A stretch of 39,232 nucleotides of DNA from a virus. Where the stretch lies: the IMG/VR virus record IMGVR_UViG_3300007735_000710, positions 1 to 39,232 of that record, one strand, 5' to 3'. The position numbers and the translations under genes are program-made. Every line of letters starts with the position of its first letter. The stretch's first letter is position 1. Below are positions 1 through 39,232 of the stretch, one piece after another. The notes under the pieces are model-generated. The model saw only the letters and a program-made list of their open reading frames with translations. It was not told where the DNA came from and did no database searches.

Positions 1-41
1 ACGGGCAAAGTTAAAAAAAAACGGCAAGGCAAGGGCAGACC

Positions 42-58
42 GTTCTAGAGTCTAGAAC
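42..58 (-). promoter_or_regulatory. Palindromic element copy 1 (GTTCTAGAGTCTAGAAC)
   Basis: A perfect inverted repeat with a single central base; the symmetry extends to 19 bp (41-59). The 17-mer is identical to the copy at 38100-38116. If the window is joined end to end, it lies 59 bases upstream of the start codon of the 225-residue early gene at 38537-39214, with that gene's ribosome binding site in between. This matches the usual position of the family, just upstream of genes. Function is inferred: operator or phage promoter. Confidence 0.75.
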
Positions 59-225
59 GCTCCACCATTCGCGCACCATGGTTTACGCATTCGGATTCAC
101 GCATGGCGATTCACGAAGTTTACTTCGCATGATGACCGCGAGCGCGACCGCAGGCCCACCCACGGGGGGTAGCCAGCGTCGAAAACTTAATTAAACCCTT
201 TCAGATTTTTTTGCCAAAACTATCG

Positions 226-302
226 GACCCTCCAAAGGGAGACTCGAACTCCCACACCCGAGTAGACCCGGGATGCTAACCCATTACATCATTCAGAGGG
301 CC
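226..302 (-). tRNA. tRNA-like element, anticodon uncertain
   Basis: On the minus strand a T arm is clear: stem GGGAG/CTCCC with loop TTCGAGT. The acceptor arms pair as CTCTGAA with TTTGGAG, and pairing continues outward to about 11 bp including G-T pairs (GGCC with GGTC). A D arm fits as ATGT, loop AATGGGTTA, GCAT. The anticodon region is short: only 19 bases separate the D and T stems, against about 22-23 in ordinary tRNAs. The stem CCCG/CGGG leaves an 8-base loop GGTCTACT, so the anticodon cannot be read with confidence (UCU or CUA are possible). No CCA is encoded. It may be a degenerate or unusual phage tRNA, or a fragment of a host tRNA gene. Confidence 0.45.
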
Positions 303-336
303 GACAATGGTCTGGGATCGATCCGTAGGGTTCCCC

Positions 337-669
337 CTAGGCTCCGTCCTCACCAGCCCATTCGGATCGATCCTGAGGCATCCTAGGGGCCTCTGGGAAG
401 ATCCGGTGCATGAGGTCGGGGTTAGCCAACATGATCTGGCTAAGGGCGACCTCCAAAGTCCTGATGCATGATTCCGATAATCGTAGTCCATGTACTTCAG
501 AGATCATCTCAAGTACTTCATGCAGGATGGTACTAGAGAGTAATGAACCTGTTAGTTGATCTGATATCTCAATCCTGAGTTCTGGACTAAAGTGAAAGAT
601 CCCAAGTTCATCCTTGGGCATCTTAGTGAATACCACAGGGATCTTATAGGGAGCCCAGTTGATATCCAT
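337..669 (-). CDS. Small metalloprotease-like protein (HExxE)
   Basis: A 110-residue protein with a good ribosome binding site (AGGAG, 6 bases, ATG). Residues 48-64 read ILHEVLEMISEVHGLRL, which resembles the zinc-binding helix of small phage metallopeptidase-like proteins (HExxH type). The second histidine is replaced by glutamate (H50, E51, E54), so metal binding or catalysis may be changed or lost. It is the last gene of the rightmost-to-leftmost transcript, directly after the HNH gene, whose TAG stop is followed at once by this gene's AGGAG. No lysis domain is visible. A role in host take-over or virion processing is possible but unproven. Confidence 0.6.
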   Translation of the reverse strand: MDINWAPYKIPVVFTKMPKDELGIFHFSPELRIEISDQLTGSLLSSTILHEVLEMISEVHGLRLSESCIRTLEVALSQIMLANPDLMHRIFPEAPRMPQDRSEWAGEDGA

Positions 670-678
670 AGATTACTC

Positions 679-900
679 CTAGTGCTTGGCTCGGTTTACA
701 GACCTGTGCACAATACGGAGGTTAGACATCCGGTTGTCTCGGGGATTGCCGTTCTTGTGGTCAATGTCCATGTTGGAATGCTTCTTGACCTTGCCGTCCC
801 TAAGAGCCTTACGACGAACCTTGTTACGAGAAGCACGGTCCTTCTTGTACTTCTCAGTACCGTGATACTTCTCGTATTCTTCTTTGTAGTCTCGGGACAT
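679..900 (-). CDS. Small HNH-type endonuclease-like protein
   Basis: A 73-residue, very basic protein. The C-terminal half contains DIDHKNGNPRDNRMSNLR (residues 45-62), which fits the second part of the HNH fold: the central D-H pair, then DNR..NLR and a final N-R at 69-70. The N-terminal third is rich in K, R, Y and E. Its ATG overlaps the stop of the preceding 43-residue gene (TAATG), so the two are translationally coupled. HNH proteins close to terminase genes are common in tailed phages and often assist DNA packaging. A free-standing homing role is the alternative. Confidence 0.7.
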   Translation of the reverse strand: MSRDYKEEYEKYHGTEKYKKDRASRNKVRRKALRDGKVKKHSNMDIDHKNGNPRDNRMSNLRIVHRSVNRAKH

Positions 901-1031
901 TACTTGCCCTTCTTGGCAATCTTCATCAGGCCCTTCTTCTGAAGAACCGAAGTGGCAATGGCATAAGCCTTGGACTCCGCCATACCCTGCTTCTTCATTG
1001 AAGACACCATCTTTTCCAGTTTCTTAGGCAT
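900..1031 (-). CDS. Small basic phage protein, 43 residues
   Basis: An ORF of 43 codons on the minus strand: it begins MPKKLEKMVSSMKKQGMAES and ends GLMKIAKKGK. A ribosome binding site AAGGA lies 6 bases before the ATG. The stop TAA overlaps the ATG of the HNH gene. It is highly basic, with a middle segment SKAYAIATSVLQ that resembles the short phage proteins with a repeated K-rich, 'AYAIATAVLQ'-like core. Function is unknown. DNA or RNA binding would fit the charge. Confidence 0.7.
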   Translation of the reverse strand: MPKKLEKMVSSMKKQGMAESKAYAIATSVLQKKGLMKIAKKGK

Positions 1032-1075
1032 TTTGAATCCTTTTTACTATAGAAAGAAATAAGTGTAGCAGTTTC

Positions 1076-1315
1076 TTACCAAGCCCTGCACGACCAGTAC
1101 CGAGCCTTGGTCTTGGGACCGGGATTGTCGCAGTTATGGCGAGCCCGGAAGTTCTTACGACGGCCCGGGATGTGCTTCTTGATCTTCATGTTGGGGTCGC
1201 CAAAACGAACGATCTTGGTTTTATCCCCGTCCTTCACACAGACAGCCGACTTCTTGGGGCCACCCGGGGTACGGAAGGGCTTATTCAGGGATCGATTCTT
1301 ACAGGGACTAGCCAT
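1076..1315 (-). CDS. Conserved small basic phage protein, 79 residues
   Basis: The product runs from MASPCKNRSLNKPFRTPGG to the C-terminal KTKARYWSCRAW. The core 'KPFRTPGGPKK...VKFGDPNM...RRKNFRARHNCDNPGPKTKARYWSC' pattern is one I recognise as a widespread small phage protein family of unknown function, usually encoded near structural or packaging genes. Cysteines lie in the motif HNCDNP and near the C-terminus (WSC). The start at 1315 is chosen because its ATG overlaps the stop of the upstream gene (TAATG). An in-frame extension to 1354 would run into that gene. Confidence 0.75.
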   Translation of the reverse strand: MASPCKNRSLNKPFRTPGGPKKSAVCVKDGDKTKIVRFGDPNMKIKKHIPGRRKNFRARHNCDNPGPKTKARYWSCRAW

Positions 1316-1497
1316 TATCGCCTCATTACTTCTAGGACTTCTGGGGGAACGCAATCCTTAAGTTCTCGCATGGCCTTAGCCAAATCACGAGACTCGTGCA
1401 GGTGGTTCTTGCTCCTTAGATGGTCTTCATAACACACAAGAGCGGAGCAGGCTGCAACAAGAAGATTGTTGGTCCATTCATCCAGTTCTACATCCAT
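1315..1497 (-). CDS. Small acidic protein of unknown function, 60 residues
   Basis: The 60-residue product begins MDVELDEWTNNLLVAACSAL and ends PPEVLEVMRR. It is probably alpha-helical, with a hydrophobic patch LLVAACSALVCYE at residues 12-24 that is too short and polar for a sure membrane span. Its start lies inside the last codons of the large terminase gene in another frame, and its stop overlaps the next start (TAATG). This tight packing supports it as a real gene of the packaging operon. I do not recognise a family. Confidence 0.6.
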   Translation of the reverse strand: MDVELDEWTNNLLVAACSALVCYEDHLRSKNHLHESRDLAKAMRELKDCVPPEVLEVMRR

Positions 1498-3137
1498 GTG
1501 TTTCCCCTAGGCTTTCGACCAATTGCATGTTGCATAAACCGCTCCAACTCAGCATCCAACAAGTCTGCCTTGCGGTTTGCCATTTTTCGATTTGCGTCCT
1601 GAGCCATTCGTTCGGCCCAGAAAGCCACAGCCATAGCCAAGACATCCAAACGGTCGTCGTAGGCCAAGGCTCCCTTGGTGCGGGTAATACGGCTCATCTG
1701 CCACATCAGACTGTACTGGAGAGCCTTCTCACTAGCGTACTGCTTAGTGGACTCGTAGTCATCCCGAATAACGCCAATGTCAAAGACCAGTCGATGCTGG
1801 TTCATAACAGGCTCTAGGGTGTCTACAATCCGACGTTCTTTCTGGATGTTGTGACGAACCTCTTCCACCGTGCAGGGATAGGTCTTCATCAGATACGGCT
1901 TCAACAGTTCTGTGAACATGCCATCGCCAAAGTTCGACTCAACGATGATCTGGTTGACTGAATTAAACTTGGCAATGTTTACCAGTTTGTTCATGGTGTC
2001 TTCGGCATACCCGCCCTTAAGACCACCGGCAGCCACCACATACAGGAAGCCATTCAGCATCTTCACGACCGCATAGGCAGTCTCGTTATCGCCCCGACCC
2101 GAGGGGTCAATAGCCATAATGCCGCCTTCATAGGGAATCCACTTACCCTGAATGTCCATGGGCCCGTAGTAACGGTCGCCGTTGAAGCCAACACAGGGCA
2201 GTTCTTTGACGATATTGTTGATGTTTGCTGCCCAAATAGGCTTCTCGGGGGCGTTTTCTGGGTTCAAACCAAACACCAACAGGTCGGCCAACTTGAGTGG
2301 ATACCTATCTGCGTCACTCAGGGTGCTGTCCAGCATGAACTGAAGGGCAAACCCGGTACGGCCATAGGAGGCTTCTCGCTCCATCAGGTCCAAAGCGTTA
2401 AAACGCCTAGGATCGGTTGGGTCGCCTTCCTTGCCTTCAGCCAACATGGGGGCCAACTTGGTTCCAAAAGCCACCTTGAGGCGGCTATCCGGGAACCTAG
2501 CGGGCCAAATACGAGTGTCATACCCCTTTTCGTGGAAGCCGTGGTAGATCGACTGCTCCGTCTGCGGCGTACCTAGATAGATCACCTCCCCTCCGGGCTT
2601 GAGGACTGCTTCAAACTCGGCAACAGCGGATTGCAACTTCTCACGCATCAGGAATGTGGCAGAGTTGTTCAAACTTTCCACATCGTCTGCAATAATCAGG
2701 TCTGCACGGCTACCAGTAATCTGGCTTGTGATACCCTTAGACACCACACTAGGAGCCTGAGAGGCCGGAGCAGGGCCCACATCAAAGGCAATCTTGGAGT
2801 TGCGCTGATCTTCCCGGGGCTTAAGGTGCTGACAGATCGGGATTTCGTTAATCAGACGCAGAGTAAAGGTGCTGAAGTCATCTGCTCGCTGCTTAGAAGC
2901 GGAGACAACCAGCACATTCAACTTTGGGTCGTGGAGGAGTCGGAAGACGACATACGCGCTTGTAAGCCAACTCTTTCCGACCCCTCGGAAGGCTTGAACC
3001 ACTCGTCGGCGTGGGCCCTTCTGGAGATATTGAGCAATGTCCAACTGGATGGGAGTCGGCTCAGGCAACCCAAGATGATCCCACGCCAAATAGACAAAGT
3101 TTCTGAAGTCTTTAAGTTTTCGTTCGAGTTCACTCAC
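1488..3137 (-). CDS. terL: Terminase large subunit (T7 gp19-like)
   Basis: A 549-residue DNA-packaging motor. The ATPase domain has a Walker A at 49-56 (AFRGVGKS) and a Walker B at 147-154 (LIIADDVE). The nuclease domain has an aspartate motif AIDPSGRGDNET near residues 343-354, then VESNFGDG, and DDRLDVLAMA further on, as in T7-type terminases. It docks on the portal and cuts concatemers. Its start is a GTG at 3137 that follows GAGG and overlaps the small-subunit stop codon. It ends in TAG inside the next gene's start region. The length is close to that of T7 gp19. Confidence 0.95.
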   Translation of the reverse strand: MSELERKLKDFRNFVYLAWDHLGLPEPTPIQLDIAQYLQKGPRRRVVQAFRGVGKSWLTSAYVVFRLLHDPKLNVLVVSASKQRADDFSTFTLRLINEIPICQHLKPREDQRNSKIAFDVGPAPASQAPSVVSKGITSQITGSRADLIIADDVESLNNSATFLMREKLQSAVAEFEAVLKPGGEVIYLGTPQTEQSIYHGFHEKGYDTRIWPARFPDSRLKVAFGTKLAPMLAEGKEGDPTDPRRFNALDLMEREASYGRTGFALQFMLDSTLSDADRYPLKLADLLVFGLNPENAPEKPIWAANINNIVKELPCVGFNGDRYYGPMDIQGKWIPYEGGIMAIDPSGRGDNETAYAVVKMLNGFLYVVAAGGLKGGYAEDTMNKLVNIAKFNSVNQIIVESNFGDGMFTELLKPYLMKTYPCTVEEVRHNIQKERRIVDTLEPVMNQHRLVFDIGVIRDDYESTKQYASEKALQYSLMWQMSRITRTKGALAYDDRLDVLAMAVAFWAERMAQDANRKMANRKADLLDAELERFMQHAIGRKPRGNTWM

Positions 3138-3337
3138 GCGGCCTCTTCATCAAACGGCATGATCTTGGCAAGGTTAAGCATGGGTTGACTCACATCGGGG
3201 GCACAATCAATGCCGTTGTCCTTGAGAAACTGTCGAGCCACATTAAGATCAGTGGCCGTAGCCGTACCATCCTCAATCTTTTTCAGCAGTTCTGCCGCCA
3301 AAGCGTTGTGGATTTGCTCAAGGATCTTTTTGTTCAT
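3134..3337 (-). CDS. terS: Terminase small subunit (T7 gp18-like)
   Basis: A 67-residue protein, MNKKILEQIHNALAAELLKK at its N-terminus, with an acidic tail (MPFDEEAA). It is called from its position directly before terL and from a helix-rich sequence typical of short T7-type small terminase subunits, including the phrase DGTATATDLNVARQFLKDNG. The ATG at 3337 is preferred over the in-frame ATG at 3343: GAGGG lies 7 bases before it, and it overlaps the upstream stop (ATGA). It would recognise phage DNA for packaging. Confidence 0.85.
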   Translation of the reverse strand: MNKKILEQIHNALAAELLKKIEDGTATATDLNVARQFLKDNGIDCAPDVSQPMLNLAKIMPFDEEAA

Positions 3338-3633
3338 CCCCATACCCTCGTTGGATTGCTCGGCCCCGGCTCTAGGATCGGCAGTTCCGCCAGCACCTCC
3401 GGCGGCAGTTCTCCGCTCACCCGCAGATTCGCGTGGTAGCGGCTGTCCACGATTGGCGGGCCTTCGGGATTGTTTGGGTCAGGCCGCGAGACTGGGCCGA
3501 GCCAGCCGATGTCGAGGCGGGTTCCGTTGAAGTCCACCACTTCGCCGTCGATGCCTGTGACTTCGATACCTGCCGCAAGAAATGCGTTCTTCATCGCGGC
3601 TTCGGTGTTTGCGCGTAGGTAGTAGTCGATCAT
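3334..3633 (-). CDS. Hypothetical protein between second fibre and terminase, 99 residues
   Basis: A 99-residue protein beginning MIDYYLRANTEAAMKNAFLA. It has a beta-rich middle (EVTGIDGEVVDFNGTRLDIG) and a Pro-rich C-terminal part. Its start overlaps the stop of the fibre-like gene (ATGA) and its stop overlaps terS (ATGA), so it is translated with both. This kind of protein is often found next to phage fibre genes and may be a fibre-associated or tail accessory protein. I cannot assign a function. Confidence 0.65.
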   Translation of the reverse strand: MIDYYLRANTEAAMKNAFLAAGIEVTGIDGEVVDFNGTRLDIGWLGPVSRPDPNNPEGPPIVDSRYHANLRVSGELPPEVLAELPILEPGPSNPTRVWG

Positions 3634-5495
3634 TGTGTGGTCGCCTGATTCAGAGTGGGTTGAGGCAAGGCAACGGGCCAGTATTTGATTCTACGAATGT
3701 GCGCGTTCGCATAATTAGTTGCGGATCCAGATGATCCGATACCGAGACGCTGCAATGTATTTGTTGGGAACGCAACGGGGTTCGATGCGGATAGTGTTGC
3801 CCCGTTTCTCGAACGCAATCCAGAACCAGTTTGAATTGCATACCCCAATACCTGACGAGTTCCAAATGCAACACCCGAATCCATTGTCAATTCCGTATTT
3901 GTTGATGCCGAAATCTTGCTGTAAATCGTTGCGGTTGTCGTTCCAACATAGTAATACTCCACCCCGTGACCTCCTGCATTTTCACCAAGACGCATCAAGG
4001 CTGGAAAACCACTACTACTACGGATTTCTGCGTCTACCAGCAAAGTCATCGGGTTCGTTGAAACATACCAACTTGTGAAGTTTGCCCCCTGCATGGTGCA
4101 ATCATCCGCCGCCCGCTGCACGGTGCTGGAGCCGGTGGGGATGTACGACGATGCGCCGGAGCCTGCTTCGACTTGCGGGCCGAACATATAAAAACCAGTA
4201 CCGGCGGGAAGCGTATTGTATTCAGAACCATCGGCTAATGTGGTTGACATACATACGCTCAAGTATGCTGCGCCGGAACCCGTGCTCATGGTTCCCGATG
4301 TAATGCTGATTCGATACCAACCGTTTGGATATGCAACAATCGTCGGATTTGTGTAGTAACCATTTCCGGTCAATCCGGTCACCACAGTTCCCGTATCGAG
4401 GTCAAACAACAAATGCTTGTCTGGTGTAGCCGGAAGAAAACCAGCACCAGTTAGACGAAGTCCGACATATCTAGATCCGCTTGTTGCGGTCTTCTTGACC
4501 CACACGCTTCCCGTACGAACTCCACTTGTCTGTGGCGTCACTTGATTTCTGACGAATGTGTAGGTTTGACCGCTAGATGCCTTGACTACCTTGACGGAGT
4601 TGTTTGATCCATCCGGAGATGCTGTTTCGGTGTTATTGAATGTGGTCGTCAAACTATTTGCAACGCCATATTCATATTGGCCGCCAGTCATCGCGTTGCT
4701 ATATGGGAAAATGTTGACAACGCTGCCCTCAATCAGCAGCCCGCGAGGAGCGAGCGTGGTCGGGTTGTAGTCGAAGCGTGGCGTATCAAGTTTTGATGCG
4801 GAGGTACTAGTGTTTCCAACAACGGGCGCGGGAAGCGTTCCACTGTAAAACTGCATTCTTGGATTTTTGAAGGTCGCAGTTCCCGATGTCGTGTTATTCA
4901 TACCAATACCAAAGTAAACATTTGTGTTTGCTGCTGAATCAAACACGAGCGAAATTGTAACTGGAGTGTCTAGCGGAACCGTTCCCGAGGTATACAGCGT
5001 CGAGTCGATATACCACTGCTTGTTCGTTGCAGACCCTTCCTGAATGAGGTCGGAAGGATTCAAAGATCCAGCAGTAATAAACACATCCACCGAGGCAATC
5101 ATTTTTCGACCACTGGTTCCTGTAGTTGAGGATGTACGCGAAATTCCTCGCCTACCCGAAATTGCATCTATGGTCACTTCCCCCGTGTCTTCGTCAAAAA
5201 GAATACTACCCCCGCCGGTATTGAAAGCAAAGCCCCAACCTTGAGATGGAGTTGTGTCTAGACCAGTAAACTGCGTGTTCAAATACAGTTCGTGGGCTGC
5301 ATACTTCACCAACCCGCTGAAGTTGATGAAGGTCGCCGGACTGGATCGGCTGAAAGTAAACCGCGAATCGAGGCTGCTCATCGTGGTGAAGTCGAGAGAC
5401 AGCGTGGAGCCGTCGTCCAAACCCCCCATCAATGGGATAAGCCGGTTTCTATTTTTGTTTCTGTTTCGAGTTGAAACAAACTTGTTAATAGCCAT
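3630..5495 (-). CDS. Second tail fibre/spike-like protein with lectin-like domains
   Basis: A 621-residue beta-rich protein, Ser/Thr/Gly rich. Residues near 30-60 read LSLDFTTMSSLDSRFTFSRSSPATF, the N-terminal pattern seen in many phage receptor-binding proteins. The middle part (about 260-460) looks like a carbohydrate-binding jelly roll (SVWVKKTATSGSRYVGLRL, then FDLDTGTVV and WYRISI). The C-terminal part (about 470-600) looks like a concanavalin/laminin-G fold. It lies downstream of the T7-type fibre and the collar protein, so it is probably a second adhesin. The start at 5495 has no strong ribosome binding site. Confidence 0.75.
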   Translation of the reverse strand: MAINKFVSTRNRNKNRNRLIPLMGGLDDGSTLSLDFTTMSSLDSRFTFSRSSPATFINFSGLVKYAAHELYLNTQFTGLDTTPSQGWGFAFNTGGGSILFDEDTGEVTIDAISGRRGISRTSSTTGTSGRKMIASVDVFITAGSLNPSDLIQEGSATNKQWYIDSTLYTSGTVPLDTPVTISLVFDSAANTNVYFGIGMNNTTSGTATFKNPRMQFYSGTLPAPVVGNTSTSASKLDTPRFDYNPTTLAPRGLLIEGSVVNIFPYSNAMTGGQYEYGVANSLTTTFNNTETASPDGSNNSVKVVKASSGQTYTFVRNQVTPQTSGVRTGSVWVKKTATSGSRYVGLRLTGAGFLPATPDKHLLFDLDTGTVVTGLTGNGYYTNPTIVAYPNGWYRISITSGTMSTGSGAAYLSVCMSTTLADGSEYNTLPAGTGFYMFGPQVEAGSGASSYIPTGSSTVQRAADDCTMQGANFTSWYVSTNPMTLLVDAEIRSSSGFPALMRLGENAGGHGVEYYYVGTTTATIYSKISASTNTELTMDSGVAFGTRQVLGYAIQTGSGLRSRNGATLSASNPVAFPTNTLQRLGIGSSGSATNYANAHIRRIKYWPVALPQPTLNQATTQ

Positions 5496-5503
5496 ATATT
5501 GAT

Positions 5504-5842
5504 TTACTCAATAACCCAAGCATTAAGCGTCAAACCAGAACCGTTGAGAACTTGAATACGAACTGCTGGAGCCAGCGGCACAACACGACACCAAGAATTA
5601 AGAGTGCCATTGATATACGTTGGATCGCTGGGCTTCATAATCTCAATATCAAACCACGTCGTACCACCATCCAAAGAACCCTGAAGATAAACCGTAACCG
5701 TGCTTCCTGCCGCCAAACGCGAACCGCTGTGAGTCACAGCAATCGTACCATAACGATCAGGATGAAAGTCAGGCAGGGAGGTTGGCGAGGTATAAGGAGT
5801 AGACGTAATTGCGACGTTCTCAACAAGACGGATGGTAGCCAT
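5504..5842 (-). CDS. Small probable virion protein, 112 residues
   Basis: The product begins MATIRLVENVAITSTPYTSP and is beta-rich, with VTVYLQGSLDGGTTWFDIEI resembling small phage decoration or fibre-associated proteins. The start at 5842 is chosen because AGGA lies 6 bases upstream; a longer in-frame ORF to 5914 would overlap the upstream gene without a ribosome binding site. It sits among fibre genes. A structural role is inferred from that position and composition only. Confidence 0.7.
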   Translation of the reverse strand: MATIRLVENVAITSTPYTSPTSLPDFHPDRYGTIAVTHSGSRLAAGSTVTVYLQGSLDGGTTWFDIEIMKPSDPTYINGTLNSWCRVVPLAPAVRIQVLNGSGLTLNAWVIE

Positions 5843-5849
5843 AAGATTC

Positions 5850-6062
5850 CTAGTTAAAGAGTTTGAAAATGTAATTAAAGCCCATAGATACGGCTGCGCC
5901 AACGGTGGCAGCAAGCCCCATGGAGAACGATCTGATGTGTTCTAGATCCCTAAGCCGCTCTTCGTGGTTTTTGATCTGTTCAGCCTGCATATGTTGCATC
6001 TGAATCAATGCATCCACCTTGCCCTCAAGTCGGCCCAAGGTCAAGAACAACTCGTCGTTCAT
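5850..6062 (-). CDS. Coiled-coil plus C-terminal membrane protein, holin-like (gp17.5 position)
   Basis: A 70-residue protein. Residues 8-44 form a probable coiled coil (LGRLEGKVDALIQMQHMQAE), followed by one membrane segment at about 45-66 (SFSMGLAATVGAAVSMGFNY) and a short tail. This layout is like XhlA/haemolysin-type small phage proteins and T7 class II holins. Its place after the fibre genes corresponds to T7 gene 17.5, the holin. It is co-translated with the collar gene (ATGA overlap). Holin is the best guess, but the small membrane protein at 22073-22252 competes for that role. Confidence 0.65.
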   Translation of the reverse strand: MNDELFLTLGRLEGKVDALIQMQHMQAEQIKNHEERLRDLEHIRSFSMGLAATVGAAVSMGFNYIFKLFN

Positions 6063-6586
6063 GCGGCCACCACATTGACATTGGCCTTAATAATATAATT
6101 TAGTACCATAGTTGGCTGAAGGTTGCTACTTGAAGTTACCACGTTTGTTCCGCTACCACTCAAAGTAACGCTCTGGGTCGTAAGAGATTCATTTCCTCCA
6201 GAGCCACCCAAAGAGTTTGGGTTACCCCCAAGCACTCCCTGTGTCAATCTCGTGGCCCCGGTCCCGCCCATGTTATCTCGACCGGCGATCAAACGACCAC
6301 GAAGATCTGGAACGTTAAACGTGGTTGAGCCGTCTCCGACACCATACTGCTCACCAATTACGGCAAACAGTTCAGCGTAAACACTTCGGCTAATAGCCTG
6401 ACCATGACATGTCACCCACCCAGTAGGAATAGAACCCCCGGGGAAAGGGAGAATAACTCCAACAGGAAGGGTTCCATAGCCAGTATTCTGATATCCGGTT
6501 GAAGAACCGCCAGCCAACTCAGACAACTTATTAGACGTTTTAAGAAGTCCAGAAGTCATCAGAGGATCGATAAAATTAAGAGACAT
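6059..6586 (-). CDS. Tail collar-domain protein
   Basis: A 175-residue protein. Residues about 42-103 match the phage tail collar domain: PVGVILPFPGGSIPTGWVTC, then VYAELFAVIGEQYGVGDG and FNVPDLRGRLIAGRDNMGG. The C-terminal part is Gly/Ser rich and ends in a hydrophobic strand. Such proteins form distal fibre parts or receptor-binding tips. It has a good ribosome binding site (AAGGATC before ATG) and lies right after the main fibre gene. Confidence 0.9.
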   Translation of the reverse strand: MSLNFIDPLMTSGLLKTSNKLSELAGGSSTGYQNTGYGTLPVGVILPFPGGSIPTGWVTCHGQAISRSVYAELFAVIGEQYGVGDGSTTFNVPDLRGRLIAGRDNMGGTGATRLTQGVLGGNPNSLGGSGGNESLTTQSVTLSGSGTNVVTSSSNLQPTMVLNYIIKANVNVVAA

Positions 6587-6614
6587 AACTTGATCCTTTT
6601 TAGTAGGCGTTGAA

Positions 6615-8732
6615 TTAACGCATCACCATAAGGTAAACACCAGCGTTGTCAACATAAGTAGCGCTATTAAGGTGTGTAACACTAATACGGAATGACGCTG
6701 TATTTCGTTCGTTAGCCGACGACGACGACCTTTCGTAAACGCTGGCTTGATTAGCAGTAGTTCTATTGTCTTGCCAAACTGAACCCGTAAATGCATAGTT
6801 AGTATCCGGCATAGCGGTTGCAAAATTTATAATGTAGTTTCCGGTTCCGGTTTTGGCGACACTACTAATATTGCCACTAGCGCGAATATTAAGCACTTCA
6901 ATTGTAATTCCTACAGTTATGCCAGCAGTATCTAGCGGTGTCTGAACTGTAAAAGTCTTGCTTGTAAGAACAGTAACAACAAACGTGCCACTACCAAAAC
7001 CAGAGGTATTCGCAATGACAATACCGTGTCCCGTAAGTAGACCATGATCGTTTGTTGTAGTAATGGTGGCAGTCGTACTACCAGATTGACGAACTACAGT
7101 AGACGCTCCTCCAGCAAAAGAGCCAAGAGTAGTTGCATCAAAGTTTACCCAAGCGCGAACACCAAAAATAGGGGCATTTCCAGTTGGCGTAGTTTGGGTT
7201 GCTGTTCCAAAAGTAACATTACCATTAATAGTGGTATTGCCGGTAATTGTCGCTGTTGCCAGCGTTGTGTTTCCAGTTACCCCTAAGGTTCCACCAACAG
7301 TCATATTCCCGGAAGCGGCCACAGGACCAGAAATGCTCGTCGTTCCGATGCCTTGGACATTCAGGTTGCCCGTGGTTGTGAGGCTGCCGTGGATCTTGGC
7401 GGAAGTGGTATTAGTGCTTCCGATAGTCGTGGTGTTAGAACCTTCACCAACAGCAAGGGCTCCGATAACGATTTCGTTTGAGACTCCCTGCTCTTTTGCT
7501 CGGGTGTTATAGCCCAAATACACGCCATTCGTTGCCGAAGTTAGAATCGTACTGCCGTTTGGAAGGTAACTACCAGCGTTTCCACCTAGACCGCAATTTC
7601 CGGTTCCAACCAGCCCCCCAATCGCGTAGTAACCGCAACCGGCATTTAGATTTCCTGTAGTGTTTCCATCAAGGGCGTAAGCACCCACCGCAGCGTTGTA
7701 ATTACCAGTAGTGTTGGCCCGCATTGCCCGCCACCCAATGGCCGCACTCTGACTCCCGGTTGTGACTGCCTCTCCAGACCGAATTCCAACACAGGTGTTT
7801 GATCGCGTACCAGCCGTCGCCGTGGATCCCGTTTCACCGATATAAATGGTATTTGCGTCTGCATTTCCATTAGAAAGCGCAAAGCCATCAATAGTAGCCG
7901 CACCAGTTGAAACAAGACTAGTTGCAGTCAGGGTTCCGTTTACCGCTGCGTTTGCATTAGTCGTTGTCGCACTATTGAAAGTGACTGGAGCGGCAAAACT
8001 TGCCACATTACGGGTTGCCCCAAAATTCCGAAGACACGCCGACAAACCCGCTCCGGGATTAGCCACCAAAGTCAAAGTAGCGCCGTTATTAGTAACAGTA
8101 AAGTTTGTGTTTGGACGCTGGATAACACCGCCAATATCCAGAATAAACATATTGGGATCGGTAGAAACAGCGGCTGGACTCAGGGTATAATTAAGTTGTC
8201 CATTTACCGTAGTAAAAGTCCATGATTGTGGCGCAGCAATAGCCGAACCATACAGACTAATTGCATCTACATAGCCCTTGGATACAGCATCACTTGCTTG
8301 CGTGGCTTCGCCAAGATTGGTAATACGCTTATTGTTAGCGTCCCAATTAACGGCGTCCAAAGTGGGTCCAAGTGCGCCGCTGCCAGTATCTTCTGCTTCT
8401 TGGGTAATGTGAAGAAGACCCTTTGCCATATTGTCGAGGTCTTCTTCCGTCAAAACCGAACCGTTGTTAAAGTTAACAATGTTTCCTTGGAATCCAGAAA
8501 CAGTAGAAGGAGTTTCACGTTGAATTTTTACAGAAACTCCATTAGCGGGAGCCGTAGTAAATTCAACAGAGGGTGAGGCGGTATTTAGGTTTTGAAAAGA
8601 ATACCCAGTAGTTTGGAGTACGTCATCCAAATAAACCTTCAAGAAACCGCTGCTAATCCAGCCGTCGATTTCCGCAAAAGTAAAGTTCGTCGTTGAACCG
8701 TTTGCAGTATAAAGTTTATAACTATTGGGCAT
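6615..8732 (-). CDS. Tail fibre protein (T7 gp17-like N-terminus)
   Basis: A 705-residue trimeric fibre. Residues 1-150 match the virion-attachment domain of T7 gp17 (YKLYTANGSTTNFTF, then VYLDDVLQTTGYSF and EEDLDNMAKGLLH). The shaft carries repeats of the Hep/Hag-like type in the region of about residues 300-430 (AAIGWRAMRANTTGN, AAVGAYALDGNTTGN), then short beta-solenoid repeats GNTTxxxxxxTGN. The C-terminal 100 residues (YIINFATAMPDTNYAFTGSV and onward) resemble receptor-binding tips of other phage fibres. No S74 chaperone domain is visible. Ribosome binding site AAGGAG precedes the ATG. Confidence 0.92.
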   Translation of the reverse strand: MPNSYKLYTANGSTTNFTFAEIDGWISSGFLKVYLDDVLQTTGYSFQNLNTASPSVEFTTAPANGVSVKIQRETPSTVSGFQGNIVNFNNGSVLTEEDLDNMAKGLLHITQEAEDTGSGALGPTLDAVNWDANNKRITNLGEATQASDAVSKGYVDAISLYGSAIAAPQSWTFTTVNGQLNYTLSPAAVSTDPNMFILDIGGVIQRPNTNFTVTNNGATLTLVANPGAGLSACLRNFGATRNVASFAAPVTFNSATTTNANAAVNGTLTATSLVSTGAATIDGFALSNGNADANTIYIGETGSTATAGTRSNTCVGIRSGEAVTTGSQSAAIGWRAMRANTTGNYNAAVGAYALDGNTTGNLNAGCGYYAIGGLVGTGNCGLGGNAGSYLPNGSTILTSATNGVYLGYNTRAKEQGVSNEIVIGALAVGEGSNTTTIGSTNTTSAKIHGSLTTTGNLNVQGIGTTSISGPVAASGNMTVGGTLGVTGNTTLATATITGNTTINGNVTFGTATQTTPTGNAPIFGVRAWVNFDATTLGSFAGGASTVVRQSGSTTATITTTNDHGLLTGHGIVIANTSGFGSGTFVVTVLTSKTFTVQTPLDTAGITVGITIEVLNIRASGNISSVAKTGTGNYIINFATAMPDTNYAFTGSVWQDNRTTANQASVYERSSSSANERNTASFRISVTHLNSATYVDNAGVYLMVMR

Positions 8733-8750
8733 TAGATAGACTCCTTAGAT

Positions 8751-11700
8751 TCAGTTCCTTGATTTTCTTGGTTGGTTTCGATTTAGATTAAACAGTACAT
8801 CGATCTCTTCTTCAGCAACGTTTAAAAATTGCTTTACGCCGATAATATTTTGGAACGGAAGAAGAAGACGGGCTTTATGAACTGTGCTTTCGGTGATTTC
8901 CCCTTCCAACCCAGTTTCCATAGCCTGTCCAACCGTAGCCCCATAGACATCCCCAATAACGGCCTTTGTTCGGTTGTAAATGGCTTCTCCGGGGAATCCG
9001 TACCAGTTCAGTCCAGAGTACCGATACGGGGAAAACAGCGGGTCAGGACTAACCGTAGAGGTCCACAGAGCGTCTGCCCCGATAGTTAGGAAGGAGAACT
9101 CCGCTGGGCCAGTCATTGCGCCCCGAATAAAACCCGGAATCGTGAGGGTCTTTTCGAGTTCTTCCACCTTCTTCTTATTATTTGCAGCCTCGTAAGACTT
9201 CAAATCAGCGTAGTTACGACCATACTGAATAAGACCGGCAAACAACAGAGTTGCCGAAATCTCCTGCACCACCTTGACGCCGCCGCCACGGCCCAGCCGT
9301 CCAGCATTTTGAACAAGGAAGTTGTCCACACCCTTAAGGTTAAAGGTGCGGAATTGAGTCAAAAGACGACCAAGGAAAGAAAAGGCATGCTTATGGAAGT
9401 CGCCTCGGGTGGGCATATCCTGAATTCGAGTACGAACCATTCGGTTGACAAAAGTCTTGACCAGATCCATTTCCTTCTGATCAATATTAGCCATGTCAAC
9501 TACACGCGATCCCAAGAAGCGATTTTCAACCTTAGCGTTTGCCCCAACAAACCGAATGGCTTCTTCGTACTGAGCGGGTTCAAGACCAAGTGTTCGGACT
9601 GTGGCGGGATCCAGCCGCTTTGCAACGCCCTTAGCCACATCGTACAGGTGTTGAACGCTGGTCGCAGCCGTCAACTGCTGGGTAAAACTGGTAATAGGGG
9701 CAAGACCGCTAATATCAGACATGACATTGGCCGTGCTATCCAGAACCCGCTTAACACCATTGTAAATAGCCCCGCCACCACCAATCTCGGCAGAACGAAC
9801 GGCATCAACAGTAGGATCAAACAGCGCACGACGCATTCGATCCGTTGAGGGGGCCAGCCACGAGTCAATGAACGAAGCAAAGTTCTGAGCCGGAAGATCC
9901 AGATTCTTCCAGTTCTTCAACATCTCAACAAGAATTGGCATCTGCTGAATGGTGTTACGCAGTCCCAAAGTGCCTACAATACGGGACAGTTCTCCAAGCG
10001 CAGCCAGACCAAACTGACCTCCAGTAGTCAGGTAGCCGAAAGGCAGGGCAATACCAAGAGTCTTATCAAAGATCCCCTGCGAACCCTGATGGATAGGCTC
10101 GTATCGGATGGCCCCAATCACTTCTCGGAGGCCCTCCATTGTGCCCTTTTCCATCGTATCTCCAAGTTTATTGACAAGAGCAAGCATCTTATCAACCGTG
10201 TCAACCTCAACCTCGTTCTGAAGAACCTCTCCCTTACCCGTGACAAAACGTGGACCAAAGACTCCACGGGCCTTCATCTCGGCGTTAAAAGCATCCAGAA
10301 GACGCTTCTCATTCACCGCCCCCATCACCGAGGTAATGTACTTTCGGAAAACAAAAGGCAGATCATCGTTGGTAAGATCGGCCAAAGACAGGGTGTTTGT
10401 ATTGTCGTTGAACGGGTTGTTGCGAAGTGCGACAGAAGCCTCTTCGTTCAGGAGAAGACGGCCTCGACCAAACGGAGTCTTGCTGGCCGTCTTGGCTTTA
10501 ATTGGGCCAAGAAGTTCCGACAGAGAGTCAAACAGTTCCTGATCCTGCTGAGTCAGCGGGGCGTTTTCAGAACCCCGAGCAATATCAATCAGACGGTTTG
10601 CAAAGGCCGTAGCAGCCTCATCAATATCGTCCGTAAAGACCTGTTCGACTCCATCGATCACAACTCGCCTACCATCCTGATCAATGGCTGTGCGAATCAA
10701 AGAGATCAGATCCTGCTTGCCCGCCTCCGTGGTTGCCAGACGGCGAATCTTGTCAAACCGCCAAACTCGGGGCATGTAATTACGAACAGCACCCTTGGTG
10801 AAACCACGAAGACCCGCCTCAGCGGCAACTTCGTGAATGCTATTGAAAATTTGACGGAATCCCTGAGCCGTTTCATTCACAGCCGACAGGGCATCGTCAT
10901 AGTTACCTGTACGCAACTGCTTGATGACTCGTTGATTAAACTGTCGCTGAAGTTCCCGCTTACCAAAAGCATGGCGCATCACCGACCCAATATTGGTGGG
11001 GGCGGGAACATTCTCAACGCCGCCTCCCATGGCAAATCGAACATAGCCATTTCGATAGCCCTTGAGGAAGGTGAACATGGTCTTGTGCAGCAGCATAGTC
11101 CCAGATTCAAAAATGGTCTGGGGCTGGGCCTTATCTAGAGCCCTTCGCGCATTGAACGACAGCCACGCAACAAGCCGTGCCGCACCATTGTTCGACTCCA
11201 TGGCACGGGCGGCCTGATTAAACAGGGGACTGAGCAGAGGCATGCGCTCGGTAAACCATTGACGAAGTTGGGGAACATTGCTGAAATCCGCGCCACCACC
11301 CATGGGAGCAGGCGAGGGTCCCAGCAATCCAGCACCAGCCGCCCCCGCACCACCAGCACCCGTGGTCTTAACGCTCATCTTATTGAGCAGCGACGCAGGG
11401 AGATACATTGGCTTGGCTTTGATTTCAGCCCTAGCCGCAGCACTCAACTTCGCTCCCTTGGCCGTTCCGATCTTTTCGTTGATGATCTTGATTACGGCAG
11501 CGCGGCGAGCATTGGCATCAAGAACTTCCTTACCCTTAGCATTGATACGCTTAGGGGGCTTTTGAGAAATTTCTCGAAGACCATCAACTACATCTTCAAC
11601 AACCTTGCGGTTAACCATGCCTCCGCGCTCACGGATTTCCTGAAGAACTTGAAAGATCAAGGACTTCTCGCCAGCCGGGTCCATATGGGTTCCAGCGCGG

Positions 11701-13193
11701 AAGTGATTCCAAATCTCAGTCACCATGTCATCACGAACAACGGCATCCATAACCGTTCGATCCACGCCCGGAATAAAGGCTCGTTCAGCCGTGGGACGAA
11801 GTCGAGCAGCCGCCTCTGGGGAAATGTTGCTAGTAACCTCTTCCCAGAACGCCTTATTGAACCCGCCAGCCTGAAGACGACGGCCATTGGTGTTTACAAG
11901 GGCCCGTCCCAGCATGGCAAAGACCTCTTCGGTCAGTTCCACTCCAGCCAGAGACAGTTCAAAAGCCGCAGCCTTGATGGCCGAACGGATACCAATAGTG
12001 GGCTTGGCGGTCTTGCCCACGGTCGGCCTAAGGGGACGCTGGGCCTCTTCGGCAATCTCTTCTGCAAGACTGCGAACAGGTCGTGGAGCCCCAGCAATCG
12101 GAACTTCGCCAAGCGGGAGAGTCCTCGTACCCGGGATGTTGGTATCGACCACCCCAAGATCAGCCCGCCTCTTCCAGTCAAAGAACAAGTCTCGACCCAC
12201 TCGGCGGGTTTCATCCACCATCGACAGGGCTCCCGGGGCGAACAGCATTTGGTCCGCAGCAGCAGGAGCGTTAAACTGGACACGATCTCCCCAAGTAATG
12301 GTGTATCCACCGGGGAGTTCGGTAGTGCGAAGACGACGGAATTCATCGGCGGCCTCTTCAATGTGTGAACGGACAAAAGCCCGCCCAAACACCCCACCAC
12401 CAAGAACGCCAGCAATGGTTCCGGAACCAGCCAATTGCAGCATAACAGAAGTGGCCGAAGGGTCGTAGACCGGATCCAGACCATTGCGAAGACTGTGGTA
12501 CATGGCTTCTTCGGCTACGCCAAGGGCTGCAAAACGAGCCGTAAGGTTCAGGCGGCTAACCGTAGCAGCAGCCTCAGCAGCAGCCTCAGCCATTGCCTGC
12601 GAACGCCACGAGCCCAGACCGACCGAAGCCGCCCGTCCAGCCAGCGTAGTACGCGCCCCAAGGCCAGCAATAGCCAGAGGCTCCGCAGCAATACCAATAG
12701 CCGTAAGGGCCGCCAGATCAATACCAGTTGCCGCCAAAGCCTCCGCACCACTCACCATACTCTGGGCTTCGGGAAGGCCAGCCTTGATGAACATGGTCCT
12801 GTCAACCATCTGGGCATAGGAGTTAGACGACAGGATAAAAGGCCACTCCGAGTACGGCACGGTCTTCAACATCTCCGCAACGCCTTCGGGATTGTTATCC
12901 CCACCAAAGGTTGCCGGATCGCTGACCGGGTTGTACTCGGACTTGCTCTTGGACAGGTTTAGCGGATCGCTTGGTGTATCGGCAAAGGCATCATCGAAAG
13001 CCATACCAAGGCGCATGCCAACTGTGCCAACAAGAGTATCTCGGCCCGCAAACAGGAAGCCGCCACCAGCAGCGTCGTACATGTACTGAACATCGGGATC
13101 AGTATTGATGTTCTGTGCGGCCTTTTCAGCCCGTTCCCGACTTTCCGCTGGAGTCAGAGAAAAGATCGGAGCGTCAAAACGTACTTTTGCCAT
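8751..13193 (-). CDS. Large internal virion protein (T7 gp16-like)
   Basis: A 1480-residue protein, the largest in the genome, between the gp15-like gene and the fibre gene, exactly as T7 gene 16. A hydrophobic, Ala-rich stretch lies at about 150-180 and a Gly-rich linker near 615-645. Members of this family are ejected and form part of the channel through the cell envelope. I see no lytic transglycosylase motif at the N-terminus, which T7 gp16 has. The rest is Ala-rich helix. The ribosome binding site is weak (GAGAAAAC). Confidence 0.88.
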   Translation of the reverse strand: MAKVRFDAPIFSLTPAESRERAEKAAQNINTDPDVQYMYDAAGGGFLFAGRDTLVGTVGMRLGMAFDDAFADTPSDPLNLSKSKSEYNPVSDPATFGGDNNPEGVAEMLKTVPYSEWPFILSSNSYAQMVDRTMFIKAGLPEAQSMVSGAEALAATGIDLAALTAIGIAAEPLAIAGLGARTTLAGRAASVGLGSWRSQAMAEAAAEAAATVSRLNLTARFAALGVAEEAMYHSLRNGLDPVYDPSATSVMLQLAGSGTIAGVLGGGVFGRAFVRSHIEEAADEFRRLRTTELPGGYTITWGDRVQFNAPAAADQMLFAPGALSMVDETRRVGRDLFFDWKRRADLGVVDTNIPGTRTLPLGEVPIAGAPRPVRSLAEEIAEEAQRPLRPTVGKTAKPTIGIRSAIKAAAFELSLAGVELTEEVFAMLGRALVNTNGRRLQAGGFNKAFWEEVTSNISPEAAARLRPTAERAFIPGVDRTVMDAVVRDDMVTEIWNHFRAGTHMDPAGEKSLIFQVLQEIRERGGMVNRKVVEDVVDGLREISQKPPKRINAKGKEVLDANARRAAVIKIINEKIGTAKGAKLSAAARAEIKAKPMYLPASLLNKMSVKTTGAGGAGAAGAGLLGPSPAPMGGGADFSNVPQLRQWFTERMPLLSPLFNQAARAMESNNGAARLVAWLSFNARRALDKAQPQTIFESGTMLLHKTMFTFLKGYRNGYVRFAMGGGVENVPAPTNIGSVMRHAFGKRELQRQFNQRVIKQLRTGNYDDALSAVNETAQGFRQIFNSIHEVAAEAGLRGFTKGAVRNYMPRVWRFDKIRRLATTEAGKQDLISLIRTAIDQDGRRVVIDGVEQVFTDDIDEAATAFANRLIDIARGSENAPLTQQDQELFDSLSELLGPIKAKTASKTPFGRGRLLLNEEASVALRNNPFNDNTNTLSLADLTNDDLPFVFRKYITSVMGAVNEKRLLDAFNAEMKARGVFGPRFVTGKGEVLQNEVEVDTVDKMLALVNKLGDTMEKGTMEGLREVIGAIRYEPIHQGSQGIFDKTLGIALPFGYLTTGGQFGLAALGELSRIVGTLGLRNTIQQMPILVEMLKNWKNLDLPAQNFASFIDSWLAPSTDRMRRALFDPTVDAVRSAEIGGGGAIYNGVKRVLDSTANVMSDISGLAPITSFTQQLTAATSVQHLYDVAKGVAKRLDPATVRTLGLEPAQYEEAIRFVGANAKVENRFLGSRVVDMANIDQKEMDLVKTFVNRMVRTRIQDMPTRGDFHKHAFSFLGRLLTQFRTFNLKGVDNFLVQNAGRLGRGGGVKVVQEISATLLFAGLIQYGRNYADLKSYEAANNKKKVEELEKTLTIPGFIRGAMTGPAEFSFLTIGADALWTSTVSPDPLFSPYRYSGLNWYGFPGEAIYNRTKAVIGDVYGATVGQAMETGLEGEITESTVHKARLLLPFQNIIGVKQFLNVAEEEIDVLFNLNRNQPRKSRN

Positions 13194-13213
13194 TTGAAGT
13201 TTTCTCGTTTAAT

Positions 13214-15802
13214 TTACCAAGTCAGTTCGCCAAACGTTGGAGTTTCTTGTTCTGGCGGAGGAGTCTTAGGAATACTGAAACGACGAATAACCTCTGGTGC
13301 GGTTTGATTAAGATCCGTGGACTTAATTAAATCGTTTGACTGGGCGACTCCATTAAGACGCGGAGCCAGTAGTGCCGTTCCATCGCTCAACTGCTGCACA
13401 ACCACCAGCGTAGTTCCATCTGGATACTTCTGACTTCCATCAGGCCGTTTCTGAGAACGCATCCATGCTTCAACATAATCCCCATCAATAAAAGGCATCA
13501 GGCCCTTCTTGGGAATGATCGAACCACCAACAATGATATGGTCATTAAGAACTTCTTCCTGCGCCATACGCATTGCCAACTTCATATTCCCAATAGCCTT
13601 GCCACCAAGATGCTTGAAGGTTGCCTTAGCCAGCACCGAAGAAGTATACAGCGTTGCATCACTATCGGTAATCTGGTTCTTATCCCTAAAAGCAGTCATG
13701 TTGTCGTACAGAGTCTGGGCATCCTTACCAGTTCCTGTATCGAACTCAATCCATCCCGTGGGCTTGCTGAGGTCAAATGGAGCCGCTCCCAAACCACGAG
13801 GAATAGTCTTCATCTGAACCATGTCTCGTGCAATGTCCGTAGGCTTGGCCCCCATTGCATATTGGTTTGATGCCCAGTTAAGCATGGCAAACATTTGCTT
13901 ACCGTTGGCCGAGTCTGGGTTTGGAATGATGACATCCATGGGAAGATTGTTCTGCATGGCGTACATATACGCATTCAGCGTTGCCTCAAAATCTTCCGAC
14001 ATCCCAGTTTCGACTTCTTGCGTATTAAAACCCCGGATAAACGACTGAAGCCTATAACTTGCTTCACGCTGGTCATCAAAGGTCTGACCAACATACATCT
14101 TCAGGGCTGCAACTCGTCCACGAAGACCCAACTTCTCTGCTCGGATTTCTGGAGTATCATTTGCATCGGGCATCAGAGAGCCGTTGCGAAACTTGGCTCC
14201 AAGAGCCGCTGCCTGCTGTTCGATAATGGCATCAAATTTGGCATACGCCTGCCCATCCAGAGCCTTAGCCTTATCAGTTCCCGGGCGGATATTAAACGCG
14301 GCATAGGAGCGATCCAGTCGTTGCTTGATGCTGACAAGATCGGGAACTTCGACAACGGCTCCACCACCAAGGAAAGACGCAAAAGAACTAGACGCTTCGC
14401 TGGTGATGCCCGGAGATTCTGGAGATCCATTCCACAGAGCATTGGTCATCCGCTCGACACGCGCCACATCACGACGTTCGCTTGCCCGATTCCAAGAGCG
14501 AAGCCAGACTTCTTCATAGCCCATCATTTCTCGTTTTGGCAGGCCCATCCGAGTCATATCGGTCTTCAAACGATCAAACTTAATCGACTGAAGATCTCCA
14601 TCGGCCATTCCTGTTTCTTCTGGCCTAATATTTTGACTTTCTTCTTCAATACGAGACAGGATAAAGTCATCGTTCTTTTGCTTTACAGCGTCTTCGGCTT
14701 CTCGTCGCGCTGTCTTAAGACTGGCGGTGTAATAGCCGCGCTTTGACTCCATTTCTTGGGCAGTAATCGTAATCTTACGATCTGGTCCAGCCATGAAGTC
14801 ATCAATTCGCTTGAGCCCATCTTCTTCCGACAGTTCCCCACGGACAACGGCATTCACAGTTTCCAGTCGAAACTTCTCAAACGCCTGCGACTCTTCCATG
14901 GTCAGGCGATTGCGGCGGGCTTCGATCTCGGGCATCTTTGCCATCAGCGTTGCCTTGGCAAAGGGCGTATCCTTAAGCAGGCCCGTACCAGAACGAAGAC
15001 CATTCAACAGCCTCTCCGCACTCTCGGGGTCGTCCATATCAGCCATAGCCTCAATCAGAGCCTTGGTGGCAAACTGATTAATTTGACGCTGGTTATAGCC
15101 AGATCGCCCAAGACCGTCGATGTACTCCTGCAAACTATTAAGTGAGTTATCCTTGATGATTGGGTCGGTACTGCGAGAATCCTGAATGGCTTGAGCCACA
15201 GCAGCAGTCACACCTTGACCAACCTTCTGCTCACGAGTCTTCTGGATATTCTCCTCGTGAGTCATTCCCATACTAGCAATGAAAGGATTAAACGACTCGT
15301 AAAAAGCCCTGCTCATATAAGGAGCATTGCCAAGTACGGAATTTACATTGTTTGTATATTGAGCCGCCAACGCATTAAAGCCATCCGGGCTCTCAAGGAA
15401 CGCCGGATCTTCTTCAGCCCTACGATTATACAAAGACATAAAGTGAGAACGGGCTCGAAGACCCTCTACCGTACCGCTGGCTTTTTGAGCCCCAACAGCC
15501 ATCCATGGATTCTCAAGTGGCTTGATTTCTCCAGAATCGACCAATTGCTTGTAGGACTTCTGGCTCTTATTCACCATGTCCATGCCCTTCAGCACTTCTT
15601 CCTCATTTGACTCTTGCTTCAGGGTTCCCGCAAGGCGGGCTGCCGTCAAAGAAAAGTCCTTAAAGGCATTGGCAAATTGAAGAGCCAGATTGACGCTCTG
15701 CTGATCGAACAGTTCGACAGCCGCTGCACCCGCCTCCGCCGGAGCCACAAAAGTGCTGAGGGGCTGTGCCTGAACGCTCAAAGAAGGTCGCTGCTTTGCC
15801 AT
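13214..15802 (-). CDS. Internal virion protein (T7 gp15-like)
   Basis: An 862-residue, mainly helical, charged protein with no membrane segment. The N-terminus (MAKQRPSLSVQAQPLSTFV) and its location between gp14-like and gp16-like genes identify it as the second ejected core protein. Its length is near that of T7 gp15 (747) but larger. With gp14 and gp16 it forms the inner core and the trans-envelope DNA channel. A small gap of 20 bases separates it from the gp16-like gene. Confidence 0.88.
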   Translation of the reverse strand: MAKQRPSLSVQAQPLSTFVAPAEAGAAAVELFDQQSVNLALQFANAFKDFSLTAARLAGTLKQESNEEEVLKGMDMVNKSQKSYKQLVDSGEIKPLENPWMAVGAQKASGTVEGLRARSHFMSLYNRRAEEDPAFLESPDGFNALAAQYTNNVNSVLGNAPYMSRAFYESFNPFIASMGMTHEENIQKTREQKVGQGVTAAVAQAIQDSRSTDPIIKDNSLNSLQEYIDGLGRSGYNQRQINQFATKALIEAMADMDDPESAERLLNGLRSGTGLLKDTPFAKATLMAKMPEIEARRNRLTMEESQAFEKFRLETVNAVVRGELSEEDGLKRIDDFMAGPDRKITITAQEMESKRGYYTASLKTARREAEDAVKQKNDDFILSRIEEESQNIRPEETGMADGDLQSIKFDRLKTDMTRMGLPKREMMGYEEVWLRSWNRASERRDVARVERMTNALWNGSPESPGITSEASSSFASFLGGGAVVEVPDLVSIKQRLDRSYAAFNIRPGTDKAKALDGQAYAKFDAIIEQQAAALGAKFRNGSLMPDANDTPEIRAEKLGLRGRVAALKMYVGQTFDDQREASYRLQSFIRGFNTQEVETGMSEDFEATLNAYMYAMQNNLPMDVIIPNPDSANGKQMFAMLNWASNQYAMGAKPTDIARDMVQMKTIPRGLGAAPFDLSKPTGWIEFDTGTGKDAQTLYDNMTAFRDKNQITDSDATLYTSSVLAKATFKHLGGKAIGNMKLAMRMAQEEVLNDHIIVGGSIIPKKGLMPFIDGDYVEAWMRSQKRPDGSQKYPDGTTLVVVQQLSDGTALLAPRLNGVAQSNDLIKSTDLNQTAPEVIRRFSIPKTPPPEQETPTFGELTW

Positions 15803-15805
15803 GTA

Positions 15806-16504
15806 TTAGGGCCTAATAGGGGAATAGGTCTGAGTAAAGGTAAACTTACCCGGCATCGGGCCAAACGGAGTCTGCGTAAAACCCGGAGGTGTTGGGGCTG
15901 TCGTGGGGTTGGCCGCAGCACCGACTCCCGGAGGAGCATTAAATGACTGGAGGGCGCTATAGGCAGCAAGACCAGTCGTAAGCCCACCGAGAATATTTGT
16001 GGCCGCAGACACCGTGGCAACAGGCGGCAGGGGATTCGGATAGCCATTATTGATAGCGTTCTGCCCACGGGCATAAATAGCCTTGGCTTCCATGGAGGAT
16101 TGAGCCCGGAACGACTGGAATGACCGTGTTGCGGCAGACTCAAACTCTGCAACATCTCGTTCAAACTCTTGATGCAAAAGATCCACAGTACGGCCTTCAA
16201 TCCCAGCCGCCGCCGTTTGAGCGCGTACTGTAGCCCCAGCCATACGAGCATTCCGGGTTAGGTTTTCCAATTCCTGCCTAGTAGCCGCCGCCTGCTCAAT
16301 GTCACGACGAGCCAACTGGTCAATCTGAAGACCAACATCTTTAGTTACAGCCAACGCAGTCTGACGATATCGTTCATTTCCAGCAATACCCAATTGAGCA
16401 CGATATTTATTTTGCTGGCTTGCGGCATCCGCCTGTGCCTTTTGATTGACAGCGGCAGATGCGGCTCCAATTGCTACAGCCGCTCCAATACCAAAATCAC
16501 ACAT
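15806..16504 (-). CDS. Internal virion protein (T7 gp14-like)
   Basis: A 232-residue protein. The N-terminus MCDFGIGAAVAIGAASAAVN is hydrophobic, followed by a long Ala/Gln-rich helix region (about 25-150) and a Pro/Gly/Ala-rich C-terminal part. This is the normal pattern for the smallest ejected internal protein of T7-like phages, which in T7 goes to the outer membrane. Its ATG overlaps the stop of the upstream gp13-like gene (ATGTGTGA). Confidence 0.87.
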   Translation of the reverse strand: MCDFGIGAAVAIGAASAAVNQKAQADAASQQNKYRAQLGIAGNERYRQTALAVTKDVGLQIDQLARRDIEQAAATRQELENLTRNARMAGATVRAQTAAAGIEGRTVDLLHQEFERDVAEFESAATRSFQSFRAQSSMEAKAIYARGQNAINNGYPNPLPPVATVSAATNILGGLTTGLAAYSALQSFNAPPGVGAAANPTTAPTPPGFTQTPFGPMPGKFTFTQTYSPIRP

Positions 16505-16967
16505 GACGAAGCCTCACGAATTCTATAAAGGGAACTTGTCGATAGCCAAAATTACTGTGTCGCTTGATCAGTTTAAAACCAAGCCATTGTAACCACTTGA
16601 TATGTACAACATTTTTTTCATAAACCACGTTGTATGCAAGTGGGATTTTAGACTGCATATAGTCCACCCAATAATGGGACTTTCGGAGAAACTCGTACCT
16701 ATGCCGCATCAAGCCGTTTGCTCCGAGAAGCCAGATAATTCCGCAGAGGTTGGGCTCGGTAATGCCGTAGCCAAACATAGCCAAAGGCGTCTTGGCAGCA
16801 TCCTCTCGGTATATTGTAAAACACTCTGTGGATCTCTGAAAGCCAGCCAATAAAGCATCTACAGCAGATAGACCGCTAGCCGCATCGATTTCTTCGGCAT
16901 CCTCTGGTCGGATATCCGAAGCGATGATTTCAGCGTCCCCTTCTATTGTTGGCCGTGCCTCAATCAT
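16497..16967 (-). CDS. gp13-like protein (DUF2833/GNAT-like)
   Basis: A 156-residue protein in the place of T7 gene 13, between tail tube B and the gp14-like gene. The pattern 'RPEDAEEIDAASG...PLAMFGYG...GIIWLLGANGLMRHRYEFLR...NVVYEKNVVHIKWLQWLGFKL' fits the DUF2833 group, which has an acetyltransferase-like fold. In T7, gp13 is needed for correct virion assembly. It overlaps both neighbours by a few bases, so it is co-translated with them. Confidence 0.85.
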   Translation of the reverse strand: MIEARPTIEGDAEIIASDIRPEDAEEIDAASGLSAVDALLAGFQRSTECFTIYREDAAKTPLAMFGYGITEPNLCGIIWLLGANGLMRHRYEFLRKSHYWVDYMQSKIPLAYNVVYEKNVVHIKWLQWLGFKLIKRHSNFGYRQVPFIEFVRLRHV

Positions 16968-19768
16968 CCATTAAATCTAGTGGCTCTATCGTTGTAAAAT
17001 GCTTCAAACTCACAACTAAGCAGTTTAGATGGGAGTGGAGAGTCGTTCAAGATTTTGATGACTGTATTATCGTTTTTGGAATACACAGGTACACGGAAGT
17101 TGCCTGACGAAACGTTTGTGCTTCCAATATTGGCGGAACCCACGATCTCTCCTGTAAACGAATATTCGTAGGTGTTTTCGTTTTTGATTCCCACCTGAAC
17201 CCTGAAGTATGCAGAGTCGGCATATTGAACGGTTAGATACCTAAGTTGATAACGGCCATTGAGGAAAGCGGCAACACCTCGTCCAGCCGATCCACGAATA
17301 TACGGGGTGCTTAACTCAAAAGCCATGGTATAAGGGGTTCCAATCCAAACAGCCTTTGCGCTATAGTTGCCAACAACTGAAATAGTGGCTTCTGATGTTC
17401 CGGTAAAATTGGTTCCGCTGCTTACAAGAGCCTGATAGCCATCAGTCGTCACAACAGTTGTCTGGTTTGGGCGATAAGATAGAGGCTTAACCAGCGTAAA
17501 AGTTGTAAGGCCGGTATTGGCGTTGTACGTCCCTTCCCCTGCCGCATAATACTTACGCTGATCCAGATAGGTAAGCCAGTTCTTACCACTAGTGATTGCA
17601 TCGGTAAGTCCCGCGCCCATTCTAATTTTCTCAATTGTTAGCCATGAAGTGGCAAGAGTACTATCGTTTCTGGTGCGGAGCATTGCGACATAAAGATCCG
17701 AATCCAAAAAGCCAGCCCAAACACACTTTGCAAAAGAGTTGGAATATGGACCCGAATCGTTGAAGGTAAAGCGGAACCATGCAGACTGAAGCCGCTCATT
17801 ATTCTGCATAAAATAACGATAGCAGTATAGATTGCCCTGAGAAACCACCACAGCAATGTTGTCATGCGTGGTGGCCGTCATATGGCTTGCTGGGCCGGGG
17901 ATGTACTTAGAGACGTTATTGCTAAGATCGTTAGCCAGATACGCCCCATCAATGGCGGGCTGGGGAACTAGTTCACGCATTCCCACATAGTTTCCATTGG
18001 CGTAAGTAAAGAAAATAGAATTAGCCGAAGCAATAGGTTCAATCTTATCGGCCTGATTTTCAAAATCTGCTGCCGGAATCATTGCTACAGACTTTGGAGA
18101 CAAAATATCTCCACCACGGAGGACAAATTGGCTAGTGGGTGTGAATAGAATTAAGTCCCGGTTAAACGGAACAGCAGAAAAAATCTTTCCTACTCGTGGG
18201 CTTGACGACGCGATATCAATTGGATCTGTATCCAAAAGATCAAGCGTGGTGGTCCTCCAGAAATTAAAGAATTCTGAAGTTTCGCTGAAGATGATGTTTT
18301 CTCCAGCCATAAACCCCAGTCGGTTTTGGTGGAAGACCATATCATTGATTTTTTCCCCAACAAAAGATGGCAGGGGATTGGTTTTATTGTCTCCAACTAG
18401 ACGTTGGCTCCAATCATAATCATTATAAAGAGTGGCAGAGGATCCAGCCGGAAGTCCTTGGACAGTTGTTGGCGTGGTTCCATCAGCCTTCTTCAACATA
18501 AACGTGCCGTTTGATTGGCGAATAAGAATCAAAGGTAACGTTGATGTATCAAATTTATATGCGATCCCGGGAGCCGTTGTCTCTTTCCAAAGGCCGCGAG
18601 AGAAGTTGCCGTCCTCGGCTACAAACTTAACCCAGTAATCGTCAAAAGGAGATTCTGGTGTTCCCTCCACTTTTACCATGTAACCGTGTGGAGCCGTTGG
18701 AGGAAGATCGTCAAACCGTTCAACCTTATCCCGGATAAAAGTAACACCGAGGCCGCCAAAATCGTCCTTCAAAACTACTGTAAAATCAGCGGAACCTTGC
18801 AGGTAGATAACACTATCTTTTTGTGTTGAGTTTCCATAGGTAGCGTGGTTATCGATACCGCCTGCTGGACCGATATATCCACCAGAATTACCAGAAAACA
18901 AACTTTTTGAAATATGGTCTGTACCGATTTCACCCGAACCTAGAGACTTATAAACGACCTGAAAGTTGTTCACTCCTCCGATGGGGTTTGTCGGCGTTGT
19001 GGAAACGCTCAAGGTAACTTCAATATTTTCAGTTTCCCAGCCCACACCGTCAGTCAAAATTTGAACTTTACTAACTTTGTTATTGCTGACCGTAATGGTT
19101 GCTGTCGGATAAGTCTGGGCTTCTGTGCCTGAGACGTATGTCAATTGAACGTTTGTGTAGACACCGTTTGTGCCAGCAGAACCAGCATTTGAAATATCAA
19201 TAGATCGACTAGTATGACTAAACGTGCTAGTCACAGATGCACTAGTCAATTCAATGGTGTGTTCTCTATAGTAATTGGCTTGACGAATCCACAGCAATCC
19301 GGCTCTGTTATAGTTTGTTGGCGTCTGAGACGTTAGATCGTTTGTTGCAGCAATAGTAGTAGTTGTATTGGCTAGAAAAGTAACATCACCAATAGTCAAC
19401 GCTTTACGTTGAAATTTTGTTGCTGCGCCCAAAGACGCATTATCGTGAATGTAAATGGTCTGGCGTGTCCCGGCCAAATTATAAACATCCAATGTGCCGT
19501 CTTCCTGCACACACATAATGTACTTCTCAGACTCATCTCGTTCAAGCAGATGAATAAATGGGGGCTGAGAAACAGTAATTTGTCTTGGAGTTCCGTTTGA
19601 AGCAGAAACCACAGCAATGTGTTCAGTCGGAGGCCGCTTAATCAAACCCTCCACAGGACTTGGAATTGCATTATCTAATACCTCCGCTTCGTTTGGATTC
19701 CTAATTGCTGGTGGCTGCTGACTCACACCGCCAATAAGATTTGGAATTGCTGAGGTAATTAGAGGCAT
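16964..19768 (-). CDS. Tail tubular protein B (T7 gp12-like)
   Basis: A 934-residue nozzle protein. The N-terminus MPLITSAIPNLIGGVSQQPP with NPNEAEVLDNAIPSPVEGLIKRP is characteristic of gp12. The rest is beta-rich. The ATG at 19768 overlaps the tail tube A stop (TGATG) and has AGGG 7 bases upstream, so an in-frame TTG three bases before it is less likely. It forms the distal tail tube to which the fibres attach. At 934 residues it is longer than T7 gp12 (794). Confidence 0.93.
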   Translation of the reverse strand: MPLITSAIPNLIGGVSQQPPAIRNPNEAEVLDNAIPSPVEGLIKRPPTEHIAVVSASNGTPRQITVSQPPFIHLLERDESEKYIMCVQEDGTLDVYNLAGTRQTIYIHDNASLGAATKFQRKALTIGDVTFLANTTTTIAATNDLTSQTPTNYNRAGLLWIRQANYYREHTIELTSASVTSTFSHTSRSIDISNAGSAGTNGVYTNVQLTYVSGTEAQTYPTATITVSNNKVSKVQILTDGVGWETENIEVTLSVSTTPTNPIGGVNNFQVVYKSLGSGEIGTDHISKSLFSGNSGGYIGPAGGIDNHATYGNSTQKDSVIYLQGSADFTVVLKDDFGGLGVTFIRDKVERFDDLPPTAPHGYMVKVEGTPESPFDDYWVKFVAEDGNFSRGLWKETTAPGIAYKFDTSTLPLILIRQSNGTFMLKKADGTTPTTVQGLPAGSSATLYNDYDWSQRLVGDNKTNPLPSFVGEKINDMVFHQNRLGFMAGENIIFSETSEFFNFWRTTTLDLLDTDPIDIASSSPRVGKIFSAVPFNRDLILFTPTSQFVLRGGDILSPKSVAMIPAADFENQADKIEPIASANSIFFTYANGNYVGMRELVPQPAIDGAYLANDLSNNVSKYIPGPASHMTATTHDNIAVVVSQGNLYCYRYFMQNNERLQSAWFRFTFNDSGPYSNSFAKCVWAGFLDSDLYVAMLRTRNDSTLATSWLTIEKIRMGAGLTDAITSGKNWLTYLDQRKYYAAGEGTYNANTGLTTFTLVKPLSYRPNQTTVVTTDGYQALVSSGTNFTGTSEATISVVGNYSAKAVWIGTPYTMAFELSTPYIRGSAGRGVAAFLNGRYQLRYLTVQYADSAYFRVQVGIKNENTYEYSFTGEIVGSANIGSTNVSSGNFRVPVYSKNDNTVIKILNDSPLPSKLLSCEFEAFYNDRATRFNG

Positions 19769-20367
19769 CAATTAACCCTGTAAGAGCCCTTACGGAGGAA
19801 CGGTCGAATCATATCATCACTCTGGAAGATTGAATAGTCTCCGACCTCGTTTTCGTATTCCTGCAACTTGGTCAAAGCCACCACTTCATCCGTAGCCGTA
19901 AATGCGTGGAGAGTAGTCGCGCCAACCATACGGTCTTGGAAGATTCTAGCAGCGCGTACCGTAATATAACGCTTGGCAATCTCTGGAAGATCGTCAAAGT
20001 CCATCAAAACAACTTGCTGAACCTGAATTGGCGCGGTGAACGTATACGAGTTCGTCTTGCGGTTATACAGGCGATTGCCACGAACCACAATGTCATAAGT
20101 ATCGTCATAACGGGGATCCATGTCAACACGAACAACGCTGTCGCCAATATAAAGATACCCCGTGGTCGTTTCTGGGGTCATGGTGATGTTATCTTCTGTA
20201 TTGAATTGCCAACCATAAGTCAGCACTTCACGCGACACCTCATCCAGAAGACTCTGGGCAATGAAAGAGTCGGCCCGCTGAGAAGTTAGCGAGTTAACCG
20301 GCGGCTCTCCCACCACCGACAGCATGGTGTTGATTGCTTGAAGTTTGGTCGTTTTGGTAAGAGCCAT
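19768..20367 (-). CDS. Tail tubular protein A (T7 gp11-like)
   Basis: A 199-residue adaptor beginning MALTKTTKLQAINTMLSVVG, with NSLTSQRADSFIAQSLLDEV, LTYGWQFNTE and the later RYITVRAARIFQDRMVG, all typical of T7 gp11. It connects the portal ring to the nozzle. The start at 20367 is supported by AGGAG 5 bases upstream; a longer frame to 20409 would run into the terminator after the capsid gene. Confidence 0.93.
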   Translation of the reverse strand: MALTKTTKLQAINTMLSVVGEPPVNSLTSQRADSFIAQSLLDEVSREVLTYGWQFNTEDNITMTPETTTGYLYIGDSVVRVDMDPRYDDTYDIVVRGNRLYNRKTNSYTFTAPIQVQQVVLMDFDDLPEIAKRYITVRAARIFQDRMVGATTLHAFTATDEVVALTKLQEYENEVGDYSIFQSDDMIRPFLRKGSYRVN

Positions 20368-20381
20368 AGAAACTCCTAAAG

Positions 20382-20432
20382 ACAAAGAAAAGAGGGGGAT
20401 GGAACCCAACTAGGGGAACCACCCCCCTCTTT
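20382..20432 (-). terminator. Intrinsic terminator after capsid gene (T-phi position)
   Basis: On the minus strand a 14-bp stem (AAAGAGGGGGGTGG with CCATCCCCCTCTTT, one G-T pair), a 16-base loop and a T-rich tail (TTTTCTTT) lie 24 bases after the capsid stop. T7 has its main terminator for the phage RNA polymerase at the same place, after gene 10. It would lower expression of tail genes relative to capsid. Confidence 0.88.
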
Positions 20433-20455
20433 AACTCAGGGGTGACTAACCGCTA

Positions 20456-21574
20456 TCAGGTAGCAGTCAGTTCGTAGCAGCACTCCTCGCGGAGCACGTT
20501 GTGACCCATGGCGTACTTGGCGAGCATCAGCGTACCAAGGCGCTCCATGATGTACTCCGACTCCAGCGAGAGATCCATCAACTTCACCGTACCAACAGCC
20601 TCGCGGTGGAAGACGATACCACGGGTGCTGCTGAAGTTGAGGCCCGAGTAACCAGCATCAGTCGTGCCAGAGACATCGTTCTTCACACCCGACGCACCGT
20701 GCAGCACATCCTGATTCGAGGACTCATCAACCGAAGGCAGATGATTGCTCTTCAGAATGCGGATACCCGCAACCGAAAGAACCTCACCACCAGCGATGCT
20801 GCCGTTACCTTCGTTGCCGAAGTCACGGTCAAGAGCATCCTTACCAGTACGGACCAGAGCATAGTACACGTCCGGGCGAAGAATCGCAAAGCGATCCGCG
20901 CTGGGCACATTCTTCTCGTCCATACGGCGAGCAACACTAAACAGACCTTCGATGATCGTGTCGCCGGTGGGATTCGCGTTGATACCAACCTGAGCACCAA
21001 GGTAGGTGGTGTCAGTACCAGAAGCCACACCGAAGCGATCCGTGGTCTTACGAGCACCAGCGATCACGGTACGGATCAGGTTCTTGTCAGCCGTGTAGGC
21101 CAGAGCCCGACCAATCTCCGTGCTGTAGATGCTACGCACATCGTAGTGGTTCTTCATCTCATCGATGTCGGCCACGAAGGTGCTGGACACGAGAACATCG
21201 TCAATGAGGATGACCTTCTCGTTGTGACGGAAGCGGCTAAGGTACTTCGAGGAAGGGCTGTTGCCCGAATCGAAAGAAACCGTGGGAGAACCAGCGCTGG
21301 CCGAAGCCGCAAACAGGTTCGTGCCAGCAGCCTCGCTCAGAACGCTCTCGCCGGGGACATGGTACTTGGCCGAAGCCACGCCGGTCACCGGGAAGGTAGC
21401 ACTCTTGCCACTCTGAATGGTGCGAACACGATGCAGCGGCATCATCACGTTGTACTTCTCGAACGTCGTGATGATCTCACCGCTGAAAACCTTGAGGAAC
21501 AGCGCATCAGCGTCAGCACCAAAGCCGTTGCTAAACGTCTGTCCGAGCCGCGACGGCTGAACAAAATCTGCCAT
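20456..21574 (-). CDS. Major capsid protein (T7 gp10-like)
   Basis: A 372-residue HK97-fold capsid protein. The N-terminus MADFVQPSRLGQTFSNGFGA with LFLKVFSGEIITTFEKYNVM and HRVRTIQSGKSATFPV is typical of T7-like capsids, as is the C-terminal region DLSLESEYIMERLGTLMLAK. AAGGAA precedes the ATG by 7 bases. A terminator-like hairpin lies upstream (21695-21730) and a strong one downstream, so capsid is bracketed as its own expression unit. No frameshift extension is evident. Confidence 0.96.
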   Translation of the reverse strand: MADFVQPSRLGQTFSNGFGADADALFLKVFSGEIITTFEKYNVMMPLHRVRTIQSGKSATFPVTGVASAKYHVPGESVLSEAAGTNLFAASASAGSPTVSFDSGNSPSSKYLSRFRHNEKVILIDDVLVSSTFVADIDEMKNHYDVRSIYSTEIGRALAYTADKNLIRTVIAGARKTTDRFGVASGTDTTYLGAQVGINANPTGDTIIEGLFSVARRMDEKNVPSADRFAILRPDVYYALVRTGKDALDRDFGNEGNGSIAGGEVLSVAGIRILKSNHLPSVDESSNQDVLHGASGVKNDVSGTTDAGYSGLNFSSTRGIVFHREAVGTVKLMDLSLESEYIMERLGTLMLAKYAMGHNVLREECCYELTAT

Positions 21575-21694
21575 GTGTAAATTCCTTAAAAGAAAGTGAA
21601 CTATTGTGTAGATGATTAATGCTGTTCGTTACCAGTTCTCCCTCGCAAGGGGCTAGCCACTAGAGCACTTCTCAAGTCCATCTGAAAACTTGAG

Positions 21695-21730
21695 AAAGAA
21701 AAGAACCACCCAGATTTCTCCGAGTGGTTC
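21695..21730 (-). terminator. Probable terminator between spanin cassette and capsid
   Basis: On the minus strand a 9-bp stem (GAACCACTC with GGGTGGTTC, one T-G pair) with a 10-base loop is followed by TTTTCTTT. A second hairpin follows at once (CTCAAGT/ACTTGAG, 21671-21694). The pair sits in the 177-bp gap upstream of the capsid gene. Readthrough must occur, or a capsid promoter must lie at 21575-21670. The base run GAGGGAGA in that stretch resembles a T7-type start site, but nothing upstream of it is convincing. Confidence 0.65.
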
Positions 21731-21751
21731 ACGAAGTCCGTGCGCTGAATA

Positions 21752-22003
21752 TTAAAGATTAGATTTGGGCGCAGTCTTCGGTGTATCGTCAGGAACATCT
21801 GCGGCCCACCAACCAGCAGGGATCTCGACCTTATTAGCCGACTTGATTCGAGTCCCGTCCTTCTGCACGACGAAGACATGAGCCCGCACAGGCTCCGCCA
21901 GTTGAACAGGAGTCCCCTGAGGGACAAACACCACGGTAGTTCCGCACCCGCTCACGCAGGCGATCCCGGATACCACCAGCAGTTGGATCAGCGTCTTTCG
22001 CAT
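21752..22003 (-). CDS. Small lipoprotein, probable outer spanin (Rz1-like)
   Basis: The 83-residue product begins MRKTLIQLLVVSGIACVSGC. This is a lipoprotein signal: basic n-region, hydrophobic core at 4-16, and lipobox V17-S18-G19-C20. The mature part is Pro/Val rich with AEPVRAHVFVVQKDGTRI and VEIPAGWW. AAGGAAAC before the ATG is a fair ribosome binding site. It starts inside, and in a different frame from, the membrane-anchored gene at 21834-22073. That is the classic layout of Rz/Rz1, hence the call. The role in outer-membrane disruption is inferred. Confidence 0.65.
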   Translation of the reverse strand: MRKTLIQLLVVSGIACVSGCGTTVVFVPQGTPVQLAEPVRAHVFVVQKDGTRIKSANKVEIPAGWWAADVPDDTPKTAPKSNL

Positions 22004-22073
22004 ATGTTTCCTTAGATAGCAGCCGTTCCACAAACAGAAGAACAGAAAAGACTAACTGCCCAAACCAGTTCAT
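21834..22073 (-). CDS. Short membrane-anchored protein, possible inner spanin
   Basis: A 79-residue protein with one N-terminal membrane segment (MNWFGQLVFSVLLFVERLLS), then a charged helical stretch (RDRLRERVRNYRG). The last part, which overlaps the lipoprotein gene in another frame, has an odd Cys/Gly-rich composition. Its ATG overlaps the upstream stop (TGATG), so initiation is coupled. The N-in, C-out design and the embedded lipoprotein gene suggest an inner spanin. The coiled coil is shorter than usual, and the C-terminal third could be a by-product of the overlap. Confidence 0.5.
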   Translation of the reverse strand: MNWFGQLVFSVLLFVERLLSKETYAKDADPTAGGIRDRLRERVRNYRGVCPSGDSCSTGGACAGSCLRRAEGRDSNQVG

Positions 22074-22252
22074 CACAGGGCCTTGGCATCCTTAGCCAGA
22101 ATCAGGCCCAGTCCTGCGGTGCAGGCAGCGACGACCGAAGCCACATCAAAGACGGTGGTAGGATCGTTGTCGATCAGGGCGATGATGGCCGAGGAAACGG
22201 CGGTGAGAATGGTGCAGATACCGAGAACGGTGGTCTTGGGACTCGACTTCAC
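22073..22252 (-). CDS. Small protein with two hydrophobic segments, holin-like
   Basis: A 59-residue ORF starting with GTG at 22252. The start is strongly supported: AGGAG, 7 bases, GTG, overlapping the scaffold stop (GTGA). The sequence has two hydrophobic segments, about 8-27 (TVLGICTILTAVSSAIIALI) and 33-53 (TVFDVASVVAACTAGLGLIL), with a DNDP turn between them and charged ends. Two spans plus small size fit a class II-type holin, and the next two genes look like spanins. It is too short to appear in a length-filtered gene list. Holin function is inferred. Confidence 0.65.
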   Translation of the reverse strand: MKSSPKTTVLGICTILTAVSSAIIALIDNDPTTVFDVASVVAACTAGLGLILAKDAKAL

Positions 22253-22986
22253 GACTTGACTCCTAGAGCGTTGGAAAGAGCGACACGCTGTTCAACATCA
22301 CGACGATAGGCCGGATCCTTTGCATAGCGGGGATCCTTCATGGCCTCGACAATTTCAGAGATACTTCGGAAGGCTCCACCGCTGGGTCCGGACACCTCGC
22401 CCTGAATCAGATTGCCAGCACGTCCATTGGCCTGCTCATACCTTGCTCGAAGACCCTGAACAGCCATACGAATAGTATTCATATTTCCAGAGTCGATGAT
22501 TGAATTAAACGCATCCACCTCATCGTCGGGAATATTGTTCCCAGCCCAATCAATCAACTCCTGATACTGTTCCTGTCCACCAGCAAGATTGAAGACTGCC
22601 GAAACATTGGACTCGACAACCGACTTCTGACCTTCAACATAAGCCCTGACAATCTGCTCAGGGATACCCATAGACGCAATTGCCTTAATGGAGTCATCAC
22701 TCAGATCGCCATTTTTGTTGAACTCTTCCGAATACTTTTCAAGTCCAGCAAAGGAAGTCGGCTTATCCGAAGAGAACTTCTTCTCCAGTTCGCCATATGC
22801 CTTGGCAAGATCTTCTGGATTCTGGAACTTCTCAGGAAGCCAAGTAGGGCGCTCCGAAGGCGGAACGGAAGTATCCTCCTGCGGAATCTGCTCTGCCTGC
22901 GATTGTGCCGCCAGAGCCTGAGCCATGGGGTCGTTGGGATTGTTGTTAGTGTCTCGAACAATAGTGACTTGCTGCGGATTACTCAT
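22249..22986 (-). CDS. Scaffolding/capsid assembly protein (T7 gp9-like)
   Basis: A 245-residue acidic, low-complexity helical protein located between portal and capsid, the place of T7 gene 9. It carries the phrase RPTWLPEKFQNPEDLAKAYG (residues about 46-65), which is widely shared by T7-like scaffolds. Its ATG overlaps the portal stop (ATGA). It directs procapsid assembly and then leaves. Confidence 0.9.
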   Translation of the reverse strand: MSNPQQVTIVRDTNNNPNDPMAQALAAQSQAEQIPQEDTSVPPSERPTWLPEKFQNPEDLAKAYGELEKKFSSDKPTSFAGLEKYSEEFNKNGDLSDDSIKAIASMGIPEQIVRAYVEGQKSVVESNVSAVFNLAGGQEQYQELIDWAGNNIPDDEVDAFNSIIDSGNMNTIRMAVQGLRARYEQANGRAGNLIQGEVSGPSGGAFRSISEIVEAMKDPRYAKDPAYRRDVEQRVALSNALGVKS

Positions 22987-24515
22987 TGCGGTGTCTGCTG
23001 TCTCTCGACAATATTACCCATCGTCTGTGCGGCCTGCGGCCCCAATTGCTGAAGAAGTTGCTGCTGCATTGCCATCTGCTGCTCTTGTGCAATCTGCTCT
23101 TCAGACTTGACCAGACCCGCCGTGTCGATGCCGAGAGATGCGGCACGGCGATTCATGTATTCTCGGAAGTCAATATACTGCTGAAGACCACCCGGGCCAA
23201 GAATCTGAGCAATTCCCTGCAAATAAATATCCAGACGATTAAGATCATTACCACGGCCAAGGGCATCGATACCCGTGACAATCGTCGGGGTAATAAAGTC
23301 CTTATTGATCTTGGGCATCTTCTTTGTCTTTGCCAGCCTATCCATGATGCGGTTTACCAGCGGCAACTGGAACTCCTGAGAGAGGAGGCTATAGATACCA
23401 CCAAGTTGACGTTCAATGCTCTGGGTGACCAGCCGGATCTCTTCGGCAGTCACACGCTCGGCATTCCTGATACTGGCTTCAGTCAAAAGGAAAGCATAAG
23501 ACAGGCGCTCATTGATCTGGCCCATGGTCTGAAGAGCCACAGAAAGATCTGCCGCCTTGTTGACCTGAAGAACCGTAACATCGGCAGCGTTGCCCTCAAT
23601 AATCGCACCATTAGAACTCTGGGCCAACTTCTTGGGACGGGTAGTGCCAACCGGATTCACCATAAAGAGCACCTTGGCCGAAGCCGCCGCAGCCTCCACA
23701 ATGCTCTTGGACAGACTCTCCAGAGACACCAGATCTCCGTAGTACTGTTCCACATACCCACGGCCATAATCCTCTCCATCAACCCGATGCATACGCAGGG
23801 GGATGAAAGGACTGCGCTCAATAGGATAAGTCGAGAGGCTATCGGGCAGCATAATTCCGCCAATTTCCTGATAGACCTCTACCTTATCGTCTCCAATAAA
23901 ATGACAACAAGTGTACAACTCAACGGTATCTTCGTGGTTGCACATGCAAGTTTTGGCAATAGCCGCAGCATCTGGCGGAAGAACAGCGGGGGCAACATTC
24001 TCCTTAATCACAATCTTACGAGGATTACCCATTGGATCCCGCTTAACAACATAGCGGTCAAGGCGAATAACCCGCATAGGACCATTATCAGGAAAATAAA
24101 GCAAAACATTGCCAGCCACAATTAGTTGCTTCAGGGCTTCAAACAAAGCAACGCGAATGCTCTGGCCTTCAATGTCCTTCATCACAAGCCGTTCCATCTC
24201 TGACAGGCTTTGTTCCGCTTCTGAGCGAGCCCGAGTGGACATCGCGTCTAGATTTCGCGCTGCCTTGGGGTCAATGACGAAGCGAAAGAAAGGCGCATTG
24301 GGAGGAAGTAGGCTAAGAAGAAGAGCCGATGCAAGATTATTTACGCCCCGAGCCCCAACACTTTGATAAGGAGTAGCAAACTTTTGTGCAGTTTGGTTTC
24401 CTTCGTCTGGAATGAGGTGAGGAAGAGTCAATCGGGAACAGTCTCTGGCTCGCTCCAGATATGAAAATCTGTTGGTTTCTAGAGCCAGATAAAGCGACTT
24501 TCCCGTGTCTGGCAT
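22983..24515 (-). CDS. Portal protein (T7 gp8-like head-tail connector)
   Basis: A 510-residue portal. Residues about 20-75 read LERARDCSRLTLPHLIPDEG and FATPYQSVGARGVNNLASAL, then LLSLLPPNAPFFRF, a well-conserved portal block of T7-like phages. The C-terminal part is Gln-rich. GGGAG lies before the ATG. It forms the twelve-subunit ring at the packaging vertex. Confidence 0.95.
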   Translation of the reverse strand: MPDTGKSLYLALETNRFSYLERARDCSRLTLPHLIPDEGNQTAQKFATPYQSVGARGVNNLASALLLSLLPPNAPFFRFVIDPKAARNLDAMSTRARSEAEQSLSEMERLVMKDIEGQSIRVALFEALKQLIVAGNVLLYFPDNGPMRVIRLDRYVVKRDPMGNPRKIVIKENVAPAVLPPDAAAIAKTCMCNHEDTVELYTCCHFIGDDKVEVYQEIGGIMLPDSLSTYPIERSPFIPLRMHRVDGEDYGRGYVEQYYGDLVSLESLSKSIVEAAAASAKVLFMVNPVGTTRPKKLAQSSNGAIIEGNAADVTVLQVNKAADLSVALQTMGQINERLSYAFLLTEASIRNAERVTAEEIRLVTQSIERQLGGIYSLLSQEFQLPLVNRIMDRLAKTKKMPKINKDFITPTIVTGIDALGRGNDLNRLDIYLQGIAQILGPGGLQQYIDFREYMNRRAASLGIDTAGLVKSEEQIAQEQQMAMQQQLLQQLGPQAAQTMGNIVERQQTPQ

Positions 24516-24518
24516 TGA

Positions 24519-24752
24519 TTAGGCTCCCGGAATGTTAGTACCAGCGGATCCACCGAACTGAATCGTCATACCACGCTTACCCCGACGCTTGATCGTAGCC
24601 GCATCCATACCAGCAGGCATATCCGGAGAACCCTTTGCCGGACCACCCTGCCTCTGCGGTTCCGCTGAAATGTTTGCAATAGCAGGGGCGGAGGGGAGCA
24701 TAACTGGAGCGGGAGGTGGGGGAGGAGACGGCATCTTTGGTGCGATACACAT
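24519..24752 (-). CDS. Proline-rich small protein upstream of portal
   Basis: A 77-residue protein beginning MCIAPKMPSPPPPPAPVMLP with a basic patch TIKRRGKRG. Short proline-rich proteins starting MC.. and located just before the portal are common in T7-like phages, with no known function. AAGG lies upstream of the ATG. Its stop is 4 bases before the portal start. Confidence 0.75.
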   Translation of the reverse strand: MCIAPKMPSPPPPPAPVMLPSAPAIANISAEPQRQGGPAKGSPDMPAGMDAATIKRRGKRGMTIQFGGSAGTNIPGA

Positions 24753-24775
24753 ATAAAAAACCTTATTATGGAAGT

Positions 24776-24991
24776 TTAACTTCTACTTAGTTTATTGTCG
24801 TCTTGATCTTCAAAAACACGGATCAAGTATCGAACAACAGAACGCTGACCTGCCTTATAAAAAATGGCGTCAATCTGTTCGCCAAGGTCAGGGCATCTTT
24901 CTGGGAAGAGTTGATCAATGTACCGAAGAACTTCGATTGGAATTCTCGGAACAGGAACAAAAGCCTCCTTAGAAAGGTTTGAATTATCCAT
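24776..24991 (-). CDS. Small protein of unknown function, 71 residues
   Basis: The product begins MDNSNLSKEAFVPVPRIPIE and contains LRYIDQLFPERCPDLGEQID and GQRSVVRYLIRVFEDQ. Its start overlaps the end of the Nmad1-like gene. Short proteins of this sort are encoded just before the virion genes in related phages, in my recollection without a known role. The ribosome binding site is weak (AAAGAA), which suggests coupling to the gene before. Confidence 0.65.
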   Translation of the reverse strand: MDNSNLSKEAFVPVPRIPIEVLRYIDQLFPERCPDLGEQIDAIFYKAGQRSVVRYLIRVFEDQDDNKLSRS

Positions 24992-25319
24992 TGTTCTTTT
25001 GACTCTGGGTATAGGTATACAGGATTACAGCGTAATTGATGATGTCCAGCACGGTATCCCGAAGAGCCTCATCCTTGACCTTGAACTCCCCGGTCGTGAT
25101 GAAGGTGGACAGGCGGGACATCTTATCGGTCAGACGCACCATGATCCCAGCCTCAGTCTTGCAGATACCCATGGCTTCGCACCGGGTAAAGTTGAGGAAG
25201 GGATGCGTGTCGTCCTTGCCACCGCTGTAATCGTGGTTCTTACGCTCCGAGAGGCCCCGGGCCTCATCGCAGAGTTCCTTGTGCATAGCCAGAAGACGGG
25301 CGCGATTCATGGGGTCCAA
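24984..25319 (-). CDS. Nmad1/DUF1599-like nucleotide-associated protein
   Basis: A 111-residue helical protein with the pattern RKNHDYSG...FLNFTRCEAMG...GIMVRLTDKMSRL...DTVLDIINYAVI. This fits the DUF1599 group, called nucleotide modification associated domain 1, which is related to the MazG-type all-alpha fold. It may hydrolyse or bind a nucleotide. The start at 25319 is a TTG: AGGAGG lies exactly 7 bases before it, whereas the in-frame ATG at 25310 is 16 bases from AGGAGG and overlaps the exonuclease stop (ATGA). Confidence 0.75.
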   Translation of the reverse strand: MDPMNRARLLAMHKELCDEARGLSERKNHDYSGGKDDTHPFLNFTRCEAMGICKTEAGIMVRLTDKMSRLSTFITTGEFKVKDEALRDTVLDIINYAVILYTYTQSQKNNG

Positions 25320-26032
25320 AGCAGTACCTCCTGTTTAATCCAGTCGTATTCACCGTGACGAAGAATCCTAGCGCAACGAGCCTGCGTTAGGGCGTAGTCC
25401 TCAGTATACCCTGAAGTCTCGTAAGCAGTTTTAACTTCTGCCCAAGTACCTTCCTTCAGGATCTTGTTGGCTGTAACCGGGCCCACTCCCTCAAGACCGG
25501 GGTAGCCGTCTGTCTTATCCCCAGTCAAGGTCTGCATAAGCCAGTTACGGTCTGCCTGCTCCTTGGTAATCAGCCGTGGCTCCTCATCCTTATCAGGATT
25601 CCAAAGCAGGCCGGGAATGCAATTGAGATCTTTATCCGAAGACACAATAATAGGATTTCGATAAATGCCTTCGGTCGAGAGGATTCCGATGATGTCGTCG
25701 CCTTCAAGGGTTGGTTCCTCCTTGACAATATGGTACTGGCCCATTAGTTCCTTGACCGAACGGTATCCGCAGGGCTTTCGGCAAGACTTTCGATGAGCCT
25801 TGTACTGGGGGTAGACAATTTTCCTAAAGTTGTTCTTACCGCTGAATCCGATGACCACGATCTCTGCGTCCAACTTCTTGGACCAAGTAGAAATGGTGTC
25901 CTCGCACATAGCCTTGGCTTCGTTGATGTTCGCAAAGGCCACATCAAGGTCGTCATCAAACCGGGCCACATACTCACAAACTGAGCAGATGGAGTAGATA
26001 AGAATGTCCCCGTCGATCAGTAGAGTGTGCAT
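25307..26032 (-). CDS. 5'-3' exonuclease (T7 gp6-like, FLAP family)
   Basis: A 241-residue nuclease of the FEN/PIN-like family. Metal-binding acids are visible in order: D7 and D9 (LIDGD), E110-D112-D113 (LEGDD), D133 and D135 (SSDKD), D172 and D175 (TGDKTDG). A helix-hairpin-helix follows (GLEGVGPVTANKIL, 179-192), and the basic YKAHR motif is at 77-81. In T7 this enzyme removes primers and degrades host DNA and supports recombination. It starts in a TAATG overlap with the small gene upstream. It is shorter than T7 gp6 (300 residues). Confidence 0.93.
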   Translation of the reverse strand: MHTLLIDGDILIYSICSVCEYVARFDDDLDVAFANINEAKAMCEDTISTWSKKLDAEIVVIGFSGKNNFRKIVYPQYKAHRKSCRKPCGYRSVKELMGQYHIVKEEPTLEGDDIIGILSTEGIYRNPIIVSSDKDLNCIPGLLWNPDKDEEPRLITKEQADRNWLMQTLTGDKTDGYPGLEGVGPVTANKILKEGTWAEVKTAYETSGYTEDYALTQARCARILRHGEYDWIKQEVLLWTP

Positions 26033-26238
26033 TACTCTTCCTCCACATGGGCATCCGCTGCCCGACGAAGAACCTCAATGAGCCCATAGGTTCCATGCAG
26101 GGGGCCCTTGATGTTGATCGTATAGTTGTCAATGTGCTTGGTGCTCACGGTAAAACCGATGAACATCATCTCGTCAAATCGACGCTTCAGTTCGTGCAGG
26201 AGTTCCTGCGTTTCCATGAATTCAATTGGTGTAGACAT
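26032..26238 (-). CDS. Small acidic protein of unknown function, 68 residues
   Basis: The product begins MSTPIEFMETQELLHELKRR and ends RRAADAHVEEE. The N-terminal half is a probable amphipathic helix and the middle is beta-like (VSTKHIDNYTINIKG). GAGG precedes the ATG. It lies between the homing endonuclease and the exonuclease and overlaps both by a few bases. I do not recognise it. Confidence 0.65.
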   Translation of the reverse strand: MSTPIEFMETQELLHELKRRFDEMMFIGFTVSTKHIDNYTINIKGPLHGTYGLIEVLRRAADAHVEEE

Positions 26239-26554
26239 GTTTTAGCCTCTTAAGGTTACGCAAGTGGCGTAATCTGTCCTTCTTATAAGGACACTTAACT
26301 GCCTTCAAAAGAGCCACAATTTGCTGATACTTGATTACCGTGTACGGAGTGACATCTCCGAGAAACTTGATGGCTTTCTTGCCACAGGCCGTCCAGACAA
26401 AAACATCGTCACCTTTAAGCCTGATGGACCCGCCCCACTTAGCGGCAACACGAAGCAGGACACCGTAGTGCTTGTTCGTGATTTCAATGGATGGCGTCCG
26501 GTTCCAACGGATACAGCCCTCACCATCAAGGAGCCCAGCCGTGTATGCGTTCAA
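26222..26554 (-). CDS. LAGLIDADG-type homing endonuclease, single motif
   Basis: A 110-residue basic protein. Near the N-terminus YTAGLLDGEGCI (residues 4-15) is a LAGLIDADG helix with its acidic residue (D10/E12). Later parts (YGVLLRVAAKWGGSIRLKG, VKCPYKKDRLRHLRNLKR) are typical of single-motif, dimeric family members. The likely start is the TTG at 26554, which shares bases with the DNA polymerase stop (TTGA), so it is co-translated. A longer open frame to 26644 lies inside the polymerase gene. It is free-standing and does not interrupt polymerase. It may cut the matching intron-free site in competing phages. Confidence 0.75.
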   Translation of the reverse strand: MNAYTAGLLDGEGCIRWNRTPSIEITNKHYGVLLRVAAKWGGSIRLKGDDVFVWTACGKKAIKFLGDVTPYTVIKYQQIVALLKAVKCPYKKDRLRHLRNLKRLKHVYTN

Positions 26555-28308
26555 TGTGTTTCTGCCCAGTTGTCCCCCACGCGGAATTCTCCGTCGAGTG
26601 GACACCTGAAGCCGTAGTTTTGGCCTGCTTCTCGAATCGCGCATACCACTATGTTACCGACAATCTCCGCTTGACCGGGGGAAACCATGAATTGATACTC
26701 ATCGTGGATGGAAGCGACTTGTTCCACATGCAGAGCCTGTGCTCGGAACTTCATATGCGCCAACACACAAGCCTGCTTCATCACCACCGCACCAGCAGAC
26801 TGAAGCAGAGTGTTCAGGGCCGCGTGTTCTGAGCGGGGATACAGCGGTCTAGAGTCTAGACCACGAAGCCAACCCCGGGTTCCGATTAGCGTAGCGACAT
26901 CTTCCTTGAGCCGCGTATAAGCCGGAACCTTGGCCTCGAAGTTGGCCCGAGCCCGCTTACCACGCTTGTTGTCCCCGCCCAACACAAGGCCCAACTTGTC
27001 GTTACCAGCACCATAGATGAGCGCGTAGATTGCTCCCTTGGCCTGATTACGAGCCGCCTTGTGCTCCGGGTTGCTCTTGTCCTGCTTGACATCGCCAATG
27101 AGGCCGAATGCCTTGGCATTTTCCCAATGGATATCGCCATCAAGAATAGCCTTGGAATATTCGCCATCGTCATACTTGCCAAGGTAATGAGCCAAGCACC
27201 GGAGTTCCAGACCAGATGCGTCCACGCCGACCAACTTCAATCCGGGCGCGGGAACAAACAGGCGGCGATACTCGGCCTTGGACGGAACCTGAGCCATGTT
27301 GGGACGGCTATGGGTGCAGCGGCCAGTAATGGCTCCGTTGGTGTTGACCCGACCATGGAGTCTACCATCAGAACCCACGGCCTTCAGCCAAGCCTCGTCG
27401 CCATCCGCCAGTTGCCCAAGGTGCTTGAGGGTAGTCAGGTACTGGTTCAGCAGTTTCGCCTCAGGCCAGTCCAGAGTCGAGAGCACAGCCTCATCCACCC
27501 GAGGTCGCCCATCTGGAGTGAACTCCTGCGGCTGCCAGTTGTACTTCTGCATCAGACGCTCGGCAATTTGAAGGCGGCTTCCGGGATTGAACGGCTCGAC
27601 CTTGGTCTTCAGGGGCTTGCCTGTCTTCTCGCTGACCCGCTCAGTAACCTTCGGCGGGAACACAACCTGAAGTTGCTGCTCAATGTCGATCATGTTCTTA
27701 CGCAGTTCGGCATGGAGTTTCTCGGCAGCACGGATATCGAATGGGAATCCTGTGCGCTCCTGCTCTCGGATGATGGCTGCAAACTGATGCTCCAGATCAA
27801 GCGCAGTCTGGGCCACAGGCATGGCGGAGTGGTTACGAAGATGGGCCTCCAGAGCAATCACGACATTCACATCCTGCTTGCAATACTCCCGCAGTTCAGC
27901 AGAGTCCATGTCAAAGGACGGGGCCTCCTGCTTCTCCACGCCAAGCCGATATCCCCAAGCCTTCAGCGAGTGCGATCCCACCATGTCCTTGGGGAAGTTG
28001 GGAGTCTGAAAGTCCACCTCTCGCTGGTTGGCATGGAGCAGCCGTGCGGCGATTAGTGTGTCAAACACCGCATCCTCGCGGTACTTGAACATGGGGTACA
28101 ACTTCTTCAGGGCAGGAAGATCAAACCCTTGAATGTTGTGTCCGATGATTTTGGTGGCCCCATTCAGAGTGGACAGACCATCTCGAATATCCACGATCTC
28201 TGGCTTGGCCCCATTGATTGACAAGGCCATGCACTTGACATCCTTGAGATCTGTGAAGTGGGTCCAGTCGTTGAGTGGGTTTGTTTCAATGTCAAAGTAA
28301 ACTTTCAT
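26551..28308 (-). CDS. DNA polymerase (T7 gp5-like, family A)
   Basis: A 585-residue replicative polymerase with proofreading domain. Exonuclease motifs: D6/E8 (FDIETN), HNIQGFD at 57-63, and Y142...D146. Polymerase motifs: A at 361-370 (GVDASGLELR), B at 420-433 (RNQAKGAIYALIYG), and C at 535-537 (HDE). It ends in the T7-like WAETH. It is shorter than T7 gp5 (704), so the thioredoxin-binding loop may be reduced or absent. GGAG precedes the ATG. Codons 483-487 (GLDSR) contain a complete copy of the TCTAGAGTCTAGA palindrome. Confidence 0.96.
   Translation of the reverse strand: MKVYFDIETNPLNDWTHFTDLKDVKCMALSINGAKPEIVDIRDGLSTLNGATKIIGHNIQGFDLPALKKLYPMFKYREDAVFDTLIAARLLHANQREVDFQTPNFPKDMVGSHSLKAWGYRLGVEKQEAPSFDMDSAELREYCKQDVNVVIALEAHLRNHSAMPVAQTALDLEHQFAAIIREQERTGFPFDIRAAEKLHAELRKNMIDIEQQLQVVFPPKVTERVSEKTGKPLKTKVEPFNPGSRLQIAERLMQKYNWQPQEFTPDGRPRVDEAVLSTLDWPEAKLLNQYLTTLKHLGQLADGDEAWLKAVGSDGRLHGRVNTNGAITGRCTHSRPNMAQVPSKAEYRRLFVPAPGLKLVGVDASGLELRCLAHYLGKYDDGEYSKAILDGDIHWENAKAFGLIGDVKQDKSNPEHKAARNQAKGAIYALIYGAGNDKLGLVLGGDNKRGKRARANFEAKVPAYTRLKEDVATLIGTRGWLRGLDSRPLYPRSEHAALNTLLQSAGAVVMKQACVLAHMKFRAQALHVEQVASIHDEYQFMVSPGQAEIVGNIVVCAIREAGQNYGFRCPLDGEFRVGDNWAETH
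26846..26862 (-). promoter_or_regulatory. Palindromic element copy 2, inside DNA polymerase gene
   Basis: GGTCTAGAGTCTAGACC is a perfect inverted repeat with one central base. It encodes residues 483-487 of the polymerase, a conserved stretch that in T7 gp5 reads GLDGR. It is the most downstream copy of the family along the direction of transcription, about 5.3 kb beyond the previous copy at 32200, and no copy occurs in the virion genes. Chance is unlikely for a 17-base match on this scale. It might start or control the late transcript. Confidence 0.75.
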
Positions 28309-28636
28309 GGCGTTCTCCTTCTGCTCGGTCTTCTCGGAAATGATACCTCAGTCTTGAGATGGCCGCATCATGGCATCTCTTCGCCTGCTCTGGTGTCAAC
28401 TGGTCATGGGGGTTGGCTATGTTGTACTCATCGGCAATTGCCTGCCAACACTTCCGTGTGTAGGGGTCAATTGGTTTGTACTCCCGTTGCTTGCGCTCAT
28501 ACCCATGGTGGATGATCTGCGATACAAGTTGTGGACTGATGTCATACTGACGGGCAATGTCCACTTTCTTCATCGCAGTCTTCGCTAATGATCGGATCTC
28601 CTCTACCTGCTGCTCCGACAGTTTTCTAGGCTTCAC
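28292..28636 (-). CDS. Small HTH protein, 114 residues
   Basis: The product, taken from a GTG at 28636, begins VKPRKLSEQQVEEIRSLAKT and contains a clear helix-turn-helix KVDIARQYDISPQLVSQIIH at about 23-42. The rest is helical and basic. The GTG is favoured because GGAG lies 7 bases upstream within the end of thyX. An open frame upstream to 28756 overlaps thyX and is not supported. HTH segments like this are found in phage regulators and in the DNA-binding tails of homing HNH enzymes; no nuclease motif is visible. Its stop overlaps the DNA polymerase start. Confidence 0.7.
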   Translation of the reverse strand: MKPRKLSEQQVEEIRSLAKTAMKKVDIARQYDISPQLVSQIIHHGYERKQREYKPIDPYTRKCWQAIADEYNIANPHDQLTPEQAKRCHDAAISRLRYHFREDRAEGERHESLL

Positions 28637-29270
28637 GACAGAACTCCGACAATGCACTCCATGACTCTGGGAAAATACGGTTGGCTTCTTCGCTAATCCG
28701 CACAGCCACCTCGCGTGTCTCGCGTTGAGCATAACTGGTGGTGCGCTGGCTGACAACCCTGAAGAAGGCGTACATGGAACCAGTCCAGATCCACATCGTG
28801 ATCATGCCCTGCGGCAAGACTGCACGGGCCTGCTCTGGGCACACACCTTCAGCCAGCAGATTGTTGTAGGTGCGTACAGCCAGAGCGGTGGCATATGAGT
28901 AGTCGCTGATGCAACGCTCGTTCTCCACCATCTCTTCGCTGCTGCCCTGCTTGACTGACGCAGCCGACTTGCGGAATCCATCTGGAGTCCAGACTGCGGG
29001 TTCGTAGTTGACATATCGACGGCTGACCTCATTCCATGTAAGGCCCACCTGATGCTTTGCCAGTTGGCGAGCAACAAAAATTGGGGCTTCAATGCGGAAG
29101 GAAAGACAGGTATGAGCAAAGGGGGACCAATGTCCATGCCTCGCCAAGTATCGAATCAAGTGTCCATTCTGCTGATCGGAGTAGTGCATCGCGTCCTTGT
29201 CAAAAGAAACACGAGCAGCATTCACAACAGAATCATCATCGCCCATGTAATTGATTAGTTCAACAGTCAT
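28626..29270 (-). CDS. thyX: Flavin-dependent thymidylate synthase ThyX
   Basis: A 214-residue enzyme that methylates dUMP to dTMP with folate and FAD. The ThyX block is at 68-86 (ARQLAKHQVGLTWNEVSRR), followed by YVNYEP. The usual RHR of the motif reads KHQ here, but the NExSxRY part is intact. The ATG at 29270 is chosen because AAGGAG lies 6 bases upstream and it overlaps the stop of the coiled-coil gene (ATGA). It supplies dTTP during phage replication, next to primase and polymerase genes. Confidence 0.92.
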   Translation of the reverse strand: MTVELINYMGDDDSVVNAARVSFDKDAMHYSDQQNGHLIRYLARHGHWSPFAHTCLSFRIEAPIFVARQLAKHQVGLTWNEVSRRYVNYEPAVWTPDGFRKSAASVKQGSSEEMVENERCISDYSYATALAVRTYNNLLAEGVCPEQARAVLPQGMITMWIWTGSMYAFFRVVSQRTTSYAQRETREVAVRISEEANRIFPESWSALSEFCREA

Positions 29271-29599
29271 TGTGTCTCCTTGAAGCAGTTCCATCCGCGT
29301 TCTCGCGCAATGGCATCAACACTCATTCTACCACCACGCGACAACCAAATTTCGTCGCACAGCAACTTCCTCGCCTCGTCGCGCTCGGCACGCACTTGTG
29401 CGATGTCTCGTTCGGCCTTCTGCATGGCCTGTCGCCAAGCCTCGATTTCATCCATCATCGTGCTGATCTGCTCGGCGGCCTCGGCCCGCTGCTGGTTCGC
29501 CATCTCGCCCATCCCCTCCCACGGGATACGCAAAGACTCCACCTGATTTCTGCGGCACTCCCACTTGAATGCGTCGTGGCTTGCTGGGTCGTCGCTCAT
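29267..29599 (-). CDS. Coiled-coil protein of unknown function, 110 residues
   Basis: The product begins MSDDPASHDAFKWECRRNQV. A strong coiled coil spans about 34-80 (RAEAAEQISTMMDEIEAWRQ, then AMQKAERDIAQVRAERDEAR), and a C-terminal part reads MSVDAIARERGWNCF. The start at 29599 has AGGA 7 bases upstream; longer frames overlap the primase gene. It is co-translated with thyX. No family is recognised. Confidence 0.65.
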   Translation of the reverse strand: MSDDPASHDAFKWECRRNQVESLRIPWEGMGEMANQQRAEAAEQISTMMDEIEAWRQAMQKAERDIAQVRAERDEARKLLCDEIWLSRGGRMSVDAIARERGWNCFKETQ

Positions 29600-29612
29600 C
29601 TGTGTTCCTTTT

Positions 29613-31199
29613 TCAAATTTCATCGTTGATCTCCATTTCAAATTCATGCAGACGGCCTGCTTCCTTGCAGTAGCGCAGCATTCCAGCCATCCCGGTATCT
29701 CCGGTGAATCGATTCTTAAGTACGCGCAAAGCCAGTTCGTTGGGGTTCTCTCCCTGCTGGTTTCGCTCCAGACCAATGACGGCATCCGCCAACTGGGCAA
29801 TGGAGTGAGATCCTCGAAGTTGGGCCAGACTGGTCGTAGCCCCCTCCTCGTGCCCACGATCCCCATCAGGACGACGAAGATGCGACACCACGAACATCGC
29901 TGCCTGTGTCTCCTCCACCAGACTACGGAGCGAGGTCATGGCATTGTCAATAAGTCTGCGCTCATCGCCATCGCCAAGGCCCGATACCACGATGCTAAGA
30001 TGGTCAAGGAAGATGTACTCACACCCACACGACTTAATCATGTACCTCGTTCGGGCCAGCAAGTTCTCCGGATCGACTGAACCGAAGTGGTCGAACAGCA
30101 CCACCTTGGCTACCGTCGCATCAAAGGCTTCACGCTTCTGCTCATCCTTGATGCCACGCTCATCCCAGAAATACGGAGGAGTGTTAAGATGGATGCCCAT
30201 AAGGTTCCTAGCAGTCCGCTTGACACTCTCTTCGAGCATCAAGAGGCCGACCTTCTTGCCGCTACGAATCAAGTGGCAGATCATCTCACGGCACACCGAA
30301 GACTTGCCAATACCCGTACCCGAAGTCAGGACAACAAGTTCGCCCTTTCGGATACCGAGCAACTTCTCATTCAGGGCAGTCCATGGGTATGGTGTGGAGT
30401 CGTTCGTGTCGTCCTCGTTGACGGTGTCCCACAAGTCCGTACCCAAGACCACACCGTCTGGCCTGTAAGCCTTGGCCCCATAGACGGCATCGATCACCCG
30501 CTTGCCCTCGCCTGCGGTGTGAGCCTCGTTGGCATCCTTGAAGCCCACGATGGTTCCGATCTTGGCCTTGCCCGGGGTAAGCAGCATGGCGCACTCACGA
30601 GCAGCCTTGCGCCCCGGCTCGTCATCGTCAAACATGATCACGACAGAGTCAAACTTCTCCAGCCACTCCAGATTCGACTGGAAAGACTTCAGGGCAGCGG
30701 CGGCTCCATTGGGAACGCTGACGACAGGCCACTTGTTGCCAAACAGTTGGCTGACCGTCAGGGCATCAATCTCGCCCTCCGTCACCGTAACCATGCGGCC
30801 TCCATCACGCCACAGGTGCATTCCATACAGGGGTAGAGCCTTGCTGTCCCCCAGCGTCAGGAAATCCTTGGAAGGGAAGCGCAACTTCTGAGCGACCACC
30901 TCTCCATCCTTGATGTACTGGGCAACATGGACCGTCTGACCGCTGTAGTCTCCGATGCCGTACTGCCAGAAGCGACAAGTGTCCTCGCTGATTCCGCGCT
31001 TCTTCAGGGCAGCAAAGTCAACATCGATCATGGCTGACGAAGTCCGAGTAACCTCCGGCAGAGGCTCTCCATCCCCCATCTCGTAATACTTGCAGCCAAA
31101 GCAATAACCGTGTCCATCGGTGTATCTTGCCAGATTATCCCGACTGCCGCACTTAGGGCATGGCTCGTGTTGAACGAACTCCGATTCTTTGTGGTTCAT
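29613..31199 (-). CDS. Primase-helicase (T7 gp4-like)
   Basis: A 528-residue two-domain protein from the ATG at 31199 (GGAAG about 10 bases upstream). An N-terminal zinc finger has C14-C17 and C33-C36. The TOPRIM primase core has E141/E143 (TEGEIDAL) and D191-D193 (FDDDEPG). The RecA-like helicase has Walker A at 293-301 (SGTGIGKSS) and Walker B near 396-400 (YIFLDH). An in-frame extension to 31301 overlaps the RusA gene and is not supported, because the zinc finger would normally be near the N-terminus. It unwinds DNA and primes lagging strands with the DNA polymerase. Confidence 0.95.
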   Translation of the reverse strand: MNHKESEFVQHEPCPKCGSRDNLARYTDGHGYCFGCKYYEMGDGEPLPEVTRTSSAMIDVDFAALKKRGISEDTCRFWQYGIGDYSGQTVHVAQYIKDGEVVAQKLRFPSKDFLTLGDSKALPLYGMHLWRDGGRMVTVTEGEIDALTVSQLFGNKWPVVSVPNGAAAALKSFQSNLEWLEKFDSVVIMFDDDEPGRKAARECAMLLTPGKAKIGTIVGFKDANEAHTAGEGKRVIDAVYGAKAYRPDGVVLGTDLWDTVNEDDTNDSTPYPWTALNEKLLGIRKGELVVLTSGTGIGKSSVCREMICHLIRSGKKVGLLMLEESVKRTARNLMGIHLNTPPYFWDERGIKDEQKREAFDATVAKVVLFDHFGSVDPENLLARTRYMIKSCGCEYIFLDHLSIVVSGLGDGDERRLIDNAMTSLRSLVEETQAAMFVVSHLRRPDGDRGHEEGATTSLAQLRGSHSIAQLADAVIGLERNQQGENPNELALRVLKNRFTGDTGMAGMLRYCKEAGRLHEFEMEINDEI

Positions 31200-31569
31200 G
31201 GTGATGTTCTTCCCATTCGATTTCGATTCGAGGATTGTCGCTGTAGCACTTACGGGCTTCAATCCACATGATTTGGACATCGTCCTCCCACGCCCATCCA
31301 TTGAGCGAGTCGAGGATCGACTTGATGTGATTGTCGATGTCGCCTACAGGCCACACATTCGATGGCTTCTTAGGCGAGCGACAAAAGAAAGTAATGTTTA
31401 CTTTAAGAGGCCCCGAGAGAGGGCAGCCCTTAGGCTTTTTCATGGCACTAAGGGCTGCCTTTGCCTCTCGGCGGAACTTCTCATAGGTCTTTCCATAGTA
31501 TGCAAATCCTCTGCGAGAAACTCGCGGACGACTTGCAGGCACAGGATCAACCCAGATGACTGCCCTCAT
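31153..31569 (-). CDS. RusA-type Holliday junction resolvase
   Basis: A 138-residue nuclease. Catalytic aspartates are in the typical RusA block at 76-100: GDIDNHIKSILDSLNGWAWE followed by DDVQI. The N-terminus MRAVIWVDPVPASRPRVSRR also fits. T7 uses a different resolvase (gp3 endonuclease I) to debranch replicating DNA before packaging, and RusA stands in its place here. Its ATG overlaps the SSB stop (TGATG). Confidence 0.88.
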   Translation of the reverse strand: MRAVIWVDPVPASRPRVSRRGFAYYGKTYEKFRREAKAALSAMKKPKGCPLSGPLKVNITFFCRSPKKPSNVWPVGDIDNHIKSILDSLNGWAWEDDVQIMWIEARKCYSDNPRIEIEWEEHHHEPQRIGVRSTRAMP

Positions 31570-32183
31570 CAGAAGTCAGAGCCATCCTCAGAAGTTTCGC
31601 TGGCCTGCTCCGACTCCGTCTGGGCCACGAAACCCTTGGGATCAGCCTTGAACCCGTAGGCATCGAAGTTACCACCCGGAGTGTACTCACGCAGTTCCAG
31701 AATCTGCACGGCCTTCATGCGGAGGCTCACGCCAGCCCCAACCATAGCCGTGAAGAACGGAACCACCTCGAACGCCACCTTGATCCGGCTACCGGAGCCG
31801 ATGTTCGGCGGCGTGTTGATCGCGTGACCAGCCGAGTCGAACAGCGCGGGCTTCTGCTCCCACGACTTCTCCTCGTTGCCAGCCTTGGCCTTCAACTTGA
31901 ACTTGATGCGGACCTTTCCATCCTCAGTCTCCTTGATGGGAATGTCCGACCGCTTCAACTTCTTGCCGCCCTTGGACTCGCAAGTGGCAGAGTAAGCCTC
32001 ATCCGCCACCTTCTTCAGCGTAGCGATGAACTCCTTGGTTTCCTTGGCATCCGGCTCCAGTTCCAGATCCACGCTGTACACACCGTCCTTGTCGAACTTG
32101 GTGTCAGGCTGGGTAAGGCGGGGATAGATGGCCGTACCGAGGGGCGAGGTAATGCGGATGAACTTCTTCTTGGTAGCACTCAT
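31569..32183 (-). CDS. Single-stranded DNA-binding protein (T7 gp2.5-like)
   Basis: A 204-residue OB-fold protein with the gp2.5-like N-terminal pattern TSPLGTAIYPRLTQPDTKF. The C-terminus is acidic and ends in phenylalanine (SETSEDGSDF), the tail that in T7 contacts polymerase and helicase. AAAGGAG precedes the ATG, and palindromic element copy 3 sits 16 bases upstream of the ATG. It coordinates replication proteins and recombination. Confidence 0.92.
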   Translation of the reverse strand: MSATKKKFIRITSPLGTAIYPRLTQPDTKFDKDGVYSVDLELEPDAKETKEFIATLKKVADEAYSATCESKGGKKLKRSDIPIKETEDGKVRIKFKLKAKAGNEEKSWEQKPALFDSAGHAINTPPNIGSGSRIKVAFEVVPFFTAMVGAGVSLRMKAVQILELREYTPGGNFDAYGFKADPKGFVAQTESEQASETSEDGSDF

Positions 32184-32199
32184 GTGATACTCTCCTTTG

Positions 32200-32216
32200 A
32201 GTATAGACTCTAGACT
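32200..32216 (-). promoter_or_regulatory. Palindromic element copy 3 (AGTATAGACTCTAGACT)
   Basis: It lies between the RNA polymerase stop and the SSB start. The 17-mer is identical to copy 10 at 38302-38318 and differs from copy 4 only in the central base. This subclass is less symmetric (TATA in one arm). The TAG stop of the RNA polymerase gene at 32215-32217 overlaps its edge. Operator or phage promoter for the SSB-to-exonuclease block is inferred. Confidence 0.7.
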
Positions 32217-34608
32217 AGTTGAAATAGTAGTCAGAGTCGCGAACTTGTGTGATGTCCAGAGAACCGTACTCTGGGACTTCAGGCATACTAACTGACGAAG
32301 GCAGCATTGTCAAGACCCCCTGCCGGAACTCCTGAAGCAGGTCGCGGCTGAAAATATCGACTGTAGCCTGTCGGACACACGAAGCCGTCATCATATAGTC
32401 TCCAGACAGACACAGGATCTGATCGTGGACAGAGCCAAGATGGTTGATCCCATTGGCGGCACAGAGATTGATGGTGTGTCCAAGCAGTCCACCAAAGCCA
32501 TCCAGCGAGTGAATGTAGTTGGCAGGACCACCGTTCAAAGCCTTGCGCTTGCTCTGGGTTCCGTTCTCTTCTCGGATCGACAGCACCTTGGCCTTGGCTC
32601 CGATACGAGTAGATACCGTAACCACATCATAATTTTCGTAACGCATGCGAACGGGGAATCCGATGGGAGTCATCCAGTACGGAGTCACATCGTTGTCGAT
32701 CAGCACAGCCATGCATCCACGGATAAAGTCCATGCCACGCTTGGCCGAGCCGACTACATCATCAATGGATTCCCAGATGATTTTGCCGAGGAAAGCCACG
32801 GGCTTGTAGAACTCCAGACCAAACGGGTTCTCTCCGGTCTTCCGCATCTTGTCCTCAAGCCATTCACGGGTGTAGCCGATGCATGAGTGCATGGTCAATC
32901 CGTATGGCAGAGTCATGGTCTGACGCTTGGTCGTAGTGCGGTCAATACCAAAGCGCAGAAGATCCTTAGCCATGGGATCCTCGCTATTCTGAAGTCGGCG
33001 GATGACGCTGTTGGCAACAAACTGATATGGATCAGACGGACGATCCGAAGGGGTCACATTGGTCGCCACGGCTGCCACAGGATCGCGAAGCAGCATTGAA
33101 TAGATCTGAAGCCCCTGCGTGGTCGCGTCCATGGCAATAGGTAGGCTGCTAACGAAACCCTTGCCTGTACGCCAGAGACCAGCAATTTCCCGGCAGGCGG
33201 CAACAAATGCGAACGGCTCGTCAGCCTCCAGCCACATGCGGTTCGACCACGGATCGATGGCAATTTGTTCAATCGTCCTACGGTTTTCCTCCACCCACCG
33301 AACACGATCCTTGATGGTTTCCTTGTCAAGTCCGAACTTGTTTGCCGTGTGAACATAGAGCGGAAATTGATCGGAATCAGAGTTGATGTGCTTGCCGTCA
33401 ATGAAACGGAGCATTGCCTTGGCATACGATACTCCCTGAGGATGGAGGAACAGGGGCAGCGGATAGCCACGGCCACGGAAGTCCAGTTGATGCGGGAACC
33501 AGATGCGCGGATGCTCGGCCATCTTCTCGGCAACAAACAAAGCCTTCAGGGTAAGCAGCCGCTGCGATTCATAGGACTCGTTCAGGAAGTGGACCTTGGC
33601 AGCAGCCTTGCGCCAGTTCCGACGAGCCTCTTGATTCGTGTCAATATCGACAGGCTTGGTGGGCAGCGGCTCATCGATTGATGGCGGAAGGCTGTCTACC
33701 GTTAGCCCCTCCTTCCAACACTCACGGACGAGGGACATGATGTACTGATCAACAGTCCATGGAGTATTTTGGACAAAGTTGACCGCGTCGTAGACGGCGG
33801 GTGATAGTGAAGATGATAGTGATTGCTGATACGCCTTGGACCGACTCTTGACCAGAGGCCGAGGCTTCCACTCCATCGACGAATATCCGCCAATCCATGG
33901 ATTATTCCACTCTAGCGGACGCTCAATGGTGGGCAAGAACATTGGTTCAAGCGTTTCGTGATACTCATGGCAGTCCTTGATCCACTTCTTGATGTCCTTG
34001 GACGGCTGGATCACACAGTAACGGCGGCCCCGGGCATTCAACTTGGTAACGATGTCGATGATCCCCGTGCGCTGGGACAACATCTCAATGCAGAGAAGGC
34101 CAACAGCCAGAGCATCGGCCTTGGTCCAACGCTTGGTGACCAGATCGACAGCCTTGGCGGCATCTCGGGCAAACCGACGCTTGAACTTCTGGCCTACACT
34201 TTTGAAAGTCTTCTTCTGAATAGTCTTCAGGAAGTCCGGGTTGTTTTCGGCCAGATCTTGCAGCAGGACTTCGTCCTCAATGGCCCGCCCAACAGCGATG
34301 CAGGTTCCGGTGAGCATGCGCTCCTGCGACAGGGCATCGATCACGACCTTGGCAGCGATGACGGCAGTCTTTTCGGGCTCAATCTGGCTGAGGTAGGACA
34401 GACATCGGTGACGACGACCGGGACTGATGGAAGCCTTGGCAAGCCACGACTCCAACTCCTTTGCCAGTTCGGTGGTGCACCGATTGAGCATCATCCGGCC
34501 CGGAATGGTGTTGCTTTCTGCTGCCAGTTTGCTGGCCTTGTCACGGCGATTATGGTATCGCTGACGGCCAAGTTCCAGCATTTCCTTGTCGAGTTTGTTT
34601 TGGCGCAT
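32215..34608 (-). CDS. T7-type single-subunit RNA polymerase (gp1-like)
   Basis: A 797-residue DNA-dependent RNA polymerase. The conserved blocks are in order: QLDFRGRGYP at 374-383, motif A with D494 (AMDATTQGLQIYS), motif B R557...K561...Y569 (RTTTKRQTMTLPYG), PANYIHSLDG at 695-704, and motif C H728-D729. All catalytic residues equivalent to T7 D537, R627, K631, Y639 and D812 are present. It is shorter than T7 RNAP (883). The ribosome binding site is poor. Element copy 4 ends 7 bases before the ATG, so expression may be tightly controlled. It transcribes middle and late genes. Confidence 0.96.
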   Translation of the reverse strand: MRQNKLDKEMLELGRQRYHNRRDKASKLAAESNTIPGRMMLNRCTTELAKELESWLAKASISPGRRHRCLSYLSQIEPEKTAVIAAKVVIDALSQERMLTGTCIAVGRAIEDEVLLQDLAENNPDFLKTIQKKTFKSVGQKFKRRFARDAAKAVDLVTKRWTKADALAVGLLCIEMLSQRTGIIDIVTKLNARGRRYCVIQPSKDIKKWIKDCHEYHETLEPMFLPTIERPLEWNNPWIGGYSSMEWKPRPLVKSRSKAYQQSLSSSLSPAVYDAVNFVQNTPWTVDQYIMSLVRECWKEGLTVDSLPPSIDEPLPTKPVDIDTNQEARRNWRKAAAKVHFLNESYESQRLLTLKALFVAEKMAEHPRIWFPHQLDFRGRGYPLPLFLHPQGVSYAKAMLRFIDGKHINSDSDQFPLYVHTANKFGLDKETIKDRVRWVEENRRTIEQIAIDPWSNRMWLEADEPFAFVAACREIAGLWRTGKGFVSSLPIAMDATTQGLQIYSMLLRDPVAAVATNVTPSDRPSDPYQFVANSVIRRLQNSEDPMAKDLLRFGIDRTTTKRQTMTLPYGLTMHSCIGYTREWLEDKMRKTGENPFGLEFYKPVAFLGKIIWESIDDVVGSAKRGMDFIRGCMAVLIDNDVTPYWMTPIGFPVRMRYENYDVVTVSTRIGAKAKVLSIREENGTQSKRKALNGGPANYIHSLDGFGGLLGHTINLCAANGINHLGSVHDQILCLSGDYMMTASCVRQATVDIFSRDLLQEFRQGVLTMLPSSVSMPEVPEYGSLDITQVRDSDYYFN

Positions 34609-34615
34609 AGATATT

Positions 34616-34632
34616 AGTATAGAGTCTAGACT
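34616..34632 (-). promoter_or_regulatory. Palindromic element copy 4, before RNA polymerase gene
   Basis: AGTATAGAGTCTAGACT, followed on the plus strand by TTTAGAAC, so a second half-site (GTTCTAAA on the minus strand) adjoins it. It ends 7 bases from the ATG of the RNA polymerase gene and would overlap the ribosome-binding region. If it is a repressor site it is well placed to shut off polymerase synthesis; if it is a promoter it would make the gene autocatalytic. Confidence 0.7.
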
Positions 34633-34646
34633 TTAGAACGACATAT

Positions 34647-34683
34647 AAAAACCCCTCATATGCAAAATATTGCACATGAGGGG
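34647..34683 (-). terminator. Intrinsic terminator between DUF932-like gene and RNA polymerase
   Basis: On the minus strand a 14-bp stem (CCCCTCATGTGCAA with TTGCATATGAGGGG, one G-T pair), loop TATT and tail TTTTT. It lies 55 bases after the stop of the DUF932-like gene and just before the RNA polymerase leader. This separates the early block from the RNA polymerase operon, unlike T7, where the early terminator lies after gene 1.3. Confidence 0.88.
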
Positions 34684-34737
34684 CTCGAAAGGAGAACACC
34701 GATGAACACGGTGCTTCCCGGAGTATATGTCTACAGA

Positions 34738-35469
34738 TTAGACCAGTTCGTAAGTCTGCTTGAACGCCTTCTCGAAAGCCAGAACGCGGCGCGGACGAAC
34801 GATGGGGTTGAAGTCCTTGGCAAGATGGGTGTACGCCGCGTGGACATTGTAGAGACACCACTTGTCAGTCTCGTACATGAACGACGGATCGACCGCCTCG
34901 TTGTAGAAGTCCAGCATGCTGGCCTTGGGCAGGATGTCCTGCTGGGCCAGACGCACCGTGAACGCGGCCAGACGATCTGCATCGGTGTAGTTCCGGCGGA
35001 TCGACTCGTAGAACTCCCCAGCCCGGGCCACCTCGTTGCCGAAGGCGTTGACCGAACGATTGATCAGTTCGGGCAGACGCTCCCAGACATTGGTGGTGTG
35101 CTTGGTACGAAGGATGTGATCAGCCACGACCATGCCGTTGCTGCACACAAAAACCTTGCCACCAAAGACCAGTCGCACAGCCTTGGACTTGTCGTAAGAG
35201 TTGATGACGGCAACCGACCAGTTCATGCGCTGGGTTTCAGGCATGGACGGACTGCCAACCTCCGCTTCGATGTCCACCTGACTGATGAAGATGGGCTTCT
35301 TGCGGTGGATCTGGTGCGACTCCGTGCCCAACCGATAGCCGTTGCCGTAGAAGGCCCGCTTGACCTCATCGAAGAGTGCCGCCTGATGCACAGGCTGGTA
35401 CGAGTCCGTCGATGCAGGCAGGGGGTACTTCGTGATGTCCGTCATAGTTTGCCAAGTGTTTCGTGCCAT
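34738..35469 (-). CDS. DUF932-like phage protein
   Basis: A 243-residue protein. The block AVRLVFGGKVFVCSNGMVVA (97-116) and the later NPIVRPRRVLAFEKAFKQ fit the DUF932 (phage/plasmid-like TIGR03299) group of unknown function, found on phages and plasmids. AAGGAG and element copy 5 lie just before the ATG. It is the last gene of the early block, closed by a strong terminator. Confidence 0.8.
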   Translation of the reverse strand: MARNTWQTMTDITKYPLPASTDSYQPVHQAALFDEVKRAFYGNGYRLGTESHQIHRKKPIFISQVDIEAEVGSPSMPETQRMNWSVAVINSYDKSKAVRLVFGGKVFVCSNGMVVADHILRTKHTTNVWERLPELINRSVNAFGNEVARAGEFYESIRRNYTDADRLAAFTVRLAQQDILPKASMLDFYNEAVDPSFMYETDKWCLYNVHAAYTHLAKDFNPIVRPRRVLAFEKAFKQTYELV

Positions 35470-35480
35470 GTGTGTCTCCT

Positions 35481-35497
35481 TGTCTAGAGTCTAGACT
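35481..35497 (-). promoter_or_regulatory. Palindromic element copy 5, before DUF932-like gene
   Basis: TGTCTAGAGTCTAGACT; the inner 15 bases GTCTAGAGTCTAGAC are perfectly symmetric. It ends 11 bases before the ATG of the gene at 34738-35469 and overlaps the TAG stop of the gene at 35491-35700. Compared with copies 1 and 9 the outer base pair of the arm changes on both sides together (T/A to G/C), so symmetry is kept by paired change. Confidence 0.75.
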
Positions 35498-35700
35498 GTT
35501 GTGTGAGGCGGATGCTTCAGAGCAATCTTGAGGAAACGATCCTCATCTGCGGTAACCCATAGGTGGTAGTTGTCTACCCGCCAAAGTGCGAGTGACGCAA
35601 GGTTATATGACCTGATCAGGTCGCCCTGCATCCAACCCGTGTGAGCAGAATTGATTGTGTCCGAAAGCAAACACGAGTGTCGATGAAACGGTATCTCCAT
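35491..35700 (-). CDS. Small protein of unknown function, 69 residues
   Basis: The product begins MEIPFHRHSCLLSDTINSAH and ends KIALKHPPHTTV; the middle reads LALWRVDNYHLWVTADEDRF. No ribosome binding site lies before the ATG, and a host-type promoter (-10 at 35706-35711) sits directly in front, so the start would be leaderless or an internal start would be used. The stop TAG is inside element copy 5. The frame is open and the codon use is similar to neighbours, but no family is recognised. Treat as plausible. Confidence 0.5.
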   Translation of the reverse strand: MEIPFHRHSCLLSDTINSAHTGWMQGDLIRSYNLASLALWRVDNYHLWVTADEDRFLKIALKHPPHTTV

Positions 35701-35705
35701 GTGTG

Positions 35706-35733
35706 TATATTACATCACAATTTGATTTTGTCA
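35706..35733 (-). promoter_or_regulatory. Host-type sigma-70 promoter abutting a start codon
   Basis: TTGACA (35728-35733), 16-base spacer, TAATAT (35706-35711). The -35 overlaps the TGA stop of the 87-residue gene. Transcription would begin about at the ATG at 35700 of the next gene, giving little or no leader. It shares the perfect TTGACA and 16-base spacing with the three other early promoters but lacks their hairpin and close palindrome. Confidence 0.65.
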
Positions 35734-35994
35734 ATCGTGGATATCGACGCTCTTGTTGCTGATGTGCAACCAACCCGGACGGGTACGCTCCTCATCGATC
35801 CAAGCGGAGATACTGAACTCCTTGCCAGTTTCCTCGTTGACCATGAGTAGCACGACGGCGAACTCTCCGGGATTCAAGTTGTCTTCGGCAATGCCGATTC
35901 CCTTGACTCTGGCGTCCTTGAGAACGATAGCCCGGTTGAACTGGTAGGTAGCCCCTGCTGGGGTATCACGATCTGGTGTCTTGCCGATCCACAT
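35731..35994 (-). CDS. Small protein of unknown function, 87 residues
   Basis: The product begins MWIGKTPDRDTPAGATYQFN and is beta-rich and acidic, with FAVVLLMVNEETGKEFSISA in the middle. The ribosome binding site AAAGGAG lies 6 bases before the ATG. An AT-rich leader with an imperfect hairpin precedes it. It belongs to the early block. I do not recognise a family. Confidence 0.7.
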   Translation of the reverse strand: MWIGKTPDRDTPAGATYQFNRAIVLKDARVKGIGIAEDNLNPGEFAVVLLMVNEETGKEFSISAWIDEERTRPGWLHISNKSVDIHD

Positions 35995-36067
35995 GGTGGA
36001 CTCCTTTCAAAAAGAAAGCGCGTGATTTTAACCCGAGGTATACGCGCCCCACCTCGACCTGAAAGGA

Positions 36068-36622
36068 TCAGACGGAGGCTGGCTTCATGCGGTTCAGTAT
36101 GTAATTGAACGCAGCCTCAAAGAAGTCATTGCGGAACTCAGGATTGTTGCGGAACTCTTCCACGATGAACTTGGCGAGTTTGCCGTGCTCACGGGATTCA
36201 CCGATCTCCTCCTTGTCGATCTCGTAGGCCAGCGTAGTGTAGTCGATCTCGCTGGACAGTTCACGAGCCACATCTGAAAGATCGATCTTGCCCGCAACAT
36301 CTTCGGCAAGGTCGGAAACATCAATGTGTTCCGCAACCGACGCGACATCGATGTGAGAAGCAACATCCTCAACATCCATGTCATTGGCGACATCTCGGGT
36401 ACTGACATTGGCCGCGATGTCCTCCGCACAGAACTGATCCGCAAGGTGGCTGTAACTGATCTCCTCGTGGATCTCGGCGTAGTCGATCTCTTCGGCCAGT
36501 TGCTTGTAGTCGATCCGAGGATCGTTCAACGAGATGCCCGGAAGCATAGGCCCAGCGTTGACTTGGAACTTGTTCTGAAGAGACTGGATGGCTTCCGCAG
36601 AGAGCGTGATGGTGAGGTCCAT
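36068..36622 (-). CDS. Acidic early protein with 9-residue repeats
   Basis: A 184-residue protein with about 40 Asp/Glu and 14 Lys/Arg. From residue 37 hydrophobic positions recur at 37, 46, 55, 64, 73, 82, 91 and 100, an exact 9-residue spacing, with consensus I-D-V/Y-x-D/x-L/V-A-E-x; then two longer units begin at 113 and 126, and a last at 135. The N-terminal 36 residues and the C-terminal 45 are non-repetitive. A regular solenoid or rod with an acidic surface is likely. The negative charge and early position invite comparison with DNA-mimic antirestriction proteins such as T7 Ocr, but no sequence match is claimed. Confidence 0.8.
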   Translation of the reverse strand: MDLTITLSAEAIQSLQNKFQVNAGPMLPGISLNDPRIDYKQLAEEIDYAEIHEEISYSHLADQFCAEDIAANVSTRDVANDMDVEDVASHIDVASVAEHIDVSDLAEDVAGKIDLSDVARELSSEIDYTTLAYEIDKEEIGESREHGKLAKFIVEEFRNNPEFRNDFFEAAFNYILNRMKPASV

Positions 36623-36640
36623 GGTGGACTCCTTTCGGTT

Positions 36641-36657
36641 ATTCTAGAGTCTAGAAC
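36641..36657 (-). promoter_or_regulatory. Palindromic element copy 6, before the acidic repeat protein
   Basis: ATTCTAGAGTCTAGAAC with a 15-base perfect inverted repeat (36642-36656). It ends 18 bases before the ATG at 36622. It is downstream of the promoter at 36701-36728 and the leader hairpin at 36675-36691. Confidence 0.75.
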
Positions 36658-36674
36658 GGTGATGTGGTTTGTTG

Positions 36675-36728
36675 GAAGACACGATGTCCCCAACACAAGC
36701 ATAGTATCAGACAACCCTGATCTGTCAA
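36675..36728 (-). promoter_or_regulatory. Early promoter with leader hairpin, module for the acidic protein
   Basis: TTGACA (36723-36728), 16-base spacer ending in TGA (extended -10), TACTAT (36701-36706). After the start site the leader can fold as GGGGACA-TCG-TGTCTTC (36675-36691), a 7-bp stem including G-T pairs. The -35 overlaps the TGA stop of the GP88-like gene. The same order is found at 37586-37637 and 38128-38182. Confidence 0.75.
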
Positions 36729-37534
36729 TAGTTGTTCACCACGAAGGCTGAACCACGATTGATCTTACCCTTGGCACGAAGACCCACAATGCATCCCGAG
36801 GGATCATTGATCCGAAGATCGTGAGAGTCTCCGTCGATGACGGGCCAGTCCTTGTAAAACTCGGGCAGAGGATCGCCCTTGTTCACATTGAACACAGCCG
36901 CCACCTTGCCACGACGCTGCAAGTACTGCTCGCACTCGTCCCAGTTGTGACCGGAGAACGAAAGCGTGAGGTCAAGAATGAACTCCCGGCGTGGATTATC
37001 CATCAGGTCCATGCAACGCTTGAATGACTTTGTGTAGTCGTAGTTGCGCCACGAGAACCAGTAGATCTCCGGTGCGATGTGCTCCCACGGGATATCCGAG
37101 AGCACATTGGATCGAAAGGCGAATGATGGACCATGCTTGGTCAGAGCAGCCGCCAACTCCGCATACAACTGGCGGAAGAAGTCATACGGGTGGTCCATGA
37201 GATACCGGGTCTTCTGAATCCGGGCCTCCCGAACATTGGAGAACTTGGACCGACCCGAGGTGATGCCGAGACATGCAGCCTCACACTCCGGGCTACGCCA
37301 TGGGCAGAGTTGATACCCCGAGGACCCAGCCGGAGCCAGCGTCAGGCCATAGATCGGGATCGACCCCTTCGCCAACTTGGTATTGGCCCCCGGCTCCGTC
37401 AGCAGTTTGGCCGTACGAACACGCAGCCAGTCAGCCTTGCAGCAATGATCCTTGAAAGCGTCGTAAGCCACACCCTTGATGTAGGCCCAGTTTGGAGCGA
37501 CGGCTGGCGTGTTGTTGATGACTTCGAGTTGCAT
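36725..37534 (-). CDS. GP88-like cysteine-containing phage protein
   Basis: A 269-residue protein. NTKLAKGSIPIYGLTLAPAG (51-70) followed by C77, C84 and C88 (CPWRSPECEAACLG) and then ARIQKTRYLMDHP resembles the 'gene product 88' group of phage proteins of unknown function, with a likely metal-binding cysteine cluster. C31-C32 are also near the N-terminus. It is an early gene with its own promoter and element copy 7 upstream. Ribosome binding site AAAGGAA. Confidence 0.7.
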   Translation of the reverse strand: MQLEVINNTPAVAPNWAYIKGVAYDAFKDHCCKADWLRVRTAKLLTEPGANTKLAKGSIPIYGLTLAPAGSSGYQLCPWRSPECEAACLGITSGRSKFSNVREARIQKTRYLMDHPYDFFRQLYAELAAALTKHGPSFAFRSNVLSDIPWEHIAPEIYWFSWRNYDYTKSFKRCMDLMDNPRREFILDLTLSFSGHNWDECEQYLQRRGKVAAVFNVNKGDPLPEFYKDWPVIDGDSHDLRINDPSGCIVGLRAKGKINRGSAFVVNNY

Positions 37535-37553
37535 GGTGTTTCCTTTCGAGTTC

Positions 37554-37570
37554 GTTCTAGAGTTTAGAAC
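37554..37570 (-). promoter_or_regulatory. Palindromic element copy 7, before GP88-like gene
   Basis: GTTCTAGAGTTTAGAAC, differing from copies 1 and 9 by one base next to the centre. Flanking C and G extend the symmetry (37553-37571). It ends 19 bases before the ATG at 37534. The stretch from here to the ATG is nearly the same as the one after copy 9 (both contain ACTCGAAAGGAA). Confidence 0.75.
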
Positions 37571-37585
37571 GGATTGGATTTGATG

Positions 37586-37637
37586 GGCAGACCCTCTGCC
37601 TACAAGTAAAAAGTATCAGACAAACATCAGTTGTCAA
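37586..37637 (-). promoter_or_regulatory. Early promoter with leader hairpin, module for GP88-like gene
   Basis: TTGACA (37632-37637), 16-base spacer ending in TGA, TACTTT (37610-37615). The leader folds as GGCAGA-GGG-TCTGCC (37586-37600). The -35 lies in the last codons of the 48-residue gene. The stems of the modules differ in sequence but keep pairing, which suggests that the hairpin is selected. Confidence 0.75.
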
Positions 37638-37773
37638 CCTCTGCACGAAGCAGACAAACCTTGATGTCATCCAGTTCCGCGATGATCTCCTTGAGAGTTT
37701 CCTCGTGGGTGATGTGCGAAATGGACTTGGACAGAAGATCCAGCAGACGGTGAATCATTTCGTTGGGACACAT
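37627..37773 (-). CDS. Small early protein, 48 residues
   Basis: A 48-codon ORF beginning MCPNEMIHRLLDLLSKSISH and ending DDIKVCLLRAEVDN. It is probably helical throughout, with an acidic middle (HEETLKEIIAELDDIK). AAGGAGAA lies 9 bases before the ATG and overlaps the stop of the 24-residue peptide. It is too short for usual gene lists, but the ribosome binding site and tight packing support it. Confidence 0.65.
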   Translation of the reverse strand: MCPNEMIHRLLDLLSKSISHITHEETLKEIIAELDDIKVCLLRAEVDN

Positions 37774-37784
37774 GGGTGTTCTCC

Positions 37785-37859
37785 TTAATCGGTGGTGCTG
37801 ATGTACAGGGCAAGCGGAATGCCCACAAGAACGAGTAGCGCAGCCAGCAGTTCAAACAT
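37785..37859 (-). CDS. 24-residue membrane peptide
   Basis: The ORF MFELLAALLVLVGIPLALYI plus STTD is almost entirely one hydrophobic span, with a Glu near the N-terminus and Asp at the end. AGGAG lies 7 bases before the ATG, and element copy 8 directly precedes that. Such tiny early membrane peptides in phages can act on host envelope proteins or prevent superinfection, but no function can be assigned from sequence. Confidence 0.6.
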   Translation of the reverse strand: MFELLAALLVLVGIPLALYISTTD

Positions 37860-37871
37860 TGATGTTCTCCT

Positions 37872-37888
37872 GTTCTAGAGTTTAGAAT
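37872..37888 (-). promoter_or_regulatory. Palindromic element copy 8, before 24-residue peptide
   Basis: GTTCTAGAGTTTAGAAT, with the same off-centre base as copy 7. It lies between the zinc-ribbon stop (37888-37890) and the peptide ATG at 37859, 12 bases away. No host promoter is seen directly upstream, so the element can occur without one. Confidence 0.7.
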
Positions 37889-38079
37889 CAGTCGATCCGG
37901 TGACCTTGGCGGCAGTCCGCACAGACCCCATGGACCACGGAAGCATCCTCATAGCCACAGATCTCGCAGATGCCATCCTGCGGCTCCTCGTGCTGGGCCA
38001 CGCCACGGTCCTCGCACCACAAATGGGCCTTGATACGCTCCCGGGCATCACGAACACGGTATTCAACTGACTTGCACAT
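37888..38079 (-). CDS. Small zinc-ribbon protein, 63 residues
   Basis: The product begins MCKSVEYRVRDARERIKAHL. Two CxxC knuckles, C38-C41 (CEIC) and C53-C56 (CADC), form a probable zinc ribbon at the C-terminus; the N-terminal half is a basic helix. AAGGA is 7 bases before the ATG, with element copy 9 and a host promoter upstream. Small zinc ribbons of early phage genes often bind host RNA polymerase or nucleic acid. The exact target is unknown. Confidence 0.75.
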   Translation of the reverse strand: MCKSVEYRVRDARERIKAHLWCEDRGVAQHEEPQDGICEICGYEDASVVHGVCADCRQGHRID

Positions 38080-38099
38080 GACTGGTTCCTTTCGAGTTT

Positions 38100-38116
38100 G
38101 TTCTAGAGTCTAGAAC
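38100..38116 (-). promoter_or_regulatory. Palindromic element copy 9, before zinc-ribbon gene
   Basis: GTTCTAGAGTCTAGAAC, perfect inverted repeat, identical to copy 1. It ends 20 bases before the ATG at 38079, downstream of the promoter and leader hairpin at 38128-38182. Confidence 0.78.
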
Positions 38117-38127
38117 GGATTGGACTG

Positions 38128-38182
38128 GGAGCAGACGATCTGCCCCACAACTGAAGACTACCAGACCACCCTACTTTGTCAA
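38128..38182 (-). promoter_or_regulatory. Early promoter with leader hairpin, module for zinc-ribbon gene
   Basis: TTGACA (38177-38182), 16-base spacer ending in TGG, TAGTCT (38155-38160; weak -10). The leader folds as GGGGCAGA-TCG-TCTGCTCC (38128-38146), an 8-bp stem with one G-T pair. The distance from -10 to palindrome is 38 bases, against 39 and 43 in the two sister modules. Confidence 0.7.
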
Positions 38183-38301
38183 GGGGTTACTTTTGGTCTA
38201 CACATTGGAGCACATGTATATTGACCTAGGTTGATACTTGTAGTTAGTACTTCTTTTAGTCTATATTTAAGGACTATAGGGGCAACTAAAGTTTAGACTT
38301 A

Positions 38302-38318
38302 AGTATAGACTCTAGACT
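38302..38318 (-). promoter_or_regulatory. Palindromic element copy 10, in intergenic region
   Basis: AGTATAGACTCTAGACT, identical to copy 3. It is the only copy not close to a start or stop codon: the next gene start is about 220 bases away. Neighbouring half-sites at 38292-38298 and 38256-38262 could extend binding. Confidence 0.65.
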
Positions 38319-38478
38319 GACCTAGCAGATTACATCTAGGGTTGGAACATGATGCGTCAGATTTGAGTTGGAAACTGACGGAACTGATGCTGAAACTAAC
38401 GACTTGGATGTCTTTTTGGTGGGGCCGACGACGACTGATGACAGTAAATGATGATAGCGGCTGGAAAAAATTTGCATG

Positions 38479-38512
38479 AAAAAACCCCGACCCACCTTTC
38501 GGTGAGCCGGGG
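38479..38512 (-). terminator. Intrinsic terminator of first early gene
   Basis: On the minus strand a 12-bp stem (CCCCGGCTCACC with GGTGGGTCGGGG, two G-T pairs), a GAAA tetraloop and six T. It is an exemplary factor-independent terminator about 25 bases after the stop of the 225-residue gene. It isolates that gene from the rest of the early block. Confidence 0.92.
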
Positions 38513-38516
38513 TCGT

Positions 38517-38533
38517 GGTCTAGAGTCTAGAAC
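38517..38533 (-). promoter_or_regulatory. Palindromic element copy 11, between first gene and its terminator
   Basis: GGTCTAGAGTCTAGAAC, with core symmetry only. It starts 4 bases after the stop codon of the 225-residue gene and ends just before the terminator stem. A promoter here would fire straight into a terminator, so a protein-binding site seems a better reading for this copy. Confidence 0.7.
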
Positions 38534-38536
38534 GGG

Positions 38537-39214
38537 TCAGGCCTTGGCCGCTTCGGCCTTTTGGCGTGCCTTTTCCATGGCATCCACACGGACCGCCGCG
38601 CGCTTGAGCAGGTCGATGGCCACCAGCAGATCTTCGCCAGACTCCGCAATCGCAACCTTGGCCAACTTGGACACGCTGGCCTCGATCTTTTGGGCGGGGT
38701 CCGTCGGCTCTTCAGGCTTCACGGCGTCCCGACAGGCCTTCAGCCGATCCGTTCCCGTCTGGATCGACTCCTCTGCCAACTTGGCGAAGGTGCGGATGGC
38801 AGAGGCTTGCGCCGTGGCATCGCCACGATTCTGGCGCTTGGCCTTCGCCACCATCACCCGAAGGCCTTCCATCGGGAGTGAATCGGCGCGCTCCGTGCCC
38901 AGCACCGTATACCCCTGCCCGACTTCCGCCAGATAGTACGCCGTAGACTTGGCGATGCCGATGGACGACAAGTGTCGGACCACCCACTCCCCCAGCGTCA
39001 GACCGTAGGCGGCAGGTACTCCGGCCTCCTGCACGGCACGGATGGCGACAGCCGCGTCACGCTTCGAGGATTCGACGGACCGCGCGGCACGAACTACTGC
39101 ATCGACCGCCGACATCTGCACCGGATCCAGCACCACGGTATCGATGGGTGCAGACTTGGGTGCAGCAGGAGCGGGAGCGGCGAGAACGGCGGGAGTCTTT
39201 TTCGTAGCCTTCAT
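38537..39214 (-). CDS. First early protein with HTH-like segment, 225 residues
   Basis: A 225-residue protein. The N-terminal 25 residues are Ala/Pro rich and basic. Residues 75-103 (GEWVVRHLSSIGIAKSTAYY, then LAEVGQ) look like a helix-turn-helix, and the C-terminal half is charged helix ending in an Ala/Lys-rich tail. AAGGAT precedes the ATG. It is followed by its own terminator and is flanked by element copies 1 and 11, so it is a candidate to bind that element. It has higher GC and Ala content than its neighbours. No family is recognised with certainty. Confidence 0.7.
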   Translation of the reverse strand: MKATKKTPAVLAAPAPAAPKSAPIDTVVLDPVQMSAVDAVVRAARSVESSKRDAAVAIRAVQEAGVPAAYGLTLGEWVVRHLSSIGIAKSTAYYLAEVGQGYTVLGTERADSLPMEGLRVMVAKAKRQNRGDATAQASAIRTFAKLAEESIQTGTDRLKACRDAVKPEEPTDPAQKIEASVSKLAKVAIAESGEDLLVAIDLLKRAAVRVDAMEKARQKAEAAKA

Positions 39215-39232
39215 GTTTCGATCCTTTCAGAG

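Follow-up and report, generated by a model that had tools for sequence, protein, structure and literature searches.

Organization of the Locus

The window, by which we mean the whole stretch of DNA that was analyzed, is a record of 39,232 bases from a T7-like uncultured phage with its genes on the minus strand. They follow the order portal, scaffold, A, B, C, capsid, tail tubular, internal virion, tail fibre and terminase, where some of the names are assigned from the order and from the likeness to T7. The three small overlapping genes that the original prediction saw between scaffold and capsid are real and all lie on the minus strand (Table 1). They are tightly joined: the GTG start of A overlaps the scaffold stop, and the GTG start of B in turn overlaps the stop of A. 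Gene A indeed encodes a two-span membrane protein on a GTG start, with hydrophobic segments at residue 9 (KD 2.46) and residue 34 (KD 2.07) of its 59 amino acids. The lipoprotein gene C, with its lipobox VSGC, is out of frame with B as predicted (+1 frame). It had also been taken to be embedded in B, but its start lies inside B and its end 82 nt beyond the B stop; the genes are overlapped, not embedded. The hairpin between C and capsid is weak evidence for a terminator, since three terminator-like sites were observed in the region and 1.8 are expected.

Table 1. Positions in the window of the features discussed in the text.
Feature	Position	Strand	Evidence or remark
Scaffold/capsid assembly gene	22249..22986	(-)	Pfam PF05396, PHROG 1052
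A: 59-aa two-span membrane protein, GTG start, Shine-Dalgarno TAGGAG; holin slot	22073..22252	(-)	
B: 80-aa ORF, GTG start; predicted N-terminal amphipathic helix, then basic helix	21834..22076	(-)	
Constrained part of B, residues 1-48	21933..22076	(-)	codon-position entropy
C: 83-aa predicted lipoprotein, +1 frame relative to B	21752..22003	(-)	
Dual-coding stretch, 72 nt: B residues 25-48 / C codons 1-24 (signal peptide)	21932..22003	(-)	
C lipobox VSGC (residues 17-20), +2 residue Gly	21944..21955	(-)	
C Shine-Dalgarno AAGGA at -10, in B Lys-Glu codons	22009..22013	(-)	25/25 non-redundant relatives
Hairpin of 12 pairs with T-rich tail, like a terminator; lies between C and capsid	21703..21730	(-)	weak
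Major capsid gene	20456..21574	(-)	Pfam PF21703, PHROG 267
Coiled-coil protein of 70 aa, hydrophobic segment at its C-terminus	5850..6062	(-)	4/4 full relatives compared

Recurrence and Dual Coding

The A-B-C trio recurs across many uncultured phages in IMG/VR. Relatives were collected by scanning IMG/VR with C, with the capsid and with clade alignments of C; at least 341 loci were retrieved, of which 319 had a tblastn match to C, and 179 remained after repeats and loci near an edge were dropped. All locus counts therefore describe a sample of the collection (at most 80 loci per scan), and the clades c1, c1b (window-like), c2, c3 and c4 denote the best-matching query, not a tree. In each of the 179 distinct loci listed, an out-of-frame B overlaps C, which gives overlapping or adjacent genes as in two-component spanins; no locus (0/179) has the lipoprotein without this partner. 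The relative frame of B and C is identical in 26 representatives, and a two-span A lies upstream in 133 of the 169 loci with enough room. Searches of named phages and protein families gave little: tblastn against 50,697 named phage records returned no match for window A, window C, the 48-residue B or three divergent C relatives, A, B and C gave nothing above chance in Pfam, PHROG and NCBIfam, and the search of genome contigs yielded one locus (L117), which lies in a metagenome bin. A targeted literature search found no published description of the trio, and we claim no wider absence.

Conservation of both frames among relatives, by which the original prediction was to be judged, was found jointly over 72 nt. 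The analysis used 25 non-redundant window-type sequences, drawn from 44 unique ones of 71, with 13 divergent, gapped or cut loci excluded. Upstream of C the variation is maximal at position 3 of the B codons, and over C codons 1-24 it amounts to 0.96 at B position 3 versus 0.59 at C position 3. From C codon 25 onward the maximum lies at C position 3 (1.24-1.34; 1.32 in the C-only part). This flip at C codon 25 means that the constraint on B ends at residue 48, and the pattern marks the C signal peptide as the more tolerant partner in the overlap. The last about 32 residues of B show no selection in the B frame, and the B stop differs in position among relatives, giving proteins of 56 to 83 aa. 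True dual coding thus covers only 72 nt, and beyond B residue 48 C alone is constrained.

Synonymous shuffling of C gave the same picture. The mean pairwise identity of B residues 25-48 is 0.657, against 0.337 after shuffling (z 28.9); the B tail reaches z 7-9, which we take as relatedness destroyed by the shuffling. Since each shuffled sequence stays open through B residue 48 with a mean probability of 0.71, openness by chance is high, and the conservation of B, not the open frame, is the real evidence. Invariance of Ser-Lys-Glu in B was considered as protein selection and rejected, because the Shine-Dalgarno sequence AAGGA of C occupies those codons.

Lipoprotein C

By the established sorting rule, a lipobox followed by a residue other than Asp at position +2 directs a lipoprotein to the outer membrane. 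With VSGC followed by Gly, as in o-spanins, C is predicted to be such a protein. Asp occupies +2 in only one of 82 C sequences, and Gly-Cys stands at residues 19-20 in 25/25 relatives, all of which were chosen with Cys at 20. Further invariant or near-invariant positions beside G19 and C20 are V43, S55, V59, P62, G64 and W65. The mature part is small and, in the model (mean pLDDT 81, pTM 0.43), consists mostly of two strands. A fold search with this model found no solved relatives at E<=0.001, and the best BFVD matches were an uncharacterised uncultured-phage protein (E 3.6e-4) and one nameless entry. Assignment of C to PHROG 3198 ('Rz-like spanin') was tried and discarded: the match has E 0.15 and spans residues 1-38 only, mostly the signal peptide.

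Protein B: Spanin, Disruptin or Neither

The description of B as a single-span protein is doubtful. T7 gp18.5 is a known i-spanin, and window B, judged like all B proteins here by simple hydropathy scales, has a borderline span of comparable hydropathy (KD19 1.31 vs 1.35 for gp18.5). Among 23 non-redundant window-type relatives, however, KD>=1.6 is reached in one and a 17-residue uncharged run in none; the corresponding runs of T7 18.5 and lambda Rz are 19 and 23 residues long. The hydrophobic moment is >=0.4 in 23/23 and the net charge positive in 22/23. The model contains helices at residues 3-23 and 33-50 (mean pLDDT 74, pTM 0.31). An amphipathic, net-positive N-terminal helix and the lack of a clear span suggest that window-type B is not a standard i-spanin. 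Clade c2 resembles it (amphipathic 21/26; KD>=1.6 in 2/26). Clade c3 is more hydrophobic (amphipathic 13/32; KD>=1.6 in 16/32), so the amphipathic reading cannot be extended to the family as a whole, and within this one B family the helix may lie on the surface in some members and span the membrane in others.

These data bear on the original prediction, once embedding is replaced by overlap: B and C would form a genuine two-component spanin of the overlapped class, with B as a short type II i-spanin anchored by its N-terminal helix, C as the o-spanin and A as the holin. We consider this unlikely. The architecture itself would be ordinary: in a spanin survey (PMC6139136), overlapped pairs are the commonest class (228/677 surveyed phages) and pairs can have as few as 62 periplasmic residues in all. 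The gp18.5-like hydropathy of window B, and the half of c3 that reaches KD>=1.6, would also agree with a spanin. Apart from the missing uncharged run in window-type B, its length speaks against it, as only about 26 constrained residues follow the N-terminal helix. Cysteine is likewise absent from B 1-48 and mature C in 22/23 window-type pairs and in 57/82 overall; the cysteines that window B does contain lie in its unconstrained tail. A periplasmic cysteine is usual, not absolute: the survey counts at least one in 507/528 known spanin pairs. In addition, 26 of the 39 c2 loci that have no capsid nearby carry, upstream of A, a protein with a span followed by a charged coiled-coil-like part, a better i-spanin candidate in those loci; it was found in 0 of 119 capsid loci and in none of the 8 loci outside both groups, and 13 of the 179 loci were too short for this test. 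Because a robust span is missing from window-type relatives, and B has neither a conserved cysteine nor constraint past residue 48, the data do not support B as an Rz-type i-spanin. Of the original holin plus Rz/Rz1 pattern, we therefore keep the lysis cassette with an overlapping pair and give up this assignment of B.

Window-type B is a short, amphipathic, cationic peptide, as disruptins are. In PMC12819732, disruptins are described as amphipathic helix peptides of small size that replace spanins. Their archetype, phiKT gp28, has 56 aa, is encoded between endolysin and holin and shares with B its small size, amphipathicity, mostly positive charge and lack of a signal peptide. B alone could accordingly break the outer membrane as a disruptin, with C in another role such as superinfection exclusion, but we hold this to be very improbable. 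The likeness to gp28 is one of composition only; gp28 is more cationic (+7), and B of L029 has a net charge of 0. Moreover, B and C are apart in 0/179 loci, which fits a joint function, and the spanin-like lipoprotein is always present, a one-sided observation as the loci were found through C. phiKT differs here: B never occurs without its overlapping lipoprotein, and Table 10 of PMC6139136 lists phiKT as spanin-less.

In two loci, L083 (1525-2052) and L109 (3412-3885), one ORF of 157-175 aa replaces the trio. It combines an N-terminal lipobox-like GC with a later hydrophobic stretch and could be a unimolecular spanin.

Gene A and the Holin Slot

With 59 aa and two hydrophobic segments, A has the size and topology of a class II holin. 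Window A itself matches no known holin family above chance in Pfam, PHROG or NCBIfam, and PF23987, the curated family of the Pam3 gp28 holin, does not match it either. In L028 and L032, however, members of PF23987 (best E 3.3e-17) fill the A slot and overlap B by 4 nt, the same as A does. We examined the slot in 170 loci and found an ORF in 150 and, by the rule used, none in 20. The ORFs form 52 clusters, of which 9 non-hydrophobic or doubtful ones were excluded and 43 hydrophobic ones scanned. PF23987 was matched by 2/43 of these members, and weak PHROG holin matches were obtained to PHROG 34682 (two), 2359 (one) and 297 (one). By eye, the slot holds proteins of a KTT...AKDA type, of a KPGYKTTEFWL type and the PF23987 members, ending at the B start. 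In L029 an A-type protein occupies the slot upstream of B.

A further small gene family (YKGNKFSGYNKPK type in L029) was noted at window 1076-1354 (-), L029 3128-3400 and L208 490-738. In L029 and L208 the family is found close to the trio, and in the window it is close to the terminase.

Genomic Context and Possible Further Lysis Genes

The placement between scaffold and capsid, which had been called unusual, is indeed unlike that in T7, yet other phages share it: in 107/179 trio loci the scaffold gene lies upstream and the capsid gene downstream. In 26/179 one of the two was found and the other either escaped detection or lay beyond the edge; in a further 46/179 (c2, c4) neither was found, some of these loci being cut by an edge. 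The named phage Ayaqvirus S45C18 (AP013544.1, L112) likewise has small ORFs between scaffold and capsid; one encodes a membrane protein of 62 aa and is followed by a 104-aa ORF that overlaps a 73-aa ORF with lipobox MSGC. By eye these sequences look unrelated to A, B and C, and the annotated ORFs are hypothetical proteins. In 18/63 c2 loci the distance from the lipobox to the start of TerL downstream is 346-1696 nt. L195, for example, has the order tail gene, TM/coiled-coil ORF, A, B/C, TerS, TerL, to be compared with 17.5, 18, 18.5/18.7, 19 in T7. The c4 loci place the trio in yet another gene context.

On the window coding strand we saw no other plausible lipoprotein or two-span gene. The 70-aa coiled-coil protein at 5850-6062 sits between the tail-fibre and terminase genes, a position like that of T7 gp17.5, and is a possible further part of the lysis system; a lysis locus that was split or moved is a possible history.

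Endolysins were searched with seven families that have matching controls, in 18 possibly incomplete records of 38-44 kb, the window among them. PF00959 and PF01464 were found in one record each, and PF01510, PF08291, PF13539, PF01551 and PF00877 in none, so that 16/18 records contain no endolysin of these families and none lies beside the trio. PF01510 matched three of six named phages (T7, CRP-114, RHEph21). It did not match lambda or phiKT, on which it alone of the families was tried, and lack of the seven families is therefore no proof that an endolysin is absent. PF05838 and PF00182 matched no control and are uninformative. For the large internal virion protein of the window, the match to PHROG 342 ('with endolysin domain') covers the profile only from position 306 on.

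The missing endolysin families, together with the place among head genes in 107/179 loci, would suit a trio without a role in lysis. It could, for example, protect the envelope, exclude superinfecting phages or, expressed together with the head genes, aid morphogenesis. We judge this quite improbable, as TerL lies close to the trio in 18 loci, the c4 loci have the trio in a different gene context, a holin family occupies the A slot, and the window has no other lysis-capable membrane gene set except 5850-6062.

Proposed Role

We conclude that A-B-C is probably a lysis cassette; a standard Rz/Rz1 is not established. Lysis is the best reading because a PF23987 holin takes the A slot in two loci and the trio lies near TerL in 18. 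Against it, window A matches no holin family in Pfam or PHROG, and half of the canonical lysis system is missing, as no endolysin lies beside the trio and 16/18 records have none of the seven families. To the full reading, a late lysis cassette in which a holin and an outer-membrane-disrupting pair of undescribed families share an Rz/Rz1-like layout, we give about an even chance. We infer the partnership of B and C and every activity in it as follows. A, as a small two-span holin, would permeabilise the inner membrane first. B would be a cytoplasmically made protein of about 48 residues, whose amphipathic N-terminal helix binds the membrane and whose second helix is basic; it would act at the inner membrane or be released through it, and C would sit in the outer membrane. 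After A has acted, B and C would jointly disrupt the outer membrane and so do the job of Rz/Rz1 with unrelated proteins.

Lambda (Rz/Rz1) and T7 (gp17.5/gp18.5/gp18.7) share with the trio a holin and an out-of-frame overlapping pair that ends in an outer-membrane-type lipoprotein, and the c2 loci near TerL add to the likeness to T7. In contrast to both, C runs past B and is not embedded, window-type B is without a robust N-terminal span, the trio has no conserved cysteine, and in the window it lies between scaffold and capsid.

PMC6139136 reports no identifiable spanin in about 13% of surveyed phage genomes, and the A-B-C module is a candidate to fill this gap. If the reading is true, it would explain the host exit of a large set of uncultured T7-like phages. 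The trio also offers an annotation signature (a two-span protein, an amphipathic basic B and a lipoprotein ending near I-P-[AE]-G-W) and a natural overlapping-gene case, in which the conserved core of one protein is written over the signal peptide of the other. A bolder view, which we regard as unlikely, is that a holin, an amphipathic peptide and an overlapping lipoprotein form a widespread envelope-breaking module in phages without a recognisable endolysin; if so, lysis would proceed without a peptidoglycan hydrolase or with one of an unknown kind.

Two further features of the window were recorded. A 111-aa protein at 24984-25319 (-), 85-91% identical in three relatives, has a weak match to PF07659 (nucleotide-modification-associated). 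In the early region, palindromic repeats around TCTAGA (families D1, D4, D6) occur at 36639-38535 and 32197-38318 and are possibly promoters of the phage RNA polymerase.

Follow-up and report, generated by a model that had tools for sequence, protein, structure and literature searches.

Genome-specific palindromes at early phage genes point to a virus-coded gene switch

The early and replication genes of the T7-like phage genome described here (the window, the whole 39,232-nucleotide stretch of record IMGVR_UViG_3300007735_000710) are accompanied by most of the copies of one 17-bp palindrome, and this early-gene set points to a previously unrecognised, virus-coded gene switch. The set is conserved and operator-like; its sequence is specific to each genome, it is switched as a whole between close sisters while the gene flanked by the sites diverges, and the sites are strand-symmetric. 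As judged from genome comparison, the palindromes are probably operators of a single phage-coded, dimeric DNA-binding protein that would damp early transcription, most likely the product of a 225-residue open reading frame.

The palindrome family in the window

The largest palindromic family of the window, returned by an unsupervised family finder to which no motif was supplied, consists of exactly the 11 positions (17-bp windows) that a sequence-only reading had listed: 42, 26846, 32200, 34616, 35481, 36641, 37554, 37872, 38100, 38302 and 38517. Five first-order Markov simulations gave the same finder families of at most 2 copies. The sequence TCTAGASTCTAGA has 6 exact occurrences in the window, where 100 shuffles average 0.00, and TCTAGAGTCTAGA, with up to 3 mismatches and each strand counted separately, has 35 matches versus 7.3 +/- 3.2 in shuffles, a number reached in 0 of 100. 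The copies and neighbouring features are as follows.

42..58 (-): perfect palindrome, late-gene end of the record; its counterpart in L021, L015 and L070 sits upstream of the homologous gene's promoter
26846..26862 (-): perfect 17-bp palindrome, intragenic in the DNA polymerase ORF (26551-28308); present too in relatives L024 and L124
32200..32216 (-): palindrome at the junction of the RNA polymerase and ssDNA-binding-protein genes, 16 nt ahead of ATG; site retained in nearly all relatives
32215..34608 (-): phage RNA polymerase, 797 aa (PHROG 414, E = 1.6e-204)
34616..34632 (-): palindrome with the terminator at 34649..34686 on one side and the RNA polymerase start codon (7 nt) on the other
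34649..34686 (-): intrinsic terminator upstream of the RNA polymerase gene
35481..35497 (-): palindrome 11 nt ahead of the ATG of a DUF932-family gene (243 aa), abutting AGGAG
36641..36657 (-): palindrome 18 nt ahead of the ATG of a 184-aa gene; sigma-70-like promoter (TTGACA) upstream
37554..37570 (-): palindrome 19 nt ahead of the ATG of a GP88-family gene (269 aa); sigma-70-like promoter upstream
37872..37888 (-): palindrome 16 nt ahead of the TTG start of a 62-aa ORF; 6 of 8 pairs
38100..38116 (-): palindrome 20 nt ahead of the ATG of a 63-aa early gene; sigma-70-like promoter (TTGACA) upstream
38302..38318 (-): AGTATAGA-type palindrome upstream of the first early sigma-70-like promoter; a degenerate additional copy adjoins it near 38285-38297
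38483..38514 (-): intrinsic terminator behind the 225-aa ORF, 14-pair stem with T-rich tail
38517..38533 (-): palindrome between the 225-aa ORF and this strong terminator
38537..39214 (-): 225-aa ORF, candidate regulator; basic (pI 9.4), predicted all-helical

Seven copies (32200, 34616, 35481, 36641, 37554, 37872 and 38100) do lie 7-20 nt ahead of a start codon in the (-) sense, as the sequence-only reading had it, the copy at 37872 by way of its TTG. The AGTATAGA-x-TCTAGACT subclass of three copies was recovered at 32200, 34616 and 38302, and the reported lack of copies among the virion genes of the window is borne out. The description of the family as preceding early and replication genes suits those seven copies; it does not extend to the copy at 26846, inside a coding region, or to those at 42, 38302 and 38517, which do not stand ahead of a start codon. 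The proposal that the arms change in pairs holds between genomes and only partly inside the window, where arm pairing ranges from 6 to 8 of 8 and the perfect 17-bp palindromes are those at 42, 26846 and 38100.

Sites in related genomes

Relatives lacking conserved copies had been named in advance as evidence against a functional family. The opposite was found: across some 40 related contigs, almost all early regions read have a palindrome set of their own, near-identical inside one genome, varying from genome to genome and standing in the same places (e.g., GTCTAGASTCTAGAC, GTCTAAGWCTTAGAC, TTTATAGASTCTATAAA, TTCTAGTCACTAGAA, TTCTAGAACTCTAGAA and TTCTAGGATCCTAGAA). Most relatives having a longer early region carry 7-14 sites, versus 11 in the window. 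Exact matches in G032 (14), G033 (11) and G031 (5), contigs of 39-40 kb, all fall inside the early/replication region. L012 and L013, at first impression site-free, carry a 16-bp variant.

In a survey covering 27 contigs, close relatives among them, 183 of 253 sites have both a start codon and a Shine-Dalgarno-like motif no more than 45 nt away (median 19). A sigma-70-like promoter lies upstream of 53 sites, versus 5 in shuffled upstream DNA, with its -10 end 18-52 nt ahead of the site.

No known phage gave a near-nucleotide match to the window, and a palindrome family of this kind is absent in the stretches read of the T7-like relatives HTVC109P, CRP-113, Pasto and YIMV22061 (RNA polymerase 32-36%). 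The L035-type phages share GTCTAGAWTCTAGAC sites and a GP88 gene.

Sister genomes with switched sets

The strongest evidence in the analysis comes from two pairs of sister genomes. L100 and L101 encode RNA polymerases that are 99.0% identical and helicase-primases that are 99.8% identical, and share 96.3% nucleotide identity over 6.1 kb; each of the 7 orthologous sites compared differs in place, and identity of the site-flanked gene (the counterpart of the 225-residue ORF) is 31% over the aligned part. L110 and L115, with RNA polymerases 98.1% identical and terminase-region proteins about 98-99% identical, have 12 and 11 sites of wholly different sequence, and their site-flanked genes are 35-37% identical. 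In both pairs a few accessory early genes are likewise absent or strongly diverged. From these pairs, the sites appear to be read by a trans-acting factor.

DNA duplex or RNA element

Most copies lie in leaders directly ahead of a ribosome site and could form a short stem, so that the palindromes might instead act as 5'-leader hairpins (6-7 bp with a 3-nt loop) before the Shine-Dalgarno motif, as targets for binding or cleavage by a factor of the phage or the host; RNA processing had been raised as an option in the sequence-only reading. This is unlikely. Reverse-complement centres make up 27.6% of within-genome site pairs versus 9.5% between genomes, and both orientations of an asymmetric centre are found inside one genome, which would produce unrelated loops in RNA; in L115 and L037 all sites are in one orientation. 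One-sided arm changes exhibit no wobble bias (31 G-U and 34 A-C), so the pattern is not that of pairing on the transcribed strand with wobble tolerated. The two observations together favour duplex DNA over either an RNA hairpin or a directional promoter. Copies also occur ahead of promoters, ahead of terminators and within the DNA polymerase ORF. The arms hardly vary inside a genome and switch from one genome to the next, where a need for pairing alone would have allowed drift, and there is no Rfam match.

The candidate regulator

The operator reading, in which the 225-residue protein is the candidate regulator, is the best-supported of the earlier proposals on the evidence of genome comparison. 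Homologues of the gene occupy the same locus in relatives, with sites on their flanks and a host-type promoter of their own. Its divergence follows operator divergence (r = 0.49, p = 0.012, the highest correlation in the common genome set; partial given RNA polymerase 0.45, p = 0.03); an exonuclease gene also gives a low p in a different genome set (0.006), and in this small test both p values fail strict correction for 12 families.

An AlphaFold2 model of the protein has a mean pLDDT of 89.7, and the order of its helices, read by eye, may include a helix-turn-helix. Searches of Pfam, PHROGs, NCBIfam and PDB folds gave no supported match for the protein, to a known DNA-binding family or otherwise, and Foldseek found nothing significant in the PDB for it or for a second model. 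By tblastn, the phage collection yielded no match for the L015 homologue or for the L035-type protein. The first protein after the site in L035-type phages, with an hhalign probability of only 1.7%, is not claimed as a homologue.

Some other phage protein could be the reader, for instance that of the ORF near 28292-28630, which has an HTH_7 match near the cut-off (E = 7e-5) and strong divergence (38-49%). The link of this ORF to operator divergence is weaker (partial 0.17, p = 0.08), it has no sites on its flanks, and it seems an improbable choice.

Host factors, the phage polymerase and partition

A host-coded regulator is less probable still. There is a precedent in Pseudomonas aeruginosa SrpA, which acts on a palindrome of phage K5 (PMC5945682), and GTCTAG-N3-CTAGAC sites are found also in phages whose gene content differs (L020, L023 and L035). 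Whole-set switching between near-identical sisters argues against it, since the host factor would have to change while the phage did not, and the flanked phage gene diverges along with the set.

That the palindromes are promoters of the phage RNA polymerase, another earlier suggestion, is very hard to sustain, even though the phage encodes a T7-like polymerase and copies stand ahead of many genes. Promoters of the T7 type are directional and conserved with their cognate polymerase; here wholly different palindromes accompany polymerases that are 98-99% identical, which rules out the polymerase as reader, and the centres have no fixed direction. The virion genes are without copies, some copies precede terminators, and similar sites are borne by contigs of other gene content in which a T7-like polymerase was not seen. 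A conserved stretch adjoining the site at 38302, CCCCTATAGTCCTTA, was considered as a polymerase promoter and set aside; it occurs only once in the window.

The operators of KorB, too, are odd palindromes that lie dispersed and vary at the centre; for all the likeness, a partition or plasmid-type (ParB/KorB-like) role is the least credible, as nine genomes lack an AAA_31 (ParA, PF13614) domain and the 225-residue candidate has no ParB match.

Proposed action and implications

In the operator model, the 225-residue candidate would bind the palindromes sequence-specifically as a dimer, and the bound protein would block or damp transcription elongation into the early and replication genes, acting as a repressor and roadblock rather than an activator. 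The virion genes would stay free of the block, the outcome would be shut-off across the regulon, and a superinfecting relative with the same operators could meet an immunity-like block.

A bolder form of the proposal, advanced tentatively, is that this integrase-less T7-like clade encodes a repressor of the immunity type, belonging to a new protein family and served by about a dozen palindromic operators that block elongation, and that repressor gene and operator set are rewritten together even where the core replication genes of two phages are 98-99% identical. If so, operator specificity would be among the fastest-changing traits of these genomes. No PF00589 match was found in nine genomes, leaving a lysogenic role without its usual partner. 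Were the function immunity, phages usually taken as strictly lytic would use repressor-based exclusion of relatives. How one regulator and its dozen scattered operators come to change together is a question of general reach in regulatory evolution, and near-identical sisters differing in the complete set allow regulator identity and specificity to be tested by swapping one protein.

Comparison with known systems

In Pseudomonas phage K5, as in the window, a palindrome lies upstream of the phage RNA polymerase gene, where it is bound by SrpA (PMC5945682); the K5 factor is host-coded, and the phage has three sites of a different sequence.

The start-associated (SAS) and extended start-associated (ESAS) sequences of cluster K mycobacteriophages recur about a dozen times in the non-structural half, close ahead of start codons, the ESAS consensus varies by subcluster, and the authors disfavour RNA hairpins and suggest DNA-binding proteins (PMC3203893, PMC12699233). 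The present sites resemble them in number, start-proximal placement and association with non-structural genes. SAS is asymmetric and includes the Shine-Dalgarno sequence, and ESAS is a pair of 17-bp repeats (PMC3203893, PMC12699233); here, in a different phage group, neither GGGATAGGAGCCC near start codons nor paired repeats are found, sequence and layout differ, and a single 15-17-bp palindrome is accompanied by a co-switching candidate gene. Dispersed start-associated phage sites have had no firm function since they were described in cluster K in 2011.

Cluster A mycobacteriophages (L5 type) have about 20-30 short repressor sites per genome, many of them away from promoters in short intergenic spaces; these stoperators vary in sequence by phage, in correlation with the immunity repressor, and bound repressor blocks elongation (PMC6550527, PMC9283540). 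The sites described here are likewise short, numerous and dispersed, with a promoter recognisable just upstream in only 53 of 253, and their sequence diverges with that of the candidate gene (in two sister pairs and by distance correlation), the putative repressor. In L5 each 13-bp site is asymmetric, depends on its orientation and is bound by a monomer, and the phage is capable of lysogeny, with a two-domain repressor that has been characterised (PMC6550527, PMC9283540), whereas the present sites are palindromic and orientation-free, the candidate gave no match to a known family, and no match to integration or partition genes was found (PF00589 and PF13614; nine genomes). By this analogy, the best reading of the proposed action of the 225-residue protein is one resembling that of mycobacteriophage stoperators.

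The window and its palindromes

The record that makes up the window belongs to a T7-like phage, with an RNA polymerase in PHROG 414. It also encodes a Gp2.5-like ssDNA-binding protein, a RusA-like resolvase, a primase-helicase, thymidylate synthase, DNA polymerase, an exonuclease, a head-tail connector and terminase, and the early region encodes GP88 and DUF932 proteins. Known phage records gave no nucleotide match, and the closest named RNA polymerases are at most 36% identical. A search of nine genomes detected neither an integrase nor a ParA domain. The record is probably incomplete, because its ends (1 and 39232) do not join cleanly and the promoter preceding the homologous gene in relatives is absent.

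The sequence-only reading had listed 11 copies of a 17-bp palindrome, all of which were found at their coordinates. TCTAGASTCTAGA occurs six times in the window and never in 100 dinucleotide-preserving shuffles, and the largest family returned by a motif-free palindrome search was exactly these 11 positions, against at most two in five first-order Markov simulations. As the genes lie on the minus strand, the sense-direction unit is mostly [G/T]TCTAGA-S-TCTAGA[A/C]. The conserved arm symmetry that had been described is exact in only three of the 11 copies, which are perfect 17-bp palindromes; the proximity to start codons was borne out, with seven copies ending 7 to 20 nt 5' of one. The other four lie elsewhere:

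42, late end of the window
26846, within the DNA polymerase ORF
38302, 5' of the first early sigma-70-like promoter
38517, between the 225-aa ORF (38537..39214, minus strand) and a strong terminator

In copy 34616 a third, degenerate unit is present as well, and related contig L021 carries four TCTAGA units in 7-bp phasing (ATCTAGAGTCTAGAGTCTAGAGTCTAGAC; 5055-5083, minus-strand coordinates). Three other features of the window deserve mention:

228-299 (-), ARAGORN tRNA-like gene with incomplete anticodon, in the interval that separates operator 42 from the last late gene; when 16 loci of relatives were scanned, L033 alone gave a tRNA call (tRNA-Leu, 4767-4850)
34649-34686 (-), intrinsic terminator immediately 5' of the RNA polymerase gene; relatives share it, and no clear host promoter separates terminator and gene
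36068-36622 (-), 184-aa protein of repeated acidic units (DVAxxIDxxDLA), diverging fast in all relatives, with a weak, sub-threshold ArdA match; possibly a DNA mimic

Site sets in related genomes

About 40 related contigs (L numbers) were collected by polymerase or by site pattern, and nearly every readable early region has a palindrome set of its own at homologous places.

Palindrome sets by genome
GTCTAGASTCTAGAC: window, L015, L021, L033, L037; variants in L094, L095
Centres ACC/GGT: L084 group
Centres TTC/GAA: L016, L116
Centres TCG/CGA/TCA: L051
16-bp form TTCTAGAACTCTAGAA: L012, L013
GTCTAGGAYCCTAGAC: L104
GTCTAAGWCTTAGAC: L100
TTTATAGASTCTATAAA: L101
TTCTAGTCACTAGAA: L115
TTCTAGGATCCTAGAA: L110
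GTAGCAASTTGCTAC: L117 (polymerase only 40% identical)

A site is readable at the polymerase/ssDNA-binding-protein junction of nearly every genome, and is absent there from L102, L103 and L117. Every exact match in three 39-40 kb contigs lies within the early/replication region. The stretches read of four named T7-like relatives (HTVC109P, CRP-113, Pasto and YIMV22061) hold no such family.

Six contigs of other gene content (L020, L023, L026, L029, L031, L035) have GTCTAGAWTCTAGAC sites 5' of genes, and L029 has a second family, GTCCAAACTTTGGAC, in four copies. L048, AT-richer and also of other gene content, carries GTCTAG-N3-CTAGAC nine times at 1842-6237 (minus-strand coordinates). L067 (IMGVR_UViG_2928394966_000006, an identifier that may indicate an isolate genome; terminase 58% identical to that of L100) has a few such sites, two of them bracketing an ORF of regulator-like appearance. 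L124 (JAIXOQ010000009.1), in a 'Proteobacteria bacterium' MAG, shares the window's sites and has a polymerase 93% identical to the window's; MAG membership hints at the host, but the contig may be mis-binned phage DNA.

What reads the sites

Were the element an RNA hairpin, its pairing should be kept on the transcribed strand, with wobble allowed. Over the seven core pairs of 226 non-redundant sites, deviations comprise 31 G-U and 34 A-C pairs, so wobble bias is absent. Reverse-complementary centres account for 27.6% of within-genome site pairs versus 9.5% between genomes, so one element serves in both orientations; L037 and L115 have a single orientation only. Such use is as expected of double-stranded DNA to which a symmetric dimer binds, and would not suit an RNA factor that reads the loop, or a promoter.

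Two sister-phage pairs bear most directly on the reader. L100 and L101 share 788 of 796 RNA polymerase residues, 99.8% of the helicase-primase and 96.3% nucleotide identity over 6.1 kb, yet all seven orthologous sites in a side-by-side comparison have switched, GTCTAAGWCTTAGAC versus TTTATAGASTCTATAAA, in unchanged places; conservation of the surrounding bases varies and is close at the polymerase junction. The gene flanked by sites, homologue of the 225-aa ORF, shows 31% identity across 155 aligned residues, whereas its two upstream neighbours show 97-100%. L110 and L115 show this again: their polymerases are 98.1% identical across 639 residues, the terminase-region proteins about 98-99% and DUF932 95%, but L110 carries 12 TTCTAGGATCCTAGAA sites and L115 11 TTCTAGTCACTAGAA sites, and the flanked genes are 35-37% identical. 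The remaining early genes of both pairs diverge less, a few accessory ones excepted. A single recombination event cannot explain the switch, because the sites are scattered over many kilobases beside near-identical genes. A common reader of the sites must have changed, and the polymerase did not: the suggested phage RNA polymerase promoter set fails on sister polymerases 98-99% identical with different site sets.

We thus favor operators for a phage-coded dimeric DNA-binding protein, with the 225-aa family as candidate. It is found wherever the junction is readable and matchable, is very diverged, and has a majority of basic members. The AlphaFold2 model is confidently all-helical (mean pLDDT 89.7) and has no PDB counterpart; Pfam, PHROGs and NCBIfam gave no supported match, and a PDB-sequence profile search only weak ones to unrelated helical proteins. 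With polymerase divergence allowed for, the correlation of its divergence with operator divergence was the highest among families on a common set (0.45, p = 0.03) and 0.41 (p = 0.014 and 0.008) in further analyses, and the exonuclease gene gave 0.33 (p = 0.006) on another genome set, none surviving strict correction; a stronger case for the putative regulator comes from the sister pairs.

Placement and comparison with known systems

Positions were counted for 253 sites from 27 contigs, some closely related, so the counts are not independent. A sigma-70-like promoter precedes 53 of these sites, its -10 mostly ending 31-46 nt 5' of the site, against 5 when upstream DNA is shuffled, and 183 sites are within 45 nt of a start codon that has a Shine-Dalgarno-like motif. 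Such sites thus lie downstream of the transcription start, where occupancy would affect elongation. In L015, L021 and L070 the flanked gene has its own sigma-70-like promoter, preceded by the upstream site, so it would itself escape a block; in L115 a site lies within its leader.

Among systems whose working is known, the nearest parallel is the stoperators of cluster A mycobacteriophages: each genome has 20-30 repressor sites, their sequence diverges with the repressor, and elongation is blocked (PMC6550527; PMC9283540). Repression and immunity would be the putative roles of the candidate regulator. Among unexplained elements, SAS/ESAS of cluster K come nearest (PMC3203893; PMC12699233). Unlike stoperators, the present sites are palindromic and orientation-free, and the candidate protein, unlike the stoperator repressor, matches no known family.
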